DNA from: Flavobacteriales bacterium
GTDB lineage: Bacteria; Bacteroidota; Bacteroidia; Flavobacteriales_E; Vicingaceae
Direction: 5' to 3'
Length of the DNA: 64,000 nt
Assembly: GCA_015075325.1 (NCBI GenBank)
Contig: JABTUP010000004.1
Location: forward strand, 1-64,000
The notes below the pieces were generated by a model, which had not been told where the DNA came from, made no database searches, and saw nothing but the letters and a program-made list of their open reading frames with translations. This document shows positions 1-64,000 of this stretch, piece by piece. Numbering within the stretch: the stretch's first letter is position 1; each line of letters starts with the position of its first letter. Both the position numbers and the translations under genes were made by a program.

Positions 1-1875
1 AGCAGTAACACTACAAGCAGCTCCGTTTGATGTAATCCCTGAAATATTATATGCTTGTGGACTAGTAAATGGTGCATTAAATGTTTGAGATCCTCCACAA
101 GAATTGGTTACTGTTAAAGTTCCTGTTGCGGGTGGATTAGAAAAAGTTATATTTCCTGTTAAACCATAGGTATTTGTAGCTGAATTACAAGAACTTGTAT
201 CAGCAGTTAATGCATCAATACTACAGCTAGTACAAGAAGATACCGTTATGGTAACATTATCAGAAACAGTAACGCAATTATTAGAATCGGTTGCTGTTAA
301 AGTATAGGTTTGTGTAGCTGTTGGGCAAACAGTAGGTGTTAGTGTTGTACTATTGGTCATATCTGTAGTTGGCGACCAAGTATAACTTGCTGGGTAACTA
401 ATTTCTGGGTCATCAAAGGTAATTGACCAACCTTGTAATGTTCCAAAGCCAAAACCTAATCCTCCAGGTGCATTAACTTCTAAATTCCATACACCATTTG
501 CATCACAACCATTAAGATTTGAAAAGGGCTGACTAGGATTCCAAGAGCCAGCAGCAGGAAATCCTCCTCCATTAATATTACCTCCACCTGAAGGAACAAA
601 ACAAACGTTAGTATAATTTGTGCCTGTTGCAACACCATTAGGCACCAAAGTAATCTGGCAACCATCTGGAGTAGTTAAGATAACATCAAAACTACTTACG
701 TCTAAATTACAATTCTGCCCATTATTAATTGTTCCACCGTTACAAGGACAAGTTCCTGGACCAAAAGGTGGAGGTAAGGCTGCACACACTTGAGTGCCAG
801 AAAAGTTAAAACTAGTTAAACAAACCTCTGTTATTGATGAAGAAGTGAGTGTAGTCTGATTCAATCCTGTAACATTAATATTCATATCCGCACTACCTCC
901 AAAAACAACAGAAAACTCTGCATTGGTAAAAGTTGGAGTTGAAGCAGGACTAATTATTACCTTTGATTCTCCAGTTAACTGAATACAATCGCCAGGACAA
1001 ACAGAAGCATTTGCATCAGCAGTTACTTCTAAAACAGGATTTACCACCTGAACAGTAATATTTTGAGTACAAGTATTTGTTCCATTGGTTATTTGAGCTG
1101 TATAAGTAGTGGGCGTTGATATACAAACTTGAGTGGGATTATCACCTCCACCTGAACCTAAAGGGTAATTATACCCATCATGAAGCCATGATATTTGAGA
1201 GTTTGGATCATTGAGTGTAATAATAACATTGTCGATTCCCCAATGGTCGTATTCTGCACCACTTACAGCGTTTTGATGCCACTGAATCATGGTATTAGCG
1301 GTCATTGCTCCTGCTGGAATTGTAACGCAATATTGGTTCCAACCGGTTAAACTTGCGTCGTTACCACCATTTGGATCCCAATATTCAATGGTTTGCCAAG
1401 TTGTTCCCCCATTGGTTGAATATTGAAGAAAAACCCCTTCATCAGGTTCATCTGGTCCTTCACAAGGTGAAGCATCGCCCTGTTCGGAATAACGCATTTC
1501 AAAACAAATGGTTCCTCCTAATGTTAAATCAAAGCCAACAGTAGTCATATCTCTAGGATTTACAGATGCGTCTCCCATCCACATAAATGGAGTTCCATCG
1601 GGCGAAGGAACACCACAAGTATTAGTTGCTATTGTAGTTGCCTGTGTAAATTGCCAACCTACAGGCGAACCACTATTAAAATCTTCTTGAAAAGCAACAT
1701 TACCATCCATGCTACCAAAAGCAGAGAGCGTTACACACTCGCCACACAACACCGGATCTGGGTTAGCGAATAAATTAAGAGAACATTGGGCTTTTGCTTG
1801 AAAATTTGCAAAAATTAATCCAATGAAGAGAATATTATTGATTAACTTTTTCAATGTTAATGTTTTTAAATTCAT
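1..1875 (-). CDS. Large secreted adhesin-like protein, N-terminal part (C-terminus outside window)
   Basis: The reading frame is open from the ATG at 1875 to the window edge, so 625 residues of a longer protein are visible. Residues 1-29 form a signal peptide ending AKA before Q30. A region at about 45-230 (EDFNSGSPVGW, then QYSTNGGTTWQ, then HWGIDNVII) resembles reelin-type or MAM-like beta-sandwich repeats. Residues about 320-485 (SFDVILTTPDGCQITLV, NGVWNLEVNAP, GTLQGWSITF) resemble the P-domain of proprotein convertases, common in T9SS cargo. The last visible part (SCGGSQTFNAPF, AYNISGITSNGAACSVTA) closely matches residues 300-390 of the giant protein encoded at 2501-11131. It is probably exported by the Sec and type IX systems and surface-attached, but the sorting domain that would prove this lies outside the window. 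Its start overlaps the 3' end of the upstream gene by 41 bp. Confidence 0.85.
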   Translation of the reverse strand, partial: MNLKTLTLKKLINNILFIGLIFANFQAKAQCSLNLFANPDPVLCGECVTLSAFGSMDGNVAFQEDFNSGSPVGWQFTQATTIATNTCGVPSPDGTPFMWMGDASVNPRDMTTVGFDLTLGGTICFEMRYSEQGDASPCEGPDEPDEGVFLQYSTNGGTTWQTIEYWDPNGGNDASLTGWNQYCVTIPAGAMTANTMIQWHQNAVSGAEYDHWGIDNVIITLNDPNSQISWLHDGYNYPLGSGGGDNPTQVCISTPTTYTAQITNGTNTCTQNITVQVVNPVLEVTADANASVCPGDCIQLTGESKVIISPASTPTFTNAEFSVVFGGSADMNINVTGLNQTTLTSSSITEVCLTSFNFSGTQVCAALPPPFGPGTCPCNGGTINNGQNCNLDVSSFDVILTTPDGCQITLVPNGVATGTNYTNVCFVPSGGGNINGGGFPAAGSWNPSQPFSNLNGCDANGVWNLEVNAPGGLGFGFGTLQGWSITFDDPEISYPASYTWSPTTDMTNSTTLTPTVCPTATQTYTLTATDSNNCVTVSDNVTITVSSCTSCSIDALTADTSSCNSATNTYGLTGNITFSNPPATGTLTVTNSCGGSQTFNAPFTSPQAYNISGITSNGAACSVTA

Positions 1876-2266
1876 ACTTACTTAGTTGTTTCACTTTTTC
1901 AAGGTTCAACATTTTCTTAAAGATGGTTAAAAATTTTTTTTCTGGAGAACAATTGCCCTTAATTGTACTATTAGGCAAAAGAACTTCTTCAACAAGAAAT
2001 TCTTTTGAATTTGAATTACAGCTTGTACATTTATTGTCGTACCAACTGTCTTTATGGAAGGAAATTTTTACAGGATAGTTGTTATTGTTTTTTAATTCAA
2101 TAATTAAAATTTGCTTTTCAATTCCGTATTTAATATCACTACAGGTTTCTTCAGTTATATTTATTTCAACACCTTGGTCAGAAAAGTAATTGTATGCAAA
2201 GGTTTCATTTTGTGCAAAAACACTGTAAGTGCTTATTAAACTAAGCAAAAATATTATTGGCTTCAT
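1835..2266 (-). CDS. Small secreted protein of unknown function
   Basis: The 143-residue product starts with a clear Sec signal peptide (FLLSLISTYSVFAQ, cleavage near residue 19). The mature part is polar, with a Cys pair in DNKCTSCNSNS and further Cys at ETCSD and GNCSP. It ends in a Lys-rich helix. I recognise no family. It looks like a short beta-sandwich periplasmic or surface protein, but that is inference. The 3' end overlaps the start of the adhesin gene downstream by 41 bp, suggesting cotranscription. An exact TAnnTTTG-type box lies about 40 bp upstream of the ATG. Confidence 0.65.
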   Translation of the reverse strand: MKPIIFLLSLISTYSVFAQNETFAYNYFSDQGVEINITEETCSDIKYGIEKQILIIELKNNNNYPVKISFHKDSWYDNKCTSCNSNSKEFLVEEVLLPNSTIKGNCSPEKKFLTIFKKMLNLEKVKQLSKYEFKNINIEKVNQ

Positions 2267-2303
2267 TTAGAGAAAGTTTCTTTTTTTATTAAGTTTATTG
2301 TTT

Positions 2304-2311
2304 CAAAATTA
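2304..2311 (-). promoter_or_regulatory. Putative Bacteroidota -7 box
   Basis: Reading the minus strand gives TAATTTTG, an exact TAnnTTTG match, about 40 bp upstream of the ATG at 2266. No well-spaced -33 TTG was found, so only the -7 element is supported. Confidence 0.35.
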
Positions 2312-2453
2312 ATCAATCCGCTTTATTTTACTATACTTGAACGTACAATCCACAATAAATAAATGTATTTATTCTGTTTTGTTAATTTTTGTGTAGTTTT
2401 TTCTGTTTTTTTAACAAAGACGCTGTTTTTTAACCCAAGGTTGCTTTTAAATA

Positions 2454-2483
2454 AAAAAGGTTGGAAAAACCTCCAACCTTTTT
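2454..2483 (-). terminator. Rho-independent terminator of the giant adhesin gene
   Basis: An 11-bp perfect inverted repeat (AAAAAGGTTGG / CCAACCTTTTT) with an 8-nt loop lies 18 bp past the stop codon of the 2876-aa gene. On the minus strand the stem runs into a T-tract, as an intrinsic terminator should. Confidence 0.75.
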
Positions 2484-2500
2484 ATAAAATCTATATAGAT

Positions 2501-5500
2501 TTACTTAATAATGTTTACATGTCCACGGTATTCTCTAACAAGACCATCAATACCTTTTAGTTTTATTAGCCAAACGTAAGTATCAGTTTGAGCAATTTTA
2601 GAACCACCATTAACTGTACCATCCCAACCCGAATCCAAATCATGACCTTCCCAAATTTTCTCTCCCCAACGGTCGAAAATATAGAAATTGTAGTCTTTTT
2701 CAGACACTCCAAGTAAAGTTCCTGGTTTAAATACATCATTTAATCTATCTCCATCGGGAGTAAAAGTATTAGGAATAGCAAAGAAGAAATCTGGTTTTAC
2801 TATTACATATTTAGAAATAGTATCGAAACATAAATTTTCATTTGCAACAACTAATGTTACCAAATAATGACCCGTATCTTGATATAAATGAGTTGTGTTT
2901 TGATTATTCAAATCTTGTTCTCCATCACCAAAATTCCAGTTCCATAAAACTACGTCTGATGAAGATAAATCAGAAAACTCGAATTCTGGGTTAAGAATTG
3001 TAGCGACATCAGGAAATGTTGTAAAATCAGCAATAGGATTTGGATAAACATGAATATTTTTAGCCTTTTTAATCAATGATTTACATTCTTGTTGATTGGT
3101 TACGGTTAATAACACTTCAAAAATGCCTGACGATGTGTAAGTATGTGAAGTTGAGTCGATTAATAAAGTTTGGTCTGTACTTCCATCTCCATTAAAATCC
3201 CACGCATAAATTAAATTTGGATAAACAGAAGTAACATCAAAATTAACTTCTAGTTCAACACATCCATCATCAATATTTGAACTTATGACTGCTGTTGCCG
3301 TATCAAATACAGTTACATAAGTGTATGTTGTATCATTTTTAGAACACCCATCAGAAACATAAACCATATATGTAGTTGAAGTCGATGGATTAACAGACGG
3401 GTTATCCATTGGATTTAAAACTCCAGGAGGTGTTGATGTATTTCCTGTTAAAGAATCATAAACTAGCCAATAATACATAAAAGGATTATTCGTATTTCCT
3501 CCTGTTGATGTTGCAGTTAAATTTGCCCATTTTCCTTGGCAAATATCTTCACTGGTTACAGAAATTTTTAATGGTGCTCCAACTGAAACAGATTCATTAT
3601 AGAATTTAGTACATCCATTCGCATCTTGAACGACAATGCTATAGGTAGTATTTGATGTAACTGTATCATACAATGGACCTGGTGTTGTTGTGCTAAATGG
3701 AGGTCCCCATAACACACTATAAGCATTTGCAGGTGCTGTAAAAGGAGTTCCTCCTCCACCTACTCCAAACAATTGAATAGTTTGTCCGAAACAAGCTGTT
3801 GCTGGCATATTTATATCAGCAGTTAGGGCAGTGGGTTGAGCAATTGTAATTCCTCCTTGTGTTGATGAACATCCATTTACATCAGTAATTGTTACTGAAT
3901 AAACCCCTGCGGCTAAACTATCAGCAATTGATGTAATTTGACCTGATGGAGTCCATTCATAGCTTAATCCAGTATCAGAAGAATATACAGTTGCAGTACC
4001 ACTAGATTCACCGAAACAACGAACGTTTGTTTTAGCTATTGAATCAATAATAGGTCCTGTTAAATTACTAACTGTAATATTTTCAGAAACAATACAGTTA
4101 TTATCGTCAGTAACAGTTACTGTATATGAGTTCGCTGCTAAATTAGAAGCTAGTGCAGTTTGTTGGTTTAATGGGTCATTCCAACTATAAGTATATGGAG
4201 AAGTTCCTCCTACTGTTGATGTTACATCTGCACTACCATTACTGTTACCACATGTTGATGGGATGCTGTTTACAACAATTGATAAAGCTGTTGGTTCTGT
4301 TATATTAAAAGTATTCGTTGCAGTACAACCATTATCATCTGTAACTATAACATCATAACTTCCTTGCGATAAGCCACTTGCTGTTTGACCAATACTAATG
4401 TTTGGTGTCCAAGCGAAATTAACGTATGGGAAAGTTCCACCAGTTACATTAATATCAATATAACCATCAGTTCCACCATTACAAGCAACACTAATCAAAG
4501 AATCTAAACCAACTACTAAAACATCAGGTTCTGTAATAGTTACAGTATCTAACGCTAAACAGTTGTTGCTATCGGCTACTTCTACAATATAAGTTCCAGC
4601 TACTAAGTTTGAAGCAGTAGTTGTTGTTTGAGAAGAAGCATCATTCCACTGATAAGTGAAAGGAGCTATACCTCCAGCTACCATAACTGTAGCTTCACCA
4701 TTATTTCCTCCATTACAACTTACGTTTGTTGGAGTACCAACAACAGCAACCAATGCGTTTGCTTGCTGAATAGTAATCGATGATGAAGCGACACAACCGT
4801 TACTATCTGTAACTGTTATGCTGTAAGTTTGTGCGTTCAATCCAGTTGCCGTAATTGTATTTTGAGCAGGAATAGTGTTCCATTCATAAATATACGGTGC
4901 AACACCCCCTGTTACATCTGCAGTAGCTGTTCCATCTGCAGCACCATTACAACTTACATTGGTTGATGTTGGTATAGTTACCGTTGGAGAGCCTAAATCA
5001 ATAACATCTACGTTAGTTGAATCTAAACAGCCATTTTGGTCGGTTACAACTACAGTATAACTACCTGCCACCAAGTTTGTTGCTAAAGCTGTAAATTGAG
5101 CTGGAGAGCTATTCCACTCGTAATTAAGCGTTCCTGACCCTCCGCCAACACTTACACTTGCACTTCCATTATTCGATCCACAGAATGAAGGTGAACTTAT
5201 TGTTGAGACAAAATTTAATGGCGTTGGTTCGTTTATTACAATTCCGTTTATTGGGTAGTTACATCCGTTATCATCAGTTACTACAACCCCATATATACCA
5301 GCTACTAAATTTGATGCTGTATCTGTTTGTTGTAATGCTGCTGCTGCATCCCACTGATATGAGTATGGGGCAACTCCTCCTCCTGCAGTAACAAAAGCAT
5401 AACCTGAATTATCTCCTGCACAAAGAACATCAACCGCAACATTTGTTGCAGTAAGAGCTACAGGCTCATTTATGGTTACAAAAATTTGGTCGGTACAACC

Positions 5501-8500
5501 ATTATCATCAGTAACAGTAACTAAATAGGTTCCTGCAACCAAATTATTTGGAGATGGTGAAGTTGAAACAAGAGTTCCATTCAAATCCCATGAAAATTGA
5601 TAAGCACCTGTTCCTCCAATTACTTCTAAAAGAGCATATCCATCAGAAAAACCATTACAGCTTACATCTAACGAGGTATCTAAAGCAAGAATCAATTCTG
5701 CTGGTTCATTAATTGTAATTGAACCGTTTGCTATACATCCATTATCGTCTGTAGCTATTACATTATATGTATTGGCAATTAAACCAGTAGCAGTTTGTGA
5801 AGTTTGTATAGAAGAATCGTCCCATAAATACGTAAAAGGTGCAAAGCCGTTAATTTCAGTTACAGCAGCTGTTCCGTCATTGCCTCCAAAACAACTAACG
5901 TTAGTACCATTTACATCAATGGTAAAGAGTGTTGGGTCTGTTAAAGCTACATTTTCAATAGCAATACAGCCGTTATCGTCGGTAACTGTAACTGTATAAT
6001 TTCCTTGTGTTAATGCAAATGCTGTATCATTGGTTTGCGAAGCTCCATCATTCCAAGCATAGGTGTAAGGAAGTGTTCCTCCAACAGCATTTACATAGGC
6101 AATACCATCGTTATAACCAAAACAAATAGGGTTTGTTCCTCCAGCTGTTAAAGTTAATTCTGTTGGTTCATTTACTACTATTGATGTTGATAAATTACAT
6201 CCGTTATCGTCAAAAATATTTACCACATAGGTTCCCGCAACAAGATTCACAGCTGTTGGAGTTGTTTGACTTAACGCATCGTTCCAAGCATAGGTGTATG
6301 GGGTAGCTCCACCAGAAACAGCAACAGTTGCAGAGCCAGTATTATCTCCAAAACAAAGTACGTCGGATTTGTTTGTTGAATCAATTTGTGGTCCTGATAA
6401 ATTTGGTATTATAACAGTATTTGTAACCGTGCAACCATAAAAATCAGTAACTGTAACAAAGTAGGTTCCTGCGGCTACACCATTTAATTGACTAGAAGTA
6501 CTTAATACTGTTGTTCCATCACTCCATTCAAAAGAAAATGGAGCCTGACCATTCGCCGAAACAAAAGCTTCTGCAGCACCATCAGCTTGATTACAATTTG
6601 CTGGAGTTACCACACTATCTAACTCCATCGCTGGTGGATTATTAATTACAATACTATCTGATATTATACAACCATTGTCATCTGAAACTTGAACGGTGAA
6701 TGTACCTTGACATAAATTTGTAGCAGCATCAGTTACTTGTCCAAAAGGGTCGTTCCATAAGTAGCTATAAGGTGCTGTTCCTCCAGAAGGGGTTGCGGTA
6801 GCAGTTCCATCGCATGAATTCGGACAAACAGTATTTGCTTGAGCAAGAGTTGTTGATAAGGCTGTTGGCTCATTAATGGTTGTAGAAGTTGCCATTAGAC
6901 AACCATAAGAATCGGTAATTGTAACAGAATAAGTTCCTGCAGTAAGATTTGTTGCAGGGTTTACTGTTTGGTTTCCTGCAGCAGCATCCCACTGATAGTT
7001 ATATGGTGGAAAAGCACCACTCATGGATACAGTTGCTGTACCATCGTTACCACCAAAACAACTTACATCTGTAGTAATAGAAATAGATGCTATTCCAGCT
7101 GGTAAAGCTCCAACAGTGGTATTACCAAAAAACTTGCAATTGTTAGCATCCTGAACTTGAATATTATAAGTTCCAGGATACAATCCTGATATTGAATCAG
7201 AAAATCCAATATTTATTGTGGCGGTATCCCAAACATAAGTATAAGGAGCTAATCCATTGGTTGGAAAAGCCCAAACAGAGCCTTGATCAACTCCACAATA
7301 TGCAGGCATTGAACCTAAATTAACAGTAAAAGGAGCTGGTTCGTTTATTGTTGCATTTACAGTAGTTTGACAACCAACAGCATCAGTTACTGTTAAAGTA
7401 TATACTCCTGTTAGTAAATCGGTTGCTACAAGAGTGGTTTGAATTGGCGTAGTATTCCATGAATAAGTATATACTCCTGTTCCACCCGTTACGGATGGAA
7501 AAGCTTGACCATTTGCTTCACCACTACAAATTACATCGCTTGTTGAGTCAATAACTGCAATTAATTGAGTTGGTTGAGTTATATCAACAGTATCATTTAC
7601 TGAACATCCTAAACTAGTTGCCGTTAAAATATATGTGCCTGCGGCTAAACCAACAGGATCTTCTGCTCCTATTGAACCTGGCATCCAGTTGTATGTTATT
7701 GCTCCAGGAGCACCTCCAACTGTTACATTTATTGAGCCATTTGCTCCTCCAAAACAAGTTACGTTAGTTGAAGTATGAGATGCAGTCATCATTGATCCAG
7801 GGTTAATGGTAACATTTGCCGTAGCAGGACACATATTTCCATCAAAAACGGTTACGGTATAAGAACCTGGAGCTAAATCAGTCGCCGTTTGAGTTGTTTG
7901 AACAGGAGTGGTATTCCAAGAATATGTATAAATTCCTGTTCCGCCAGAACCTCCAGCTGTTGCTGTTCCATTGTTTGCCCCTAAACAAGTTTCGTTAGTG
8001 CTTCCTGTTATCGATGCAACAACTAAGGTTGGTTCACCAATAGTTACATTTGCAGTACCAGTACAACCAGAACCATCTGTAATGGTTACCTGATAAGTTC
8101 CTGCTCCAGCTGTTAATGTATCGTTTGTTTGAACTGGAGTGGTATTCCATGAATAAGAATATATAGGAGTTCCACCAGTTGGAAAGGCATAAGCCTTCCC
8201 ATCATTTGACCCATTACATAATGCATCGTTAATAAACACGGTATTTGCTGTAATCCCTAAGGTTGTAGTTACAGTAATAGTATCTGTAGAAACACAACCA
8301 AAAGTAACATCTGTAACAGATGCTATATATGTACCAGCAGGAATATTTGAAGCTGTCGCTGTATTTTGTACTGGTGTTGTATTCCATGAATAGGTAAAGT
8401 TTCCACTTCCACCTGAAACTACAGAAACTGTAGCTGAACCTGTTGGTAAACCACAATCAGCCTGGGTCATTGAGGTGTTTAATACCATTCCTGCTGGGTC

Positions 8501-11131
8501 AACTAAAACGGGAGATGTAGTTGTTATACAACCGTTTGCATCAGTAATTGTTGCTGTATAAGAGCCTGCATCTAATCCCGTAGCTGTTTGAGTAGTTTGA
8601 ACAGGTGAAGTATTCCATGAATAAGTGTATGGAGCTGTTCCTCCTGCAGGGTTTGCTGTTGCTGTTCCATTTGTTCCTTGTGCACAAGTTGGATTAACAT
8701 GATTTTCGGTTGCCGTCAATACAGTTGGTTGAAAAACAGTTGCAGTAGTTTGACCTTGACACAATGTATTTTGGTCAGTAACTGTTACAGTATAAGTTCC
8801 TATTGGTAAGCCTGAAGCGGTTTGTGTATTTTGAATTGGAGTAGTATTCCACGAGTATGCATAAGGACCTACGCTTGCAGTAACACCCGAAACAGTTACA
8901 CTTCCAGTTGATCCTCCATTACACAAAACACTATCTGCTACAGCTGTTGGAACTGGAATTGGGTTTACCGTAATAATCATTGTAGTTGTAGTTGCACATT
9001 GACCTGCTGCAGGAGTAAATGTGTAAGTAGTTGTAGCTGTATTATTAATAGCTGGAGACCATGTTCCCGTTATACCATTGGTTGATGTGGAGGGAAGTGC
9101 TGCAAGAGCTGCACCACTACAAATTGGAGCTACAGCTGTAAATGTAGGTGTAATATTAGGGTTAACTGTTATCGTTAATGTTTGCGTCGTTGCACATTGC
9201 CCTGCATTTGGCGTAAAAGTATAAGTTGTTGTATTGGTGTTATTTATTGCAGGAGACCATGTTCCTGTTATACCATTGGTTGATGTGGTTGGCAATGCAG
9301 GAATAGCTGCTCCTGAACAATATGGACCAACTGCTGCAAATGTTGGGGTTATATTAGGATTAACAGTAATGGTCATTGTAGTTGTTGTTGCACATTGTCC
9401 AGCAGTAGGAGAAAATGTGTAAGTAGTTGTTGCCGTATTGTTTAATGCTGGAGACCATGTTCCTGTTATACCATTGGTTGATGTTGTGGGAAGTACTGCA
9501 AGAGCTGCACCACTACAAATTGGAGCTACAGCTGTAAAAGTTGGTGTTACTGGAGCATTAATAGTAATGGTTAATGTTTGTGTTGTAGCACATTGTCCTG
9601 CATTTGGTGTAAAAGTATAAGTAGTTGTTGCTGTATTATTAATTGCTGGAGACCATGTTCCTGTTATACCATTTGTTGATGTGGTTGATAAAGCAGGAAT
9701 AGCTGCTCCTGAACAGTACGGTCCAACTGCGTTAAAAGTAGGAGTTACATTAGGATTAATTGTAATCGTTAATGTTCTAGTGGTTGCACATTGTCCTGCA
9801 TTTGGTGTAAAAGTATAAGTAGTTGTTGCTGTATTATTAATTGCTGGCGACCATGTTCCTGTTATCCCATTTGTTGATGTGGTTGGCAATGCAGGTATTG
9901 CCGCTCCTGAGCAATATGGACCAACTGCATTAAATGTTGGAGTAATTGTGTTCGGAGCAGAATAATTCCTTGAATAAGTACAAGTAGGGTCGGCCGAAAA
10001 TGTAGCAGTAACATTACACGCTGCACCATTAGCAGTTAATCCAGAAATATTATATGCTAAAGGGGATGAAAAAGGAGCATTGAACACTTGACTACCTCCA
10101 CAAGAAGAAGAAACAGTTAAAGTTCCAGATGTAGGAGGGTCAGTAAATGTTACTTGTCCTGATACAGTATATTGATTAGATGCATTACATGCAGAAGGTG
10201 TTGCTGTTACATTTGAAATTACACAAGTTGGGCTAATAATAGAACAATCAGTGGCTCCAGAACCTCCTGTTTGATTAAATGTTATTGTTCCCGCTTGATT
10301 GGAATAATTTGTCAAAAGTAATAAGTAAACTTCTCCTGCTTGTGCGTTTGTGATGTTTGCTGTTTCTGTTGCAGAGGAAGAGTAACTACAATCTTCAACA
10401 CAACCTGTTGTAGGGTTTGAACAACCTGCAGCTACACTTGTGTAAGGTCCAATTAAAGCAAAATCAACATCTATACCAGCTCCTCCTCCATTTGTTTGTT
10501 GGATAAAAATATCAATATTTCCAGTTGTAGCAACTTCTAAATAATACCAAATTGGATTTGGGGTAGTCGATAAGCAACTAAAAGCACCTGCATTTCCCAC
10601 ACCTGTTGTGTTCGGAAAAATTTCGGTTGTTCCTGTGCAAAAAGGCAATGCAGTTGCACATCCTGGAGGCAAGCTAGCAGGAGATGAAGGCGTACAAGGG
10701 GTAGGGGGCGGTGTGCCACAACCAATAGTAGCAGCCCATCCAGAATATGTGAAAGAACCGTCACTTGTAAAACGTATGGTAATACAAGTGTTAGTACCTC
10801 CAACTACAAGCGGACTATTGGTGCCACTGTAAGTTCCAATCAATGGAGCTGCTGTACTATTGCCATTATATATATACATGTAATCCCATCCACTTTCTGT
10901 ATTAAAAGCCGAAAAGTTTAACCATATGTTTTGACCATTATTTGAACAAAATGTTACTGTATAATTTTGACTGTTTCCGTAACTACCACCAGAACCTCCT
11001 GAATCATAAAAAGTACCTGAGCATGTGTTGTAAGAATTATTACCGCTAGGGCTATATGTTTGTGTAAATGATGTTTTTGCAAATAGAAAAAATGCAACAA
11101 GTAAAATAAAGTTGATAAAGTATTTTTTCAT
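2501..11131 (-). CDS. Giant T9SS-secreted adhesin with CUB, SprB-like repeats, PKD domains and type B sorting domain
   Basis: The 2876-residue protein begins with a signal peptide (1-24, ending SFTQ). A CUB-like domain follows at about 36-137 (FYDSGGSGGSYGN, YMYIYNGNS, FTSDGSFTYSGW), then a jelly-roll-like region to about 297 and a linker module also present in the neighbouring adhesin. Residues about 396-726 hold five nearly identical 66-aa units beginning TPTF.AV.P.CSGAA. From about 735 to 2500 there are 22 SprB-like repeats of 75-85 aa, each with a C(N/F)GG..G.A start, a Y.W core and a GTY.VTVTD end. Two PKD domains (YAWDFNGDG, WNWNFGDGE) precede the CHU_C/gliding-motility-associated C-terminal domain (IPNTFTPDGDRLND, FDRWGEKIWEG, VNIIK). 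It should be exported through SprA-type T9SS and act at the cell surface in adhesion or gliding; the exact ligand is unknown. A 139-aa secreted protein gene ends 3 bp upstream and is probably cotranscribed. Confidence 0.93.
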   Translation of the reverse strand: MKKYFINFILLVAFFLFAKTSFTQTYSPSGNNSYNTCSGTFYDSGGSGGSYGNSQNYTVTFCSNNGQNIWLNFSAFNTESGWDYMYIYNGNSTAAPLIGTYSGTNSPLVVGGTNTCITIRFTSDGSFTYSGWAATIGCGTPPPTPCTPSSPASLPPGCATALPFCTGTTEIFPNTTGVGNAGAFSCLSTTPNPIWYYLEVATTGNIDIFIQQTNGGGAGIDVDFALIGPYTSVAAGCSNPTTGCVEDCSYSSSATETANITNAQAGEVYLLLLTNYSNQAGTITFNQTGGSGATDCSIISPTCVISNVTATPSACNASNQYTVSGQVTFTDPPTSGTLTVSSSCGGSQVFNAPFSSPLAYNISGLTANGAACNVTATFSADPTCTYSRNYSAPNTITPTFNAVGPYCSGAAIPALPTTSTNGITGTWSPAINNTATTTYTFTPNAGQCATTRTLTITINPNVTPTFNAVGPYCSGAAIPALSTTSTNGITGTWSPAINNTATTTYTFTPNAGQCATTQTLTITINAPVTPTFTAVAPICSGAALAVLPTTSTNGITGTWSPALNNTATTTYTFSPTAGQCATTTTMTITVNPNITPTFAAVGPYCSGAAIPALPTTSTNGITGTWSPAINNTNTTTYTFTPNAGQCATTQTLTITVNPNITPTFTAVAPICSGAALAALPSTSTNGITGTWSPAINNTATTTYTFTPAAGQCATTTTMIITVNPIPVPTAVADSVLCNGGSTGSVTVSGVTASVGPYAYSWNTTPIQNTQTASGLPIGTYTVTVTDQNTLCQGQTTATVFQPTVLTATENHVNPTCAQGTNGTATANPAGGTAPYTYSWNTSPVQTTQTATGLDAGSYTATITDANGCITTTSPVLVDPAGMVLNTSMTQADCGLPTGSATVSVVSGGSGNFTYSWNTTPVQNTATASNIPAGTYIASVTDVTFGCVSTDTITVTTTLGITANTVFINDALCNGSNDGKAYAFPTGGTPIYSYSWNTTPVQTNDTLTAGAGTYQVTITDGSGCTGTANVTIGEPTLVVASITGSTNETCLGANNGTATAGGSGGTGIYTYSWNTTPVQTTQTATDLAPGSYTVTVFDGNMCPATANVTINPGSMMTASHTSTNVTCFGGANGSINVTVGGAPGAITYNWMPGSIGAEDPVGLAAGTYILTATSLGCSVNDTVDITQPTQLIAVIDSTSDVICSGEANGQAFPSVTGGTGVYTYSWNTTPIQTTLVATDLLTGVYTLTVTDAVGCQTTVNATINEPAPFTVNLGSMPAYCGVDQGSVWAFPTNGLAPYTYVWDTATINIGFSDSISGLYPGTYNIQVQDANNCKFFGNTTVGALPAGIASISITTDVSCFGGNDGTATVSMSGAFPPYNYQWDAAAGNQTVNPATNLTAGTYSVTITDSYGCLMATSTTINEPTALSTTLAQANTVCPNSCDGTATATPSGGTAPYSYLWNDPFGQVTDAATNLCQGTFTVQVSDDNGCIISDSIVINNPPAMELDSVVTPANCNQADGAAEAFVSANGQAPFSFEWSDGTTVLSTSSQLNGVAAGTYFVTVTDFYGCTVTNTVIIPNLSGPQIDSTNKSDVLCFGDNTGSATVAVSGGATPYTYAWNDALSQTTPTAVNLVAGTYVVNIFDDNGCNLSTSIVVNEPTELTLTAGGTNPICFGYNDGIAYVNAVGGTLPYTYAWNDGASQTNDTAFALTQGNYTVTVTDDNGCIAIENVALTDPTLFTIDVNGTNVSCFGGNDGTAAVTEINGFAPFTYLWDDSSIQTSQTATGLIANTYNVIATDDNGCIANGSITINEPAELILALDTSLDVSCNGFSDGYALLEVIGGTGAYQFSWDLNGTLVSTSPSPNNLVAGTYLVTVTDDNGCTDQIFVTINEPVALTATNVAVDVLCAGDNSGYAFVTAGGGVAPYSYQWDAAAALQQTDTASNLVAGIYGVVVTDDNGCNYPINGIVINEPTPLNFVSTISSPSFCGSNNGSASVSVGGGSGTLNYEWNSSPAQFTALATNLVAGSYTVVVTDQNGCLDSTNVDVIDLGSPTVTIPTSTNVSCNGAADGTATADVTGGVAPYIYEWNTIPAQNTITATGLNAQTYSITVTDSNGCVASSSITIQQANALVAVVGTPTNVSCNGGNNGEATVMVAGGIAPFTYQWNDASSQTTTTASNLVAGTYIVEVADSNNCLALDTVTITEPDVLVVGLDSLISVACNGGTDGYIDINVTGGTFPYVNFAWTPNISIGQTASGLSQGSYDVIVTDDNGCTATNTFNITEPTALSIVVNSIPSTCGNSNGSADVTSTVGGTSPYTYSWNDPLNQQTALASNLAANSYTVTVTDDNNCIVSENITVSNLTGPIIDSIAKTNVRCFGESSGTATVYSSDTGLSYEWTPSGQITSIADSLAAGVYSVTITDVNGCSSTQGGITIAQPTALTADINMPATACFGQTIQLFGVGGGGTPFTAPANAYSVLWGPPFSTTTPGPLYDTVTSNTTYSIVVQDANGCTKFYNESVSVGAPLKISVTSEDICQGKWANLTATSTGGNTNNPFMYYWLVYDSLTGNTSTPPGVLNPMDNPSVNPSTSTTYMVYVSDGCSKNDTTYTYVTVFDTATAVISSNIDDGCVELEVNFDVTSVYPNLIYAWDFNGDGSTDQTLLIDSTSHTYTSSGIFEVLLTVTNQQECKSLIKKAKNIHVYPNPIADFTTFPDVATILNPEFEFSDLSSSDVVLWNWNFGDGEQDLNNQNTTHLYQDTGHYLVTLVVANENLCFDTISKYVIVKPDFFFAIPNTFTPDGDRLNDVFKPGTLLGVSEKDYNFYIFDRWGEKIWEGHDLDSGWDGTVNGGSKIAQTDTYVWLIKLKGIDGLVREYRGHVNIIK
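8958..9948. repeat. Five tandem ~198-bp coding repeats in the giant adhesin
   Basis: The marker ccatgttcc recurs near 9060, 9258, 9457, 9655 and 9853, giving a 198-199 bp period (66 residues). Units alternate between two variants at the protein level (NAVGPYCSG and TAVAPICSG), which suggests duplication of a two-unit block. High DNA identity points to recent expansion or gene conversion. Confidence 0.85.
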
Positions 11132-11134
11132 TTT

Positions 11135-11554
11135 TTAATTATTGATTTGAATGATTTCAAAAATTGGGTGTTTGCTTGATGTAAAATCTAATTCAACATC
11201 ATTATATGGTTTACTTGGATCGATATTTAACAAACATATTTCCTTATTATATAGCTCTTTCAATTCTTTTGCAGAATACAACTCAATTATAACATTTGTA
11301 TTTTTTAATTTAACAGCTCTACGTCTATCTGTAAACCGTATTTCATCAAATTTTGTAAATTCTGCTGCTGCTTGAATAACAAAATCAGGATTAGAGTAAC
11401 TGTTTAAATTTTTAATTTCATAATGAATTTTTGAATTATCTTTTGTAATTATTTCTTGTGCATAATAGGTTTTTAGGAAACCAAATAGCAATAAAGCAAA
11501 TAAAACACCTTGTTTTATTTTAAATGTAAGTCGTTTCATACTCATTTTTTTCAA
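11135..11554 (-). CDS. Small secreted protein of unknown function upstream of the giant adhesin
   Basis: The 139-residue protein has a basic N-terminus and hydrophobic core typical of a signal peptide (GVLFALLLFGFLKTYYAQ). There are three in-frame Met codons in the first six residues (M1, M4, M6), so the start is uncertain by up to five codons. The mature part is charged and shows no motif I can name. Its stop is 3 bp from the ATG of the giant adhesin, so the two are very likely one transcript. A role as a secreted accessory protein is possible but not shown. Confidence 0.6.
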   Translation of the reverse strand: MKKMSMKRLTFKIKQGVLFALLLFGFLKTYYAQEIITKDNSKIHYEIKNLNSYSNPDFVIQAAAEFTKFDEIRFTDRRRAVKLKNTNVIIELYSAKELKELYNKEICLLNIDPSKPYNDVELDFTSSKHPIFEIIQINN

Positions 11555-11633
11555 CTAATATAATAATTTTTTATAACTATTCTTCAATTATTTTATAAAT
11601 TTAACAAACAACGACTTTCCATAAAAAAATTAT

Positions 11634-12884
11634 TTACTTCAGTAAGTTAATTTTTCCAGCATGTTGGTAAGGCTTACCTTCTGCATCATAGGTTATTATT
11701 TGCCAGAAATACATACCTTCTTCTAAAGTGTTTCCTTGATTGTTAACACTTCCGTTCCAAGCGGCATTTTTATCGGTAGTTTTATAAACTACATTGCCCG
11801 ATTTGTTTTTAATTACCATCTCAAATTTAATATCCCAAGTAGTTAATGCTTCTGGCATAAAATCATCGTTGTTTCCATCAAAATTTGGAGTAAATGCTGA
11901 TGGTGCGTACAATTCTAAAGAATTAACTATAGAAATTGTTTTTGTTATTGAATTAGAACAACCATTGCTGCTTTTTGCAGTTAATGATACTTCGTATTCG
12001 CCTTTTTTGTCGAAAATAAAAGCAGGTTGTTTTTCTTTGATAATTTTTGAATTGCCAAAGTTCCATTCGTAAATATCAGCTGTTTCTCCTTTGCAGCTAA
12101 ATATTGTTTTTGGATATTTTAACTTGTTATCGTCAAATTGAGTTGATTGCTCTTGATAAGTAAAATCAACATTTGGTAACGATTGAACTGTAATTTGTTG
12201 AATTGATTTACTTTCTTCAGCAGTTTTTTTGTTTGTAACCAAAAGAGTAACAACAAAAGTTCCTTGTTGTTTAAAAACGTGCTTTGGGTTTGGTTTTATA
12301 GAAAAATTACCATCTCCAAAATCCCATGTGTATGATAACAATTCTTTTTTGTCAATAGCATCAAAGCTTACCTCATCACCCAAACAAACTTTTTTGTTTG
12401 AAACAATAAATTCGGAAGAAAACTTATCCTGATTGGTTTTAACTGACTTATTGATGTTGTCATTTACAACCTCATCATTTCTTCTTTCCGAAACATCAAC
12501 AGCTTTTTCGCTAATTGGAGTTTCGAGCTTTTCAAGTTTTATTTTTTCAATTGGTAAAACGGGTGTTTTTTCATTTTTCTGTTCTTGTACAATAATTGGG
12601 TTTGTACTGTTTGTTTCTTCGTTTATTATTGCCTCTTCAGTATTATTAGTTTCTACAAAATGTTTATTGGTTTTAACGGTATAATCTGGTGTTGAACTTT
12701 GATAAATAAAATAAAATCCTAAGGCAACAAATACTGTTACTGCAACCGATAAAATAGTGTTTTTTACTATTTTGGCTTTTTTAATGCTTGTTAATTTTTG
12801 ATCTAAAGCATTCCAGTGAGCTTCATTAAACTTGGGTTCAAATTGCTCAACTTTTTGCTTTATTATGTCTTCAAACTTATCCAT
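11634..12884 (-). CDS. Membrane anti-sigma-like protein with PKD domains and a T9SS-type C-terminal domain
   Basis: This 416-residue protein overlaps the ECF sigma gene by 8 bp, the usual arrangement for an anti-sigma factor. The N-terminal 37 residues (MDKFEDIIKQKVEQFEPKFN, then EAHWNALDQKL) resemble the short cytoplasmic segment of Bacteroidota anti-sigma proteins. One membrane helix follows at about 43-62 (NTILSVAVTVFVALGFYFIY). The periplasmic part has a Glu/Lys/Thr-rich linker, a PKD domain near 165-235 (YTWDFGDGNFSIKPNPKHVF), a second PKD-like domain near 240-320 (YEWNFGNSK), and a terminal domain (APSAFTPNFDGNNDDFMPE, AWNGSVNNQGNTLEEGMYFW, KINLLK) of the gliding-motility-associated type. 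It has no cleavable signal peptide, so the tail would be anchored in the inner membrane rather than secreted. Binding to the sigma factor is inferred from position only. Confidence 0.8.
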   Translation of the reverse strand: MDKFEDIIKQKVEQFEPKFNEAHWNALDQKLTSIKKAKIVKNTILSVAVTVFVALGFYFIYQSSTPDYTVKTNKHFVETNNTEEAIINEETNSTNPIIVQEQKNEKTPVLPIEKIKLEKLETPISEKAVDVSERRNDEVVNDNINKSVKTNQDKFSSEFIVSNKKVCLGDEVSFDAIDKKELLSYTWDFGDGNFSIKPNPKHVFKQQGTFVVTLLVTNKKTAEESKSIQQITVQSLPNVDFTYQEQSTQFDDNKLKYPKTIFSCKGETADIYEWNFGNSKIIKEKQPAFIFDKKGEYEVSLTAKSSNGCSNSITKTISIVNSLELYAPSAFTPNFDGNNDDFMPEALTTWDIKFEMVIKNKSGNVVYKTTDKNAAWNGSVNNQGNTLEEGMYFWQIITYDAEGKPYQHAGKINLLK

Positions 12885-13449
12885 GTTGTTTGACTTTTGC
12901 TCTTTTTAATAATATTTCTTGTAGGTTCTGCTTAGCTTTTGATAGATTAGATTTTGAGGTTCCTTCAGAAATATTAAGTTGTTCTGAAATTTCTTTATGA
13001 GAATATCCATCTATCACATACATATTAAAAACTGTTTTGTAAACAGGGCTTAATTGCTGAATAGAGTGCATAATTTCATCTACTCCAAAATTGCTGTAAA
13101 TACTGTCTGCACTTTCTATACGAGCTGTTTCAAGTATAAAGTTATTGTCATCTTCTACAAAATAAATTCCTTTATTTTTTCTGTAGAAATCAATGGCAGT
13201 ATTTACCATAATTTTTCTAATCCAACCTTCAAAAGAACCTTTAAAATCGTAGCTTTTTAAGTGGCTAAACACTTTCACAAATCCATCTTGCAATAAATCT
13301 TGTGCATCATCGCTGTTTTTTGCATACCGATAACATACGTTCATCATTTTGCTGTAGTAAAGTTTATAGAGCTCTTTTTGAGCTTTCCTATCTTCTTTAA
13401 TACATTGTTTTATAATGTTATTTAGTATGTCTTGATTTGCAAGATCCAT
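12877..13449 (-). CDS. ECF-type RNA polymerase sigma-70 factor
   Basis: The 190-residue protein has a sigma region 2 at about 22-95 (YRYAKNSDDAQDLLQDGFVK, then FEGWIRKIMVNTAIDFYRK) and a sigma region 4 helix-turn-helix at about 130-182 (LSPVYKTVFNMYVIDGYSHK, then EISEQLNISEGTSKSNLSKA). No region 1 or 3 is present, as expected for ECF sigma factors. The next gene overlaps by 8 bp and encodes a membrane protein likely to hold it inactive. The downstream secreted-protein genes are candidate targets; this is inference. Confidence 0.92.
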   Translation of the reverse strand: MDLANQDILNNIIKQCIKEDRKAQKELYKLYYSKMMNVCYRYAKNSDDAQDLLQDGFVKVFSHLKSYDFKGSFEGWIRKIMVNTAIDFYRKNKGIYFVEDDNNFILETARIESADSIYSNFGVDEIMHSIQQLSPVYKTVFNMYVIDGYSHKEISEQLNISEGTSKSNLSKAKQNLQEILLKRAKVKQHG

Positions 13450-13564
13450 TTCATTTGAAATTGAAGACGAAGTTTTGTTTTTTTGGTTGCCTTGTTGGAA
13501 AAAATTAGGTTAACTTATCTTTTATTTACTTGAATGCAACAAACACATAAGTAATGTGAAATTA

Positions 13565-13572
13565 CAAAACTA
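13565..13572 (-). promoter_or_regulatory. Putative -7 box upstream of the sigma factor gene
   Basis: The minus strand reads TAGTTTTG, matching TAnnTTTG, about 115 bp before the sigma ATG. A -33 TTG at the right spacing was not found. A direct repeat AACCTTAACCTT sits just upstream and could be an ECF-type box instead. Confidence 0.3.
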
Positions 13573-13641
13573 TTTGTGTCCTTTTAAGGTTAAGGTTTTT
13601 TTACTTAATTAAAAAAGATGCCGTATAAACTTACCAATTTT

Positions 13642-14682
13642 TTATGACTTGCTTTTAGATAGTGTTTCTAAAGCTTCAAAAGTGGCTGTAAGTTGGTTAA
13701 AACCAGAAAGATTTTTTGTGACTGCTCCACTTTCGCAAAGCTGCAAAAATGCTTCAATTTCGTTGTAATAACCAGCAGAATACAATTGGTTATGATCTTT
13801 TACAGGTAAAAAATTGTTTTGCTGAAACAAGGTGGTAGTTTGCGGTAAAAAGCTTTTTACTTTTTCTAATGGTATGTTCATCAGCATTTTGGGTTTGCTA
13901 CAAAACAGTAATTTACTTGTGTTTTCAGTAATGTATTCGCCTTTTGGAGTGTTTATTACCAATTCATCTTTGGCTTCTGTCCACGAGTAATCGGTTGAAA
14001 GTTCTAAACTCCCCACCACACCATTTTGGTGTTGTATTTGAGCCAGATAAACATAGGTTCCCTTTCCTTTTATGGTTTTTACGTTTTCTACTTTTCCACT
14101 TCCAAATAAAAAGAAAGCGGCATCAATTGGGTGAATAAATAAATCGAGCAATTCATTGCCTTCGGGATATCCTCCAGTTTTGTATTTTAAGGTATAATAG
14201 CTGGCTTCTTTTACCTTGTTTTTTAGTATATGAAACATTGGGGCATACCTACGTTGTAAACCAGTTAGTGCAGTTGCTTTACTTTTTTGTTCTGCCACTA
14301 TCAATTCGTTTAATTCGGCTAGTGATGAACAAGGTGGTTTTTCGATAAACAACATTTTGTTGCTTGCCAAAATTTGTTTGGCTAAACTGAAATGTGCAAC
14401 AGGATTTGCTGATACAAAAACGCCTTTAATTTCGGGGTCGTTTAATACATCGTTCAGGTTTGATGTAGCAGTAACTCCAGCAAAATTGTTTCTTATCAAC
14501 TCCAACGTGTCGTTGCTTTTAGCAACAATGTATTTTAAGTCAACTTTAAGGTAATTTAAAACAGGATATAGATTGTTGAGCGAATGATTTCCAATACCTA
14601 CAAAAGCGTATTTGCCTTTGTATTTTTTTTCCAAAAGTCCTTTTTTTCTAATTTTTTTGTATCGTTCTATTAATCCGTTCAA
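13642..14682 (-). CDS. Gfo/Idh/MocA family NAD(P)-dependent oxidoreductase
   Basis: The 346-residue protein has a Rossmann start at about 25-45 (YAFVGIGNHSLNNLYPVLNY), the family's EKP motif near residue 114 (MLFIEKPPCSS), and the alpha/beta C-terminal domain with YKTGGYPEGNELLDLFIHPI. In the family the EKP lysine acts with a His in catalysis; the IHPID segment holds a good candidate. The first 22 residues are a Lys-rich extension. Members oxidise or reduce sugars, often nucleotide-sugar intermediates for surface polysaccharides. The exact substrate cannot be read from sequence. Its neighbours, an FkbM methyltransferase and a DUF2723 protein on the same strand, fit a glycan role. Confidence 0.85.
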   Translation of the reverse strand: MNGLIERYKKIRKKGLLEKKYKGKYAFVGIGNHSLNNLYPVLNYLKVDLKYIVAKSNDTLELIRNNFAGVTATSNLNDVLNDPEIKGVFVSANPVAHFSLAKQILASNKMLFIEKPPCSSLAELNELIVAEQKSKATALTGLQRRYAPMFHILKNKVKEASYYTLKYKTGGYPEGNELLDLFIHPIDAAFFLFGSGKVENVKTIKGKGTYVYLAQIQHQNGVVGSLELSTDYSWTEAKDELVINTPKGEYITENTSKLLFCSKPKMLMNIPLEKVKSFLPQTTTLFQQNNFLPVKDHNQLYSAGYYNEIEAFLQLCESGAVTKNLSGFNQLTATFEALETLSKSKS

Positions 14683-14743
14683 GGTTTCGAGTTTAAAGTT
14701 TTTTGTTACTGGTTATTAGTTGAATATTCCGATTTTCAAAAAC

Positions 14744-14819
14744 ACACCCCAACCCCTCTAAAGAGGGGAAATCAACGCTCATACCCTCTTCGGTCTTTCG
14801 ACTTCTATCTTCCCACTTC
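14744..14819. repeat. Intergenic REP-like hairpin repeat
   Basis: The segment holds a short palindrome, aacccctctaaagaggggaa, followed by a degenerate GAAGTGGGAAG-type tract on the minus strand. A related element, containing the same two parts, lies at 18726-18808. It separates the oxidoreductase from the FkbM gene. Confidence 0.55.
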
Positions 14820-15575
14820 TTACACAAATCTTACGTAAATATCTCCATATGAAGTATTAATAAAATCTTGGGTTTGAACATACTGTTCCATTTCGTTACC
14901 ATTTTTCCAAGTTGGCAAATGAAATTCCATGGTTTCACCGTGAGATAAGTTACATTCTATTTTTCCTAGTTTATTGAGGTGTTTAATGCAATTTAAAACC
15001 ACTTCTTTATTTTCAGGTACAATGTATTCTAGCGACATAGCTTTTACTGGTTGCGACAATCCCTTTAAAACATCGTATTCGTAACCTTCCACATCTATTT
15101 TACAAAAATCTGGAACACCGTATTGTTTAATTAAGTTATCCAAAGTGGTCATTTCAATGTCAATGGTTTTATCCCAATTTGCTCCTTTAAAACGGTCTTC
15201 TTGCATCATGTCAACATGGCTTTTAGAAAACGAAGAAATCAAAGAAACATCTGATACATACAATTTTTCAGTACTTTCTTTTTCTCCCAATCCTTTTTTT
15301 ACCAAAGGTAAATTTGGAAATCGTTTTTCTAAAGCTTGATAACATTCCTTTTGCGGTTCAACCATTACCACGTTTGCTCCAAGTTCTAAAAACAAAGCTG
15401 TTCTGTTGCCCACATTTGCTCCTACATCAAAACAAAGGCTTCCAGGTTTTACAAACTGGCTATATAATTTTTTTTGTTTTGGTTTTTGTAATGCTGTAAC
15501 AATTTTGTTTTCTAGTTTTATTGAAAACGAATACAAACCTAAAGCTCTTATTATGCTTCTTAATACTTTTCTCAT
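14820..15575 (-). CDS. FkbM family methyltransferase
   Basis: The 251-residue protein shows SAM-binding motif I at about 48-62 (CFDVGANVGNRTALF), an acidic end of strand 2 (VVMVEPQ) and the FkbM signature CKIDVEGYEYDVLKGL near 167. FkbM-type enzymes O-methylate hydroxyls, often on sugars of glycans or glycolipids. It starts 1 bp from the stop of the DUF2723 gene, so the two are very likely cotranscribed. A job in trimming or capping a surface or protein-linked glycan is inferred. Confidence 0.88.
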   Translation of the reverse strand: MRKVLRSIIRALGLYSFSIKLENKIVTALQKPKQKKLYSQFVKPGSLCFDVGANVGNRTALFLELGANVVMVEPQKECYQALEKRFPNLPLVKKGLGEKESTEKLYVSDVSLISSFSKSHVDMMQEDRFKGANWDKTIDIEMTTLDNLIKQYGVPDFCKIDVEGYEYDVLKGLSQPVKAMSLEYIVPENKEVVLNCIKHLNKLGKIECNLSHGETMEFHLPTWKNGNEMEQYVQTQDFINTSYGDIYVRFV

Positions 15576-18500
15576 TTAAAAAGGGCTTTGAGTTGATATG
15601 GATTCATTTATTTGTTGAAACTTATCGGCCATTTCGGTTGCCAAGCCCGACTCTTTATAACGCTCAGAAGACATGATAATCAATTGTTGTAAAATGTATT
15701 TTGATCTATCCATTTCGGTTTGAACTGATCTTCGTTTATCTCCTTTCAATGAATTAAAGAAACGCAATTCTTCATCGTATTGGTTGATTAAGCTTTTTAC
15801 AATTTCATTTCCTTTTTTGTAATCTTTCAGCTTGTAATAAGATTCAGCAATGGCTATCATAAAATAGTTGTATTCCACAACTTGTTCGGGCATTACTTTT
15901 ACACAATGGTCGAGCACTTCTTTAGCTTTTTCTGGTTTTCCTAAACGGTGATATTCTTCGGCTAAACGAGCAAAGTTGTTTCTAAAGTTCATACACATTC
16001 TACGGTTGTTTTCGTCCATGTAAATGTTGCCTTTTTCCATTCCACCCCAAACAAATTTATTCACTAAGTTATCGTACATTATTTCGGCATTTACTTCGCC
16101 AGTTTGTCCGTCGTAGCTTTGTGCTTTGTATGGTACCAATCGATAAGCTAAACCTTCTAGTTGGAAATAAGGAGTTAAGCCAATATATGCTTCGTTTCCT
16201 GTAGTTATAGCAAAATAAATTGGGCGTTCCCAGTTATTTGCCGCTAAAATATCCAAGATAATTAAATCATTTTTCATGATGTAATTTTTCTCAATGGTCC
16301 AGTCTAATTTATCTAAAACTCTATCGGCTCTATCAGCAGAAACAGTTCCGTTTGCTATCACCTTTTGTTTATCTACTTTTAAACTAAAGTTTTTAGTTGG
16401 GAAAAAATCTACTTGTTTTCCTGAGCTTAATCCAACTTTAGATTTTGGGCTATCGTCCATAACAAACTCAATGGCTTCTTTAACATCAACATGACCAGCA
16501 ATTCCTCTGTCAAAAATTGGTAAATAATCGTTTGTTCCTTGTCGGATTTTGTATTCTGGAAGTAATTGAGGAATTCCGTCAGAAATCCATGCTTTTCTTC
16601 TCATTTGCTCGATGTACCAATCAGTATTTAATAAACTTAAGTTTACTACCCTCACATCGGTTCTGTAACCTTCAACTTCTTGAACATACCAAAGTGGGAA
16701 GGTGTCGTTATCGCCATTGGTAAACAAAATAGCATTAGGTGCACATGAGTTTAAGTAGTTTTTAGCAAAATCGCGAGCAGTATAACGATTCGAACGGTCG
16801 TGGTCGTCCCAGTTTTGTGTTCCCATTAATACAGGAGCAGCTAACAACGAAACAACTGTAACAGCAACTGCACTAATTACTTGAGGCATTTTTTTGCTCA
16901 TTATTTCATACAAGGCATATACACCAACTGCAATCCAAATTGCAAATACATAAAACGAACCAACATAAGCATAATCTCTTTCACGAGGTTGTAATGGAGG
17001 TGGATTGGTATAAAAGTTAATTGCCATACCGGTAAAGAAAAATAACAATCCTAACATCAACCAATCTTTAGGGTCTTTTATGAATTGATAAATTAATCCA
17101 ATAATGCCTAAAATAAGCGGTAAAAAGAAATAAACATTTCTTCCATGATTGTTTTTTGCTAAGGTGGTAATTAACGATTGATCACCTAAACGAGCTGAAT
17201 CGATAGCATCGATACCACTTAACCAACTACCATTAATAAATTCTCCTTGACTTTGAATATCGTTTTGACGTCCAACAAAATTCCACATGAAATATCTCCA
17301 ATACAAATGACCCCACTGGTAGTTAAATAGGAATGCCAAGTTTTCGCCAAATGTTGGTATTTTAATGGTTTCGCCATTCGATGCTTTAACATTTTTTCCT
17401 TTGTAATTGCTCCATTGTTTGTATGCTTCAACATGGTGACCTTGCGAACTCCACATACGAGGCATAAAACCCGAGGTTTTGCTGTCGTAATTTGGTTCGT
17501 TTTTTTCGCCTTTATTAGTTATTTCGTATTTGCCAGTTTGTTTGTTTTGGTAATATACTGGTTTACCAGCTTTATAAGGTTCACTTGCATCTAAAGGAGT
17601 ATTAAAAAACTGTCCTGTTAAAAATGGTGCTGAACCATATTGCTCACGATTTAAATAAGAAATTAAGCTAAATACGTTTTCTGGGTTATTCTCATCCATT
17701 GGTGGGTTAGCAGCCGAACGAGTCATGATAACCGCATACGTTGAATAACCAATTAAAATTACACTAAAACACAATAGAATGGTATTGAGTAAAACTTTGC
17801 CTTTTTTCTGAGTATAATACAACGCATAACTAACAAGAGCAATGAGTACTATTACATAAAATAATAATCCAGAATGAAATGGAAGTCCAAACGAATTTAC
17901 AAACAATAACTCAAAAATAGAGCCTATTTTATATGTTCCAGGAATAATACCAAATTGAACAACTCCTAAAATTAGTACTGAATAAAACCCTGCAATAAAA
18001 AAGTTTTTAAAATTTAGTTCTTTGGTTTTAAAGTAGAATAAGAAAACCATGGCTGGAATTGCCAATAAGTTTAATAAATGGACTCCAATAGATAAACCCA
18101 TTAAATACGCAATTAACACCATCCAACGTGTGCTGTGGCTTTCGCCCGAAACAGCATCCCATTTTAAAATAGCCCAAAATACTACTGCTGTAAACAACGA
18201 CGACATGGCATAAACCTCGCCTTCAACTGCTGAAAACCAAAATGAATCGGAAAACATGTAAGCTAATGAACCTACCAATGCACTTCCCATAATGGCAATG
18301 ATTTTAGCTTGAGTAAGTTCACCACTTTTTAAAGCTAATTTTTTAACTATAGCAGTAATACTCCAAAACAAAAACAAAATGGTAAACGAGCTACTTAATG
18401 CTGATAATGTATTAATAGCAAGTGCAGCATTTTCGGCTGAAGTAAACATGGTAAAAAATCGACCAATTAACATAAAAAGAGGTGCTCCTGGCGGATGGCC

Positions 18501-18641
18501 GACTTCTAAATTGTAAGCTGTTGCAATAAATTCACCACAATCCCAAAAACTTGATGTAGGCTCCATCGTTAGTAAATAAACTGCTGATGCTATTGCCCAT
18601 ACTGTCCAGCCTAAGATGTTGTTTAATAATTTGTAATTCAT
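15576..18641 (-). CDS. DUF2723 (TMEM260-like) polytopic membrane protein, putative GT-C glycosyltransferase
   Basis: The 1021-residue protein has many membrane helices in its first 620 residues and a soluble C-terminal half. The DUF2723 signature is clear at the N-terminus: MEPTSSFWDCGEFIATAYNL then VGHPPGAPLFMLIGR, with acidic residues in the first external loop as in GT-C enzymes. A second conserved stretch is NPPPLQPRERDYAYVGSFY, and the soluble part has FTNGDNDTFPLWYVQEVEGY. The last 200 residues look TPR-like (EEYHRLGKPEKAKEVLDHC). Animal TMEM260 is an O-mannosyltransferase, and bacterial members are widespread in Bacteroidota. Protein O-glycosylation in the periplasm is the likely role, but the donor and acceptor are unknown. 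Confidence 0.9.
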   Translation of the reverse strand: MNYKLLNNILGWTVWAIASAVYLLTMEPTSSFWDCGEFIATAYNLEVGHPPGAPLFMLIGRFFTMFTSAENAALAINTLSALSSSFTILFLFWSITAIVKKLALKSGELTQAKIIAIMGSALVGSLAYMFSDSFWFSAVEGEVYAMSSLFTAVVFWAILKWDAVSGESHSTRWMVLIAYLMGLSIGVHLLNLLAIPAMVFLFYFKTKELNFKNFFIAGFYSVLILGVVQFGIIPGTYKIGSIFELLFVNSFGLPFHSGLLFYVIVLIALVSYALYYTQKKGKVLLNTILLCFSVILIGYSTYAVIMTRSAANPPMDENNPENVFSLISYLNREQYGSAPFLTGQFFNTPLDASEPYKAGKPVYYQNKQTGKYEITNKGEKNEPNYDSKTSGFMPRMWSSQGHHVEAYKQWSNYKGKNVKASNGETIKIPTFGENLAFLFNYQWGHLYWRYFMWNFVGRQNDIQSQGEFINGSWLSGIDAIDSARLGDQSLITTLAKNNHGRNVYFFLPLILGIIGLIYQFIKDPKDWLMLGLLFFFTGMAINFYTNPPPLQPRERDYAYVGSFYVFAIWIAVGVYALYEIMSKKMPQVISAVAVTVVSLLAAPVLMGTQNWDDHDRSNRYTARDFAKNYLNSCAPNAILFTNGDNDTFPLWYVQEVEGYRTDVRVVNLSLLNTDWYIEQMRRKAWISDGIPQLLPEYKIRQGTNDYLPIFDRGIAGHVDVKEAIEFVMDDSPKSKVGLSSGKQVDFFPTKNFSLKVDKQKVIANGTVSADRADRVLDKLDWTIEKNYIMKNDLIILDILAANNWERPIYFAITTGNEAYIGLTPYFQLEGLAYRLVPYKAQSYDGQTGEVNAEIMYDNLVNKFVWGGMEKGNIYMDENNRRMCMNFRNNFARLAEEYHRLGKPEKAKEVLDHCVKVMPEQVVEYNYFMIAIAESYYKLKDYKKGNEIVKSLINQYDEELRFFNSLKGDKRRSVQTEMDRSKYILQQLIIMSSERYKESGLATEMADKFQQINESISTQSPF

Positions 18642-18725
18642 ACGTATAATAATTTTATAGGAAGCGAATTTATGAAATTCTGAACGATTAATTGTTAAAG
18701 GGTGTTAATCTATGTTAAAAAATGT

Positions 18726-18808
18726 AGGAGGGAGCCTCCCCAACCCCTCCGAAGGAGGGGCTTCGTAGATGAGCGAAGACCGAAGTGGGAAGTTGGAAGT
18801 GGGAAGTA
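18726..18808. repeat. Intergenic REP-like hairpin repeat
   Basis: Contains the palindrome aacccctccgaaggagggg and a tandem GAAGTGGGAAGTTGGAAG tract. It is related to the element at 14744-14819 and is in opposite orientation, so the two flank the FkbM and DUF2723 genes. Confidence 0.6.
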
Positions 18809-18856
18809 ACCTATTGTATTGTTCTTTTAGCATCGGACTTAAAAAAATAAAAAATA

Positions 18857-18887
18857 ATTGTGTAGAAAAAATATTTTATTACTTTTG
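18857..18887 (+). promoter_or_regulatory. tRNA-Gln promoter (Bacteroidota type)
   Basis: A -33 TTG at 18858-18860 and an exact -7 TACTTTTG at 18880-18887 are 19 bp apart, within the usual Bacteroidota range. Transcription would start just before the tRNA at 18897. Confidence 0.65.
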
Positions 18888-18896
18888 CCGACCAAT

Positions 18897-18969
18897 TGTC
18901 CGATGGTGTAACTGGCAACACGTCTGGTTTTGGTCCAGAAGAGTCTAGGTTCGAGCCCTAGTCGGACAA
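18897..18969 (+). tRNA. tRNA-Gln (anticodon UUG)
   Basis: A 7-bp acceptor stem (TGTCCGA / TCGGACA) closes a cloverleaf of 73 nt. The anticodon stem TCTGG / CCAGA holds the loop TTTTGGT with anticodon TTG, and the T-arm reads CTAGG TTCGAGC CCTAG. The CCA end is not encoded. It is followed at once by an intrinsic terminator. Confidence 0.96.
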
Positions 18970-18974
18970 CTTGT

Positions 18975-19016
18975 AAAAACCTCAACTTATTGTTTATCAA
19001 TTTGTTGAGGTTTTTT
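18975..19016 (+). terminator. Intrinsic terminator after tRNA-Gln
   Basis: The stem AAAAACCTCAAC / GTTGAGGTTTTT encloses a 17-nt loop and ends in a T-tract, 5 bp after the tRNA. Confidence 0.8.
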
Positions 19017-19123
19017 GATTAATGCTTTTGTACGATTTTTGTATTATAAAGAATTGGATTTTTAGAAATAGTATTTCTTTCGTTTTATTCTTTTGTTAAA
19101 TGCAACTAATTTATGAAGTGAAA

Positions 19124-22100
19124 TTATAAGTTTTTACGTACTCCAATTCCTTTTGAAATTATCTCCTTTACCATACCAAACATCATTGCATTAAAATCTT
19201 CTCTAGCCTCTTTATTATCTGTTATAAGTTTATAGAAGTCAAAATTGGTAGTTACGTGTTTTAGTAGCTCTTGTTCGGAAACTTTATCGCTAGTAATTCT
19301 TGCATTTTGGTCGTCAGAATATTTAAGAGAACTCAATACTTCTTCATTTCTAGCTACATCATTTGCAATATCTTCAGCCATTTTACGCACTTTATCAGCA
19401 TCTTCAAACTGAGTCCCGTAACGGTCGTTAAAAGTTTTTAGAATACTTGAAAGCCTATCAATTTCAGGATTATTACTACTTCCCCTCATGTCGGTAGGAA
19501 TAGGTTTTAAATCTTCTCCTTGTTCCATTGCAATATTAGAAGTAGCCTCCAATTGCAGGCGATAACTATCCATATCTATATTATCTAGTATGCCTTTTGC
19601 CAAATCAAGTGGCGTATCTCCTCCAAGTTTGTTTTGTAAATGGTTTAAGAAAATATACAAACGCTCTAAATAAGGATTTTCGAAAGGAACAATTTGAGAT
19701 AAAAAGATATAAAGTCTTACATAGGTTTTGACTTTTGCTCTAAAATCAGATTGTTGCTCTTCCTCTAATTGAGTTCTAAATACTTCTGACGAACTATCGA
19801 GTAAAACATGAAGTTGGTCAATCGGTACATTAGCTAATATCTTTTCTGAAAAATCATGAACTTGTTCTTTTGTATAAACTTGAAAATTATCTAAGGCATC
19901 TTGTAAATCAAATAATTTATTGGGGTCAGTAGCCTCTCCTAAAATGGTACTTTCATAATAAGGTTTAAACGACTTTTCAATATCCTCAATAGAGTTTGCA
20001 AAATCTAAAACAAAAGTATCTTTCTTTAATGGATGACTTCGATTTAATCGAGATAAAGTTTGAACTGCATTAACTCCTCCAAGTTTTTTGTCAACATACA
20101 TGGTGTGTAAAAGTGGTTGGTCAAATCCTGTTTGATATTTGCTAGCCACCAATAAAAAACGATATTCATTCTTTTCAAATTCTGAAGGAATAGCTGAACT
20201 AGAAAATCCATTTAAACTAGCCTCTGTTTCTCCATCAATTTCACCTGAAAATGCAACAATAGCTTTATATGGTGAATGAATTGCTTTTAAATATTCATCA
20301 AAAGCTTTTTTGTATTTAACAGCATTTGCTCTAGAACTAGTTACCAACATAGCTTTAGCCAATCCACCTATTCTCTTTTTTTGGATTACATTCTCCATAA
20401 AATGGTCTATTACCAACATAGACTTCTTTTTAACTGCATGTTCGCTACTTTCCACAAAAAATTTAAGCTTTTTTTGAGCCTTCTTTTTATCATACTCTGG
20501 GTCGTCTTCTATTCTTTTTAATAAAGCGTAGTAACTCTTATATGTTGTATAGTTTAATAACACATCTTTTATAAACCCTTCATCAATTGCTTGTTTCATT
20601 GAATACAAATGAAAGGCTTTGAATTTTGTTTTTCCTTCATCTTCAAATGGAACTCCAAACAACTCTAAAGTTTTATTTTTGGGTGTTGCAGTAAAAGCAA
20701 AATAACTCGCATTTGGCAGTAGTTTTCTTGATTTCACTAACAACCTAATCATATCTTCTCCTGTTGCAGTCTCTTCCGAGTCTTCAACATCAACCATGCT
20801 AGTTATGTCTTCTAAATCTTCATCAAGCTCTGTTTGCGTTTGTTGGTCGAGGTTTAATTTTGATAACGATTCGTTTAGTTTACGAGCCATTTGACCACTT
20901 AAACTAGAGTGTGCCTCGTCTATAATAATTCCAAAATTTGTTGATGGCAACTCCCCAATTTCTTCGACAATGTGAGGGAATTTTTGAATAGTGGTAATAA
21001 TAATTTTTTTACCTTCTTCTAATGCTTCTTTTAACTGCTTACTACCTTCTGTAATTGCTTCAACAACACCTTTTACCTGTTGAAACTGTTTGATGTTGTT
21101 TCTAATTTGAGCATCTAAAACTGTTCGGTCGGTAACAACAATAACGGTATCAAATACATTTTTCTCTCCTGTTTTATTGTGTAAACCCACTAATTGATGA
21201 GCCAACCAAGCAATTGAATTTGATTTGCCTGACCCAGCGGAATGTTGAATCAAATATTTTTGTCCTGAACCTTTTTCTTGAGCATCGGCTAATATATTCC
21301 GCACAGCTACCATTTGGTGATAACGAGGAAAAATTAATTTATTTTCTCGCTTAATTTTTTTCTTACCACTAGCATCAAGGTATTCTTTGTCCTCAGTAAT
21401 TAATTGGCAAAAATTCTGTAAAATATCTGTTACACTATCTTTCGTTAATATTTCTTTCCATAGGTAATCTGTTTTTATGCCATTTGGATTAGGTGGATTT
21501 CCTGCTCCATTTTTATAACCTTGATTAAAAGGTAGGAAATAAGATTTATCTCCTTTCAAATGAGTACACATCCATACTTCTTCGGTGTCAACAGCAAAAT
21601 TAACCATCAACCTTCCTAGCCTAAAAATTTCTTCGTTCGGGTCTCTATCGTTTTTGTATTGTTTTATTGCGTGGTCAACATTTTGTTTGGTTAATTCATT
21701 TTTTAGTTCAAACGAAGCAACAGGAATACCATTTATAAACAACATTATATCTAACGATTTTTTGTTGTTTGGCGAAAAATAAACCTGACGCATTACCGAA
21801 AACAAATTGGCTTGATAAAGAGCGGTTGCAGTAGCATTATAAGCCGAAACTGGTTTATCGTAAAACAACTCCAACTTAGTATCGGTAAAGCCATCGGTAA
21901 AGCCTTTGCGAAGCACCTCAACAATCCCTTTTAGTTTTATTTGGTCGTTTAATCTTTTTATAATTTTTTGCTGATACAGCTCTTTATGATATTGTTTAAG
22001 TTTAGCAACTGCTTTGGGTTGAGTGCTTTCTAAAAATTGAAAAAGGAGTGCTGAGTCTAAACAATCTACATTATTGTAGTGAGTGTTATCTCTAAGTATA

Positions 22101-22177
22101 TAGTTATTTTCAGCAACTAAATACTGAGTAATGTGAGCTTCTAAACCTTTCTCTGTAGTGTCTGTTTGTTTTGCCAT
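19124..22177 (-). CDS. hsdR: Type I restriction endonuclease subunit R (HsdR)
   Basis: The protein of about 1017 residues is the motor and nuclease subunit of a type I restriction enzyme. It cleaves unmodified DNA after ATP-driven translocation. The N-terminal HSDR_N nuclease domain shows D143 and E157-x-K159 (SLDIMLFINGIPVASFELK). The helicase core has Walker A SAGSGKS at 313-319, the DEAH box at 420-423 and motif III FTATP. A coiled-coil C-terminal region would bind HsdM. I chose the ATG at 22177 (MAKQTDTTEKGLEAHITQYL). A TTG eight codons earlier is in frame, but the intervening sequence is part of an 11-bp repeat tract. It is the last gene of the operon. The frame is intact. Confidence 0.93.
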   Translation of the reverse strand: MAKQTDTTEKGLEAHITQYLVAENNYILRDNTHYNNVDCLDSALLFQFLESTQPKAVAKLKQYHKELYQQKIIKRLNDQIKLKGIVEVLRKGFTDGFTDTKLELFYDKPVSAYNATATALYQANLFSVMRQVYFSPNNKKSLDIMLFINGIPVASFELKNELTKQNVDHAIKQYKNDRDPNEEIFRLGRLMVNFAVDTEEVWMCTHLKGDKSYFLPFNQGYKNGAGNPPNPNGIKTDYLWKEILTKDSVTDILQNFCQLITEDKEYLDASGKKKIKRENKLIFPRYHQMVAVRNILADAQEKGSGQKYLIQHSAGSGKSNSIAWLAHQLVGLHNKTGEKNVFDTVIVVTDRTVLDAQIRNNIKQFQQVKGVVEAITEGSKQLKEALEEGKKIIITTIQKFPHIVEEIGELPSTNFGIIIDEAHSSLSGQMARKLNESLSKLNLDQQTQTELDEDLEDITSMVDVEDSEETATGEDMIRLLVKSRKLLPNASYFAFTATPKNKTLELFGVPFEDEGKTKFKAFHLYSMKQAIDEGFIKDVLLNYTTYKSYYALLKRIEDDPEYDKKKAQKKLKFFVESSEHAVKKKSMLVIDHFMENVIQKKRIGGLAKAMLVTSSRANAVKYKKAFDEYLKAIHSPYKAIVAFSGEIDGETEASLNGFSSSAIPSEFEKNEYRFLLVASKYQTGFDQPLLHTMYVDKKLGGVNAVQTLSRLNRSHPLKKDTFVLDFANSIEDIEKSFKPYYESTILGEATDPNKLFDLQDALDNFQVYTKEQVHDFSEKILANVPIDQLHVLLDSSSEVFRTQLEEEQQSDFRAKVKTYVRLYIFLSQIVPFENPYLERLYIFLNHLQNKLGGDTPLDLAKGILDNIDMDSYRLQLEATSNIAMEQGEDLKPIPTDMRGSSNNPEIDRLSSILKTFNDRYGTQFEDADKVRKMAEDIANDVARNEEVLSSLKYSDDQNARITSDKVSEQELLKHVTTNFDFYKLITDNKEAREDFNAMMFGMVKEIISKGIGVRKNL

Positions 22178-22180
22178 GTT

Positions 22181-22285
22181 TTCGTCTAATTCTCGTCTCA
22201 ATATTAAATGTGTATCTTGTTTTAAACCAGTGTTTTACACCTAAATCTCGTCTAAGTTTCGTCTAAATCCCGTCTAAATCTCGTC
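22181..22285. repeat. 11-bp direct repeats between the AAA_4 gene and hsdR
   Basis: Four head-to-tail 11-bp units (consensus taaatctcgtc) occupy 22242-22285, with the stop codon of the upstream gene inside them. Two more degenerate units (ttcgtc, taattctcgtc) lie at 22181-22197, right before the hsdR ATG. The period equals about one helical turn. Confidence 0.8.
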
Positions 22286-23935
22286 TAAAATCCACTGCCT
22301 GTTATCTCCTAATTTAATTTTACCCTCACGCTTCATTTTTTGCAAAATATTTTTGATTTTGTGGCTTTTTTGAAGCAAACTCAACACATCTGGTAGTTTA
22401 TCAAAAAGTACTTTCTCAAAATCTTCTTTTTTACCTTCTTTAAATTTTTTAAGATAATCTACAATTATTTTTTGGCAGTATTCATCATCAATACCACGAT
22501 GTTTTATATAATCTGCCTTATCTCCTGTTGCATTAGCTACTGTAGCCGAAATATGAAAATTAGGCTTTCTTCCTTCTATTAGTCCTTTGCTTTTTAAACG
22601 AGAAACTTCCGCATCATTTAATACTTTAGATTTAGAAACTTTATCTAAGGCAATAATATCTAATAAGTCTAACTCTTTTATTGCAGCTACTTTTCTGGCA
22701 TAATCAATATCAACCACTTTACCTGTTACCGTTAATTTAACTTTGTTATCTACAAATTCGTAATCGGGTAGAGGGAAAAACTTTTTACGCTGTATGTTAA
22801 ACATTCGTTTAATTCCGCTACCAATAGCATCAATCATATTCAAGTTAATCATGGCTTCAACCAAAAATGGGTTTCTGTAAGTAGGCTCTGGAGCATCAGA
22901 AATAACCACATCTTCAATACTTGTTGGTATAAAATTACCTGAATTGATAAAAACCAATTTACCGTCTTCGTGTTCGACCAAATTAATTTTTCCGCCTAAA
23001 GTGTAATCTTGATGAGCAACACAATTGTTTAACCCCTCACGAACAATGTACGGGTCGTATTGGTCAACCTCATCTGGAAACAAAGTTCCATCAGCAATGT
23101 AGCGGTATTTTAAATTTCTAATTTTTTTATATACCTCATCGGTGTTTAATAATAGCGGACAAGTAAAGTGTTGGTAATCCTTTTCAATATTATCGCTGTT
23201 TCTTAAAATCCACGAAATTTTTGCGGTTGCAGGATTTATAAAATGTTCGGATTCGGGTTTGCCCAACAGTAAAATAGCTGTGCGAGTTATTTTACCTTTA
23301 ATGCAAACTTTTGCTTTATTTAAAAAGGTGGCATTGTCCCATTGGTCAACTTCATTGGCTAAATGAGTGTTTTTCTTTTTAAAATTTTCTCGTGCTGTTG
23401 CTATTGCTTTTACCGATAAATCATCAATAGTGGCGTTTTCGACAATAACCGAACTCCAATCTTCACCTCTAACCTGGTTTCTGATGCGTTCAACCTCTTC
23501 TAAGTTTAAGGCATTTAGTTCTTCGCCATCTCTGCCATAATAATGTCCTTTCCAAGAAATAGGAATGCCTTTTGGTGCTGCTGGTATTTCAAACAAAACA
23601 ACACGCCCTTCGGGAGTGTGTGCTTCATAAATTTCGATAAAAGTTAACCTGCCAGTTGTGTGGTTTGCTACTTCGGCTTTTAGGCTGTCTAAATCTGCTC
23701 GGTTGGTTCTAAATTGTGTATTTACAATGCTTTTATCGCTGTCTTTTATACCAAAAACCAACCACGAAGAGCGTTTGCCTTTAAGGTTGGCTTCGTTGCA
23801 AAGGGCAGAAAAGTATTTGCCAATTTTTTCAAAATCGTAGTTTCTTTTGGCTTCTTTAAACTCCACCACTTCGTTTTCTAAACCATTGGTGCGGAGCGTA
23901 TTTAAAATGGACAGTATTTCGGCAGTAGTTCTCAT
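22274..23935 (-). CDS. AlbA_2/AAA_4-domain putative transcriptional regulator in the hsd operon
   Basis: The 553-residue protein begins with an AlbA_2 (Schlafen AAA_4) domain at about 14-150 (ENEVVEFKEAKRN, then GKYFSALCNEANL and SSWLVFGIKD, then HYYGRDGEELNAL). A GHKL-like ATP-binding domain near 280-400 has YIVREGLNNCVAHQDYTLGG, GNFIPTS and RNPFLVEAMINLNMIDAIGS. A winged-helix-like C-terminus follows. Such proteins are frequent passengers of type I restriction loci and are usually viewed as regulators. It overlaps hsdS by 4 bp (ATGA), so it is translationally coupled. Its C-terminal codons and stop lie in an 11-bp repeat tract. Its target is not known; the tract is a candidate operator. Confidence 0.85.
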   Translation of the reverse strand: MRTTAEILSILNTLRTNGLENEVVEFKEAKRNYDFEKIGKYFSALCNEANLKGKRSSWLVFGIKDSDKSIVNTQFRTNRADLDSLKAEVANHTTGRLTFIEIYEAHTPEGRVVLFEIPAAPKGIPISWKGHYYGRDGEELNALNLEEVERIRNQVRGEDWSSVIVENATIDDLSVKAIATARENFKKKNTHLANEVDQWDNATFLNKAKVCIKGKITRTAILLLGKPESEHFINPATAKISWILRNSDNIEKDYQHFTCPLLLNTDEVYKKIRNLKYRYIADGTLFPDEVDQYDPYIVREGLNNCVAHQDYTLGGKINLVEHEDGKLVFINSGNFIPTSIEDVVISDAPEPTYRNPFLVEAMINLNMIDAIGSGIKRMFNIQRKKFFPLPDYEFVDNKVKLTVTGKVVDIDYARKVAAIKELDLLDIIALDKVSKSKVLNDAEVSRLKSKGLIEGRKPNFHISATVANATGDKADYIKHRGIDDEYCQKIIVDYLKKFKEGKKEDFEKVLFDKLPDVLSLLQKSHKIKNILQKMKREGKIKLGDNRQWILDEI

Positions 23936-25344
23936 TCTTCAACATCTTCGTTTTGGTATTCGGGTTCGTCTTCTGCTGCAATATACAGTTCGTCTTCCAA
24001 CTCATCGTATGTTTCAGGTTCAGTAATAGTAGGTATTTCGTAATTTCTCACATCTATTTTGCCAGTAACCGCTTCGGCTATTAAGGCTGTTTTGTATTCT
24101 TCTACCAAAGCCAATTCTTTTTCAATTTTGGAAATGGTGGTGTTGATTATTTCAGTTTCGCTATCAATAAATTGAACGATTTTCTTTTGCTCATCAACTA
24201 TCGGGATAGCAATTTTTAAGGTGATAAGTTCTGTAGAATTAATTGCAGGATAACTTACACCGTTTGATTCAGAAACTACTTTACCAATAAAGTAGTTGGC
24301 TCGTATTGCATAGTTTAGAAATTCACTACGAACATTCTTTCTTGGTCTTAATACTGCAAATCCAGTTGAAACAATTAAGTTTTCCGAATCACCATTAATA
24401 TGCATTATCGCCTTGAGATAAGTTCTTACTGTTGAAACTATGATGTCTCCTTCTTTAACAATCCTGCGTGCTCTTGAAGGGGCATCATTAAATTTGTAAG
24501 AAACTATTTCACTCACGTTTCCATTTGAATCTACATTTCCAATATCTATGTAGCGTAGTTGGTAATCTTTATCAGTTTTGTCTGTTAACGATTCATCATT
24601 GCAAGTGACAAAGTATTTAATTGGTTTGACCTCCCAATGCTCTGGAATATCCCCCAACCATTCAATGCCCGAAGGTTTCATCTTCACATTGGCATCTAAA
24701 CCTTTGGTAACGGCTTGGTTGATGATGGCGGCTTTTTGCTCGTTGAGTAGTTTGATGAGTTGCTTTTTCTTTTGTATAAAGCGGTTAATTTTTGCCAGTT
24801 TGTAATCTAAAAAGCGGGCAATGGCAGTTTGTTCTTCGGGGGTGGGAATAACTGTTTTAATATTAAAAAACTTATCTGTATATAATCTTAAACGACTATC
24901 AATAATACCCGTTGATTGTTTTTTAAACTCTTGTTGTGCCTCCTTTGTTCTAAATAAATAGCCAAAATACTTTTCACCACCAATTAATGAACGATATACA
25001 CAATATGCTGGACTGGTGATGCCATTGAATTTGGAAATACCTAAACTTCCATTCCATGCCAACATTATGTTAATAACTAAATCACCTTTCTCTACTATTT
25101 TATATCCAACAAGGGTCTTAGCATTGCTAATCATTTCATTTTCCGCTAACCTATCTCTCTTTTTTGTAACACCAGTATAGTGAGATACTGATAGCAAATC
25201 CTCATCTCCAGTTTCACTCCTGTTGTCTATCTCTCTAAAAAAATATTTTATTCTTCTCTCCTCCCAATGCTCAGGAATATCTCCGAGCCAAGCAATACCA
25301 GAAGGTTTGTATTTTGTGTATGGTTTTAGGTTATTCATTACCAT
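23932..25344 (-). CDS. hsdS: Type I restriction-modification specificity subunit (HsdS)
   Basis: The 470-residue protein has two target recognition domains. Each begins with the same conserved motif, KPSGIAWLGDIPEHWE at about 12-27 and KPSGIEWLGDIPEHWE near 222-237. Each is followed by a variable region and a long helix (PEEQTAIARFLDYKLAKINR and VDEQKKIVQFIDSETEIINT) that spaces the two domains. It dictates which bipartite DNA sequence HsdM methylates and HsdR restricts. An acidic tail (EDELYIAAEDEPEYQNEDVE) is unusual. The start overlaps the RAYT gene by 14 bp. The internal duplication could allow domain shuffling, but no second hsdS or invertase is present here. Confidence 0.93.
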   Translation of the reverse strand: MVMNNLKPYTKYKPSGIAWLGDIPEHWEERRIKYFFREIDNRSETGDEDLLSVSHYTGVTKKRDRLAENEMISNAKTLVGYKIVEKGDLVINIMLAWNGSLGISKFNGITSPAYCVYRSLIGGEKYFGYLFRTKEAQQEFKKQSTGIIDSRLRLYTDKFFNIKTVIPTPEEQTAIARFLDYKLAKINRFIQKKKQLIKLLNEQKAAIINQAVTKGLDANVKMKPSGIEWLGDIPEHWEVKPIKYFVTCNDESLTDKTDKDYQLRYIDIGNVDSNGNVSEIVSYKFNDAPSRARRIVKEGDIIVSTVRTYLKAIMHINGDSENLIVSTGFAVLRPRKNVRSEFLNYAIRANYFIGKVVSESNGVSYPAINSTELITLKIAIPIVDEQKKIVQFIDSETEIINTTISKIEKELALVEEYKTALIAEAVTGKIDVRNYEIPTITEPETYDELEDELYIAAEDEPEYQNEDVEE

Positions 25345-25921
25345 AGAATTTATCGTCTACCCAATTGGCTGGGTTATTATAGATGTAATTTGATATTTTT
25401 TCAAACGATTGTGCGTCACGAATAATATGGTCGTAAAAACGGGTTTGCCAGGTAAAATCAGGATTTATTATTCGTGCATTTTTGGTTACCGATGATTTGA
25501 ATCCACGCATAACGGATGCAATATTTTTGCGTTGCGGTCCAAATTGGTTGGTGGGTTCCGTTTCCGACCTTGTAGAGACGCAATACATTGCGTCTCTACA
25601 ATCACCATTACCACCAATAGAAATACCTGTATTATATTCATTATCTCCAATAATCAATACCCCATGAAAATGATTAGGCATTACCACATATTCACCCAAA
25701 TCCAAATTCATATCTGGTCTAATTTTTGGCGTTATTATCCATTCGTTTTCAACCATTTCGCCAATTTCATTTAAAATCATTTTTCCATTTTCGATTTTCC
25801 CAAAATAAGGCAGACGGTCTTTGGTGCATATTGTAACGAAATACGCCCCTGCCCATCGGTAATTCCAATGTTTTAGGCGAGTTGAGAGTATGCGATATTT
25901 ATTTTGATATTTTTCTGTCAT
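25331..25921 (-). CDS. REP-associated tyrosine transposase (RAYT, Y1 IS200-like)
   Basis: The 196-residue protein has the Y1/HUH signature: AGAYFVTICTKDRLPYFG near the start, the HUH pair H84/H86 in MPNHFHGVLII, and a C-terminal TRFYDHIIRDAQSFEKISNY-IYNNP segment with candidate catalytic Tyr residues. RAYTs nick single-stranded DNA at REP palindromes and are thought to spread them. It lies inside a type I restriction operon, 34 bp after hsdM and overlapping hsdS by 14 bp. Residues about 107-118 (DCRDAMYCVSTR) are encoded by a perfect palindrome, an in-frame insertion in the loop after the HUH strand. Whether the enzyme is still active is unknown. Confidence 0.88.
   Translation of the reverse strand: MTEKYQNKYRILSTRLKHWNYRWAGAYFVTICTKDRLPYFGKIENGKMILNEIGEMVENEWIITPKIRPDMNLDLGEYVVMPNHFHGVLIIGDNEYNTGISIGGNGDCRDAMYCVSTRSETEPTNQFGPQRKNIASVMRGFKSSVTKNARIINPDFTWQTRFYDHIIRDAQSFEKISNYIYNNPANWVDDKFYGNE
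25570..25601. repeat. Perfect palindrome inside the RAYT gene
   Basis: A 15-bp arm, ttgtagagacgcaat, is followed by a 2-nt spacer and its exact reverse complement. Palindromes of this GTAGAGACGC type are common as dispersed intergenic repeats in Bacteroidota and cyanobacteria. Here it is in frame within a coding region. Confidence 0.9.
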
Positions 25922-25955
25922 TTATTTGTTTTCAATAGTTGCGAGAGTGTCGCAA

Positions 25956-27764
25956 TTATTCAATAATTTCTTTTAACAAACCATCGGTTTCTTGTTCTAA
26001 TGTTAATATATCGGCAGCAATTTCCTTTAAACTTCGCAAACCTTCGTATTTATAAAAATACTTGTTAAAAGCAATTTCGTAGCCTACTTTCATCTTCGTC
26101 TTGTCATACCAAGCATTGGAAGCAAAAGGCAGAACTTCTCTTTTGAAATATTCGGCTATGCTTTCTTTCATTGGCACATTTTCCGTGTCTTTCAGGTTGC
26201 TATCGCTTTTTGGTTTTCCTTTGTTGTCTTTTATGATGTTGCCTTTCTCATCTCTTTCGGGTTGGTGTACCGTAATTTGGTAAAAACCAAAATCTTCATT
26301 GTCGAAAATCTTGCTGTATTCGTTTTCTTCAAAGGCAAAATAGAGTTCTTGTATTTTCTGAATGTGTTCAGCAGCCAATTCTAATCTTTTACTTCCTAAT
26401 GGTTTTCGCATTTTAGCGTAAAACTCATTAGAGGAAGCGTTTATCAACTGTACTTTTCCTTTTCTATGTTCTTCTTTTACATTGGTAATCAACCAAACAT
26501 AGGTAGCAATTCCTGTATTGTAAAACATGTCATTCGGCAACTGAATGATACATTCCAATAAATCGTTTTCCAGTATGTATTGTCGTATGCCACTTTCTCC
26601 GCTACCAGCATCACCTGTAAACAATGCCGAACCATTGTGAATGGAAGCAATACGGCTTCCACCGTCTTTGGGGTCTTTCATTTTAGAAAGCATGTGCAAC
26701 ATAAACATCAATTGTCCGTCGTTGCTACGAGAGGTTAAACAAGTGGTTTCTAATTCGCCTTTAAAGTTTTTAATGGGTAAATTAAATCGTCTGTCAACAA
26801 TTTCTATTTTTTTACCTGCACCCACATTTAAGTTGTCAATGTCTTGTTTCCAAGTAGTACCGTAAGGAGGGTTGGTAAGCATAAAGTTGAATTTTAACTC
26901 AGGGTCGAAATCATATTCGCTTAATGTAGAACCAAATTTTATTTTATCGGGGTCTTCTCCTTTTAGCAACATATCCGATTTACAAACAGCATACATTTCA
27001 CCAGTATTTTCTTGTCCGTATAAATGGAAGGTAGCTTTCGATTTAATTTCGCCATCGGGGTCGGTAGCAAATTTTTTCGATTGTGTGAGCATAGCACCAG
27101 AACCTGCACAAGGGTCGTACACTAAAAATGTACCTTGTTTTAACTTATCTTTTACAGGTAAATAAACCAAGTGCGTCATCAACTCAATAATCTCTCTTGG
27201 GGTAAAATGTCGACCTGCTGCTGCATTGGTTTTTTCGTTAAACCTACGTATTAAATCCTCGAACATATAACCCATTGCCATAGGTGAAATTTTGTTGGGG
27301 CTTAACTCTACTTTTGGATTACAGAACTTCTCAATCAACGAAAAGGTAATGCCTGTTTTTTCAAAAGTTTCTAATTGGTTTCGGAACTTAAACTTGCTAA
27401 TAATATCTTGTACATTTTCGGAAAATCCGTTGAGGTAATCTAATAAGTTGGCATCTATGTTTTTAGGGTCTGCCAACAACTTTTTCATGGTATATTTTGA
27501 AGTGTTGTAAAATGCCAATCCAGTACCATGTTGTTCGCTAGTAAGCAAGCCTGATAAGTTGTCAATTTTGCCCTTGTATTCATCAAATGTTTTAAGGGTT
27601 ATATCTTTAGTTGGTTCAAGAGCTAAATCCAACCTTCTTAAAACGGTCATTGGTAAAATAACATCTTGGTATTGATTTTCTAAGAATTTATTAATCAATA
27701 CATCGTCTGCAACAGTCCAGATGAAGTTAATAATGGGATGAAGGTTCTGCGTATTTAAGCTCAT
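25956..27764 (-). CDS. hsdM: Type I restriction-modification DNA methyltransferase subunit (HsdM)
   Basis: The 602-residue protein has an HsdM_N helical domain (1-145) and an N6-adenine methyltransferase domain with the SAM motif DPCAGSG at 217-223 and the catalytic NPPYG at 298-302. AGRHFTPREIIELMTHLVY just before it is typical. It methylates adenine in the sequence chosen by HsdS. It is the first gene of the operon, with a promoter-like box about 25 bp upstream of its ATG. The order M, S, R is standard except for the RAYT and AAA_4 genes inserted in it. Confidence 0.95.
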   Translation of the reverse strand: MSLNTQNLHPIINFIWTVADDVLINKFLENQYQDVILPMTVLRRLDLALEPTKDITLKTFDEYKGKIDNLSGLLTSEQHGTGLAFYNTSKYTMKKLLADPKNIDANLLDYLNGFSENVQDIISKFKFRNQLETFEKTGITFSLIEKFCNPKVELSPNKISPMAMGYMFEDLIRRFNEKTNAAAGRHFTPREIIELMTHLVYLPVKDKLKQGTFLVYDPCAGSGAMLTQSKKFATDPDGEIKSKATFHLYGQENTGEMYAVCKSDMLLKGEDPDKIKFGSTLSEYDFDPELKFNFMLTNPPYGTTWKQDIDNLNVGAGKKIEIVDRRFNLPIKNFKGELETTCLTSRSNDGQLMFMLHMLSKMKDPKDGGSRIASIHNGSALFTGDAGSGESGIRQYILENDLLECIIQLPNDMFYNTGIATYVWLITNVKEEHRKGKVQLINASSNEFYAKMRKPLGSKRLELAAEHIQKIQELYFAFEENEYSKIFDNEDFGFYQITVHQPERDEKGNIIKDNKGKPKSDSNLKDTENVPMKESIAEYFKREVLPFASNAWYDKTKMKVGYEIAFNKYFYKYEGLRSLKEIAADILTLEQETDGLLKEIIE

Positions 27765-27785
27765 TTTATCTTTATTATAATCACG

Positions 27786-27793
27786 TAAAGATA
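27786..27793 (-). promoter_or_regulatory. Putative -7 box of the hsd operon
   Basis: The minus strand reads TATCTTTA, one base off TAnnTTTG, about 22 bp before the hsdM ATG. A clear -33 TTG was not found. Confidence 0.3.
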
Positions 27794-27878
27794 AAAATCA
27801 TTATTTGAACGGATAGAAGAATTAAATAAAAAATTAACCCGTTGGGTGTAATTATCAAGCAATTGTTGGTTGTAAAGT

Positions 27879-28601
27879 TTATTTTCCAAATACTTTTTTC
27901 AGTAAATCGGTAACTCGTGCAGAAGGATTATCACGAATTTTCAACTCTTCTTTAGCAACCTGAACAAACAATCCGTAAATCGCTTTTTCGGTAACATATT
28001 CCTCTAAATTAGGATTTACTTTTTCTACCATGGGTAATTTGTTGTAGGTACTAAAAACCGTTTCCCAATGTTTTGTTGCACCAACTTTATCAAGCGAAGT
28101 TTTAATAATGGGTTTGAATTTTTCTGTTAATCCAGCTGTAGTTGATTTTTTTAAGTATTCGGTTGCTGCATTTTTTTCGCCCTTTAAAATGCTCATGGCA
28201 TCGGTTATGCTCATGTTTTTAATTGCATCAACAAAAAGCGGTTTTGCAGCATTGGCAGCATCTTCGGCAGCTCTATTCATTGACAAAATGGCGTCGTCTA
28301 CTTTTTTTCCTTGCCCTAATTTACGGAGTTTTTCTTCTACTTTTTTTGCTTTTTCGGGCATGGGTATTTTAATTTCAGCGTCTTTAAAATAGCCATCGGT
28401 TTTTGATAGTTGAGCAACACCTTTCTCTACTCCTTTGTTTAAAGCTTCTTTAAGTCCATCTCCAATTTCCTTTTCAGTTAATCCTGTCGATTTTGGGGTT
28501 AAATTTTTTGGGACATTTTTTTTAATGCTGTTCCAATTTTGTGCATTAGTAATAGAAAATGAGGCGATTAATAAAATTGAAACAATTAAATTTATTTTCA
28601 T
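27879..28601 (-). CDS. DUF4197 domain protein, secreted
   Basis: The 240-residue protein has a signal peptide (residues 1-20, ending TNAQ) and is otherwise helical and Lys-rich. The conserved DUF4197 pattern is seen as LTEKEIGDGLKEALNKGVEK, GYFKDAEIKIPMPE and ITDAMSILKGEKNAATEYLK. The function of this family is not known. It is the last gene of the TPR operon: its ATG overlaps the stop of the preceding TPR gene by 4 bp (ATGA), which argues for coupled translation. The link to TPR signalling proteins may be incidental, since DUF4197 genes occur alone elsewhere. Confidence 0.88.
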   Translation of the reverse strand: MKINLIVSILLIASFSITNAQNWNSIKKNVPKNLTPKSTGLTEKEIGDGLKEALNKGVEKGVAQLSKTDGYFKDAEIKIPMPEKAKKVEEKLRKLGQGKKVDDAILSMNRAAEDAANAAKPLFVDAIKNMSITDAMSILKGEKNAATEYLKKSTTAGLTEKFKPIIKTSLDKVGATKHWETVFSTYNKLPMVEKVNPNLEEYVTEKAIYGLFVQVAKEELKIRDNPSARVTDLLKKVFGK

Positions 28602-30166
28602 TTGGTTTGATTTTTAAGTCGGTTAATATTACGTTCAATATATTTTTGTGAAGTTAATAAAGCATCTTGTATTCGTTTAGCGTAACGTATGCTGGCAATT
28701 ATTTCACTGTTTTTTTCCTCAAGTAAAAGATGAGCTTTTTCAACTATTTCTTTTTGTTGCTCCACTTCTTGTTTTTGGGCTTCAATTATGTTTTTTTGTT
28801 TTTTGGTTACTTGTAAACGGTTAAATACAAACCCAAAAAACAAAATTACCAACACTAAACCTCCTGCAATAGCGTATGAGATTATTTTTTGTTTGGCTTT
28901 AGCTTCTTGTTCTATAGCCAATTGCTTTTCGTGTTCAGCATCATCGAGTGCTTTTTGTTTTTCGTATTCGTATTTGGCTTGTTGATTAATTGCAATTTTT
29001 AAAGCTTTTTCAGAAGTTATACTATCTTTCATTTGTAATTCTAAGTTTCTCATATCAAGTGCTTCTTTCCAGTTTTGTTGTTGCATAGCAACATCATACA
29101 ACAAAGCTGCAGCACGTTGAATTTCTATTACAAAACCTACTTCTTTTGCAATAGATAATGCACGTAACCCTTTGGTTTTGGCATTGTTAACCAATCCTTG
29201 TGATAATTCTAAATGACCAATACTAGATAAGGTAGTTGCAATTCCAATTTTGTCGTTAATTTCTTCTTTTAGGTTTAAACTTTTTAAGAAAAAGTTCATT
29301 GCTAAGTTTGTTAAAGAATCGGCTTCTTTACTAGTTTTTGGTGTTAAAGATTGATATACTTTTGCAATATTGTGATAAGATTCAGAAATACCTCTTTTAT
29401 CTCCAATTTCTTCTTTTATTTTTAAACTTTTTTGATGAAAATCGATGGTTAAATCATACTCTTTTTTGATAAAATAGAGAATTCCCATATTATTGTAAGA
29501 ATATGCCAAACCTTTTTTATCACCAATTTCTTCGCTAATATTAAGGCATTTGGTGTAATAATCAATAGCTTGAGGAATATTATCTTGATTTTTATATAGA
29601 CTTCCCAAATTATTAAATACAGCAGCAATACCTTTTTTGTCGTTAATTTTTTCTCTGATTTTAAGGCTTTTATGGAAAAATTCAATAGCAAATGGAATAT
29701 TTCCTAAAGTATAATGAAGCAGCCCAATATTGTTGTAAGAAGAGCCTAGCCCAATTTTATAATCAATATCTTCTAATATAGAAATGCTTTTTTGATAGTA
29801 TTCGAGAGCTAATACAGAATTTCCAACGCTTTTATAATAGTATCCAATATTATTTAATGCACTCGATAAAGAAATTTTTAATGATTTTGAGGTTGCTTTA
29901 TCTGGATTTTTTTGCAAAGTATTTTCTGCAATTTTTTGTGCTTCAACAGATAAGATATACATTGAATCTCTGTTTGAAACACCAAAAAACTCACTCAGAT
30001 TAGTATAAGCTGCTGCTTTGGTTGTGTCGTTGCTGTTTTTATCGTCGATAATTGCTTTTAATTCTGCAATTTGATCTTGTTGCTCGCGTGAAAACTGTGC
30101 TATTGAATTGGTTACAAGCATCAACATTAAACCAATTGTTATCGAAATTTTTATTCGTTTAAACAT
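28598..30166 (-). CDS. TPR receptor-like membrane protein lacking the SpoIIE phosphatase domain
   Basis: The 522-residue protein has a signal peptide (residues 1-23), about seven TPR repeats (for example LALEYYQKSISILEDIDYKI), a coiled coil (YEYEKQKALDDAEHEKQLAI), one membrane helix near 428-448 (SYAIAGGLVLVILFFGFVFN) and a cytoplasmic coiled coil. It ends ASIRYAKRIQDALLTSQKYI then ERNINRLKNQTK. In full-length paralogues the same YAKRIQ motif is followed by a SpoIIE phosphatase domain, absent here. The middle of the protein is nearly identical to that of the phosphatase encoded just upstream, so the two arose by duplication. It could pair with the phosphatases through the coiled coil; this is inference. 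Confidence 0.85.
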   Translation of the reverse strand: MFKRIKISITIGLMLMLVTNSIAQFSREQQDQIAELKAIIDDKNSNDTTKAAAYTNLSEFFGVSNRDSMYILSVEAQKIAENTLQKNPDKATSKSLKISLSSALNNIGYYYKSVGNSVLALEYYQKSISILEDIDYKIGLGSSYNNIGLLHYTLGNIPFAIEFFHKSLKIREKINDKKGIAAVFNNLGSLYKNQDNIPQAIDYYTKCLNISEEIGDKKGLAYSYNNMGILYFIKKEYDLTIDFHQKSLKIKEEIGDKRGISESYHNIAKVYQSLTPKTSKEADSLTNLAMNFFLKSLNLKEEINDKIGIATTLSSIGHLELSQGLVNNAKTKGLRALSIAKEVGFVIEIQRAAALLYDVAMQQQNWKEALDMRNLELQMKDSITSEKALKIAINQQAKYEYEKQKALDDAEHEKQLAIEQEAKAKQKIISYAIAGGLVLVILFFGFVFNRLQVTKKQKNIIEAQKQEVEQQKEIVEKAHLLLEEKNSEIIASIRYAKRIQDALLTSQKYIERNINRLKNQTK

Positions 30167-30176
30167 ATTTTATTCT

Positions 30177-30269
30177 TTAGATTCTTACGCCAATAATACA
30201 AACATTCCCGAATCAAGTTCGGGACAGGCTGACTTGTTTGCATCATATTCTTACGCCTATGATGCAAAC
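30177..30269 (-). other. Duplicated gene 3' end with REP-like hairpin after the SpoIIE gene
   Basis: Read on the minus strand, the true end (VCIIGVRI-stop, stop at 30243-30245) is followed by a hairpin element containing TCCCGAACTTGATTCGGGA. Then comes a second sequence that would again encode VCIIGVRI-stop (30177-30203). The stop codon also sits inside a 12-bp perfect inverted repeat (30236-30247 / 30258-30269). The 44 bp at 30199-30242 are identical, in inverted orientation, to 46028-46071. Confidence 0.85.
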
Positions 30270-32618
30270 ATCGTCAACTTGTTCTAAATTACCTTTCCAG
30301 TTTTCAAATGCATTATTGAGTAATTCTTTTTGCTCGTCCATTGTTTTGCCTTGTATTCCCAACAACAACTCTTTTAGTTGTGCTGCTTTAAACTTTTTAC
30401 CTTTTTCTCCACCAAATTGATCTTGATATCCATCGGTAAAAATGTAAATGGTATCTCCTTTTATTAAATTAATTTGGTGGGTTGTAAATGGCTTTGTTTG
30501 GTCGGTTTTACCTATTGGCTGCTTGTCGGGTTTGTATTCTAGCAACTCATATTCGTTATTACTTCTCGATACTCCTCCTTCGTCGGAACTCGAAGTGACA
30601 GTACGAATAATCCACAGCGGATTGTTTGCTCCTGACCACTCCAACTGGTTGGTTTGTTGATTTAACGAACACAACGAAATATCCATGCCGTCTTTAACAT
30701 CTTCTTCGTTTTTTGAAAGTCGTTCTACAACCAATTCTTTTGTACGGTCTAATATTTTTCCAGGTGTAACGATGTGTTCTTCCAACACCGTTTTGGATAA
30801 TGCGTTAGAACATATTACGCTTACCATTGCCCCTGGTACGCCATGCCCGGTACAATCGGCGGCAGCAAATAAAATTAGTGGTGAGTGTTGGGTTTTGTGT
30901 GATGGGTTCTCATCACCCTCCACTCTCCACTCACTACCTGTTTTTGTTTCCATCCAATAAAAATCGCCTGCCACTATATCTTTTGGTTTGTAAAGTATAA
31001 ATCCGTTTTTCAGGTTTTCTGCTAGTGTATATCGAGAGGGTAATATGGCTTCTTGAATTCGTTTGGCATAGGTAATAGAATCTGTTATCTCCTTGTTTTT
31101 CTCTTCTAATTCGTGATGGGCTTTTTCTACTACTACTTTTTGTTCTTCTATTACTGCTTTTTGTTTTCGAGTAACTTGCAAACGGTTGAATACAAATATC
31201 AAAAACAAGGCTACTAAAATCAATCCACCTGCTGTTGCATAAGTAATTACTTTTTGTTTGGCTTTTGCTTCTTTTTCTATTGCCAACTGTTTTTCATGTT
31301 CGGCATCATCGAGTGCTTTTTGTTTTTCGTATTCGTACTTGGTTTGTTGTTCGATACTCGCTTTTTGTGTTTTATCATTATTTAAGCTATCTCGCATTTT
31401 AATATGAAGCTTATACATCTGTAAAGCTTCCATCCCTTTTTTTTCCTGTTCATAAATTTCTGCCAACAAATTACTAGAGTTTCCAATATTTTCTGGGTAT
31501 CCCATTTTTTGGTAGATTGATAATGCTTTATGAATATAAGTTTTTGCGTTTTCTCTTTCACCTAACTTTAAATAAACTCCCCCAATATTGTTTAATGATA
31601 TACCAACACCAATTTTATCGTTTGCTTCTTCTCTTAATTTCAGGCTTCTTTGGTAATATTCCATTGCTTTTTGAAGTCCTAATTTTTTACAACTTTCTTT
31701 ACTTAAGTTACATTCAGGATCTCCTATTGCATCGTAAATTGCTCCAATATTATTTAACGACATGGCTATTTCCTTCTTGTTTTTCAATTCCTCTCTAATT
31801 ATCAAACTTTTTTTATAGTATTCTAATGCAATTTGTTTTCCTGCATATAAACAACTATCTTTTTCTTGCTTACAATTTGGGTCTCCATAAAAATGAAAAA
31901 GATAGCCTATATTATTAAGCGATTCTGCTATACCAAACTTAAACCCTATACTTTTTCTTATTTCTAAACTTTTGGTAAAGTATGTTAATGCTTGTGAAGT
32001 ATTATCTTGAAGTAGGTGGATAACTGCTAGATTATTGAGTGTTGTTGATGCCCCTTCTTTATCTCCAATTTTGTCTCTTATTTTTAAACTTTCATGGTAA
32101 TAGTGTATTGCTTCTTGAATATTCCCGTGATTTTTATGAAAATATCCAAGGTAATTTAGAGCCTCTCCAATATCTGGTTCATTTCCAAGAAATTTTCGTA
32201 TTTTCAACGATAGTTCATAATGCCTCAGTGCATTGTTATAATTACCATATTCATTAAAAAAATATGCTTTGTTGTGAATTGATGTTGCTAATGGTGATAA
32301 CAATTTTTTTGTCGTTTCAACATTTTTACTTTTTTTAATTTTTTGTATTAAAAAATCATAGAGATAATTATTGTATTTAGGCCAAATTTTTTCATTGTAA
32401 CATTCTTCTATTATGAATTCTAGTGCTGCAATTTTATAAAGTTCATTTTTTGATTCGTGAAATGATTTTAAACAACTATCTACCATCAATTTTTCTCCAA
32501 CATTGAATACATCTAAATCAAGGCTATCAACCAAATAGAATTTTTTATCGGCAACTGTTTGCGAAAAGCCTTCAGTTAATGACACAACAAAAAGTGCTAT
32601 GTAAATTAGTTTTTTCAA
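30243..32618 (-). CDS. TPR sensor protein with C-terminal SpoIIE/PP2C-type serine/threonine phosphatase
   Basis: The 791-residue protein has a signal peptide, a long TPR array (about 80-400), a coiled coil (YEYEKQKALDDAEHEKQLAI), one membrane helix (TYATAGGLILVALFLIFVFN) and a cytoplasmic coiled coil with ITDSITYAKRIQEAILPS. The SpoIIE phosphatase follows, with metal-binding Asp residues in AAADCTGHGVPGAM, DGMDISLC and the terminal DDVCIIGVRI. Such proteins usually dephosphorylate anti-anti-sigma (STAS) proteins; no partner is encoded here. The start is a TTG whose TTGA overlaps the stop of the upstream gene. Two in-frame repeat insertions disturb the phosphatase domain: TVTSSSDEGGVSRSN after NPLWIIR, and TGSEWRVEGDENPSHKTQ after FYWME. 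Both fall where loops are expected, so activity may be kept. Confidence 0.9.
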   Translation of the reverse strand: MKKLIYIALFVVSLTEGFSQTVADKKFYLVDSLDLDVFNVGEKLMVDSCLKSFHESKNELYKIAALEFIIEECYNEKIWPKYNNYLYDFLIQKIKKSKNVETTKKLLSPLATSIHNKAYFFNEYGNYNNALRHYELSLKIRKFLGNEPDIGEALNYLGYFHKNHGNIQEAIHYYHESLKIRDKIGDKEGASTTLNNLAVIHLLQDNTSQALTYFTKSLEIRKSIGFKFGIAESLNNIGYLFHFYGDPNCKQEKDSCLYAGKQIALEYYKKSLIIREELKNKKEIAMSLNNIGAIYDAIGDPECNLSKESCKKLGLQKAMEYYQRSLKLREEANDKIGVGISLNNIGGVYLKLGERENAKTYIHKALSIYQKMGYPENIGNSSNLLAEIYEQEKKGMEALQMYKLHIKMRDSLNNDKTQKASIEQQTKYEYEKQKALDDAEHEKQLAIEKEAKAKQKVITYATAGGLILVALFLIFVFNRLQVTRKQKAVIEEQKVVVEKAHHELEEKNKEITDSITYAKRIQEAILPSRYTLAENLKNGFILYKPKDIVAGDFYWMETKTGSEWRVEGDENPSHKTQHSPLILFAAADCTGHGVPGAMVSVICSNALSKTVLEEHIVTPGKILDRTKELVVERLSKNEEDVKDGMDISLCSLNQQTNQLEWSGANNPLWIIRTVTSSSDEGGVSRSNNEYELLEYKPDKQPIGKTDQTKPFTTHQINLIKGDTIYIFTDGYQDQFGGEKGKKFKAAQLKELLLGIQGKTMDEQKELLNNAFENWKGNLEQVDDVCIIGVRI
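30561..30600. repeat. In-frame REP-like repeat in the SpoIIE domain
   Basis: The segment acttctcgatactcctcctt followed by cgtcggaactcgaagtgaca forms an imperfect palindrome (ACTTCTCGA near one end, TCGAAGT near the other). It encodes the extra SSSDEGGVSRS between NPLWIIR and YELLEY. It is a different repeat type from that at the same site in the two paralogues. Confidence 0.7.
30877..30939. repeat. In-frame simple repeat insertion in the SpoIIE domain
   Basis: The tract is built from GTGAGTG and CCACTCTCCACTCACT, a common intergenic repeat style in Bacteroidota. It encodes SEWRVEGDENPSHKTQHS between FYWME and the conserved LILFAAADCTGHG. Confidence 0.6.
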
Positions 32619-33973
32619 TTGGTTTGGTTTTTCAATCGGTTAATATTGCGTTCAATGTATTTTTGCGAAGTTAATAACGCGTCTTGTATTCGTTTGGCGT
32701 AGCGAATGCTGGCAATTATTTCTTCGTTTTTTTCTTCTAATTGTTGATGAGCTAATTCTATTTCTAACTTTTGTTTTTGGGTTATTTTAAATCGGTTGAA
32801 CATAAATCCTGCAAAAACCAACACCAAAGCCAATCCTCCAAATAAAGCCAATTGTTGGTTACGTTTAGCTTTTAGTTCGGCATTTTGTTGGGCTATTTGT
32901 GCGTCGCGTATTTCGTTTGCTTTTGCATTAGCAACACTATCGGCTGCAGCTTTTTTATCGTAATTATATTTGTATTCTTGTCGAATAACTTCTTTCTGAT
33001 TTTCTTCACTCAAAATGCTGTCTCGGGTTTTAATATACAAATCGAACATGATTAAAGCTTCCTTGTGTTGTTGTGTTTCTTTATAGATTTCAACTAATAA
33101 TTTTGACACATCTCTTGTTTCAATGGCAACTCCAATTTCGTTAGCTATATTCATGGCTTTTTTTCCATATTCTAAAGCCTTTTTAGTGTTTTTTTGATGG
33201 AAATAAATATCAGCTAAATTTCGCAACGATGATGCTACTCCTTGTTTATTTCCAGCCTCTTCATCAATTTTTAAGCTTTTATTAAAATAAGTAATGGCGG
33301 TTGTGTATTCGCCTTGTTTGGCATATATGCTTCCAATATTGTTTAATGATAATGCAATGCCTGATTGAGAGCCTAATTCTTCTCTAATTTCTAAACTTTG
33401 TTTGTTGTATTCTAAAGACTTAGCATAGTTTTCTTTAAAATAATAAATGTTTGCCATATTATGATACGACATGGCAATACCTTTTTTGTCGTTTATTTGT
33501 TTTTTGATGTCTAAGCTTTTTAAATAGACCTTAAGTGCTTGATTATAATCTTTTTGTTCAAGATAAATTCCACCAATATTATTTAATGAGGAAGCAATTC
33601 CTTTTTTATCGTCTAATTCTTCATAAATTTTTAACGCTTTTGTATAATTTTCGATGGCTTTCGCATAATTTCCTTGAAAATAGTTTGAGGCACCAATAAT
33701 AATATAAGCAAAGCCTTTTCTTTTCTGCAAGTTTTTTTTGTTGGTTATTTCTAAAACTTTTGTGGCATATTCTTCGGCTTGATTATAATTTCCTGTTTGG
33801 CTTAATTGCTTCGATAATTCAATCAACACATCGCATCTTACCGAATCTTCCATTTGTTTATTGAGTTGGTTTTGAAGTGAATCAATAATAGGATTGTTGT
33901 TGTTTTGAGCCGCTAACACTATCCTAGAAAAACAGAATAAAATAAAAAACAATATGTAGGTTAATTTTTTCAA
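32615..33973 (-). CDS. TPR receptor-like membrane protein lacking the SpoIIE phosphatase domain
   Basis: The 452-residue protein has a signal peptide (ending VLAAQ), six or seven TPR units (such as NYAKAIENYTKALKIYEELD), a helical linker (DSVANAKANEIRDAQIAQQN), a membrane helix (QQLALFGGLALVLVFAGFMF) and a short cytoplasmic coiled coil. It ends at IRYAKRIQDALLTSQKYIER, plus NINRLKNQTN. The linker, membrane and tail segments are almost identical to those of the next protein in the operon, while the TPR parts differ. The start is a TTG in a TTGA overlap with the upstream stop, and its own stop makes the same TTGA overlap with the downstream phosphatase gene. The frame is intact; the short form looks functional rather than decayed. 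Confidence 0.85.
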   Translation of the reverse strand: MKKLTYILFFILFCFSRIVLAAQNNNNPIIDSLQNQLNKQMEDSVRCDVLIELSKQLSQTGNYNQAEEYATKVLEITNKKNLQKRKGFAYIIIGASNYFQGNYAKAIENYTKALKIYEELDDKKGIASSLNNIGGIYLEQKDYNQALKVYLKSLDIKKQINDKKGIAMSYHNMANIYYFKENYAKSLEYNKQSLEIREELGSQSGIALSLNNIGSIYAKQGEYTTAITYFNKSLKIDEEAGNKQGVASSLRNLADIYFHQKNTKKALEYGKKAMNIANEIGVAIETRDVSKLLVEIYKETQQHKEALIMFDLYIKTRDSILSEENQKEVIRQEYKYNYDKKAAADSVANAKANEIRDAQIAQQNAELKAKRNQQLALFGGLALVLVFAGFMFNRFKITQKQKLEIELAHQQLEEKNEEIIASIRYAKRIQDALLTSQKYIERNINRLKNQTN

Positions 33974-35325
33974 TGGGTTTGGTTTTTCAATCGGTTAATG
34001 TTGCGTTCAATGTATTTTTGTGAAGTTAATAAAGAATCTTGAATTCTTTTTGCATAACGAATACTGGCAATTATTTCTGCGTTTTTTTCTTCGAGTTGTT
34101 GATGAGCTAATTCTATTTCTAGTTTTTGTTTTTGGGTTATTTTAAATCGGTTGTACATAAATCCTGCAAAAACCAGCACTAAAGCCACTCCACCAAATAG
34201 TGCCAATTGTTGGTTGCGTTTAGCTTTTAGTTCCGATTTTTGTTGTGCTATTTGTGCGTCACGTATTTCGTTTGCTTTTGCATTAGCAACACTGTCTTCG
34301 GCAGCTTTTTTTTCGTATTCGTATTGAAATTGTTTTTGTATGCTGGCTTTTTGTATGGTTTCATTATTAATTGAATCATTCATTAAAACATATTCTTCGA
34401 AGTAATTTAGTGCTTTTTTATACTCATTTTTTGCATAATAAAATTCGTACAAAGCAAAAGAAGAGCTTGAAATTGTTGAAGGAAATCCCATTTGTTTAGC
34501 TAAAGTGTACGATTCAATAAAATACTTTTCGGCTGTTTTTTTATTGTTAAGCTTTAAATACGTGTTGCCTAAATTTTTTAAATAAATTGAGCAGCTTGAT
34601 AAATCTTTTTGTTTTATAATTTCAATGGCTTCTTCAAAATATTGAATAGCTTCTTTGTATTTTTTTGAATTAAAATACATCATTCCAATATTGTTTGTTG
34701 ATGTAGCAATAGCCGTTAAATCGTTGTTTTGATTATTTAGCTCCAAACATTTTTTAAAATAGTTTATGGCTAATTCATTTTGCTGAAAATAGGAATAGCA
34801 ATATCCTAAGTTGTTGTAAATAATTGATAACCCTCTATTATCATTGGTTAGTTGAAATAGTTTTTCGCATTTTATAAAAGACTCTAAAGCTTTTTTAGTA
34901 TCGCCTTGGCTTAGAAAAACATTGCCAATAACCAAAAGCGAGTATGCAATACCGGAGGTATCGTTTATTGATTCTCTAATTTTTAACGATTTGTAATAAT
35001 ACTCTAAAGCTTTTTTTATGTTTCCTTGTCCGTTATAAATATAGCCCGAGCTATACAAAGCCTCGGCATATTTTTTTACAATAAATGGAGATTGACTTTG
35101 TTTTAATTTTTGTTGAGTAAAGTTTAAAACTTTCAAATAATAAAATAGAGCAGTATCTGGTTCTGTTTCATAATTTAAATCACCTAGTTCTAATCCACTA
35201 ATTATTTTTAGCGAATCTGAATTGGTGTTGTTAAAAAAGTTTCTGATAGAATCGTTGTTGTTTATGCCAAATGAAAGAAATGGCAAACAAACTAAAAATC
35301 CTATAAAATACTCCTTTAGCTTCAT
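33970..35325 (-). CDS. TPR receptor-like membrane protein lacking the SpoIIE phosphatase domain
   Basis: The 451-residue protein starts with a signal peptide (FIGFLVCLPFLSFG). It has TPR units such as GNIKKALEYYYKSLKIRESI and YKEAIQYFEEAIEIIKQKDL, then the DSVANAKANEIRDAQIAQQK linker, a membrane helix (GGVALVLVFAGFMYNRFK) and a coiled coil. The tail is IRYAKRIQDSLLTSQKYIER then NINRLKNQTH. It differs from its neighbour mainly in the TPR sensor, which suggests different inputs feeding the same output module. TTGA overlap with the next gene indicates coupled translation. Confidence 0.85.
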   Translation of the reverse strand: MKLKEYFIGFLVCLPFLSFGINNNDSIRNFFNNTNSDSLKIISGLELGDLNYETEPDTALFYYLKVLNFTQQKLKQSQSPFIVKKYAEALYSSGYIYNGQGNIKKALEYYYKSLKIRESINDTSGIAYSLLVIGNVFLSQGDTKKALESFIKCEKLFQLTNDNRGLSIIYNNLGYCYSYFQQNELAINYFKKCLELNNQNNDLTAIATSTNNIGMMYFNSKKYKEAIQYFEEAIEIIKQKDLSSCSIYLKNLGNTYLKLNNKKTAEKYFIESYTLAKQMGFPSTISSSSFALYEFYYAKNEYKKALNYFEEYVLMNDSINNETIQKASIQKQFQYEYEKKAAEDSVANAKANEIRDAQIAQQKSELKAKRNQQLALFGGVALVLVFAGFMYNRFKITQKQKLEIELAHQQLEEKNAEIIASIRYAKRIQDSLLTSQKYIERNINRLKNQTH

Positions 35326-35329
35326 TTGC

Positions 35330-36742
35330 CTATTTTGATGTTTTCAATCGGTTAATATTCCGTTCAATGTATTTTTGAGAAGTTAATAACGCATCTTGTA
35401 TTCGTTTGGCGTATCGAATACTGGCAATAACTTCGTTGTTTTTTTCTTCTAATAAAAGGTGGGCTTTTTCTACTATTTCTTTTTGTTGTTCAATAACCGC
35501 TTTTTGCTTTTGGGTAATTTTAAATCGATTATACATAAATCCTGCAAAAGCTATAACTAAAATAAGCCCTCCATACAAACCATATTGCTGGTTTCTTTTA
35601 TTTTTTAGCTCCAATTGTTGGAGTTTTTTATCGATGTTTAACAATTCAATTTCTTTTTCTTTTCCACTCAACTCTAACCTTACAGCCATTTGTGCAATTT
35701 TTGTGGCACTTTCTTCTTGGTAAATAGAATCGTTTAAATAAACATACAATTCCATGTATTTAAAGGCGTTGGCAATATCTCCCGCACTCTTATATACTTT
35801 ACTCGACTCTAAATAGGCTGATGAAATAAGGTTTCTACTATTTGTTTGTTGTGCCAATGTTAATGCTTCTAACAAAAACCGTTTTGCTGTGTCGTAATTT
35901 TTCAGTTCGGCATTAATTTTTGCAGATAAAATGTAAGCTAAAGAAAGGGGCGATGTAGTTCCTAAATTTTTATAAATATGGATTGATTCTACCAGCATTT
36001 TTTGAGCCTTATTCAATTCTTTTCGTTGAAAATAAATTTCGGCAAGACTCATTAAGGTATTTGCCATTTCTTTTTGATGGTTCATCTTTCTATCAATCAA
36101 CAACGATTTGTTGTAGTAATATGCTGAAGAATCTAAAATTCCGGCTCTCAAATAATTACTTCCAATGTTATTGGTAATTATTGCAATAGAAATGCTGTCG
36201 TTGGTTAAGGTTACTTTTTTAAGTGCTTTTTTTTGTATTTCAATTCCTTTTTCATATTGTTTAAGTCTTCCCCAAACCGACGCCAAATAAGTTGAGGCAA
36301 TTAAATACCTATCATCAAAATTGTTTTTCAGCGAAATTTCCATGGATGCTTTTAATTCCTCAATTGCCTTGTCGTATTCAGCAATTTCCATGTAGAGATA
36401 TCCTAAATTTCCATGTTGTCGAGCAACTTTATAAGCATCTTTTATTTCTTTTGCTTTTAACAAAGCTTTGTTGTAATAATCAATTGATTTAACAAAGCTG
36501 CCTTTATGCCAAAAAGCATCACCTCCTATTTCAAGAGCATGATAATGTATCGTATCATGAATTTGCTTTTTTGCAACAAGAAAATCTGCAATTAAAATTG
36601 CCGAATCGGCCACAGCATACCTAAGTTGATGAGCTTTTTTTAGTAATACAGAATCAGCAATGTCATTAAACGATTGTGTTTTTACTTTAATACTAAAAAG
36701 TAATAAAAATGTGGCAAGCAAAATTTTGAAATAACTCATCAT
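35330..36742 (-). CDS. TPR receptor-like membrane protein lacking the SpoIIE phosphatase domain
   Basis: The 470-residue protein has a signal peptide (residues 1-22), TPR units (for example FVKSIDYYNKALLKAKEIKD), a helical linker with alternating Leu (SGKEKEIELLNIDKKLQQLE), a membrane helix (QQYGLYGGLILVIAFAGFMY) and the coiled coil ending IRYAKRIQDALLTSQKYIER, then NINRLKTSK. It is the most diverged of the four short proteins and lacks the usual NQT end. Its ATG overlaps a relic copy of the upstream phosphatase gene's stop (ATGA), as if the original junction had been coupled before an insertion moved the real stop 57 bp away. Confidence 0.85.
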   Translation of the reverse strand: MMSYFKILLATFLLLFSIKVKTQSFNDIADSVLLKKAHQLRYAVADSAILIADFLVAKKQIHDTIHYHALEIGGDAFWHKGSFVKSIDYYNKALLKAKEIKDAYKVARQHGNLGYLYMEIAEYDKAIEELKASMEISLKNNFDDRYLIASTYLASVWGRLKQYEKGIEIQKKALKKVTLTNDSISIAIITNNIGSNYLRAGILDSSAYYYNKSLLIDRKMNHQKEMANTLMSLAEIYFQRKELNKAQKMLVESIHIYKNLGTTSPLSLAYILSAKINAELKNYDTAKRFLLEALTLAQQTNSRNLISSAYLESSKVYKSAGDIANAFKYMELYVYLNDSIYQEESATKIAQMAVRLELSGKEKEIELLNIDKKLQQLELKNKRNQQYGLYGGLILVIAFAGFMYNRFKITQKQKAVIEQQKEIVEKAHLLLEEKNNEVIASIRYAKRIQDALLTSQKYIERNINRLKTSK

Positions 36743-36797
36743 ATCTTCACTCCTATTATGGTTCGACTTCGCTCACCACAAGCTGCTTCATATCCGT
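36739..36797 (-). other. REP-like insertion with duplicated 3' end of the SpoIIE gene
   Basis: After the true end of the upstream phosphatase (VCVIGVKI-stop at 36798) comes about 38 bp that include GAGCGAAGTCGAACC, a common Bacteroidota repeat. A second copy encoding IIGVKI-stop follows at 36739-36759. The relic stop overlaps the ATG of the next gene. Confidence 0.8.
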
Positions 36798-39074
36798 TCA
36801 TATTTTCACTCCTATTACGCAAACATCGTCAATTTGCTCTAAGTTTCCTTTCCATGTTTCAAACATGTTATCAATAATTTGTTTTTGTTCGTTTAATGGT
36901 TTTCCTTGAACAGAAAGCAACAGTTCTTTTAACGATTTTAACTTAAATTTTTTGCCTCTTTCACCACCAAATTGGTCGGCATATCCATCGGAGAATGTAT
37001 AAATGGTATCGCTTTTTTCGAGCTGAATTTCTTGAACTGAAAATGGTTTCATTTCGCCTAAAAATAAACCAACAGGTTGTTTGTCGGGTTTAAATTCAAT
37101 CAGTTCATAAGATTCTGGGTCAAGCCCTGAATGACGAATGGAACGAATCAACCAAAGCGGATTATTAGCTCCAGAAAAACTTAACAAGTTAGTATTCTTA
37201 TCCCAAACACAGAGAGCCAAATCCATTCCGTCTTTTTGCTGCGTATCAACTCCTTTTTGTTCTAGTGCTTTAATAATTTTTGCTCGTAGTTTGTTTAATA
37301 TTTCGGCAGGGTTGGTTATGTTGTTTTCTACTACAATTTCGTTAAAAAAACTTATTCCAAGCATGCTCATAAATGCACCAGGAACACCATGTCCTGTACA
37401 ATCGGCAGCTACCCAAATAGCCAAGTTGTTTTCGGTTTGAAATGCCCAAAAGAAATCTCCGCTAACTACATCTTTTGGTTTAAGCAATACAAAATGTTCT
37501 TTAGAAATCTGCTCCCAATAATTGTCGCTGGTTAATAAAGCTGTTTGAATACGTTTGGCGTAACTTATACTGTCCGTAATTTCCTGATGTTGCTCTTCAA
37601 CTATCTCTTTTTGCTTGGTTATTTCAGCATTTTTTTGAGCAAGCAATTCGTTTGCTTTTTTTCGTTGCTGATTGTTTCTAACCACTACCACAGCAAAAAC
37701 CAATAAAATTAACCCTACCACAAACGAACCATACAATTGCATCGATTTTCGTTTGCTTTCTTCGCTTGCTTTTGCCAATTCAACATCTTTTAACGCGTTG
37801 GTTTTATTTAACAAAGCTATTTCCTGTTCCTTTCTTTCGCTTTGAAATTTTTTCTCCATTTCGTTAATCATCTCCGCATTTTTGGTGTTGCTAACACTAT
37901 CGTTAAATGTTACATAAAGCGATTGGTGATGATATGCTTTTTCAAAATCTCGAACTTTGCTGTATGCTTTTGATAATCCTTGATGAGCCTTAATGATGTA
38001 ATCCATATAACCCGTATTTTCGGCATTGGTAAGTGCTTCTTTAAAAAGTGAAATGGCTTTTTGATGCTGTCCTTTTTTATCGTAAATATTTGCAGCTGCA
38101 ATTTGCGATACCGCTAATTTTCCAAAACTGCCAATCTCCTTTTTAATTTGGATAGATTTTAGTGCATATTCCAAAGCCTTATCATCGTCGCCAGTAAGCT
38201 CATGATTAACACTCAAATTGTTGAAACATTGAGCAATAAGTGGTTTATCTGCAATTTTCTCAAAAATTTCTAGTGCTTCATAAAATCGTTTTCGTGCTTC
38301 AAGGTAATCTTTTAAATAATCAAGAGCAGTACCTTCGCTGGTTAGTGCAACTCCATAAAGTTTTTGGTTGTTTACTGCTTTTGCAAGAAGTTTTTGTCTG
38401 ATGTAAATTTTTAATGCTTCGTTATAATTTTTTTGACCAATATAAATTAACCCAATATTTGAAATGGTTCCAATTATCATGTTGGTATCTCTAGCACTTT
38501 CGTAAATAGACAATGCCTTTATGTAAAGTTTTAATGCTTCGGTTGGATTACCAGCAATATCGTGCATAATTCCTGTATTATTAAATGCTTGTCCTGCACC
38601 AATACTATCGCCAAGCTGCATTTTTAATATTCCAGATTGTTCAAAATTTACACGAGCGTTTTCGTAATCTCCAGCATAATAAAAAGCAATGCCAATATCG
38701 TTATATGAGCCTGCAACGCCTTCTTTGTTTCCAGCTTTTTGATGGATAGCTAATGCTTTTTGATAATAGTTGTTCGCCAAAACATAATCATCGTTGGCTT
38801 GAGCTGTAAGGGCATACTCGCGATGTGCTTCGGCCAAAAATTTAGTATCTTTTATTTTTTTTGCTTGGTCTATCGCTTTTTGGTTAAAATAATATGCCGA
38901 ATCTTTATTGGTTTTTCGATAAACCAAAGCCAATTGTTCATAGGCAACCACTTTTGCAGTATCGTATTTGGCTTGTAGAATAAAATTCATCAAACTGTCC
39001 GTTTGATTGTTGGCATACAACAAATTACCCGAAATCGAGCAAAAAATCATTATTATTAACCACTTCTTTTTCAT
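36798..39074 (-). CDS. TPR sensor protein with C-terminal SpoIIE/PP2C-type serine/threonine phosphatase
   Basis: This 758-residue protein is first in the operon. It has a signal peptide (ending LLYANN), a TPR array to about residue 400, a coiled coil, a membrane helix near 455-475 (YGSFVVGLILLVFAVVVVRN) and a coiled coil with ITDSISYAKRIQTALLTS. The SpoIIE phosphatase follows: DVVSGDFFWAF, AADCTGHGVPGAFM, KDGMDLALC, SDGYADQFGGERGKKF and a terminal DDVCVIGVKI. All acidic metal ligands expected are present. A REP-derived stretch (RHSGLDPES) is inserted in frame between NPLWLIRSI and YELIEF. Unlike its two paralogues it has no insertion after the FFWAF segment. An IS982 element lies 74 bp upstream of the ATG and may affect its promoter. 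Confidence 0.92.
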   Translation of the reverse strand: MKKKWLIIMIFCSISGNLLYANNQTDSLMNFILQAKYDTAKVVAYEQLALVYRKTNKDSAYYFNQKAIDQAKKIKDTKFLAEAHREYALTAQANDDYVLANNYYQKALAIHQKAGNKEGVAGSYNDIGIAFYYAGDYENARVNFEQSGILKMQLGDSIGAGQAFNNTGIMHDIAGNPTEALKLYIKALSIYESARDTNMIIGTISNIGLIYIGQKNYNEALKIYIRQKLLAKAVNNQKLYGVALTSEGTALDYLKDYLEARKRFYEALEIFEKIADKPLIAQCFNNLSVNHELTGDDDKALEYALKSIQIKKEIGSFGKLAVSQIAAANIYDKKGQHQKAISLFKEALTNAENTGYMDYIIKAHQGLSKAYSKVRDFEKAYHHQSLYVTFNDSVSNTKNAEMINEMEKKFQSERKEQEIALLNKTNALKDVELAKASEESKRKSMQLYGSFVVGLILLVFAVVVVRNNQQRKKANELLAQKNAEITKQKEIVEEQHQEITDSISYAKRIQTALLTSDNYWEQISKEHFVLLKPKDVVSGDFFWAFQTENNLAIWVAADCTGHGVPGAFMSMLGISFFNEIVVENNITNPAEILNKLRAKIIKALEQKGVDTQQKDGMDLALCVWDKNTNLLSFSGANNPLWLIRSIRHSGLDPESYELIEFKPDKQPVGLFLGEMKPFSVQEIQLEKSDTIYTFSDGYADQFGGERGKKFKLKSLKELLLSVQGKPLNEQKQIIDNMFETWKGNLEQIDDVCVIGVKI
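37111..37142. repeat. In-frame REP-like repeat in the SpoIIE domain
   Basis: On the minus strand this reads CGTCATTCAGGGCTTGACCC followed by AGAATC, a dispersed repeat type known from Bacteroidota. It encodes RHSGLDPES. The same element, with two base changes, sits at the homologous site of the gene ending at 46027. Confidence 0.75.
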
Positions 39075-39151
39075 AAATGAGATATGATATTCAATTTTAC
39101 AAAAAAATAACGGTTTTAAATCAACTCTGTTAAAATAACATCATCATATTT

Positions 39152-40173
39152 AACGTGAGTTCGATATAAGATTAACCGATTCTTTGAAGTTTATCAATAT
39201 TAATGTTTGGTTTAGTAGGATAAAAAGAATAAGCAATAAGACCTGATATCAGATTGATTATGAAGTTGTTAAAACTTCTGTGTCTAGTGTGTTCAATTTG
39301 GCACTGGTTCTTTAAGATGTCATTAACACTTTCAACAACAGCTCTTTTTCTTAACAATATTTTATCGTAAATATTCATTAAAGCGTTTTTCATATTCTTT
39401 TTTATCTTGGTAACAAGATGGATTCCATCCACAAAAAGTTGTTCGAATAAATCCTGTCCCAAATATCCTCTGTCGGCAAATATTTTTCCAAAAACTTTAT
39501 TGTGAAATGCTTTATCTTTCAATGGCTGCCTATCATCCACATTGCCTTTTGTGATTAAAAAATCAATTATTTCACCTCGTTCATTAATGATAATGTGAAG
39601 TTTAAAACCAAAGAACCATCCCATTGAACCCTTACCTTTTTCTGCAATATTTTTAAATACTTTGTTTTGATGTTCTCTTTTTGGATGACATACTTTAATC
39701 AACGTAGAATCCATAAAAGAAATACCTGAACACTTACCTAAACAACGCATTTGAAGAAACAGAACCATCGGTACAATAGCTTTTTGCTGTAGTTCTACAA
39801 ACCGATTGTAGGAAACTGTTTCTGGAAACTCGCTTTTCATGTATTTGCATACATGATTGATGTAGAAGTGTTTTAGACAACGGTAGCCTTTTAAATGAAA
39901 CAGAAGCATAATTGTTATTATCTCACTTTGAGACATTCGACACTTTTTGTTACGTTTTTTTGTTGATGAACCTTCTTCTATTGAATGTTCATCTATGGTT
40001 TTGTTTAATTCTTTACAAAAATCGTCTATTAAACAGAAAATTTCAATAACTTTATCTTTGGATTCCATAAGCAGAATTATTAGTTATATATTTGATTTTG
40101 AACCAGTTAAATATACTAATCTTTCTGCTTATTTTCTATTTTTTTTCTCATTTTTTTATATCGAACTCACGTT
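39152..40173. mobile_element. Complete IS982-family insertion sequence
   Basis: The element of 1022 bp has terminal inverted repeats of 17 bp (AACGTGAGTTCGATATA and its exact complement at 40157-40173). It carries one transposase gene and is flanked by the 4-bp direct repeat ATTT (39148-39151 and 40174-40177). It lies between the TPR operon and pgk. A solitary copy of the same end occurs at 59756-59771. Confidence 0.9.
39172..40068 (-). CDS. IS982 family transposase
   Basis: The 298-residue protein has the DDE triad in the expected places: D120 in SGISFMDSTLIKVCH, D199 in GKIFADRGYLGQ and E246 in RKRAVVESVNDILKN. The stretch FFGFKLHIIINERGEI is typical of the family. The frame is intact and the terminal repeats are perfect, so the element could be active. 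It catalyses cut-and-paste movement of its own 1-kb element. Confidence 0.93.
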   Translation of the reverse strand: MESKDKVIEIFCLIDDFCKELNKTIDEHSIEEGSSTKKRNKKCRMSQSEIITIMLLFHLKGYRCLKHFYINHVCKYMKSEFPETVSYNRFVELQQKAIVPMVLFLQMRCLGKCSGISFMDSTLIKVCHPKREHQNKVFKNIAEKGKGSMGWFFGFKLHIIINERGEIIDFLITKGNVDDRQPLKDKAFHNKVFGKIFADRGYLGQDLFEQLFVDGIHLVTKIKKNMKNALMNIYDKILLRKRAVVESVNDILKNQCQIEHTRHRSFNNFIINLISGLIAYSFYPTKPNINIDKLQRIG

Positions 40174-40220
40174 ATTTAGAAAAATTCCATTTTTGACTGG
40201 TTTATCAACCTATTTTGATG

Positions 40221-40228
40221 TACTTTTG
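40221..40228 (+). promoter_or_regulatory. Putative -7 box of pgk
   Basis: TACTTTTG matches TAnnTTTG exactly, 51 bp before the pgk ATG. The nearest upstream TTG gives a 25-bp spacer, a little long. It lies 47 bp inside of the IS982 right end, so the IS did not remove it. Confidence 0.4.
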
Positions 40229-40279
40229 AGCCTTAGCTTATAAAAAGAAATAGTTAAAAAAATTGAAAAAAACTTTACG

Positions 40280-41473
40280 ATGAAAACCAACATTGACAAT
40301 TATGATTTTTCTGGCAAAAAAGCCTTAATTAGAGTGGATTTTAATGTGCCATTAAACGACAAATTTGAAGTAACTGACAATACTAGAATTTCTGCTTCAT
40401 TGCCAACCATTAAAAAAGTATTGAATGGTGGTGGTTCAGTAATTTTAATGTCACATTTAGGTCGTCCAAAAAACGGTTATGAAGACAAGTTTTCGTTAAA
40501 ACACATTATTTCTGAAGTTGAAAAATTAATTGGGCAATCTATAAAATTTGCTCCAGACTGCATTGGAAAAGAAGCAAAAGAACTTTCAGAAAATTTAAAA
40601 CCAGGAGAAGTGTTGATGTTGGAAAACTTAAGATTTTATGCAAGTGAAACCAAAGGTGATTTAGATTTTACCGAAAAATTAGCCAAATTGGGCGATGTTT
40701 ATGTAAACGATGCTTTTGGAACTGCACATCGTGCTCATGCTTCAACTACCATAATTGCTCAATTTTTTCCAAACGATAAAATGTTTGGTTACCTAATAGA
40801 AAAAGAAATTTTTAGCGTTTCGAAAGTGTTGAAAGAGGGTGTTGCTCCAATTACAGCTATTGTTGGCGGGGCAAAGGTTTCGAGTAAAATCATTATCATT
40901 GAACAGTTGTTGGATAAGGTTAACAACATTATTATTGGTGGCGGTATGGCTTATACTTTTGCAAAAGCTCAAGGAGGAACCATTGGTAGTTCGTTAGTTG
41001 AATTGGATTTTTTAGACACCGCACTCGATATTTTATCAAAAGCAAAAAGCAAAAACGTAACTATTTTATTACCAGAAGATACCTTAGCTGCTGATAAATT
41101 TAGCGAAGAAGCCGATACCCAAATTTGCGACACCAAAAATATTACAGATGGCTGGATGGGAATGGACATTGGCGAAAAAGCCATTGCTTCGTTTACCGAT
41201 TGTATTGTAAATTCAAAAACCATTTTATGGAACGGACCAGTTGGTGTTTTTGAAATGAATAAATTTGAAAAAGGAACAAAAGCCATTGCTTTAGCAGTAG
41301 CCGAGGCAACCAAAAAAGGAGCATTTACTTTAGTGGGTGGTGGCGATTCGGTTGCAGCTGTAAACAAGTTTAATCTTGCCAATCAAGTAAGCCATGTAAG
41401 TACAGGTGGTGGTGCAATGCTAGAATATTTAGAGGGCAAAGAATTACCAGGAATTGCTGCGATTTTGAATTAA
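40280..41473 (+). CDS. pgk: Phosphoglycerate kinase
   Basis: The 397-residue enzyme transfers the phosphate of 1,3-bisphosphoglycerate to ADP in glycolysis. Signature stretches are [10 protein letters not shown] at 18-27, LMSHLGRPK, the basic substrate site [12 protein letters not shown], the nucleotide-site [18 protein letters not shown] and the GGGDSVAAV loop near the C-terminus. The length is normal and the frame intact. It is followed after 13 bp by a secreted-protein gene on the same strand. Confidence 0.97.
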
Positions 41474-41486
41474 ATCAATAAAAAAC

Positions 41487-42461
41487 ATGAAATCAGCTAT
41501 ATTATGTTTGGGGATTATTATCTCCTCTGCTCTTTTTGCTCAAGTATCAGAAAAATACGATTTATTTGTTAAACAGGCAGATAGCTTGTACAATGCAAAA
41601 AATTATTCAGCATCAGCTCAAAAATATACAGATGCTTTTTGGTCAAATGATGGTAAAGCAGTGCCAAGCCATAGATATAATGCAGCTTGTTCGTGGGCTT
41701 TAGCAAATGTTAAAGATTCTGCTTTTTATCATTTATTTAGATTAGCAGAATCAATATCAAAGTACAACAATTATCAACACATTTCTACTGATGCTGATTT
41801 AAAATCTTTATACACTGATAGTAGATGGGAAGAATTATTGATAATAGTAAAGAGAAATAAAGACGAATTTGAGAAAGATTTTGACAAACCTCTTGTTGCT
41901 ATTTTAGATTCGATACACGATGAAGACCAAAAATATAGAATACAGATTGATGAGGTTGAAGAAAAATATGGAAGAGAATCTGAAGAAATGCGGAATCATT
42001 GGAAAAAAATTCAACAAGTAGATTCAATTAATTTAATAATAGTTTCTAAAATTCTAGATGAAAGAGGATGGCTTGGGTCCAAAGTTGTTGGAAATAAAGG
42101 TAATTCAACATTATTTCTAGTTGTTCAACATGCCGATTCTGCTACACAAGTAAAGTATTTACCAATGATGCGAGAAGCAGTTAAAGAAGGAAGGGCTTAT
42201 GCTAGCTCATTAGCCTTATTGGAAGATAGATTGGCACTAAGGCAAGGTAAAAAACAAATTTATGGAAGCCAGATAGGTTTTGATAAAGAAACTGAAAAAT
42301 ACATTGTCCAAGATTTAGAAGACCCAGATAATGTGGATAAAAGAAGGGCAGAAGTGGGATTGCCTCCTTTAGCTGATTATGTAAAAAATTGGAACATAGT
42401 TTGGAATGTAGCAGAATACAAAAAGAATGGGAAAAAGAACTTTTTCAATTCCAAAGAATAG
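41487..42461 (+). CDS. Secreted DUF6624-like protein with TPR-like N-terminus
   Basis: The 324-residue protein has a signal peptide (1-19, ending LFAQ). A TPR-like helix pair follows (LYNAKNYSASAQKYTDAFWS, then SHRYNAACSWALANVKDSAF), as in sensors that count helices rather than bind a cofactor. The C-terminal half shows the DUF6624 pattern: DERGWLGSKVVGNKGNSTLF, LVVQHAD and ALLEDRLALRQGKKQIYGSQ. The family's function is not established. It sits between pgk and a DUF6150 gene, close enough (13 bp each side) for cotranscription. Confidence 0.8.
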   Translation: MKSAILCLGIIISSALFAQVSEKYDLFVKQADSLYNAKNYSASAQKYTDAFWSNDGKAVPSHRYNAACSWALANVKDSAFYHLFRLAESISKYNNYQHISTDADLKSLYTDSRWEELLIIVKRNKDEFEKDFDKPLVAILDSIHDEDQKYRIQIDEVEEKYGRESEEMRNHWKKIQQVDSINLIIVSKILDERGWLGSKVVGNKGNSTLFLVVQHADSATQVKYLPMMREAVKEGRAYASSLALLEDRLALRQGKKQIYGSQIGFDKETEKYIVQDLEDPDNVDKRRAEVGLPPLADYVKNWNIVWNVAEYKKNGKKNFFNSKE

Positions 42462-42473
42462 TACCTTTAGAAA

Positions 42474-42812
42474 ATGAAATATATTTTACCATTAATCCTT
42501 TTTTTGTTTGTTCTTATTACAAGTACATCAGCTCAAAAAATATACAAAGTAAAATACGAAAGCCAAGCCGACTTAAAGGTGTATATTGTTAAGTACGAAT
42601 CGCAATGCGATTTAAAAGTGTACATGGTAAAATATGAAAGCCAAGCCAATAAAGATGGTTTGTGGTACTCAGTCGATTACGAATCTCAAGCCAACAAAAA
42701 GGCCTATTTTGTGGATTACGAGAGCCAAGCCGACCTAAAAATTTTCTTTGTCGATTACGAAAGTCAAGCAGGTTGGAGAAATCAATCAAAAGCACACTTG
42801 TTAAAGTTTTAG
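42474..42812 (+). CDS. Secreted DUF6150-like repeat protein
   Basis: The 112-residue protein has a signal peptide (ending TSAQ) and six near-identical units of 13-15 residues built on V(K/D)YESQA(D/N). They are seen at KVKYESQADLKVY, IVKYESQCDLKVY, MVKYESQANKDG, SVDYESQANKKAY, FVDYESQADLKIF and FVDYESQAG. The pattern matches the small DUF6150 family, which I recall being discussed as a predicted knotted fold; that recollection should be verified. Its function is unknown. DNA copies of the unit are similar enough for slippage or unequal crossing-over. Confidence 0.75.
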   Translation: MKYILPLILFLFVLITSTSAQKIYKVKYESQADLKVYIVKYESQCDLKVYMVKYESQANKDGLWYSVDYESQANKKAYFVDYESQADLKIFFVDYESQAGWRNQSKAHLLKF

Positions 42813-42847
42813 GAAAACACAAAAGCAACATTTTTAGTCAAAAGTCG

Positions 42848-42855
42848 TATCTTTA
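42848..42855 (+). promoter_or_regulatory. Putative -7 box of the toxin-antitoxin-mazG operon
   Basis: TATCTTTA is one base off TAnnTTTG and lies 21 bp before the antitoxin ATG. No -33 TTG is evident. Confidence 0.3.
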
Positions 42856-42876
42856 CAACACAATAAAAAGTAAGTT

Positions 42877-43113
42877 ATGACTGCATTAGAACTAAAAAAA
42901 TTGTTAATTCATAGAATAGCTGAAATAAATGATGTTTCGTTTTTGAATGCTATAAAAACAATTTTAGATTCCAAAACTCAGCACAAAACTATTTCGTTAA
43001 CTCATGAGCAAACTATAGAAATTGAAAAATCTAAAAAAGAGGTTGAGAAAGGACTGTTTATTGAACAAATTGAATTAGAAAAGGATTTTGATAAATGGTT
43101 AAACGCAAGATAG
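42877..43113 (+). CDS. Putative type II antitoxin (RelB-like)
   Basis: The 78-residue protein is helical and charged, with an N-terminal pattern (MTALELKKLLIHRIAEINDV) and a C-terminal helix (IEQIELEKDFDKWLNAR) typical of small Bacteroidota antitoxins paired with ParE/RelE toxins. It overlaps the toxin gene by 19 bp, the usual coupling. It would neutralise the toxin and probably repress its own promoter; no clear DNA-binding fold can be assigned. Confidence 0.75.
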   Translation: MTALELKKLLIHRIAEINDVSFLNAIKTILDSKTQHKTISLTHEQTIEIEKSKKEVEKGLFIEQIELEKDFDKWLNAR

Positions 43114-43403
43114 TTTGGTCGCATAGGTCAAAAATAAAACTCTTTCAAATCCTCGATTTTTACGCTAAAAGAAATAAAACCGTAACCTACTCCAAAAAAT
43201 TATTTAAAAAATTCAACAAAGAATTAGCTGCTTTATTAAAACAACCAGAAATAGGTATTAAAACCACTATTGATGGAGTTCGCGGACTTATTGTTGATGA
43301 ATTTATTTTATTCTATGAAATTACTACAGATAAAATAATTGTTCACACCGTTTGGGATTGTAGACAAAACCCTAATGATTTGATAATAAAAAACATAACA
43401 TGA
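43095..43403 (+). CDS. RelE/ParE superfamily toxin
   Basis: The 102-residue protein has the family layout: IVWSHRSKIKLFQILDFYAK at the start, a middle stretch GIKTTIDGVRGLIVDEFILF and the terminal IIVHTVWDCRQNPNDL. This last pattern (VWDxRQNP) is typical of Bacteroidota ParE-like toxins, which poison gyrase or cleave mRNA; which applies here is unknown. It overlaps mazG by 4 bp (ATGA). Confidence 0.85.
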   Translation: MVKRKIVWSHRSKIKLFQILDFYAKRNKTVTYSKKLFKKFNKELAALLKQPEIGIKTTIDGVRGLIVDEFILFYEITTDKIIVHTVWDCRQNPNDLIIKNIT

Positions 43404-43726
43404 CCCTAGAACAAGCTCAAAAATTAGTTGATGATTGGATAAAAACTCATGGAGTTCGTTATTTTAATGAACTCACCAACATGGCAATGCTAACCGAAGA
43501 GGTAGGTGAAGTTGCTCGAATTATTGCACGTCGATATGGCGAACAATCGGAAAAAGAAAGCGATAAAAACAAAGATTTGGGCGAAGAATTAGCCGATGTA
43601 TTGTTTGTGCTAATTTGTTTAGCTAACCAAACAGGGGTCGACTTAAACAAAGCCCTAGAGAAAAACATAGAAAAAAAGACAAAAAGAGATAGCGAACGCC
43701 ATCACAACAACCAAAAACTAAAGTAG
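43400..43726 (+). CDS. MazG-like nucleotide pyrophosphohydrolase
   Basis: The 108-residue protein has the MazG fold's metal-binding pattern: EEVGEVARI then GEELADVLFVLICLAN. Such enzymes hydrolyse NTPs or dNTPs to monophosphates and are proposed to act in nucleotide-pool cleaning and starvation responses. Its ATG overlaps the toxin stop, so it is translated with the toxin-antitoxin pair. In other phyla mazG and mazEF are neighbours; here the partner is a ParE-like pair instead. Confidence 0.9.
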   Translation: MTLEQAQKLVDDWIKTHGVRYFNELTNMAMLTEEVGEVARIIARRYGEQSEKESDKNKDLGEELADVLFVLICLANQTGVDLNKALEKNIEKKTKRDSERHHNNQKLK

Positions 43727-43858
43727 TTTTATAGTTTTTCGAAACCTATTTTTAATTTTCTAAATGTATTTAGTAAAATTGTTAAACTCTAGCTCAACAA
43801 ACCTAAACTTGTTGTATCTTAGCTGAAGTTGAAAAAAACTGTTTTTGGCTTTATTTTA

Positions 43859-46027
43859 ATGTATAAAAAACTCGTTATACTATTTTGTTTGCTGTTTCAA
43901 TTGCATGTTTTTGCATTGAACATCGACAGTTTAAAAAACGAGCTTAAACTATCAAAAACCAATACCGAAAGCATTGCTATTTTAAACCAGTTCGGTATTT
44001 TTTACGAAAGCATCAGCGATTATCCAAAAGCTTTTTATTACCTCAACAAAGCAAAATTGCTCAACCAAAACAATATTGATGTTAATCAAAACATTGTAAC
44101 TCACAACTATATTGGTTATGTATATTGGCACAAAAGCGATTACAGCAACGCTTTATTTTACCATTCCAAAGCACTCGAACTATGCAAAGCCAATAACATT
44201 ACTAACGAAAACTTAGCATTTACTTACCTAATGCTAGGAAACGATTATTACGATAAAGGCGATTTTAACAAAACAGCAAAGTTTTATTACGAAAGCATTA
44301 AAGTAGCAGAATCAATAAACAACAAAGCTATTTTAATTCAAAGCTATAACAGGCTTAGCAAACTTTACTTTAAAATGAAAGATTTAAAGTTAGCTGAAGA
44401 ACTTGCCAAAAAATCGTTGAAACTTAACAACGAAAACGATAAACGCGAATTAGCAGTTTCGTTTAACAGTTTAGGAAATATTGCTTTAGAAAAAAAACAA
44501 ACCGATTCAGCCCTTTTTTATTTCCAAAAAACATTGCTCAACTTTGAAAAATGTGGCGATAAAATTGGTCAATCTATTGCAAGTATTAATTTGGGCGACA
44601 CGTATTTAGCTTTAGACCAACGCAAAAAAACTGCTTATTTAGATTCGAGTTATTTCTATTACAAACAATCGTATTATTTAAATCAAATTGTTGATAATAA
44701 ATTTGGAATGATATATGGCTTGTGGGGAATGGCCGATATTGATTTTTTTAATAAAAAATACTCCGAAACACTCCTAAAATATACTGAAGCTTTACGTTTA
44801 GCAGTTGATATTGGAGCCAAAAGCGAAGAATTAAATTTATACTTCAAAAAGCACGAATTATATGATAAAATGGGACAAACCGACCAAAGTTTGTTGTACC
44901 TTAAAAAACACATTGAACTAAAAAACAAAGTAGAAAGTAGCGAACAAGCCAAACAATTATTAAAGCAAGAAAGTAAATACGAATACGATAAGCTTATGGC
45001 TCAAGAAAAAGCCCTAGCCGAACAAAACAAATTAATTGAAGCCGAAAAAAACAAATGGAAAAACATTATTTTAATACTGGTGCTTTCCGTTTCCGTTGTG
45101 TTGCTTTTTGTAACCTACACTTCTATAAAACGACTAAAAATTATTCGCTCAAAAAATGCCTTAATCAACCAAATCAATAAAGAATTGGAGTTTCAAAAAC
45201 AAGAAATTATTGATAGCATTACTTATGCAAAACGAATTCAACAAGCCATTTTACCCCCATTAAAACTAATTAAGGAAACGCTTCCCGAAAGTTTTGTAGT
45301 TTATTTACCAAAAGATATTGTTGCTGGCGATTTTTATTGGATGGAGTGCCTATCGGCAGTTCACAGTTCACAGTTCACAGTAAACAGTGAACAGTCAACC
45401 GACAACAGTAAACTAATTTTATTTGCCGCCGCCGATTGCACTGGGCATGGTGTACCTGGAGCTATGGTTAGTGTGGTTTGCAACAACGGGTTAAACAGAA
45501 GTGTGAGAGAACATCATATTATGGATCCTGGAAAAATTTTAGAAAAAACTAGGGAAATTATTGTTTCAGAATTTGAAAAAAGTGACGAAGAGGTAAAAGA
45601 TGGAATGGATATTTCGCTTTGTGCGTTAGGTTTTTCTTCCGATAAAAAATTATTGAAATGGGCTGGTGCTAATAATCCTTTGTGGATAATTCGTCATTGC
45701 GGGCTTGACCCAGAATCTCATGAACTGATTGAATTAAAACCAACCAAACAACATTTAGGAAAAGTAGATAACCCATTACCTTTTGTTACCCAAGAATTTG
45801 AATTGCAAAAAGGCGATACATTTTACTTATTTACTGATGGTTTCAAAGACCAATTTGGAGGCGAAAAAGGTAAAAAGTTTAAATCAGCAAATTTTAAAAA
45901 ATTATTGTTAAGCATTCAAAACCTTAGCATGGACGAGCAAAAACAATTTATTTACCAAACTTTTATGGATTGGAAAGGCTCTCTTGAACAAATTGACGAC
46001 GTTTGCATCATAGGTGTGAGGGTATAG
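43859..46027 (+). CDS. TPR sensor protein with C-terminal SpoIIE/PP2C-type serine/threonine phosphatase
   Basis: The 722-residue protein, from the ATG at 43859 that starts a good signal peptide (VILFCLLFQLHVFA), is a seventh family member on the opposite strand and stands alone. A TTG ten codons earlier is also in frame. It has TPR units to about residue 350, a coiled coil (YEYDKLMAQEKALAEQNKLI), a membrane helix (NIILILVLSVSVVLLFVTYT), ITYAKRIQQAILPP and a SpoIIE domain (AAADCTGHGVPGAM, DGMDISLC, TDGFKDQFGGEKGKKF, DDVCIIGVRV). Two in-frame repeat insertions are present: SAVHSSQFTVNSEQSTDN after FYWMEC, and the REP-type HCGLDPES after NPLWIIR. It shares its 3' flank, in inverted orientation, with the phosphatase gene at 30243. 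Confidence 0.9.
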   Translation: MYKKLVILFCLLFQLHVFALNIDSLKNELKLSKTNTESIAILNQFGIFYESISDYPKAFYYLNKAKLLNQNNIDVNQNIVTHNYIGYVYWHKSDYSNALFYHSKALELCKANNITNENLAFTYLMLGNDYYDKGDFNKTAKFYYESIKVAESINNKAILIQSYNRLSKLYFKMKDLKLAEELAKKSLKLNNENDKRELAVSFNSLGNIALEKKQTDSALFYFQKTLLNFEKCGDKIGQSIASINLGDTYLALDQRKKTAYLDSSYFYYKQSYYLNQIVDNKFGMIYGLWGMADIDFFNKKYSETLLKYTEALRLAVDIGAKSEELNLYFKKHELYDKMGQTDQSLLYLKKHIELKNKVESSEQAKQLLKQESKYEYDKLMAQEKALAEQNKLIEAEKNKWKNIILILVLSVSVVLLFVTYTSIKRLKIIRSKNALINQINKELEFQKQEIIDSITYAKRIQQAILPPLKLIKETLPESFVVYLPKDIVAGDFYWMECLSAVHSSQFTVNSEQSTDNSKLILFAAADCTGHGVPGAMVSVVCNNGLNRSVREHHIMDPGKILEKTREIIVSEFEKSDEEVKDGMDISLCALGFSSDKKLLKWAGANNPLWIIRHCGLDPESHELIELKPTKQHLGKVDNPLPFVTQEFELQKGDTFYLFTDGFKDQFGGEKGKKFKSANFKKLLLSIQNLSMDEQKQFIYQTFMDWKGSLEQIDDVCIIGVRV
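45355..45409. repeat. In-frame tandem repeat in the SpoIIE domain
   Basis: The tract is made of CAGTTCA units followed by CAGTAAACAGTGAACAG, giving an imperfect palindrome. It encodes about 15 extra residues after FYWMEC, the same place as the unrelated insertion in the gene at 30243. Confidence 0.65.
45691..45718. repeat. In-frame REP-like repeat in the SpoIIE domain
   Basis: Reads CGTCATTGCGGGCTTGACCC followed by AGAATC and encodes HCGLDPES. It matches the element at 37111-37142 at the same protein position, apart from two bases. Confidence 0.75.
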
Positions 46028-46147
46028 TGCAAACAAGTCAGCCTGTCCCGAACTTGATTCGGGAATGTTTGCATCATAGGCGTGAGAATATGATGCAAAG
46101 TTTACCCTGAGCTTAGCCGAATGGGTATTATTGGTGTTAGAGTATAA
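46000..46147 (+). other. Triplicated gene 3' end separated by REP-like elements
   Basis: The true end of the phosphatase (VCIIGVRV-stop, to 46027) is followed by a hairpin element with TCCCGAACTTGATTCGGGA and a second copy encoding VCIIGVRI-stop (46067-46093). A second spacer with CCCTGAGCTTAGCCGAATGG follows, then a third copy encoding IIGVRV-stop (46127-46147). Confidence 0.85.
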
Positions 46148-46152
46148 TGCCT

Positions 46153-46821
46153 TTATTTTTTAAACAGTAGCATTAAATCGCTAACCAATTGTTTGTAACA
46201 GCTTTTTAGCGAAGAAGCTTTTAACGATTTTTCTTCTATTAGTTGGTTTGAAGGGAATTCTCCACAATACAACTTTACATTACCTTTTCCCAATATTTTA
46301 ACTTTTTCTTTATTATAAACATCAAAATCTAATAAATGAAGCGAAAACGGGTAGCGTTTATTGTTATCGCCAACATAAGCAATATGAACACTTTTTTCGA
46401 TAGCATACCAATTAACAAATAGAATATAATTTGCTTGATGTTGTTCTAAAAGGTTTTTAAAATCTTGTTCACTCAACAGATTTAAATTGGTTGCATTGTA
46501 TTTTTTTCCTTTAAATTTTTCGAGTTGATATTTTGTTTTTTTTCTCAATGCCAATTGTTCTATTGGAGTTAATCCAACAAACTCAATTTCCTGGTTATTA
46601 AAACTCAAAAACGATTCGATTAAATTTTGTTGGTAAACAGTAAAAACTTCTGATTGCTGAACCTGATTTGCGGTGGCAATTTCGTCGAGTGGATATTGAG
46701 AAACAAACTGAAACCTATCGTACGGAACAACAATAACACGTTGTTTTTGAGCATAAAACGTGTTGTTAAACCCAATGTTTAGTAAAAAAACAAACGCAAA
46801 AATATTTCGAATAACTAGCAT
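46153..46821 (-). CDS. Secreted protein of unknown function
   Basis: The 222-residue protein has a signal peptide (FAFVFLLNIGFNNTFYAQ). The mature part is soluble, mixed alpha/beta, with RVIVVPYDRFQFVSQYPLDE near the start and ANYILFVNWYAIEKSVHIAY in the middle. The layout recalls small periplasmic proteins that assemble or report on cell-envelope stress, but I assign no family. Its ATG overlaps the tyrS stop by 1 bp (TAATG), so it belongs to the tyrS operon. Confidence 0.7.
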   Translation of the reverse strand: MLVIRNIFAFVFLLNIGFNNTFYAQKQRVIVVPYDRFQFVSQYPLDEIATANQVQQSEVFTVYQQNLIESFLSFNNQEIEFVGLTPIEQLALRKKTKYQLEKFKGKKYNATNLNLLSEQDFKNLLEQHQANYILFVNWYAIEKSVHIAYVGDNNKRYPFSLHLLDFDVYNKEKVKILGKGNVKLYCGEFPSNQLIEEKSLKASSLKSCYKQLVSDLMLLFKK

Positions 46822-48101
46822 TAAACTGCTTTAATTAAATAATAATTCTTTTTGCCTTTTTGTACCAAAATATACTTCCCTTGAATTAAATCATCAGTAG
46901 TTAAAACCCTTTCTTCACTTACTTTTGCTTTGTTAATGCTAATAGCATTTTCTTTTAATGCTCTTCTTGCTTCGCCATTTGATGCTAAAAAATTGGTTTT
47001 TGCTGCCAAAGCATCAACAATATTTACTCCAGTTTTTATTTCGTTCAACGAAATTTCGGCTTGTGGAACTCCTTCAAAAATATCGTTAAAAACGGTTTCC
47101 GAAAGTGCTTTTAAACCAGCAATTGCCTCCTCGTCTTTTTTAAATAAAATTTCCGAAGCATTTGCAGCCGATTCAAAATCTTCAACAGAATGAACACGAA
47201 TGGTAATGTCTTTAGCCAATTCTTTTTGTAACAAACGCAAGTGTGGTGCTTGAGCATGTTCTGCTTCCAGTTGCTCAATTTCCGATTTTGTTTTTAATGT
47301 AAAAATTCGAATGTAATTCGATGCATCTTCATCAGAAGCATTTATCCAATATTGGTAAAATTTATATGGCGAAGTTTTGGTTTTATCCAACCACACATTT
47401 CCGCCTTCACTTTTACCAAACTTGGTTCCATCGGCTTTTTTTATCAGTGGAGTGGTAACTGCAAAAGCTTCTCCTCCACCCTTTCTTCTAATCAATTCAG
47501 TTCCGGTAACAATGTTTCCCCATTGGTCGGAGCCTCCCAATTGAACGGTGCAATTTTTGTTTTTCCACAACCAATAGAAATCATAACCTTGAACCAGTTG
47601 GTAGCTAAATTCGGTAAACGACATGCCTGTTTCCATCCTGCTTTTTACAGAGTCTTTTGCCATCATGTAATTTACAGTAATGTGTTTTCCTACATCACGA
47701 ATAAAATCTAGAAAGCTCATGCCTTTAAACCAATCGTAATTGTTTACCATTTCTGCCGAATTAGCTCCACAATTAAAATCTAAAAATTGCTCCAGTTGTT
47801 TTTGTATGCCGTTAAGGTTTTTCTGAAGTGTTTCGTCGTCCAGCAAATTTCGTTCAGCCGATTTCCCTGTTGGATCGCCCACCATACCAGTAGCACCACC
47901 CACCAAAGCAAAAGGTTTATGTCCAGCTTTTTGCAGGTGCACCAAAATCATAATTTGAACCAAACTACCAATATGCAACGAATCGGCAGTTGGGTCGAAA
48001 CCAATGTATGCAGAGGTAATACCTTTGGCAAATTCTTCTTCCGTTCCAGGCATCATATCGTGTATCATGCCTCTCCATTTCAATTCTTCTATAAAATTCA
48101 T
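46821..48101 (-). CDS. tyrS: Tyrosyl-tRNA synthetase
   Basis: The 426-residue class I enzyme charges tRNA-Tyr. The HIGH-type motif is HIGS at 43-46, the [20 protein letters not shown] stretch lies nearby, the KMSKS-type motif is KFGKSEGG and an S4-type RNA-binding domain ([20 protein letters not shown]) ends the protein. I start at the ATG at 48101 ([11 protein letters not shown]). A longer frame begins at 48173, but its extra 24 residues would overlap rnhA by 32 bp and look noncoding. Confidence 0.95.
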
Positions 48102-48141
48102 GTTGGGTGCTTTTTTTGTGCTACAAAAATATTGATTATTT

Positions 48142-48612
48142 TTAGAACAAACCTGATGTTTCTTCGGCTTCATAACCTTCGTCTATTAAAAGGTTGTTCG
48201 ATTCTGCTGCTTTAACGGCTAATTCGTCGCACCGTTCGTTGTATTTGTTGCCAGCGTGTCCTTTAACCCAATGAAATTTTACTTGATGTTTGGGGTAAAT
48301 TTGAAGAAATCGTTGCCATAAATCCACATTTTTTTTGCCTTTAAACCCTTTTTTTTGCCAACCAAATACCCAGCCTTTTTCAACCGAATCGATTACATAT
48401 TTGGAGTCGGAAAAAACATTAACTTGAGATGGAATAATTTTTATGGTTTCTAAAGCAACTATTACCGCCATTAACTCCATACGGTTGTTGGTGGTGTTTC
48501 TAAAACCCTGCGAAAGTTCTTTGTGGTGTCCGCCACTCATCATTACAATGCCATAACCACCGTTTCCGGGATTTCCTTTGGCTGCTCCGTCGGTAAATAT
48601 GGTTATTGCCAT
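48142..48612 (-). CDS. rnhA: Ribonuclease HI
   Basis: The 156-residue enzyme degrades RNA in RNA-DNA hybrids. The catalytic carboxylates are visible: D8 (FTDGA), E46 (NRMEL), D69 (FSDSKY) and the late Asp in [11 protein letters not shown]. The basic protrusion [19 protein letters not shown] is present. The start overlaps the marC stop by 1 bp. Confidence 0.96.
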
Positions 48613-49184
48613 TAAAATCCGGTATTGGTTCTAAACAATTTTACTGCAATAGCTAAAAGGATAACACCAAATACTTTACGCAACACAGCAATGCCGCCTT
48701 TGCCTAAAATACGTTCAATAAATACCGACGATTTAAGCACTGCATAAACCAAAATGATGTTAACAATAATAGCAATTACGATATTTTCAACAGCATATTC
48801 AGCACGTAACGAAAGCAACGAAGTCATGGTTCCTGCTCCAGCAATTAAAGGAAAAGCTATCGGAACAATTGAGGCAGTTTTTACTGAGTTTTCGTCTTCT
48901 TTGTAGAGTTTAATTCCTAAAATCATTTCTAATGCTAAAAAGAAAATAATAAACGAACCTGCAATGGCAAACGAACTTACGTCGATACCAATAAGACTAA
49001 GAATGGATTCACCAACAAACAAAAACAAAATCATGATGATTAATGAAACTATGCTTGCTTTTTCTGATTGAATATGACCCGTTTTTTGGCGTAAATCAAT
49101 GATAATAGGAATAGAGCCAATTATATCAATTACGGCAAATAAAACCATGGAGGCTGTAGCAATTTCTTTAAAATTTAAGTTCAT
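48612..49184 (-). CDS. MarC family integral membrane protein
   Basis: The 190-residue protein has six hydrophobic helices with the family's FAVIDIIGSIPIIIDL at the start and PIAFPLIAGAGTMTSLLSL in the middle. MarC-type proteins were once linked to antibiotic resistance, but their transport substrate is not established. It sits 3 bp after the CPA2 antiporter gene. Confidence 0.92.
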   Translation of the reverse strand: MNLNFKEIATASMVLFAVIDIIGSIPIIIDLRQKTGHIQSEKASIVSLIIMILFLFVGESILSLIGIDVSSFAIAGSFIIFFLALEMILGIKLYKEDENSVKTASIVPIAFPLIAGAGTMTSLLSLRAEYAVENIVIAIIVNIILVYAVLKSSVFIERILGKGGIAVLRKVFGVILLAIAVKLFRTNTGF

Positions 49185-49187
49185 TCT

Positions 49188-51362
49188 TTATTTCTTTTTG
49201 AAAATATTTACCAATGTTTTTCCTATTTCATCTAATTTTTCCATAGGCTCAATAGGAGAGGTATCTTTTAGATTAAGTGTAGATAAATCGCTAATACCCA
49301 TTTGTTTAGGATAAATAATAATAAAACTGTTGGATTTAAAATACGTATTGAGGTAAGATGGAATTTTAGGCATAATGTTGTGATAAGACATGTACTCTTT
49401 TCGGCTTAAAACAATTATTAAATTTTCATCTACTTTGATATCATCAACTAGCGAAAGAAATTTATTCCAATCATTAAACAAAACAAATTCAGCATCTATT
49501 GGGTGTTTTTCATGTATTGATTTTAGTTCGTTTAACGTATCTTCTACGGCATAAAACACCATTTTTGTGTTGGTATTATTAGCAATGTTCCATACCTTAG
49601 TTATCCAAGCAGAAAAGCCTATTTCTTTTTCGGCTTTTTCGGGTACAACAACCAAATGTTTTTTAATGGTTACTAATGGCTGAGCAGCTTTATAGATAAG
49701 TGTTGTGGTGTTACATTTGGTTAAAATACCTTCGGTAAAATTGCTTAAAAAAGAATCTGAAATGTTTGTGTTGTTGTGAACTCCAAGTACTAAATCGGTA
49801 ATCTTATTTTCCATTACTACACTCGAAATACCATTTACAATATTTAAATCGTATCGAATTAGTTCATTAAGTGTGTTGTCGGTTGCAGAAACAGCAATAT
49901 GGGCTTTTTCCATTAATTTTTTACCTTTTTTCTCTGCTGCACTATCGTTAGAATTATTATCAACAATATTTAGTGCGTATAGTCCTTTTTTATTCTTTTT
50001 TGATTTTATGGTAACACTTAAATTAACCAATTCATTTGTTGTTTCGATGTTACTCAAAGGGATTAAAATTCTTTCAACCGTTTTTGTTTCCTCCGAACTA
50101 TTGTCGTTATTTTCTAATAAAGCAATATTTCGTGCTCCTTTTTGGGCTATAAAAGCAGCAATGGTGCAGGTGGCTAATATCAACAAAATGGTTCCATTTA
50201 ACACGTTTTCATCAAAAAGTCGAACGGGTTCAATTACTTTGTTTTGTAGAGCTGCAGCAGCTATTTCTGCTTTATTAAGAATAATGTTGTAACCCACTAA
50301 AACAACGGCTAATGTTGCTGCAACGTGTGCATTACTTAATCCAAAAATTAATCTTCGTTCGTCGGCAGAAAATTTATACGTTTTTTGTGTTAACCAAGCC
50401 GCAAGAAACTTTGAAGTTGTGGCTACAACAATCATTGTTACAGCAACTTTAATGGTTTCAAAATCTTTAAAAAACACGCGGTAATCGATTAGCATTCCTA
50501 CTCCTATCAAAAAGAAAGGAATAAAAAGAGCATTTCCGATAAATGCAACACGGTTCATTAATGGCGAGGTATGAGGTATAACTCGATTTAAAGCTAGCCC
50601 AACAAGAAACGCTCCGATAATAGCCTCTATTCCAGCTGCTTCGGCTAAAAATGCCCCAAGAAAAAGCATGGCCAATACAAAAATGTATTGAGAAATATTA
50701 TCGTGAAAACGCTTAAAAAACCATCGCCCAATAATTGGAAAAAGAAACAATACAATCATTCCAAATATTAGCACTGAAATAGATAACCTTAACCAAAATC
50801 CGTTGGTTACTTCTCCTGTAGAAACTCCTGCAACTCCAGCCAAAACCAATAAAGCCAAAACATCAGTAATTATTGTTCCTCCAATGGTAATGTTTACAGC
50901 TCGGTTTTTGGCAACACCTAATTTGCTAATCATTGGATAAGCAATAAGAGTGTGTGAAGAAAACATAGCCGCCAATAATATAGAAGTAATTATGGAATAT
51001 TGTAAAAAATAATGTCCTACTAAAAACCCTAATGTAAATGGAATAGAAAAGGTATAAATACCAAAAACTAAGCTTTTTGTTCTATTTTTTTTAAAATCTA
51101 ATAGGTCTATTTCTAAACCTGCTAAAAACATAATATACAACAGACCAACCGTTCCGAACAAAACAATACTGCTATCTCTGAGCATTAAGTTTAATCCATT
51201 AGGTCCAATAACTGCCCCAGCGATAATAAGTCCGATTAATTGAGGTATTTTTAGTTTGTTTAAAATTAACGGAGCAAAAAGGATGATAAACAACAATAAC
51301 GAAAACAACAACACCGGGTTGGTTAAAGGCAATGTTGTTTCGAAAATGTTTAATAGTATCAT
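49188..51362 (-). CDS. CPA2-type cation:proton antiporter with C-terminal UspA-like domains
   Basis: The 724-residue protein has 12 or 13 membrane helices in the first 420 residues (LKIPQLIGLIIAGAVIGPNG, FLAGLEIDLLDFKKN, AGIEAIIGAFLVGLALNRVI), as in KefB/NhaS-type exchangers. The rest (about 430-724) is soluble and resembles two universal-stress-protein folds, common in Bacteroidota CPA2 members. It likely exchanges Na+ or K+ for H+ across the inner membrane. The exact ion is not evident. It is first of an operon with marC, rnhA and tyrS. Confidence 0.92.
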   Translation of the reverse strand: MILLNIFETTLPLTNPVLLFSLLLFIILFAPLILNKLKIPQLIGLIIAGAVIGPNGLNLMLRDSSIVLFGTVGLLYIMFLAGLEIDLLDFKKNRTKSLVFGIYTFSIPFTLGFLVGHYFLQYSIITSILLAAMFSSHTLIAYPMISKLGVAKNRAVNITIGGTIITDVLALLVLAGVAGVSTGEVTNGFWLRLSISVLIFGMIVLFLFPIIGRWFFKRFHDNISQYIFVLAMLFLGAFLAEAAGIEAIIGAFLVGLALNRVIPHTSPLMNRVAFIGNALFIPFFLIGVGMLIDYRVFFKDFETIKVAVTMIVVATTSKFLAAWLTQKTYKFSADERRLIFGLSNAHVAATLAVVLVGYNIILNKAEIAAAALQNKVIEPVRLFDENVLNGTILLILATCTIAAFIAQKGARNIALLENNDNSSEETKTVERILIPLSNIETTNELVNLSVTIKSKKNKKGLYALNIVDNNSNDSAAEKKGKKLMEKAHIAVSATDNTLNELIRYDLNIVNGISSVVMENKITDLVLGVHNNTNISDSFLSNFTEGILTKCNTTTLIYKAAQPLVTIKKHLVVVPEKAEKEIGFSAWITKVWNIANNTNTKMVFYAVEDTLNELKSIHEKHPIDAEFVLFNDWNKFLSLVDDIKVDENLIIVLSRKEYMSYHNIMPKIPSYLNTYFKSNSFIIIYPKQMGISDLSTLNLKDTSPIEPMEKLDEIGKTLVNIFKKK

Positions 51363-51468
51363 AATAAATGAGGATGTATTTTCATTCTAATAACTAATGA
51401 AAATCAGTTTACAAAACTAATAAAATTAAGTTCGTAAACTTTTGAAAAAGAAAAAACTATTATCTTGA

Positions 51469-52923
51469 TTAGTAGTTAATTACTTTAACTTTATCGTCAT
51501 CAAGTCTAACTTTTAACCAGGTTTCGAGAGCAGCACGTTGAGTATTTTTTTCTGTTTCAGAAATAGTATTTTTCCAGTGTATTAAAAACGTAGGAATGGT
51601 GTCTTGAATGTTGTTAAAATCAGTAGTAATATTTTTTCCAAAACTCATGTGGTCTACATTAGAATATTGAAGTTTAATTTCTTGCTTAATGGAATTGAAC
51701 GGAAACGAACCAGCTCCTGAAAGGTTTAATTGCTCCTCTAACAATCTTATTTTTTCGTCTTTATCTTGTATTAGTTCCTCGTTTTTTCGATACAAATCTT
51801 CAATAATTCCAGATTTTACCTCCATACTCAACTTATTGGTTATTTCGGTTGAATGACCATTAGATTGTAATATCAACAATTCGGTATCTTTTAAATCATA
51901 TTTAGGAAGTTTGCTTTTAATTTCAAGTTCTTTTTCAGGAGTAAGAATGTCGCCAATCAGGTAAACTTCAATCGTTGCTTTTTGTGTACCTTCTTTATAA
52001 ATAATTTTTTTATTAATTACTTTACTAGATTTAAAATCAAAGTTTTCAGCAATAAAAAGCTCAGCATTTTTTTTATAAATACTTTCTTGAATAGATTCCC
52101 AAAAACTAAATGCACTAGGTAAAATGATTAAAATAGAGAAAAATAATATATAATTATTCACTTTTCTTTCTCGTTTTGGATCTAAGTAAGTTGTTATAGG
52201 AAATTTTAAATATTTAACAACCAACCAAGTAGAAAGAGTAATAAATACAGAATTGATTAGAAAAAGATAAAAAGCACCAAGAAAAAACTCCCAATTTCCA
52301 TTAGCTAAACCATAACCAGCAGTACAAAGAGGTGGCATTAAAGCGGTAGCTATGGCAACTCCATAAATAGCACTCGCAACGGTACTTTTTTGGCTTTTAG
52401 CAACAATTAAAGCAATACCACTAAAAATAGCCACTAAAACATCTAATAAATTTGGTCGGGTTCTAGCAATTAACTCCGATTGAACTTCTCCAAAAGGAGT
52501 AATTAAAAAATACAATGTAGAAATGATTACACTAATTAAAACAGCTGTACCTAAACTTTTTAGGGAGCGAGTGAGCATAGCAAAATTGTTAATTCCAATA
52601 GCTAATCCCATGCCTACAATTGGCCCCATTAGTGGAGAAATTAACATCGCCCCAATAATTACCGCAGTTGAGTTTACATTTAACCCAATAGACGCAATTA
52701 CAATAGACGCTCCTAGCACCCATACATTAACACCTTTAAAGTCGATATCTTTTTTAATTGCCTCAACACTACCTTCATAATCAACCCCATCTTTAATGTT
52801 AACTATCATTTTAAAATACTCAACAATAGACGTAATCATTTGCAAGAAACTAAAGTCTTTCTGCTCGTCATTATTTTTTAGGTTGTCGGTTATATTTTCC
52901 TGATTTGGACTTTTTTCTTCCAT
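51469..52923 (-). CDS. DUF389 family membrane protein
   Basis: The 484-residue protein has the DUF389 helices (WVLGASIVIASIGLNVNSTA, IIGAMLISPLMGPIVGMGLA, IYGVAIATALMPPLCTAGYG) followed by a cytoplasmic or periplasmic tail with a coiled coil. Its function is not known. I start at the ATG at 52923 (MEEKSPNQENI); a GTG six codons earlier is also in frame. It is transcribed away from the acyl-CoA carboxylase gene. Confidence 0.9.
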   Translation of the reverse strand: MEEKSPNQENITDNLKNNDEQKDFSFLQMITSIVEYFKMIVNIKDGVDYEGSVEAIKKDIDFKGVNVWVLGASIVIASIGLNVNSTAVIIGAMLISPLMGPIVGMGLAIGINNFAMLTRSLKSLGTAVLISVIISTLYFLITPFGEVQSELIARTRPNLLDVLVAIFSGIALIVAKSQKSTVASAIYGVAIATALMPPLCTAGYGLANGNWEFFLGAFYLFLINSVFITLSTWLVVKYLKFPITTYLDPKRERKVNNYILFFSILIILPSAFSFWESIQESIYKKNAELFIAENFDFKSSKVINKKIIYKEGTQKATIEVYLIGDILTPEKELEIKSKLPKYDLKDTELLILQSNGHSTEITNKLSMEVKSGIIEDLYRKNEELIQDKDEKIRLLEEQLNLSGAGSFPFNSIKQEIKLQYSNVDHMSFGKNITTDFNNIQDTIPTFLIHWKNTISETEKNTQRAALETWLKVRLDDDKVKVINY

Positions 52924-52992
52924 AAAACTAAAATTCAGCACTAAATTACTATTTCATACAGTATATTCCATACTATTTTTTAATTTTACGAC

Positions 52993-54558
52993 ATGATTAC
53001 TATTGAAGAAAATAAAATGAAAGATAAAACAGCCCTACTTGAATCAAAAATTGAAGAAGCTAAAATTGCTGGAGGAAAAGACCGTATTGAAGCTCAACAT
53101 AAAAAAGGAAAATTCACAGCTCGTGAGCGTATCCATTTTTTGCTAGACGATGGTTCGTTTGAAGAAATAGGCATGTTGGTTACTCACCGTTCTACCAATT
53201 TTGGGTTAGATAAAACCAAATTTTTGGGTGATGGTGTGGTTACTGGTTATGGAACAATACACGGACGATTGGTTTACGTTTTTTCTCAAGATTTTACCGT
53301 TTTAGGAGGTTCATTAGCAGAAGCTCATGCCGAAAAAATTTGTAAAGTAATGGATTTAGCCATGAAAAACGGAGCTCCTGTAATTGGGTTAAACGATTCT
53401 GGTGGAGCTCGTATACAAGAAGGCGTAGTAAGTTTAGGTGGATACGCCGATATTTTTTACAGAAATACCTTAGCAAGTGGTGTTATTCCTCAACTATCTG
53501 CCATAATGGGGCCATGTGCTGGTGGAGCAGTTTATTCTCCAGCATTAACCGATTTTATTATGATGGTTGAAAACACTTCGTACATGTTTGTTACAGGTCC
53601 GAATGTGGTAAAAACTGTAACCCACGAGGAAGTAAGTTCTGAAGATTTAGGTGGAGCATCGGCTCACTCAACAAAATCAGGTGTTACACATTTAACGTAT
53701 GCCAACGAAATGGAGTGTATCAACGGCATTAAAACCTTGTTGAGCTACATGCCTCAAAATTGCGAAGAAGACGCACCTCGAATCCCTTACGAAATGGGCA
53801 ATGAATCGAGACCAACATTAAACACTATCATTCCTGAAAATGCTCACCAACCATATGATATTAAAGAAGTGATTGCAGGAACAGTTGATGAAAACAGTTT
53901 TTACGAAATACACAAAGATTTTGCAGAAAATATTGTTGTTGGATTTGCACGTTTAGCTGGTCGTTCAATAGGTATTGTTGCTAATCAACCAGCATTTTTA
54001 GCCGGTGTTTTAGATATAAAATCGTCACAAAAAGGAGCTCGATTTGTGCGTTTTTGCGATGCATTTAACATTCCATTATTGGTTTTTGAAGATGTTCCAG
54101 GATTTTTACCAGGTACTGATCAAGAGTGGAATGCCATTATTACCAATGGAGCAAAATTATTGTATGCTTTTAGCGAAGCTACCGTTCCAAGAATTACGGT
54201 AATTACCAGAAAAGCTTACGGCGGAGCTTATGATGTAATGAACTCGAAACACATTGGAGCCGACATGAATTATGCTTGGCCAAGTGCCGAAATTGCTGTA
54301 ATGGGAGCCAAAGGAGCTGCAGAAATTATTTTCAAAAAAGAGATACAAGAAGCTGCTGATTCGGAAGCCAAATGGAAAGAAAAAGAAGCGGAATATGCTG
54401 AGATGTTTGCAAATCCTTATAATGCTGCTGCTAGAGGTTATGTTGATGAAGTAATAAAACCAGAACAAACCAGAGAGAAATTGATAAAAGCATTTAAAAT
54501 GCTAGAAAATAAAGTAGCAACATTACCAAAGAAAAAACACGGAAATATTCCGTTGTAA
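52993..54558 (+). CDS. Acyl-CoA carboxylase beta subunit (carboxyltransferase; propionyl/methylmalonyl-CoA type)
   Basis: The 521-residue protein moves a carboxyl group between biotin and an acyl-CoA. It has the two crotonase-like halves of the family: [40 protein letters not shown] and [17 protein letters not shown] in the N-terminal half, and [20 protein letters not shown] then [19 protein letters not shown] in the C-terminal half. An ATG eight codons downstream gives a start closer to the usual length. No biotin carrier gene is adjacent, so the alpha subunit is elsewhere. Confidence 0.93.
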
Positions 54559-54636
54559 TGATTTGAAAATTTGAAAATGAGATTAATTTGAGAGTAATAA
54601 ACTCATAAACTTCATAACCCCAATAAAACTAAAAAC

Positions 54637-55074
54637 ATGAAAAACATACTTGTAACCATCGATTTTGAAAAAAACGGTCAATTATTGATTGAAAAAGCAG
54701 CCGAAATAGCTGTAAAATTTGGTGCTAAATTGTGGTTAGTTCACGTAGCTGCTCCCGACCCCGAATTTATTGGATATGAAGTTGGTCCACAATATGTTCG
54801 CGATGTGTTAGCAAAAGATTTACGTGAAGAACACAAACTGTTACAAAAATTTTCAGCTCAACTAAAAGAAAAAAATATTGATGCTGAAGGTTTATTGGTT
54901 CAAGGCACAACCATTGAAACCATTGTAGAATTAACTCAAAAACTTGCTATTGATTTAATTGTTATTGGAAAACACAAATACGGTTTCTTTCATAAAACAT
55001 TTATGGTTAGCACCGACGAATCGTTACTCGAATTATCAAATGTGCCTGTATTAGTTGTTCCATTAAAAGATTAA
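54637..55074 (+). CDS. Universal stress protein UspA family
   Basis: The 145-residue protein has the UspA fold: KNILVTIDFEKNGQLLIEKA at the start, a middle LLVQGTTIETIVELTQKLAI and the nucleotide-loop region LIVIGKHKYGFFHKTFMVST, ending VPVLVVPLKD. The GxxG-type ATP loop is only partly kept (GKHKYG). It may report energy state or stress; the partner is unknown. kdsB begins 4 bp later. Confidence 0.9.
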   Translation: MKNILVTIDFEKNGQLLIEKAAEIAVKFGAKLWLVHVAAPDPEFIGYEVGPQYVRDVLAKDLREEHKLLQKFSAQLKEKNIDAEGLLVQGTTIETIVELTQKLAIDLIVIGKHKYGFFHKTFMVSTDESLLELSNVPVLVVPLKD

Positions 55075-55077
55075 CTG

Positions 55078-55809
55078 TTGAAAATTTTAGGCATCATTCC
55101 TGCTCGATTTGGTTCCACCCGATTTCCCGGAAAACCATTAGTTGATATTGATGGAAAAACCATGATTCAACGCGTTTTTGAGCAAGCAAAAAGTTGTACT
55201 TCATTAACCGACGTAATAGTTGCAACCGACGATGAACGAATTTTTAATGAAGTAACACGTTTTGGCGGAAAAGTAGCCATGACCTCAACCAACCACCAAA
55301 GCGGAACCGACCGTTGTGCCGAAGTTGTAACTAATTTAACCGAAAATTTCAATGTGGTAATTAATATTCAGGGCGACGAACCTTTTATTAATCCCGAACA
55401 AATAAAACAACTCTGCAACTGCTTTGCCGATTCCAAAACACAAATAGCTACTTTAGTTAAAAAAATAAGCTCTAGCGAAGATTTATTCAACGAAAACAAA
55501 GTAAAAGCTGTAATAGACAAAAACAACTTTGCTTTGTACTTTAGCAGAAACCCCATACCATATTTTAGATGCGAACCAAAAGAAAACTGGTTAAATAAAC
55601 ACAACTATTTTAAACACATCGGTATTTATGGTTATCAAACTGCTGTTTTAAAAGAAATAACCCAACTAAACCCATCTGCTTTAGAGCTGACCGAAGGCTT
55701 AGAGCAACTTCGGTGGCTCGAAAATGGCTACAACATTAAAGTTGCCGAAACCGAATTGGAAGCCACAGCAATTGATACTCCCGAAGATTTAGAAAAGATA
55801 TTAGCATAA
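55078..55809 (+). CDS. kdsB: 3-deoxy-manno-octulosonate cytidylyltransferase
   Basis: The 243-residue enzyme activates Kdo with CTP for lipopolysaccharide core synthesis. Signature stretches are IPARFGSTRFPGKPLVDI at 6-23, VVINIQGDEPFI, FSRNPIPYFR and NPSALELTEGLEQLRWLENG. The start codon is TTG, 4 bp after the stress-protein stop. Confidence 0.95.
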   Translation: MKILGIIPARFGSTRFPGKPLVDIDGKTMIQRVFEQAKSCTSLTDVIVATDDERIFNEVTRFGGKVAMTSTNHQSGTDRCAEVVTNLTENFNVVINIQGDEPFINPEQIKQLCNCFADSKTQIATLVKKISSSEDLFNENKVKAVIDKNNFALYFSRNPIPYFRCEPKENWLNKHNYFKHIGIYGYQTAVLKEITQLNPSALELTEGLEQLRWLENGYNIKVAETELEATAIDTPEDLEKILA

Positions 55810-55828
55810 TTCCTTAATTTTAAGGAAT
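55809..55828. other. Perfect 8-bp hairpin between kdsB and rnr
   Basis: ATTCCTTA and its complement TAAGGAAT are separated by 4 nt right at the kdsB stop, 12 bp before the rnr start. There is no T-tract, so it may slow decay or tune translation rather than terminate. Confidence 0.4.
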
Positions 55829-55839
55829 ATTAAACACAC

Positions 55840-58008
55840 ATGTCAAAACACAAAAATAACTCCAACCAAGGCGGATTTAAAGTAAATTTAATTCAACAAA
55901 TCATTTCTATTTTTGATAAAAATCCTGCACAAACCTTTAACTACAAACAAATAAGCCAGGCTTTTGGATTCAAAGATGTTTCAAACAAACGATTAGTTTC
56001 TATTGTTTTAGATGAACTTACACATCAAGGAAAATTAATTGAAACCAAACGTGGAACATACAAATTACACTCATCAAAAGCTCTATTAGAAGGAACCGTT
56101 GACATGACCAATAGAGGAGCAGCTTATGTAGTAATACCTGATGCAGAAACCGATATTTACATTGCTCCAAAAAACACTGGAAATGCCCTACATGGCGATA
56201 AAGTAAAAGTAAATGTGTTTTACAGCAAAAGAGATAAAAAACCCGAAGGCGAAATTATTGAAGTTGTTGAACGTGCAAAAAGCGAATTTGTTGGTATATT
56301 AGAAAAATCGAAAACCTTTGCTTTTGTAGTTACCAGCGACCAACGAATGCCCGTTGATATTTTTATTACCAGCGACAAACTTAAAGGAGCAAACAACGGC
56401 GACAAAGTGGTTGCAAAAATTACCGATTGGCCAAAGGACAAAAAAAATCCGTACGGAATAATTATAGATGTGCTGGGTAAACCAGGCGAACGAGATACCG
56501 AAATGCACGCCATTTTAGCTGAATACGGTTTGCCCTACAAATTTCCTGAAAAAGTTGAACAAGATGCTGCAAAACTGAACATCGAAATTGATGTAGCTGA
56601 AATAAAAAAACGAAGAGATTTTAGAGCCATCACTACCTTTACCATTGACCCTGTTGATGCAAAAGATTTTGACGATGCTCTTTCCATAAAAAAATTAGCA
56701 AACGGCAATTGGGAAATCGGCGTTCATATTGCCGATGTTTCTCACTATGTTCGTCCAAATACGCAACTCGACAAAGAAGCTTTACAACGTGCTACATCGG
56801 TTTATTTGGTTGATAGAGTAGTGCCCATGTTACCCGAAGTATTATCGAACAACGCTTGTTCACTTCGCCCACAAGAAACCAAATTGTGTTTTTCGGCAGT
56901 TTTTGAACTTACCGAAAACGCCGAAATAAAAAACGAATGGTTTGGACGAACTGTTATTTTCTCCGACCGAAGATTTACCTACGAAGAAGCACAAGAAAGA
57001 ATAGAAACAGGCGAAGGCGATTTTGCTGAAGAAATTCTGCAAATGGATAAATTGGCAAAACTATTACGAAAAGAACGCTTTAAAAAAGGAGCCATTGCTT
57101 TTGACCGAATTGAAGTAAAATTTAACTTAGATAAAGACGGAAACCCAATAGGAATATACTTTAAAGAGAGTAAAGACTCTAACAAACTGATTGAAGAGTT
57201 TATGTTGCTTGCCAATAAACGTGTTGCCGAATTTGTTGGAAAAACACCAAAAAATGTAAAACCAAAAACCTTTGTTTACCGTATTCACGATGAGCCAAAC
57301 CAAGAGAAATTATTGGTGTTTTCTAATTTCGTTAAAAAGTTTGGCTACAACCTCAGCCTCAACGAAGACCAATTAGCCAAATCGTTAAACAATTTATTGG
57401 AAGAAGTAAAAGGCAAAAGCGAAGAAAATTTAATTGAGCAACTCGCCATCAGAACAATGTCGAAAGCAGCCTATTCTACCAACAACATTGGGCATTATGG
57501 CTTGGCTTTTCAGTATTACTCGCACTTCACATCACCTATTCGTCGTTACCCCGATATTATTGCACACCGATTGTTGCAACATTATTTAGACAATGGATCT
57601 TCATTTAATCAAACCGAAATTGAAGACCAATGTAAACACTCCTCTAAAATGGAATTGGTTGCTGCCGAAGCCGAACGAGCAAGTATAAAATACAAACAAG
57701 TAGAATTTTTGCAAGATAAAATTGGTGAGGAATACGATGGTGTAATTTCGGGAGTTAGCGATTGGGGTATTTATGTTGAAATTATGAGTGGAATGTGTGA
57801 AGGCATGGTAAAACTGCGTGATATGGATGACGATTTTTACACCTTCGACCCCGAAAACTACCAAGCCATTGGAAGAAAATACAAAAAAACCTACCGCATG
57901 GGCGATGCTGTTCGAATTAGAATCAAACGTGCCGACTTAGCCCGAAAACAATTGGATTTTGTATTAACTGAAATCGAAGAAGATTTTTGGGGCGGAATTA
58001 AGGAATAA
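55840..58008 (+). CDS. rnr: Ribonuclease R (RNase II family 3'-5' exoribonuclease)
   Basis: The 722-residue enzyme degrades structured RNA from the 3' end. It has an N-terminal winged-helix segment (FNYKQISQAFGFKDVSNKRL), two cold-shock domains, the RNB catalytic motif DAKDFDDA at 273-280, the YSHFTSPIRRYPDIIAHRLL stretch and a C-terminal S1 domain (YDGVISGVSDWGIYVEIMSG, then MCEGMVKLRDMDDDFY). Its 3' end (GGIKE-stop) is partly copied at 62888-62935, beyond an accessory island. The gene itself is intact. Confidence 0.96.
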   Translation: MSKHKNNSNQGGFKVNLIQQIISIFDKNPAQTFNYKQISQAFGFKDVSNKRLVSIVLDELTHQGKLIETKRGTYKLHSSKALLEGTVDMTNRGAAYVVIPDAETDIYIAPKNTGNALHGDKVKVNVFYSKRDKKPEGEIIEVVERAKSEFVGILEKSKTFAFVVTSDQRMPVDIFITSDKLKGANNGDKVVAKITDWPKDKKNPYGIIIDVLGKPGERDTEMHAILAEYGLPYKFPEKVEQDAAKLNIEIDVAEIKKRRDFRAITTFTIDPVDAKDFDDALSIKKLANGNWEIGVHIADVSHYVRPNTQLDKEALQRATSVYLVDRVVPMLPEVLSNNACSLRPQETKLCFSAVFELTENAEIKNEWFGRTVIFSDRRFTYEEAQERIETGEGDFAEEILQMDKLAKLLRKERFKKGAIAFDRIEVKFNLDKDGNPIGIYFKESKDSNKLIEEFMLLANKRVAEFVGKTPKNVKPKTFVYRIHDEPNQEKLLVFSNFVKKFGYNLSLNEDQLAKSLNNLLEEVKGKSEENLIEQLAIRTMSKAAYSTNNIGHYGLAFQYYSHFTSPIRRYPDIIAHRLLQHYLDNGSSFNQTEIEDQCKHSSKMELVAAEAERASIKYKQVEFLQDKIGEEYDGVISGVSDWGIYVEIMSGMCEGMVKLRDMDDDFYTFDPENYQAIGRKYKKTYRMGDAVRIRIKRADLARKQLDFVLTEIEEDFWGGIKE

Positions 58009-58281
58009 CGTACCTGTCCGTTCAAGTAGTCTTCTATTTTCTGTCATTCTGAATGATATTTTGTTTCCCGAGTATTCGGGAAATACAAAATGAAATGAAG
58101 AATCTTATCGGTTCTTATAGATGAATAGCGTTAACTCAAAATAACCAATCGCAAGTTGTAACACTTAACATATACCAGTCTATTCCAACTTTTCGGGGAA
58201 CTTTCGGGAGACACATTGGTTTAATCAATGGTTATGTACAAGCAACAGAATATAATATTAATGACGAAAAATTATAAAATA
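58009..58281. other. Intergenic region with a REP-like element and a possible gene remnant
   Basis: After rnr the sequence holds a dispersed-repeat element (TGTCATTCTGAATGA then a hairpin at 58058-58091 built on TTTCCCGA / TTCGGGAAA, ending GAAGAATCTT). From about 58190 to 58277 a short open stretch would encode FRGTFGRHIGLINGYVQATE then YNINDEKL-stop without a start codon. It may be the tail of a deleted gene. No intact gene was found here. Confidence 0.5.
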
Positions 58282-58312
58282 TTGTTTTTTCGTCAATAAG
58301 AGCATATCTTTG
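58282..58312 (+). promoter_or_regulatory. Promoter of the AAA ATPase gene (Bacteroidota type)
   Basis: TTG at 58282-58284 and TATCTTTG at 58305-58312 match the -33 and -7 boxes with a 20-bp spacer, ending 13 bp before the ATG at 58326. Confidence 0.55.
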
Positions 58313-58325
58313 CCAAAAAAGAAGA

Positions 58326-59528
58326 ATGATAACAAGAGAATTATACCTAGAACGATTAAGAAAATTAAAAGACCAGAACTTAATAAAAGTAATAACTGGA
58401 ATAAGACGTTGTGGAAAATCAACACTTCTTGAGGCTTTTAAGAGAGAGTTACTAAATGATGGTGTAGCTCCCGAAAATATCGTTTTTTTAAATTTTGAAG
58501 AACGAGAGAATTTACATCTTGTAAATTGGACAACACTTTATGACGAGATAATCGAAAAGGTTAATCAAAACGAAAAGTATTATATTTTCTTAGATGAAGT
58601 TCAACTTATAATTGATTTTGAGAAACTTGTTAATAGTTTATTCACTAAAAAAAATATTGATTTATATATTACAGGTTCAAATGCTTATTTACTATCCAGT
58701 GAATTAGCAACTCTTTTAACAGGAAGGTATATTGCGTTAAACCTACAAACATTCTCTTTTAAAGAGTATGCCTCTGCGTTCAAAGAGGAGAAAAATACAG
58801 ATAAACTGTTTCGAAAATATATAAATGAAAGTAGTTTCCCCGAAGCAGTAACACTTTCTAAAAGTGATGTTAACTTAGTAAATGACTATCTGCAATCAAT
58901 ATACAATACAGTAATAATAAAGGATATTGCACAACGACATCATCTAAGAAATGTGAACAATTTGCATCGTATTGTGAGTTTTTTATTCGATTCAATAGGT
59001 TCTTATGTTTCTCCAACTAATATTGCTGCTCAATTAAATAAGAATTCCCAAAAGAAATTATCCCATAATACAATCATCAAATACTTAGATTTTCTTACAC
59101 AATCATACATTTTATATGTTGCACCTCGTTTTGATATTAAGGGTAAGGAATTACTTTCCACAAATGAAAAGTATTATGTTGTAGATTTAGGTTTAAAAAA
59201 TATTACGACTACAAATAAACATGAAGCTGACTTAGGACGTAAGCTTGAAAATATAGTTTATTTTGAATTGTTAAGACGAGGGGGGAAAGTTTATGTAGGG
59301 AAACATAACGATAGAGAAATTGACTTTGTAGTTCAAAAGTCGAACAATGAACGAGAATATTACCAAGTAGCATATACTGTTAATGACGAAAAAACATTTA
59401 ACCGTGAAATTTCGGCATTTGACAGAATTAAAGATAATTATCCAAAATTTCTTTTAACATTAGATTACGATAATACAAATATAAACGGAATCCAAAAAAT
59501 TAATGTAATCGACTGGTTATTAGCATAA
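58326..59528 (+). CDS. AAA ATPase with C-terminal DUF4143 domain
   Basis: The 400-residue protein has Walker A GIRRCGKS at 25-32, Walker B YYIFLDEVQLI near 95, and a sensor-like ITGSNAYLLSSELATLLTGR. A C-terminal DUF4143 part follows (VDLGLKNITT, ENIVYFELLRRGGKVYVGKH, REIDFVVQ), whose E-xE/D-x-D layout recalls a PD-(D/E)XK-type nuclease fold without a clear catalytic role. This is a common accessory gene in bacteria and spreads horizontally. Its job is unknown. It has its own promoter and lies in an island of repeat remnants. Confidence 0.92.
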   Translation: MITRELYLERLRKLKDQNLIKVITGIRRCGKSTLLEAFKRELLNDGVAPENIVFLNFEERENLHLVNWTTLYDEIIEKVNQNEKYYIFLDEVQLIIDFEKLVNSLFTKKNIDLYITGSNAYLLSSELATLLTGRYIALNLQTFSFKEYASAFKEEKNTDKLFRKYINESSFPEAVTLSKSDVNLVNDYLQSIYNTVIIKDIAQRHHLRNVNNLHRIVSFLFDSIGSYVSPTNIAAQLNKNSQKKLSHNTIIKYLDFLTQSYILYVAPRFDIKGKELLSTNEKYYVVDLGLKNITTTNKHEADLGRKLENIVYFELLRRGGKVYVGKHNDREIDFVVQKSNNEREYYQVAYTVNDEKTFNREISAFDRIKDNYPKFLLTLDYDNTNINGIQKINVIDWLLA

Positions 59529-60051
59529 AACAAAGATGTGAAATTATACGGATCTTGCAGATTATTAATACCATTCTTATTGTTATAAAAATAGGTATTA
59601 CTCGTTCTTGTTTACAAAAAACCGTAACGATAGTGCCTTTTATACAAAGTCCGAATATATTCGGAATCTCAAGGGAGGAAGCCACAACGGAGGTCATTCT
59701 CCCCTTGAGGATTATTGCGAAACGAGCAATACCGAGGGGTGATTCCAATTTATCTTATATCGAACTCACGTATTATTAATACCATTCTTATTGTTATAAA
59801 TTAGGTATTACTCGTTCTTGTTTACAAAAAACCGTAACCGCTTTTTGAATAAACTTTGCTCTGAATGACAAGTGCAAAAAAAAATTGAAAAAAAACCCTT
59901 AAAATATTTGCAAATTCTATATATATATATTGCAGTTGAAAACCAAACACTTATACTTTATGAAATAGCCACGTGAAAAATTACACAAACACTGATGAAG
60001 ATACTCTGGCTTATTCCATATGACATATAAAAAAATAATAAATATATACAT
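59529..60051. repeat. Intergenic region with a 67-bp direct repeat and a solitary IS982 end
   Basis: Two copies of a 67-68 bp sequence (59561-59628 and 59772-59838, differing by a single base and a 1-bp indel) flank about 143 bp. That segment ends with TATATCGAACTCACGT (59756-59771), the same as the first 16 bp of the IS982 right-end repeat at 40157-40173. No transposase gene is present. The 213 bp that follow contain a short AT repeat and no recognised element. Confidence 0.75.
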
Positions 60052-60456
60052 ATGAAAAATTTGATGAACACCAAACATGTTGTGGCAACCTTGGTAGTTG
60101 CTTTTTTTACAGTTATCAACGCTTTTGGTCAAAAACCTAATACTTTTTTTATTACAGCAGACGACCAGAAACATTACATATATGGGGATGAAATAACTTT
60201 TTGGTACGGAGGGTTTACTTATATTGGGGAGAATGGGAAAAAAACTGAAAAAAAAACAGAGGATGTAAAGTTATTATACACAGGAAGTAAAATTTTTATT
60301 GGTGTACCAGCAGGTAAAAAATTGGAGTATATGTCATTGCGAGAAATTATTGCTTTTAACAAAAATAATTTATTACTTCAACAAAAAATTATTGAATCCT
60401 CTGGGGTCCCACATACTTATATTTTTATCTATAAAAGAGATGATTTAACAAGATAG
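60052..60456 (+). CDS. Secreted protein, N-terminal part of a probably frameshifted gene
   Basis: This 134-residue frame begins with a signal peptide (VVATLVVAFFTVINAFGQ) and holds a beta-rich stretch (EITFWYGGFTYIGENGKK, then YTGSKIFIGVPAGKKLEYMS). It stops at 60454-60456. The next frame begins 5 bp later without a signal peptide and reads on smoothly, so the two look like one protein split by a single-base change near 60450. I recognise no family. Confidence 0.6.
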   Translation: MKNLMNTKHVVATLVVAFFTVINAFGQKPNTFFITADDQKHYIYGDEITFWYGGFTYIGENGKKTEKKTEDVKLLYTGSKIFIGVPAGKKLEYMSLREIIAFNKNNLLLQQKIIESSGVPHTYIFIYKRDDLTR

Positions 60457-60461
60457 AGGTA

Positions 60462-61211
60462 ATGTTTAAAGGGAAAGAAACAGATAAAATAGATTACGCT
60501 GATCATTGGATGAGCTTAAAGAAGATGAAACCATTATACTCTTCGACGATGACCGAAAATATGAAAAAATATTTTCCTGAATGCCCTGAATTAATTGAAA
60601 AACAACTTAAAAATATTGAAGATGGTTTCGGGGTTAATGCAGGAATTTCATATTATAACTGTTGCAATGCAAACGACTATTTTACAAATACACCAGTTGA
60701 AGAAAAAGAAACAAAAGAAGAGAAAAAAACTATAGAAGAAGAGGAAGGGTACATTCTAACTACAAAAGATGAAAAATTAAAAGCTAGCTCAATACTTAGA
60801 GAACCCCAAGACTTTATTCACTACTACGAGAAAGTTGCAACCTCTGTTTATGGTGGATTAAAAATTATACATGCTGGTAAGGTAAAGTATTTTATATTTG
60901 GCAAGAAACTATATCTTCCTTTTAAAAATTCGAAAGGTGCAGTTTATATGATGGAAATATTGGTTTATAACAATGATAAGATTCTTGTTTACGACCACAG
61001 TAAAAAAGCTTACAATGTTTACGACAGAAACAATGTGCTTTTGGTAAGTAATGTTAAAAAAGAAAATATTTTACCCGTTGTTCAAGAACATTTTTCATCC
61101 TGTAAAGATGTTGTTTCGCAAATGGAGGAAAATGTTAAATTCCACAGAGAAGCTCAAAATGGATTTTCTAATTTTAATTGTAGCAATGCTCCAGCATTAA
61201 TAACTGAGTAA
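60462..61211 (+). CDS. C-terminal part of the probably frameshifted secreted protein
   Basis: The 249-residue frame has no signal peptide. It begins MFKGKETDKIDYADHWMSLK, a continuation of the upstream text, and has a Glu/Lys-rich linker (EEKETKEEKKTIEEEEG). A C-terminal region (KVKYFIFGKKLYLPFKNSKG, then MMEILVYNNDKILVYDHSKK) resembles small beta-propeller or lipocalin-like secreted proteins, though I assign no family. Cys pairs (YYNCCN, FNCSN) would suit a periplasmic or surface location, which a frame without signal peptide would not reach on its own. Confidence 0.55.
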   Translation: MFKGKETDKIDYADHWMSLKKMKPLYSSTMTENMKKYFPECPELIEKQLKNIEDGFGVNAGISYYNCCNANDYFTNTPVEEKETKEEKKTIEEEEGYILTTKDEKLKASSILREPQDFIHYYEKVATSVYGGLKIIHAGKVKYFIFGKKLYLPFKNSKGAVYMMEILVYNNDKILVYDHSKKAYNVYDRNNVLLVSNVKKENILPVVQEHFSSCKDVVSQMEENVKFHREAQNGFSNFNCSNAPALITE

Positions 61212-61224
61212 ATTTTAGTTTAAC

Positions 61225-62817
61225 ATGAAGCGTCAAGCATATTTGTTGTTGGTATTGCCTTTTATGTTTTTTTCGTGTGCATCGAGCTACACCAAAAACA
61301 AAAAAATAGTGGTAAAACATGCTTCTGATGAGAAAGTGGAATTAACCGCGTCTTCAAGTGGTGTAAAAATACTTGAGGAAGGAGGAACTTTTGCTGTATC
61401 TAACAAGGAACATAGTTATATAATTACAACCATAAAAGATAATTGTGTTTCGTCGAGCAAAATTATAACTCGAAAAAAATTTAACACTCCAAAATTGTTA
61501 GATATACTTCTTCCTTTGGCTTGTAATGTAGCTATGTTTACATTAAAACCTAACACCTTGGCTCCAATTGCGGAATCAGCAATTGTTATTACTGGTATTG
61601 GCGGTTGGTTTTGGGCACTTAAAGGTCCTTGGCAAGTGTATAATAAAAATTATGATGCTCCTGCTCCAACCTTGTCTTATCCACAAAAAAAACCCGAACA
61701 ATCATTTATCAGTGGAATCGATATCAATGTAAATGTTCCTAAAGAAGGTTTTACTAGCTACTCCTATAAAGACTTTGATGAGTACATAAGTAAAAATGTG
61801 AAACCTACCAAACAAGAAAGGCAGATTGCAACTGATACGATATCTTTAACAAGAGAGGAACTAACTCTTTTGGATAAATTTAAGTTAAGAGATACTTCCA
61901 ACACCATTTTTGCATCAAAACTTACAGACTTAAAGTTGGTTTTTAATGTAAAAACATTAGAAGAAAATCTTGTTTTAGGTGCAAAACAAATACAATCAAA
62001 AACAGAAGTAAGCCTATTGAATAATTTTAGCAATACTCCTATTATTTCACGTGAAATGGAAGGAAGTTCTCTCTGGCGAAGAAACATAGTGCTTCATGGT
62101 GCTTTTAGTGCTCAACACCAAAAAGACTTGGTAGAAAATGTGCTGGCACAATTTTTAAACGACCAAGAAGTGCAACAAACCTTATCGAATTACAAAGCCA
62201 CCATGGTAGAAAAAGAAGGAGAAAAGTTTGAATATCTTGCTATAAAACCCATAGCAGAAAATGTTAAAAGCATTTCGGAAGCGGTTAAAGCGGTTGTAAC
62301 CATTGTTACAAAAGATGGTCACGGTAGCGGTTGTATTGTTTCAAACGATGGTTATATTATTACCAACAGTCACGTTATTGCAAACAACGACACCAACATT
62401 ACGGTTCTGTTTAGCGATTCTTCACACCTCAAAGCCAAGTTGATAGCTGCAAATATTAGTGATGATTTGGCTTTAATAAAAATTGACACCGCATTAACCT
62501 ATGGTTTTGATGTAAATGAAGAAAAATTAATTGAAATAGGTACCGAAGTTTATGGTATTGGAGCTTACAACCTCGATGATTATACGGTCTCCATCTCAAA
62601 AGGAATTGTTTCAAGTATAAGAAAAGTAGATGGCAAAGAATTCATTCAAACCGATGTAACCATTAATGGCGGCAACAGTGGTGGTGCTTTAATCAACACA
62701 AAAGGTCAGTTGCTAGGAATTATTACAGCCAAAATGGTTGGTAAAGGCATTGAGGGTATTGGCTTTGTAATTCCTTACCACAAAATAAAAGAATCGTTAA
62801 AAATTAAATTCGAGTAA
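61225..62817 (+). CDS. Lipoprotein with C-terminal trypsin-like serine protease domain
   Basis: The 530-residue protein has a type II signal peptide with lipobox FFSC (Cys18). A hydrophobic stretch near 93-135 (LLDILLPLACNVAMFTLKPN) may be membrane-associated. The protease domain is at about 350-530: catalytic H383 (TNSHVI), D414 (DDLALIKI) and S485 (GGNSGGALI), with oxyanion-side GHGSGCIVSNDGYIITN. It is of the HtrA/DegS type but has no PDZ domain, so it is not a standard DegP. It likely cuts proteins in the periplasm or at the outer membrane. The N-terminal 330 residues match no domain I know. Confidence 0.85.
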   Translation: MKRQAYLLLVLPFMFFSCASSYTKNKKIVVKHASDEKVELTASSSGVKILEEGGTFAVSNKEHSYIITTIKDNCVSSSKIITRKKFNTPKLLDILLPLACNVAMFTLKPNTLAPIAESAIVITGIGGWFWALKGPWQVYNKNYDAPAPTLSYPQKKPEQSFISGIDINVNVPKEGFTSYSYKDFDEYISKNVKPTKQERQIATDTISLTREELTLLDKFKLRDTSNTIFASKLTDLKLVFNVKTLEENLVLGAKQIQSKTEVSLLNNFSNTPIISREMEGSSLWRRNIVLHGAFSAQHQKDLVENVLAQFLNDQEVQQTLSNYKATMVEKEGEKFEYLAIKPIAENVKSISEAVKAVVTIVTKDGHGSGCIVSNDGYIITNSHVIANNDTNITVLFSDSSHLKAKLIAANISDDLALIKIDTALTYGFDVNEEKLIEIGTEVYGIGAYNLDDYTVSISKGIVSSIRKVDGKEFIQTDVTINGGNSGGALINTKGQLLGIITAKMVGKGIEGIGFVIPYHKIKESLKIKFE

Positions 62818-62887
62818 TTACTTCTGTCTGTAAGAGTCGGCAACGTGAAGCAACAGCGGAATGTTGGTGTATCGAGAACTCAGAAGA

Positions 62888-62935
62888 AAACTTCGCGATA
62901 TGGATGACGATTTATTGGGTGGAATAAAAGAGTAA
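62888..62935 (+). pseudogene. Remnant of the rnr 3' end with internal deletion
   Basis: The 48 bp would encode KLRDMDDDLLGGIKE-stop. The first part copies rnr KLRDMDDDFY (about 57811-57840) and the second copies its last residues (WGGIKE-stop, to 58008), with about 160 bp missing between them. It ends 4 bp from the stop of the convergent thioesterase gene, where rnr would have ended before an island was inserted. Confidence 0.75.
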
Positions 62936-62939
62936 CTCC

Positions 62940-63452
62940 TTAAACAAATAGTTTTTTCAACTCGGTAGCTTCAGAAGGCTTCATTTTGCCAGCTAAAATA
63001 AGGCTCAATTGACGGCGGCGAAGAGCTCCTTCAAAACGTGATTTTTCTTCATCAGTTTCTGGAATTACTTCTGGCACACTAATAGGGTTTCCAATTTGGT
63101 CAACTGCAACAAAAGTATATATTGCATTATTACATTGTTTTCTTTTCCCTGTTCGGTGGTCTTCCACAAAAACATCAATAAACACTTCCATCGACGAGTT
63201 AAACGTACGCGAAACTTTTGCTTCAAGGGTAACAATATCTCCCAATTTTATTGGGTGCGAAAACGAAACATTGTTTACCGAAGCGGTAACAGTAACTCTA
63301 TTGCTGCATCGATGTGCCGAAATAGCTGCACAAATATCCATCCAGTGTAATAATTTACCTCCCATTAAATTTCCCAAGGTGTTGGTATCGTTAGGCAACA
63401 CTATTTCTGTCATTATGGTTAAAGTTTCTGCTGCTTTTTTTGTTTTACTCAT
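62940..63452 (-). CDS. Acyl-CoA thioesterase (hotdog fold, YciA/ACOT type)
   Basis: The 170-residue protein has the hotdog-fold signature NTLGNLMGGKLLHWMDICAA then ISAHRCSNRVTVTASVNNVS, with the catalytic-type Asp in HWMD. It hydrolyses acyl-CoA to free acid and CoA. The length is usual for the family. It is convergent with rnr and its remnant. Confidence 0.93.
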   Translation of the reverse strand: MSKTKKAAETLTIMTEIVLPNDTNTLGNLMGGKLLHWMDICAAISAHRCSNRVTVTASVNNVSFSHPIKLGDIVTLEAKVSRTFNSSMEVFIDVFVEDHRTGKRKQCNNAIYTFVAVDQIGNPISVPEVIPETDEEKSRFEGALRRRQLSLILAGKMKPSEATELKKLFV

Positions 63453-63488
63453 GGTATTTTATTTGTTTTCTTCGAAAAGAGTTGTAAT

Positions 63489-63803
63489 CTAAATTTTTAG
63501 TTTTGGTAAATGATTAATGACGATACTCCAAATTAATTCATCAGAAATAACATCATATCCATGAATAATTCGATTTCTTGTACCCACAATTTTTCGTGCA
63601 TTTTCTAATCCAAAATCATTGTCTTTTTTGATTATTCTGTTTACTGCCTCTCCAATGATTTCGATATTTCGCTCAATTGCTCTTTTTGTTTTTGTATCGT
63701 TGGAGTAAGTTTCAACGGTTTTAGGAAGATTTTCAAAATATCCTTCAATTTCATTAATGGATTGAATAATGTCGTAAAGCCAAGTTTTAATTTCGCTATC
63801 CAT
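63489..63803 (-). CDS. hepT: HepT-like HEPN ribonuclease toxin (DUF86)
   Basis: The 104-residue protein has the HEPN motif R-x4-H-x-Y in GTRNRIIHGYD and the family's AIERNIEIIGEAVNRI. HepT toxins cleave RNA or are inhibited by AMPylation from their partner MntA. The gene overlaps the MntA-like gene by 8 bp. Confidence 0.93.
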   Translation of the reverse strand: MDSEIKTWLYDIIQSINEIEGYFENLPKTVETYSNDTKTKRAIERNIEIIGEAVNRIIKKDNDFGLENARKIVGTRNRIIHGYDVISDELIWSIVINHLPKLKI

Positions 63804-64000
63804 AAATCAGGTGTTTAGATGATTCAACGGATTGACGGAAATAAGGGTTATTTATCGCTTTCTCTTCTAACAAATCTACTTCTCGTTTTAACAATTTTTC
63901 TAAGGAGAATTTTAAATCAAAATAATTGTCGGCGTATTCATAAACATCTACATTACTAAAGTCAACAACAAAATCGATATCACTTGATTGATTAAATCTA
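63796..64000 (-). CDS. mntA: MntA-like nucleotidyltransferase antitoxin (N-terminus outside window)
   Basis: The visible 68 C-terminal residues include SDIDFVVDFSNVDVYEYADN, whose D-x-D is the nucleotidyltransferase metal-binding pair after a conserved RFNQSSD, then LKREVDLLEEKAINNPYFRQ. It would AMPylate and silence the HepT toxin. The gene continues past the window edge. Confidence 0.85.
   Translation of the reverse strand, partial: RFNQSSDIDFVVDFSNVDVYEYADNYFDLKFSLEKLLKREVDLLEEKAINNPYFRQSVESSKHLIYG

Follow-up and report, generated by a model that had tools for sequence, protein, structure and literature searches.

Gene organization of the locus

The window, i.e., the entire stretch of 64,000 nucleotides that was analysed, belongs to contig C34 of a 3.3-Mb genome assembled in 62 contigs. 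Its minus strand carries a run of genes in the order L2, s4, s3, s2, L1, s1 and a DUF4197 gene. A preliminary description had assigned the whole of 27879-39074 to six TPR membrane receptors. The six open reading frames are indeed present, but the segment 27879..28601 encodes a DUF4197 protein; this gene is the last of the run, is joined to s1 by an ATGA overlap and is probably a passenger. TPRs were detected by Pfam in all six receptors, SpoIIE (PF07228) in two of them only. These are L2 (36798..39074, 758 aa, SpoIIE domain 36801-37412), which heads the run, and L1 (30243..32618, 791 aa, SpoIIE domain 30246-30872), both fused TPR-membrane-SpoIIE phosphatases. The four others, s1 (28598..30166, 522 aa), s2 (32615..33973, 452 aa), s3 (33970..35325, 451 aa) and s4 (35330..36742, 470 aa), display TPR, membrane helix, coiled coil and YAKRIQ motif in that order and gave no match to PF07228, the C-terminal domain of the TPR-SpoIIE fusion family. 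In s1, for example, a signal-like N-terminus is followed by TPRs, membrane helix, coiled coil, a putative docking tail and the stop codon. In the following, “short” designates a TPR-membrane-coiled-coil protein without SpoIIE that stops soon after YAKRIQ...YIERNINRLK. Open reading frames, Pfam matches and C-termini agree with the initial view that four such proteins, all ending at the same place, are interleaved with two TPR-SpoIIE fusions.

The proposal that most junctions overlap was overstated. Overlaps of 4 nt (TTGA or ATGA) occur at s3/s2, s2/L1 and s1/DUF4197, s4 and s3 are separated by a 4-nt gap, and gaps of 55 and 76 nt lie downstream of the two SpoIIE genes. Each of these larger gaps contains a palindrome-like insert. 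The end of L2 (AATAGGAGTGAARATATGA) recurs as a direct repeat flanking the insert between L2 and s4 (36743..36797). At the insert between L1 and s1 (30167..30242, CCCGAACTTGATTCGGG), only part of the L1 end is repeated in this way. Both look like a repeat element inserted into an ancestral ATGA overlap. Further upstream, about 80-100 bp from L2, an IS-like element (39153-40172) with 17-bp inverted ends encodes a DDE transposase (PF13612, 39172-40068). A third TPR-SpoIIE fusion of 732 aa is located on the opposite strand (43829-46027), about 4.8 kb from the run, and a 112-aa open reading frame of YESQ(A/C)(D/N) repeats with a signal-like start is found at 42474-42812.

In a hydropathy scan, s1, s2 and s4 show a hydrophobic stretch at the N-terminus, and s1, s2, s3, L1 and L2 a membrane helix ahead of the coiled coil; the helix of s4 falls below the scan threshold, yet its sequence aligns with the other receptors at this position. 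Given the hydrophobic N-terminus and the membrane helix preceding the coiled coil, the TPR part is therefore most likely periplasmic, while coiled coil and tail are most likely cytoplasmic.

A constrained tail with a common end point

The C-termini of s1-s4 read YAKRIQD(A/S)LLTSQKYIERNINRLK, followed by NQTK, NQTN, NQTH or TSK. The candidate docking tails lie at 28598..28684 in s1 (YAKRIQDALLTSQKYIERNINRLKNQTK, then stop), 32615..32701 in s2, 33970..34056 in s3 and 35330..35413 in s4, all on the minus strand. Up to RLK, 34 of 37 residues are invariant across the four proteins. This near-identity had been thought to include the linker but is confined to the tail: in the membrane/linker part, s3 is 94 % identical to s2 and s1 and s4 only 72–79 %, so that the proteins are close in pairs only.

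At the DNA level, 26–56 % of the synonymous tail sites differ between pairs as against 3–6 % of the nonsynonymous sites, which corresponds to pN/pS values of 0.07-0.13. About half of the synonymous sites differ in five of the six pairs and a quarter in s2/s4, a pattern far outside what chance would give. Because synonymous differences are many and nonsynonymous ones few, the shared tail is, judging from these substitutions, the result of constraint on the protein and not of recent copying. Local duplication or conversion has evidently also occurred, as the 3' parts of s2 and s3 are 89 % identical in DNA over 356 bp extending past the stop codon. In their membrane/linker parts, s1 and L1 share 79 % DNA identity along 224 bp.

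The end point is not peculiar to this locus. Among 145 distinct shorts from many Bacteroidia genomes and many families, 144 end 15–25 residues past the motif and one at 51, a distribution that speaks against random truncations with varied end points. Neither of the signs expected of pseudogenes, relaxed constraint and varied end points, was found in the shorts, and the suggestion that they are not decayed copies thus holds. The eight shorts of the own genome, which are spread over three contigs, share 88 % identity in the 16 residues that follow YAKRIQ, vs. 29 % among 16 fusions. In other genomes the short tails are less uniform (48–79 % identical among shorts), and gene conversion could be part of the cause of the identity within a genome.

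A free-standing SpoIIE phosphatase

Four of these eight shorts lie beyond the window, three on contig C21 and one alone on C56. Between the C21 shorts is a free SpoIIE gene (27744-28451) whose product of 236 aa starts MEYMTDDKNFFILYKPKDIVSGDFYY and has no TPR, membrane helix or linker; the next short can begin at a TAATG formed with the stop codon of the free gene. The tails of the window shorts match those encoded beside this phosphatase and are unlike the corresponding segment of L1 or L2, which places the window receptors with the free enzyme, although the window locus itself contains fusions only and no free phosphatase. From the tail common to all eight shorts and the much lower identity among the fusions, we conclude that the window shorts most likely recruit the free phosphatase rather than the adjacent fusions.

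Comparable arrangements exist in sister genomes. One of them (G003, contig C41) has five shorts, the free gene and two more shorts in succession, and another (G001) has the free gene with one short on contig C105 and a window-like group of two shorts and one fusion on contig C69. The free form adjoins shorts at no fewer than a dozen loci, at least, and many shorts have no adjoining fused gene. Around the free gene, G000, G001 and G003 have conserved neighbours that appear unrelated, as far as their sequences tell.

L1, L2 and the free gene on C21 all match PF07228 above the cut-off. The metal-site residues D23, D46, G49, D174, G175, D227 and D228 are invariant in 36 free forms and correspond in the alignment to D457, D474, G477, D600, G601 and D653 of SiaA (PMC7647112). 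Together with the predicted folds, this assigns the free form, L1 and L2 to the PPM/SpoIIE phosphatases, with a predicted Ser/Thr phosphatase activity. In a phylogenetic tree, 30 of 37 free forms group in one clade (support 95), six are placed nearby with weak support and one (L137) falls among the fusions. The free form thus likely has one main origin, and more origins are possible. The L137 sequence, a SpoIIE open reading frame of 237 aa next to a TPR open reading frame devoid of the motif, was disregarded, being probably a broken fusion. The PPM alpha1 helix, beta1 and an acidic loop are better conserved among free forms than among fusions, by more than the general difference between the two sets, an observation of little weight since orthologues are here compared with paralogues.

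Complementary boundaries

The spacing between YAKRIQ and FILYKPKD is exactly 17 residues in 152 of 162 fusions. The shorts stop after YIERNxxRLK, and the free phosphatases, which start M..KNFFILYKPKDIVSGDF, begin 6–14 residues before FILYKPKD in 34 of 37 cases. In a model of the C-terminal part of L2 (pLDDT 94.8), a long helix extends to residue 47 and is followed by a short helix (residues 51-57) and beta-strand 1 (61-66). On the basis of this model and that of the free form (pLDDT 83), the shorts are predicted to contain both helices, and the free form to start at beta-strand 1, where the shorts stop.

The closest solved structure to the fused C-terminal part as well as to the free form is SiaA of Pseudomonas aeruginosa, the PP2C phosphatase of the SiaABCD system (PDB 6K4E; PMC7647112). 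Residues 26-292 of the fused model align with SiaA 409-662 (Z 32.2, rmsd 1.7). The free model aligns only with SiaA 441-662 (Z 25.3, rmsd 2.2) and is therefore without the N-terminal helices involved in SiaA dimerization; in other words, the linker helices that a SiaA-type enzyme bears on the same chain are absent from it. The SiaA dimer is formed by helices alpha1, alpha2 and alpha3 (PMC7647112), and in our reading of the alignment alpha1 and alpha2 make up the stretch 409-440. It is this stretch, missing from the free form, that the short tail matches, albeit weakly (E 0.002). In a SiaA-type phosphatase, the tail would thus correspond to the last part of the linker helix together with the short helix that comes after it.

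Genomic co-occurrence of shorts and free phosphatase

Shorts are present in all 22 free-positive genomes tested. By comparison, none of the 66 free-negative genomes tested, comprising 19 rich in fusions and 47 unselected ones, contains an intact short among the matches listed, a scope in which weak cases may have escaped notice. The corresponding Fisher p value of 3e-21 ignores kinship, and shared ancestry means that it overstates independence. As the genomes are related, contrasts inside genera provide better evidence, and four genera offer them. Both components occur in G000, G001 and G003 of genus g1 and neither in G002; both in G294 of genus g36 and neither in G056, G118 or G153; both in G253, G280, G304 and G327 of genus g56 and neither in G095; both in G091 and G194 of genus g52 and neither in G130, each absence referring to the matches listed.

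Other samples lead to the same association. In 18 of 19 genomes picked for their shorts, exactly one free form of 234–251 aa was the best match, with free forms scoring 336–418 bits and fusions at most 318. The sole exception is G066, where no free phosphatase was detected despite an array of seven shorts (L087); its assembly may be incomplete. Among 60 relatives, the free form is found in seven, the same seven in which shorts were seen, and among 295 genomes of the class it occurs in 19, as a single copy in each. All 15 free-positive genomes newly found in this way carry shorts. A twentieth match in the class, in G153, turned out to be a fusion. This 5.5-Mb genome has 76 SpoIIE matches, many of them tandem fusions (L332-L338, L343), and no free form or short among the matches listed.

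Short-like remnants in free-negative genomes are broken: one is a 141-aa deletion derivative (G019), the other a tail whose frame is interrupted and which lacks an open reading frame (G034). A number of candidate shorts were rejected as fusions, contig ends or broken fusions, namely those in G006, G008, G015, G019 (contig C9), G025, G031, G032, G033, G035, G042, G054 and G153 and, on inspection, twenty candidate places in the random free-negative set.

In a phylum-wide sample of 296 genomes searched with a strict threshold, the free form was recovered from the own genome only; outside these Bacteroidia lineages it is either rare or diverged. Such scarcity may explain why it went unnoticed. A literature search found no paper on TPR-SpoIIE proteins in Bacteroidota, on split PP2C enzymes or on the YAKRIQ motif, and no published description of a split receptor/free-phosphatase arrangement.

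What do the short receptors bind?

The idea that the shorts are phosphatase partners, each contributing its own sensor, can be retained as far as dedicated proteins with individual sensors are concerned. The partner originally proposed, the adjacent fusions, is probably wrong. According to that proposal, shorts and neighbouring TPR-SpoIIE fusions would form mixed dimers through the coiled coil, the shorts acting as extra sensor inputs or as dominant-negative brakes. The two types of gene do share a run here and in the G001 group with two shorts and a fusion, and s1 and L1 are related in DNA across their membrane/linker parts. However, the shorts are conserved past YAKRIQ, and in this segment those of the window resemble the ones flanking the free phosphatase and differ from both fused neighbours. 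Many shorts have no fused gene alongside, and many genomes carry TPR-SpoIIE fusions without shorts; the 66 free-negative genomes tested, although often rich in fusions, yielded only the broken remnants described above among the matches listed, and shorts and free form occur together. Hetero-dimers with the adjacent fusions are a possible arrangement, but the comparative evidence points elsewhere and we regard them as unlikely.

Slightly less probable still is that the tail serves to bind a non-phosphatase partner such as a kinase, a SiaB-like protein or a scaffold, with the free phosphatase simply acting in the same pathway. Co-occurrence and adjacency by themselves establish a functional link only, and SiaC-family genes are present; yet in the fusions, as in SiaA, the core is preceded by a segment homologous to the tail, and precisely this segment is absent from the free core. 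The shorts could finally be truncated, decaying copies of TPR-SpoIIE genes with ends made alike by gene conversion. The similarity of s2 and s3 past their stop codons is what such a process would leave behind, but it accounts neither for tails in which synonymous sites have diverged far more than nonsynonymous ones in most pairs, nor for the end point common to shorts from many families, nor for the same tail on unlinked contigs. This last explanation is very improbable.

A probable split phosphatase with exchangeable receptors

We consider it probable that the shorts are receptor subunits of a split SpoIIE/PPM phosphatase, and we incline, with somewhat less assurance, to the view that the four shorts of the window use the C21 enzyme in trans. 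Each short would sense through TPRs in the periplasm, cross the membrane with one helix and continue in the cytoplasm as a coiled coil that leads into a docking tail; this C-terminal tail would contribute the linker helix plus the short helix after it, but no catalytic core. The core would come from a single gene per genome, as a soluble protein of about 236 aa that has no sensor, membrane helix or linker helices of its own. The tails of a receptor dimer may dock on the free core, capturing two cores, and so complete a dimer interface of the kind that pairs two phosphatase domains in RsbU and SiaA. A signal perceived by the TPRs would alter the coiled coil and thereby turn the bound enzyme on or off. 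One catalytic subunit would thus serve several receptors, which may compete for it, with L1 and L2 in the same run being self-contained versions of the same machine. The conserved end point, the complementary boundaries, the tail constraint, the adjacency and co-occurrence of the genes and the predicted fold of the catalytic parts are observed; docking, activation, competition, membrane topology and substrate are what we infer from them.

Known phosphatases provide parts of this scheme. SiaA has a linker of the same kind (IGDSLDYASLIQRAILP) and dimerizes via helices alpha1-alpha3. In SiaA, however, linker helices and core are on one chain, whereas here the core is one protein and the sensor with its linker helices another; several sensors go with each core, and the sensors are TPRs. 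The phosphatase domains of Bacillus subtilis RsbU are activated by dimerization, which is brought about by a crossing helical linker packed on PPM alpha1; a separate protein, RsbT, controls this linker (PMC12143880). A PPM phosphatase under the control of a helical linker is thus common to both cases, but RsbU bears its own linker, while here the linker sits on the partner protein. The TPR-SpoIIE fusions of Bacteroidota, of which 16 with linker and SpoIIE were compared in the own genome, share the order of TPR, membrane helix, coiled coil and YAKRIQ but are covalent, with SpoIIE fused and one sensor per catalyst.

The substrate may be a SiaC-like phosphoprotein. The preliminary description had assumed STAS proteins; among solved structures SiaA is the nearest relative, and the genome encodes SiaC-family phosphoproteins. 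SiaC (PF09345), a component of the SiaABCD pathway, is encoded by five genes in the own genome and found in 51 of 60 relatives. One of these genes (C61:88815-89168 in G000) closely follows a SpoIIE match (C61:87463-88044). With SiaC-family genes present and one located close after a SpoIIE gene, SiaC-like substrates appear as plausible as STAS proteins. Similar SpoIIE-SiaC pairings occur in G002 (contig C6) and G056 (contig C44) and hint at the substrate of this phosphatase group.

PPM/SpoIIE phosphatases are viewed as one-piece sensor-enzymes in which a linker helix switches the catalytic domain. In eukaryotic PP1/PP2A holoenzymes and in chemoreceptor-CheA assemblies, one catalytic subunit is common to many exchangeable targeting or receptor subunits. 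The latter comparison is a working likeness only, with no claim of homology, the present case involving a PPM fold and TPR receptors. On balance, we favour a bacterial design of the PP1/PP2A type in Bacteroidia, in which one soluble catalytic PPM phosphatase per genome would be competed for by several TPR receptors (eight here) carrying linker and dimerization helices, so that receptors could multiply without new enzymes. If true, a split that leaves the linker helices on the receptors would offer a direct test of the linker model, namely whether a tail supplied in trans activates the core. It would also explain runs of phosphatase-less TPR membrane proteins and bring a receptor-sharing logic to bacterial serine/threonine dephosphorylation.
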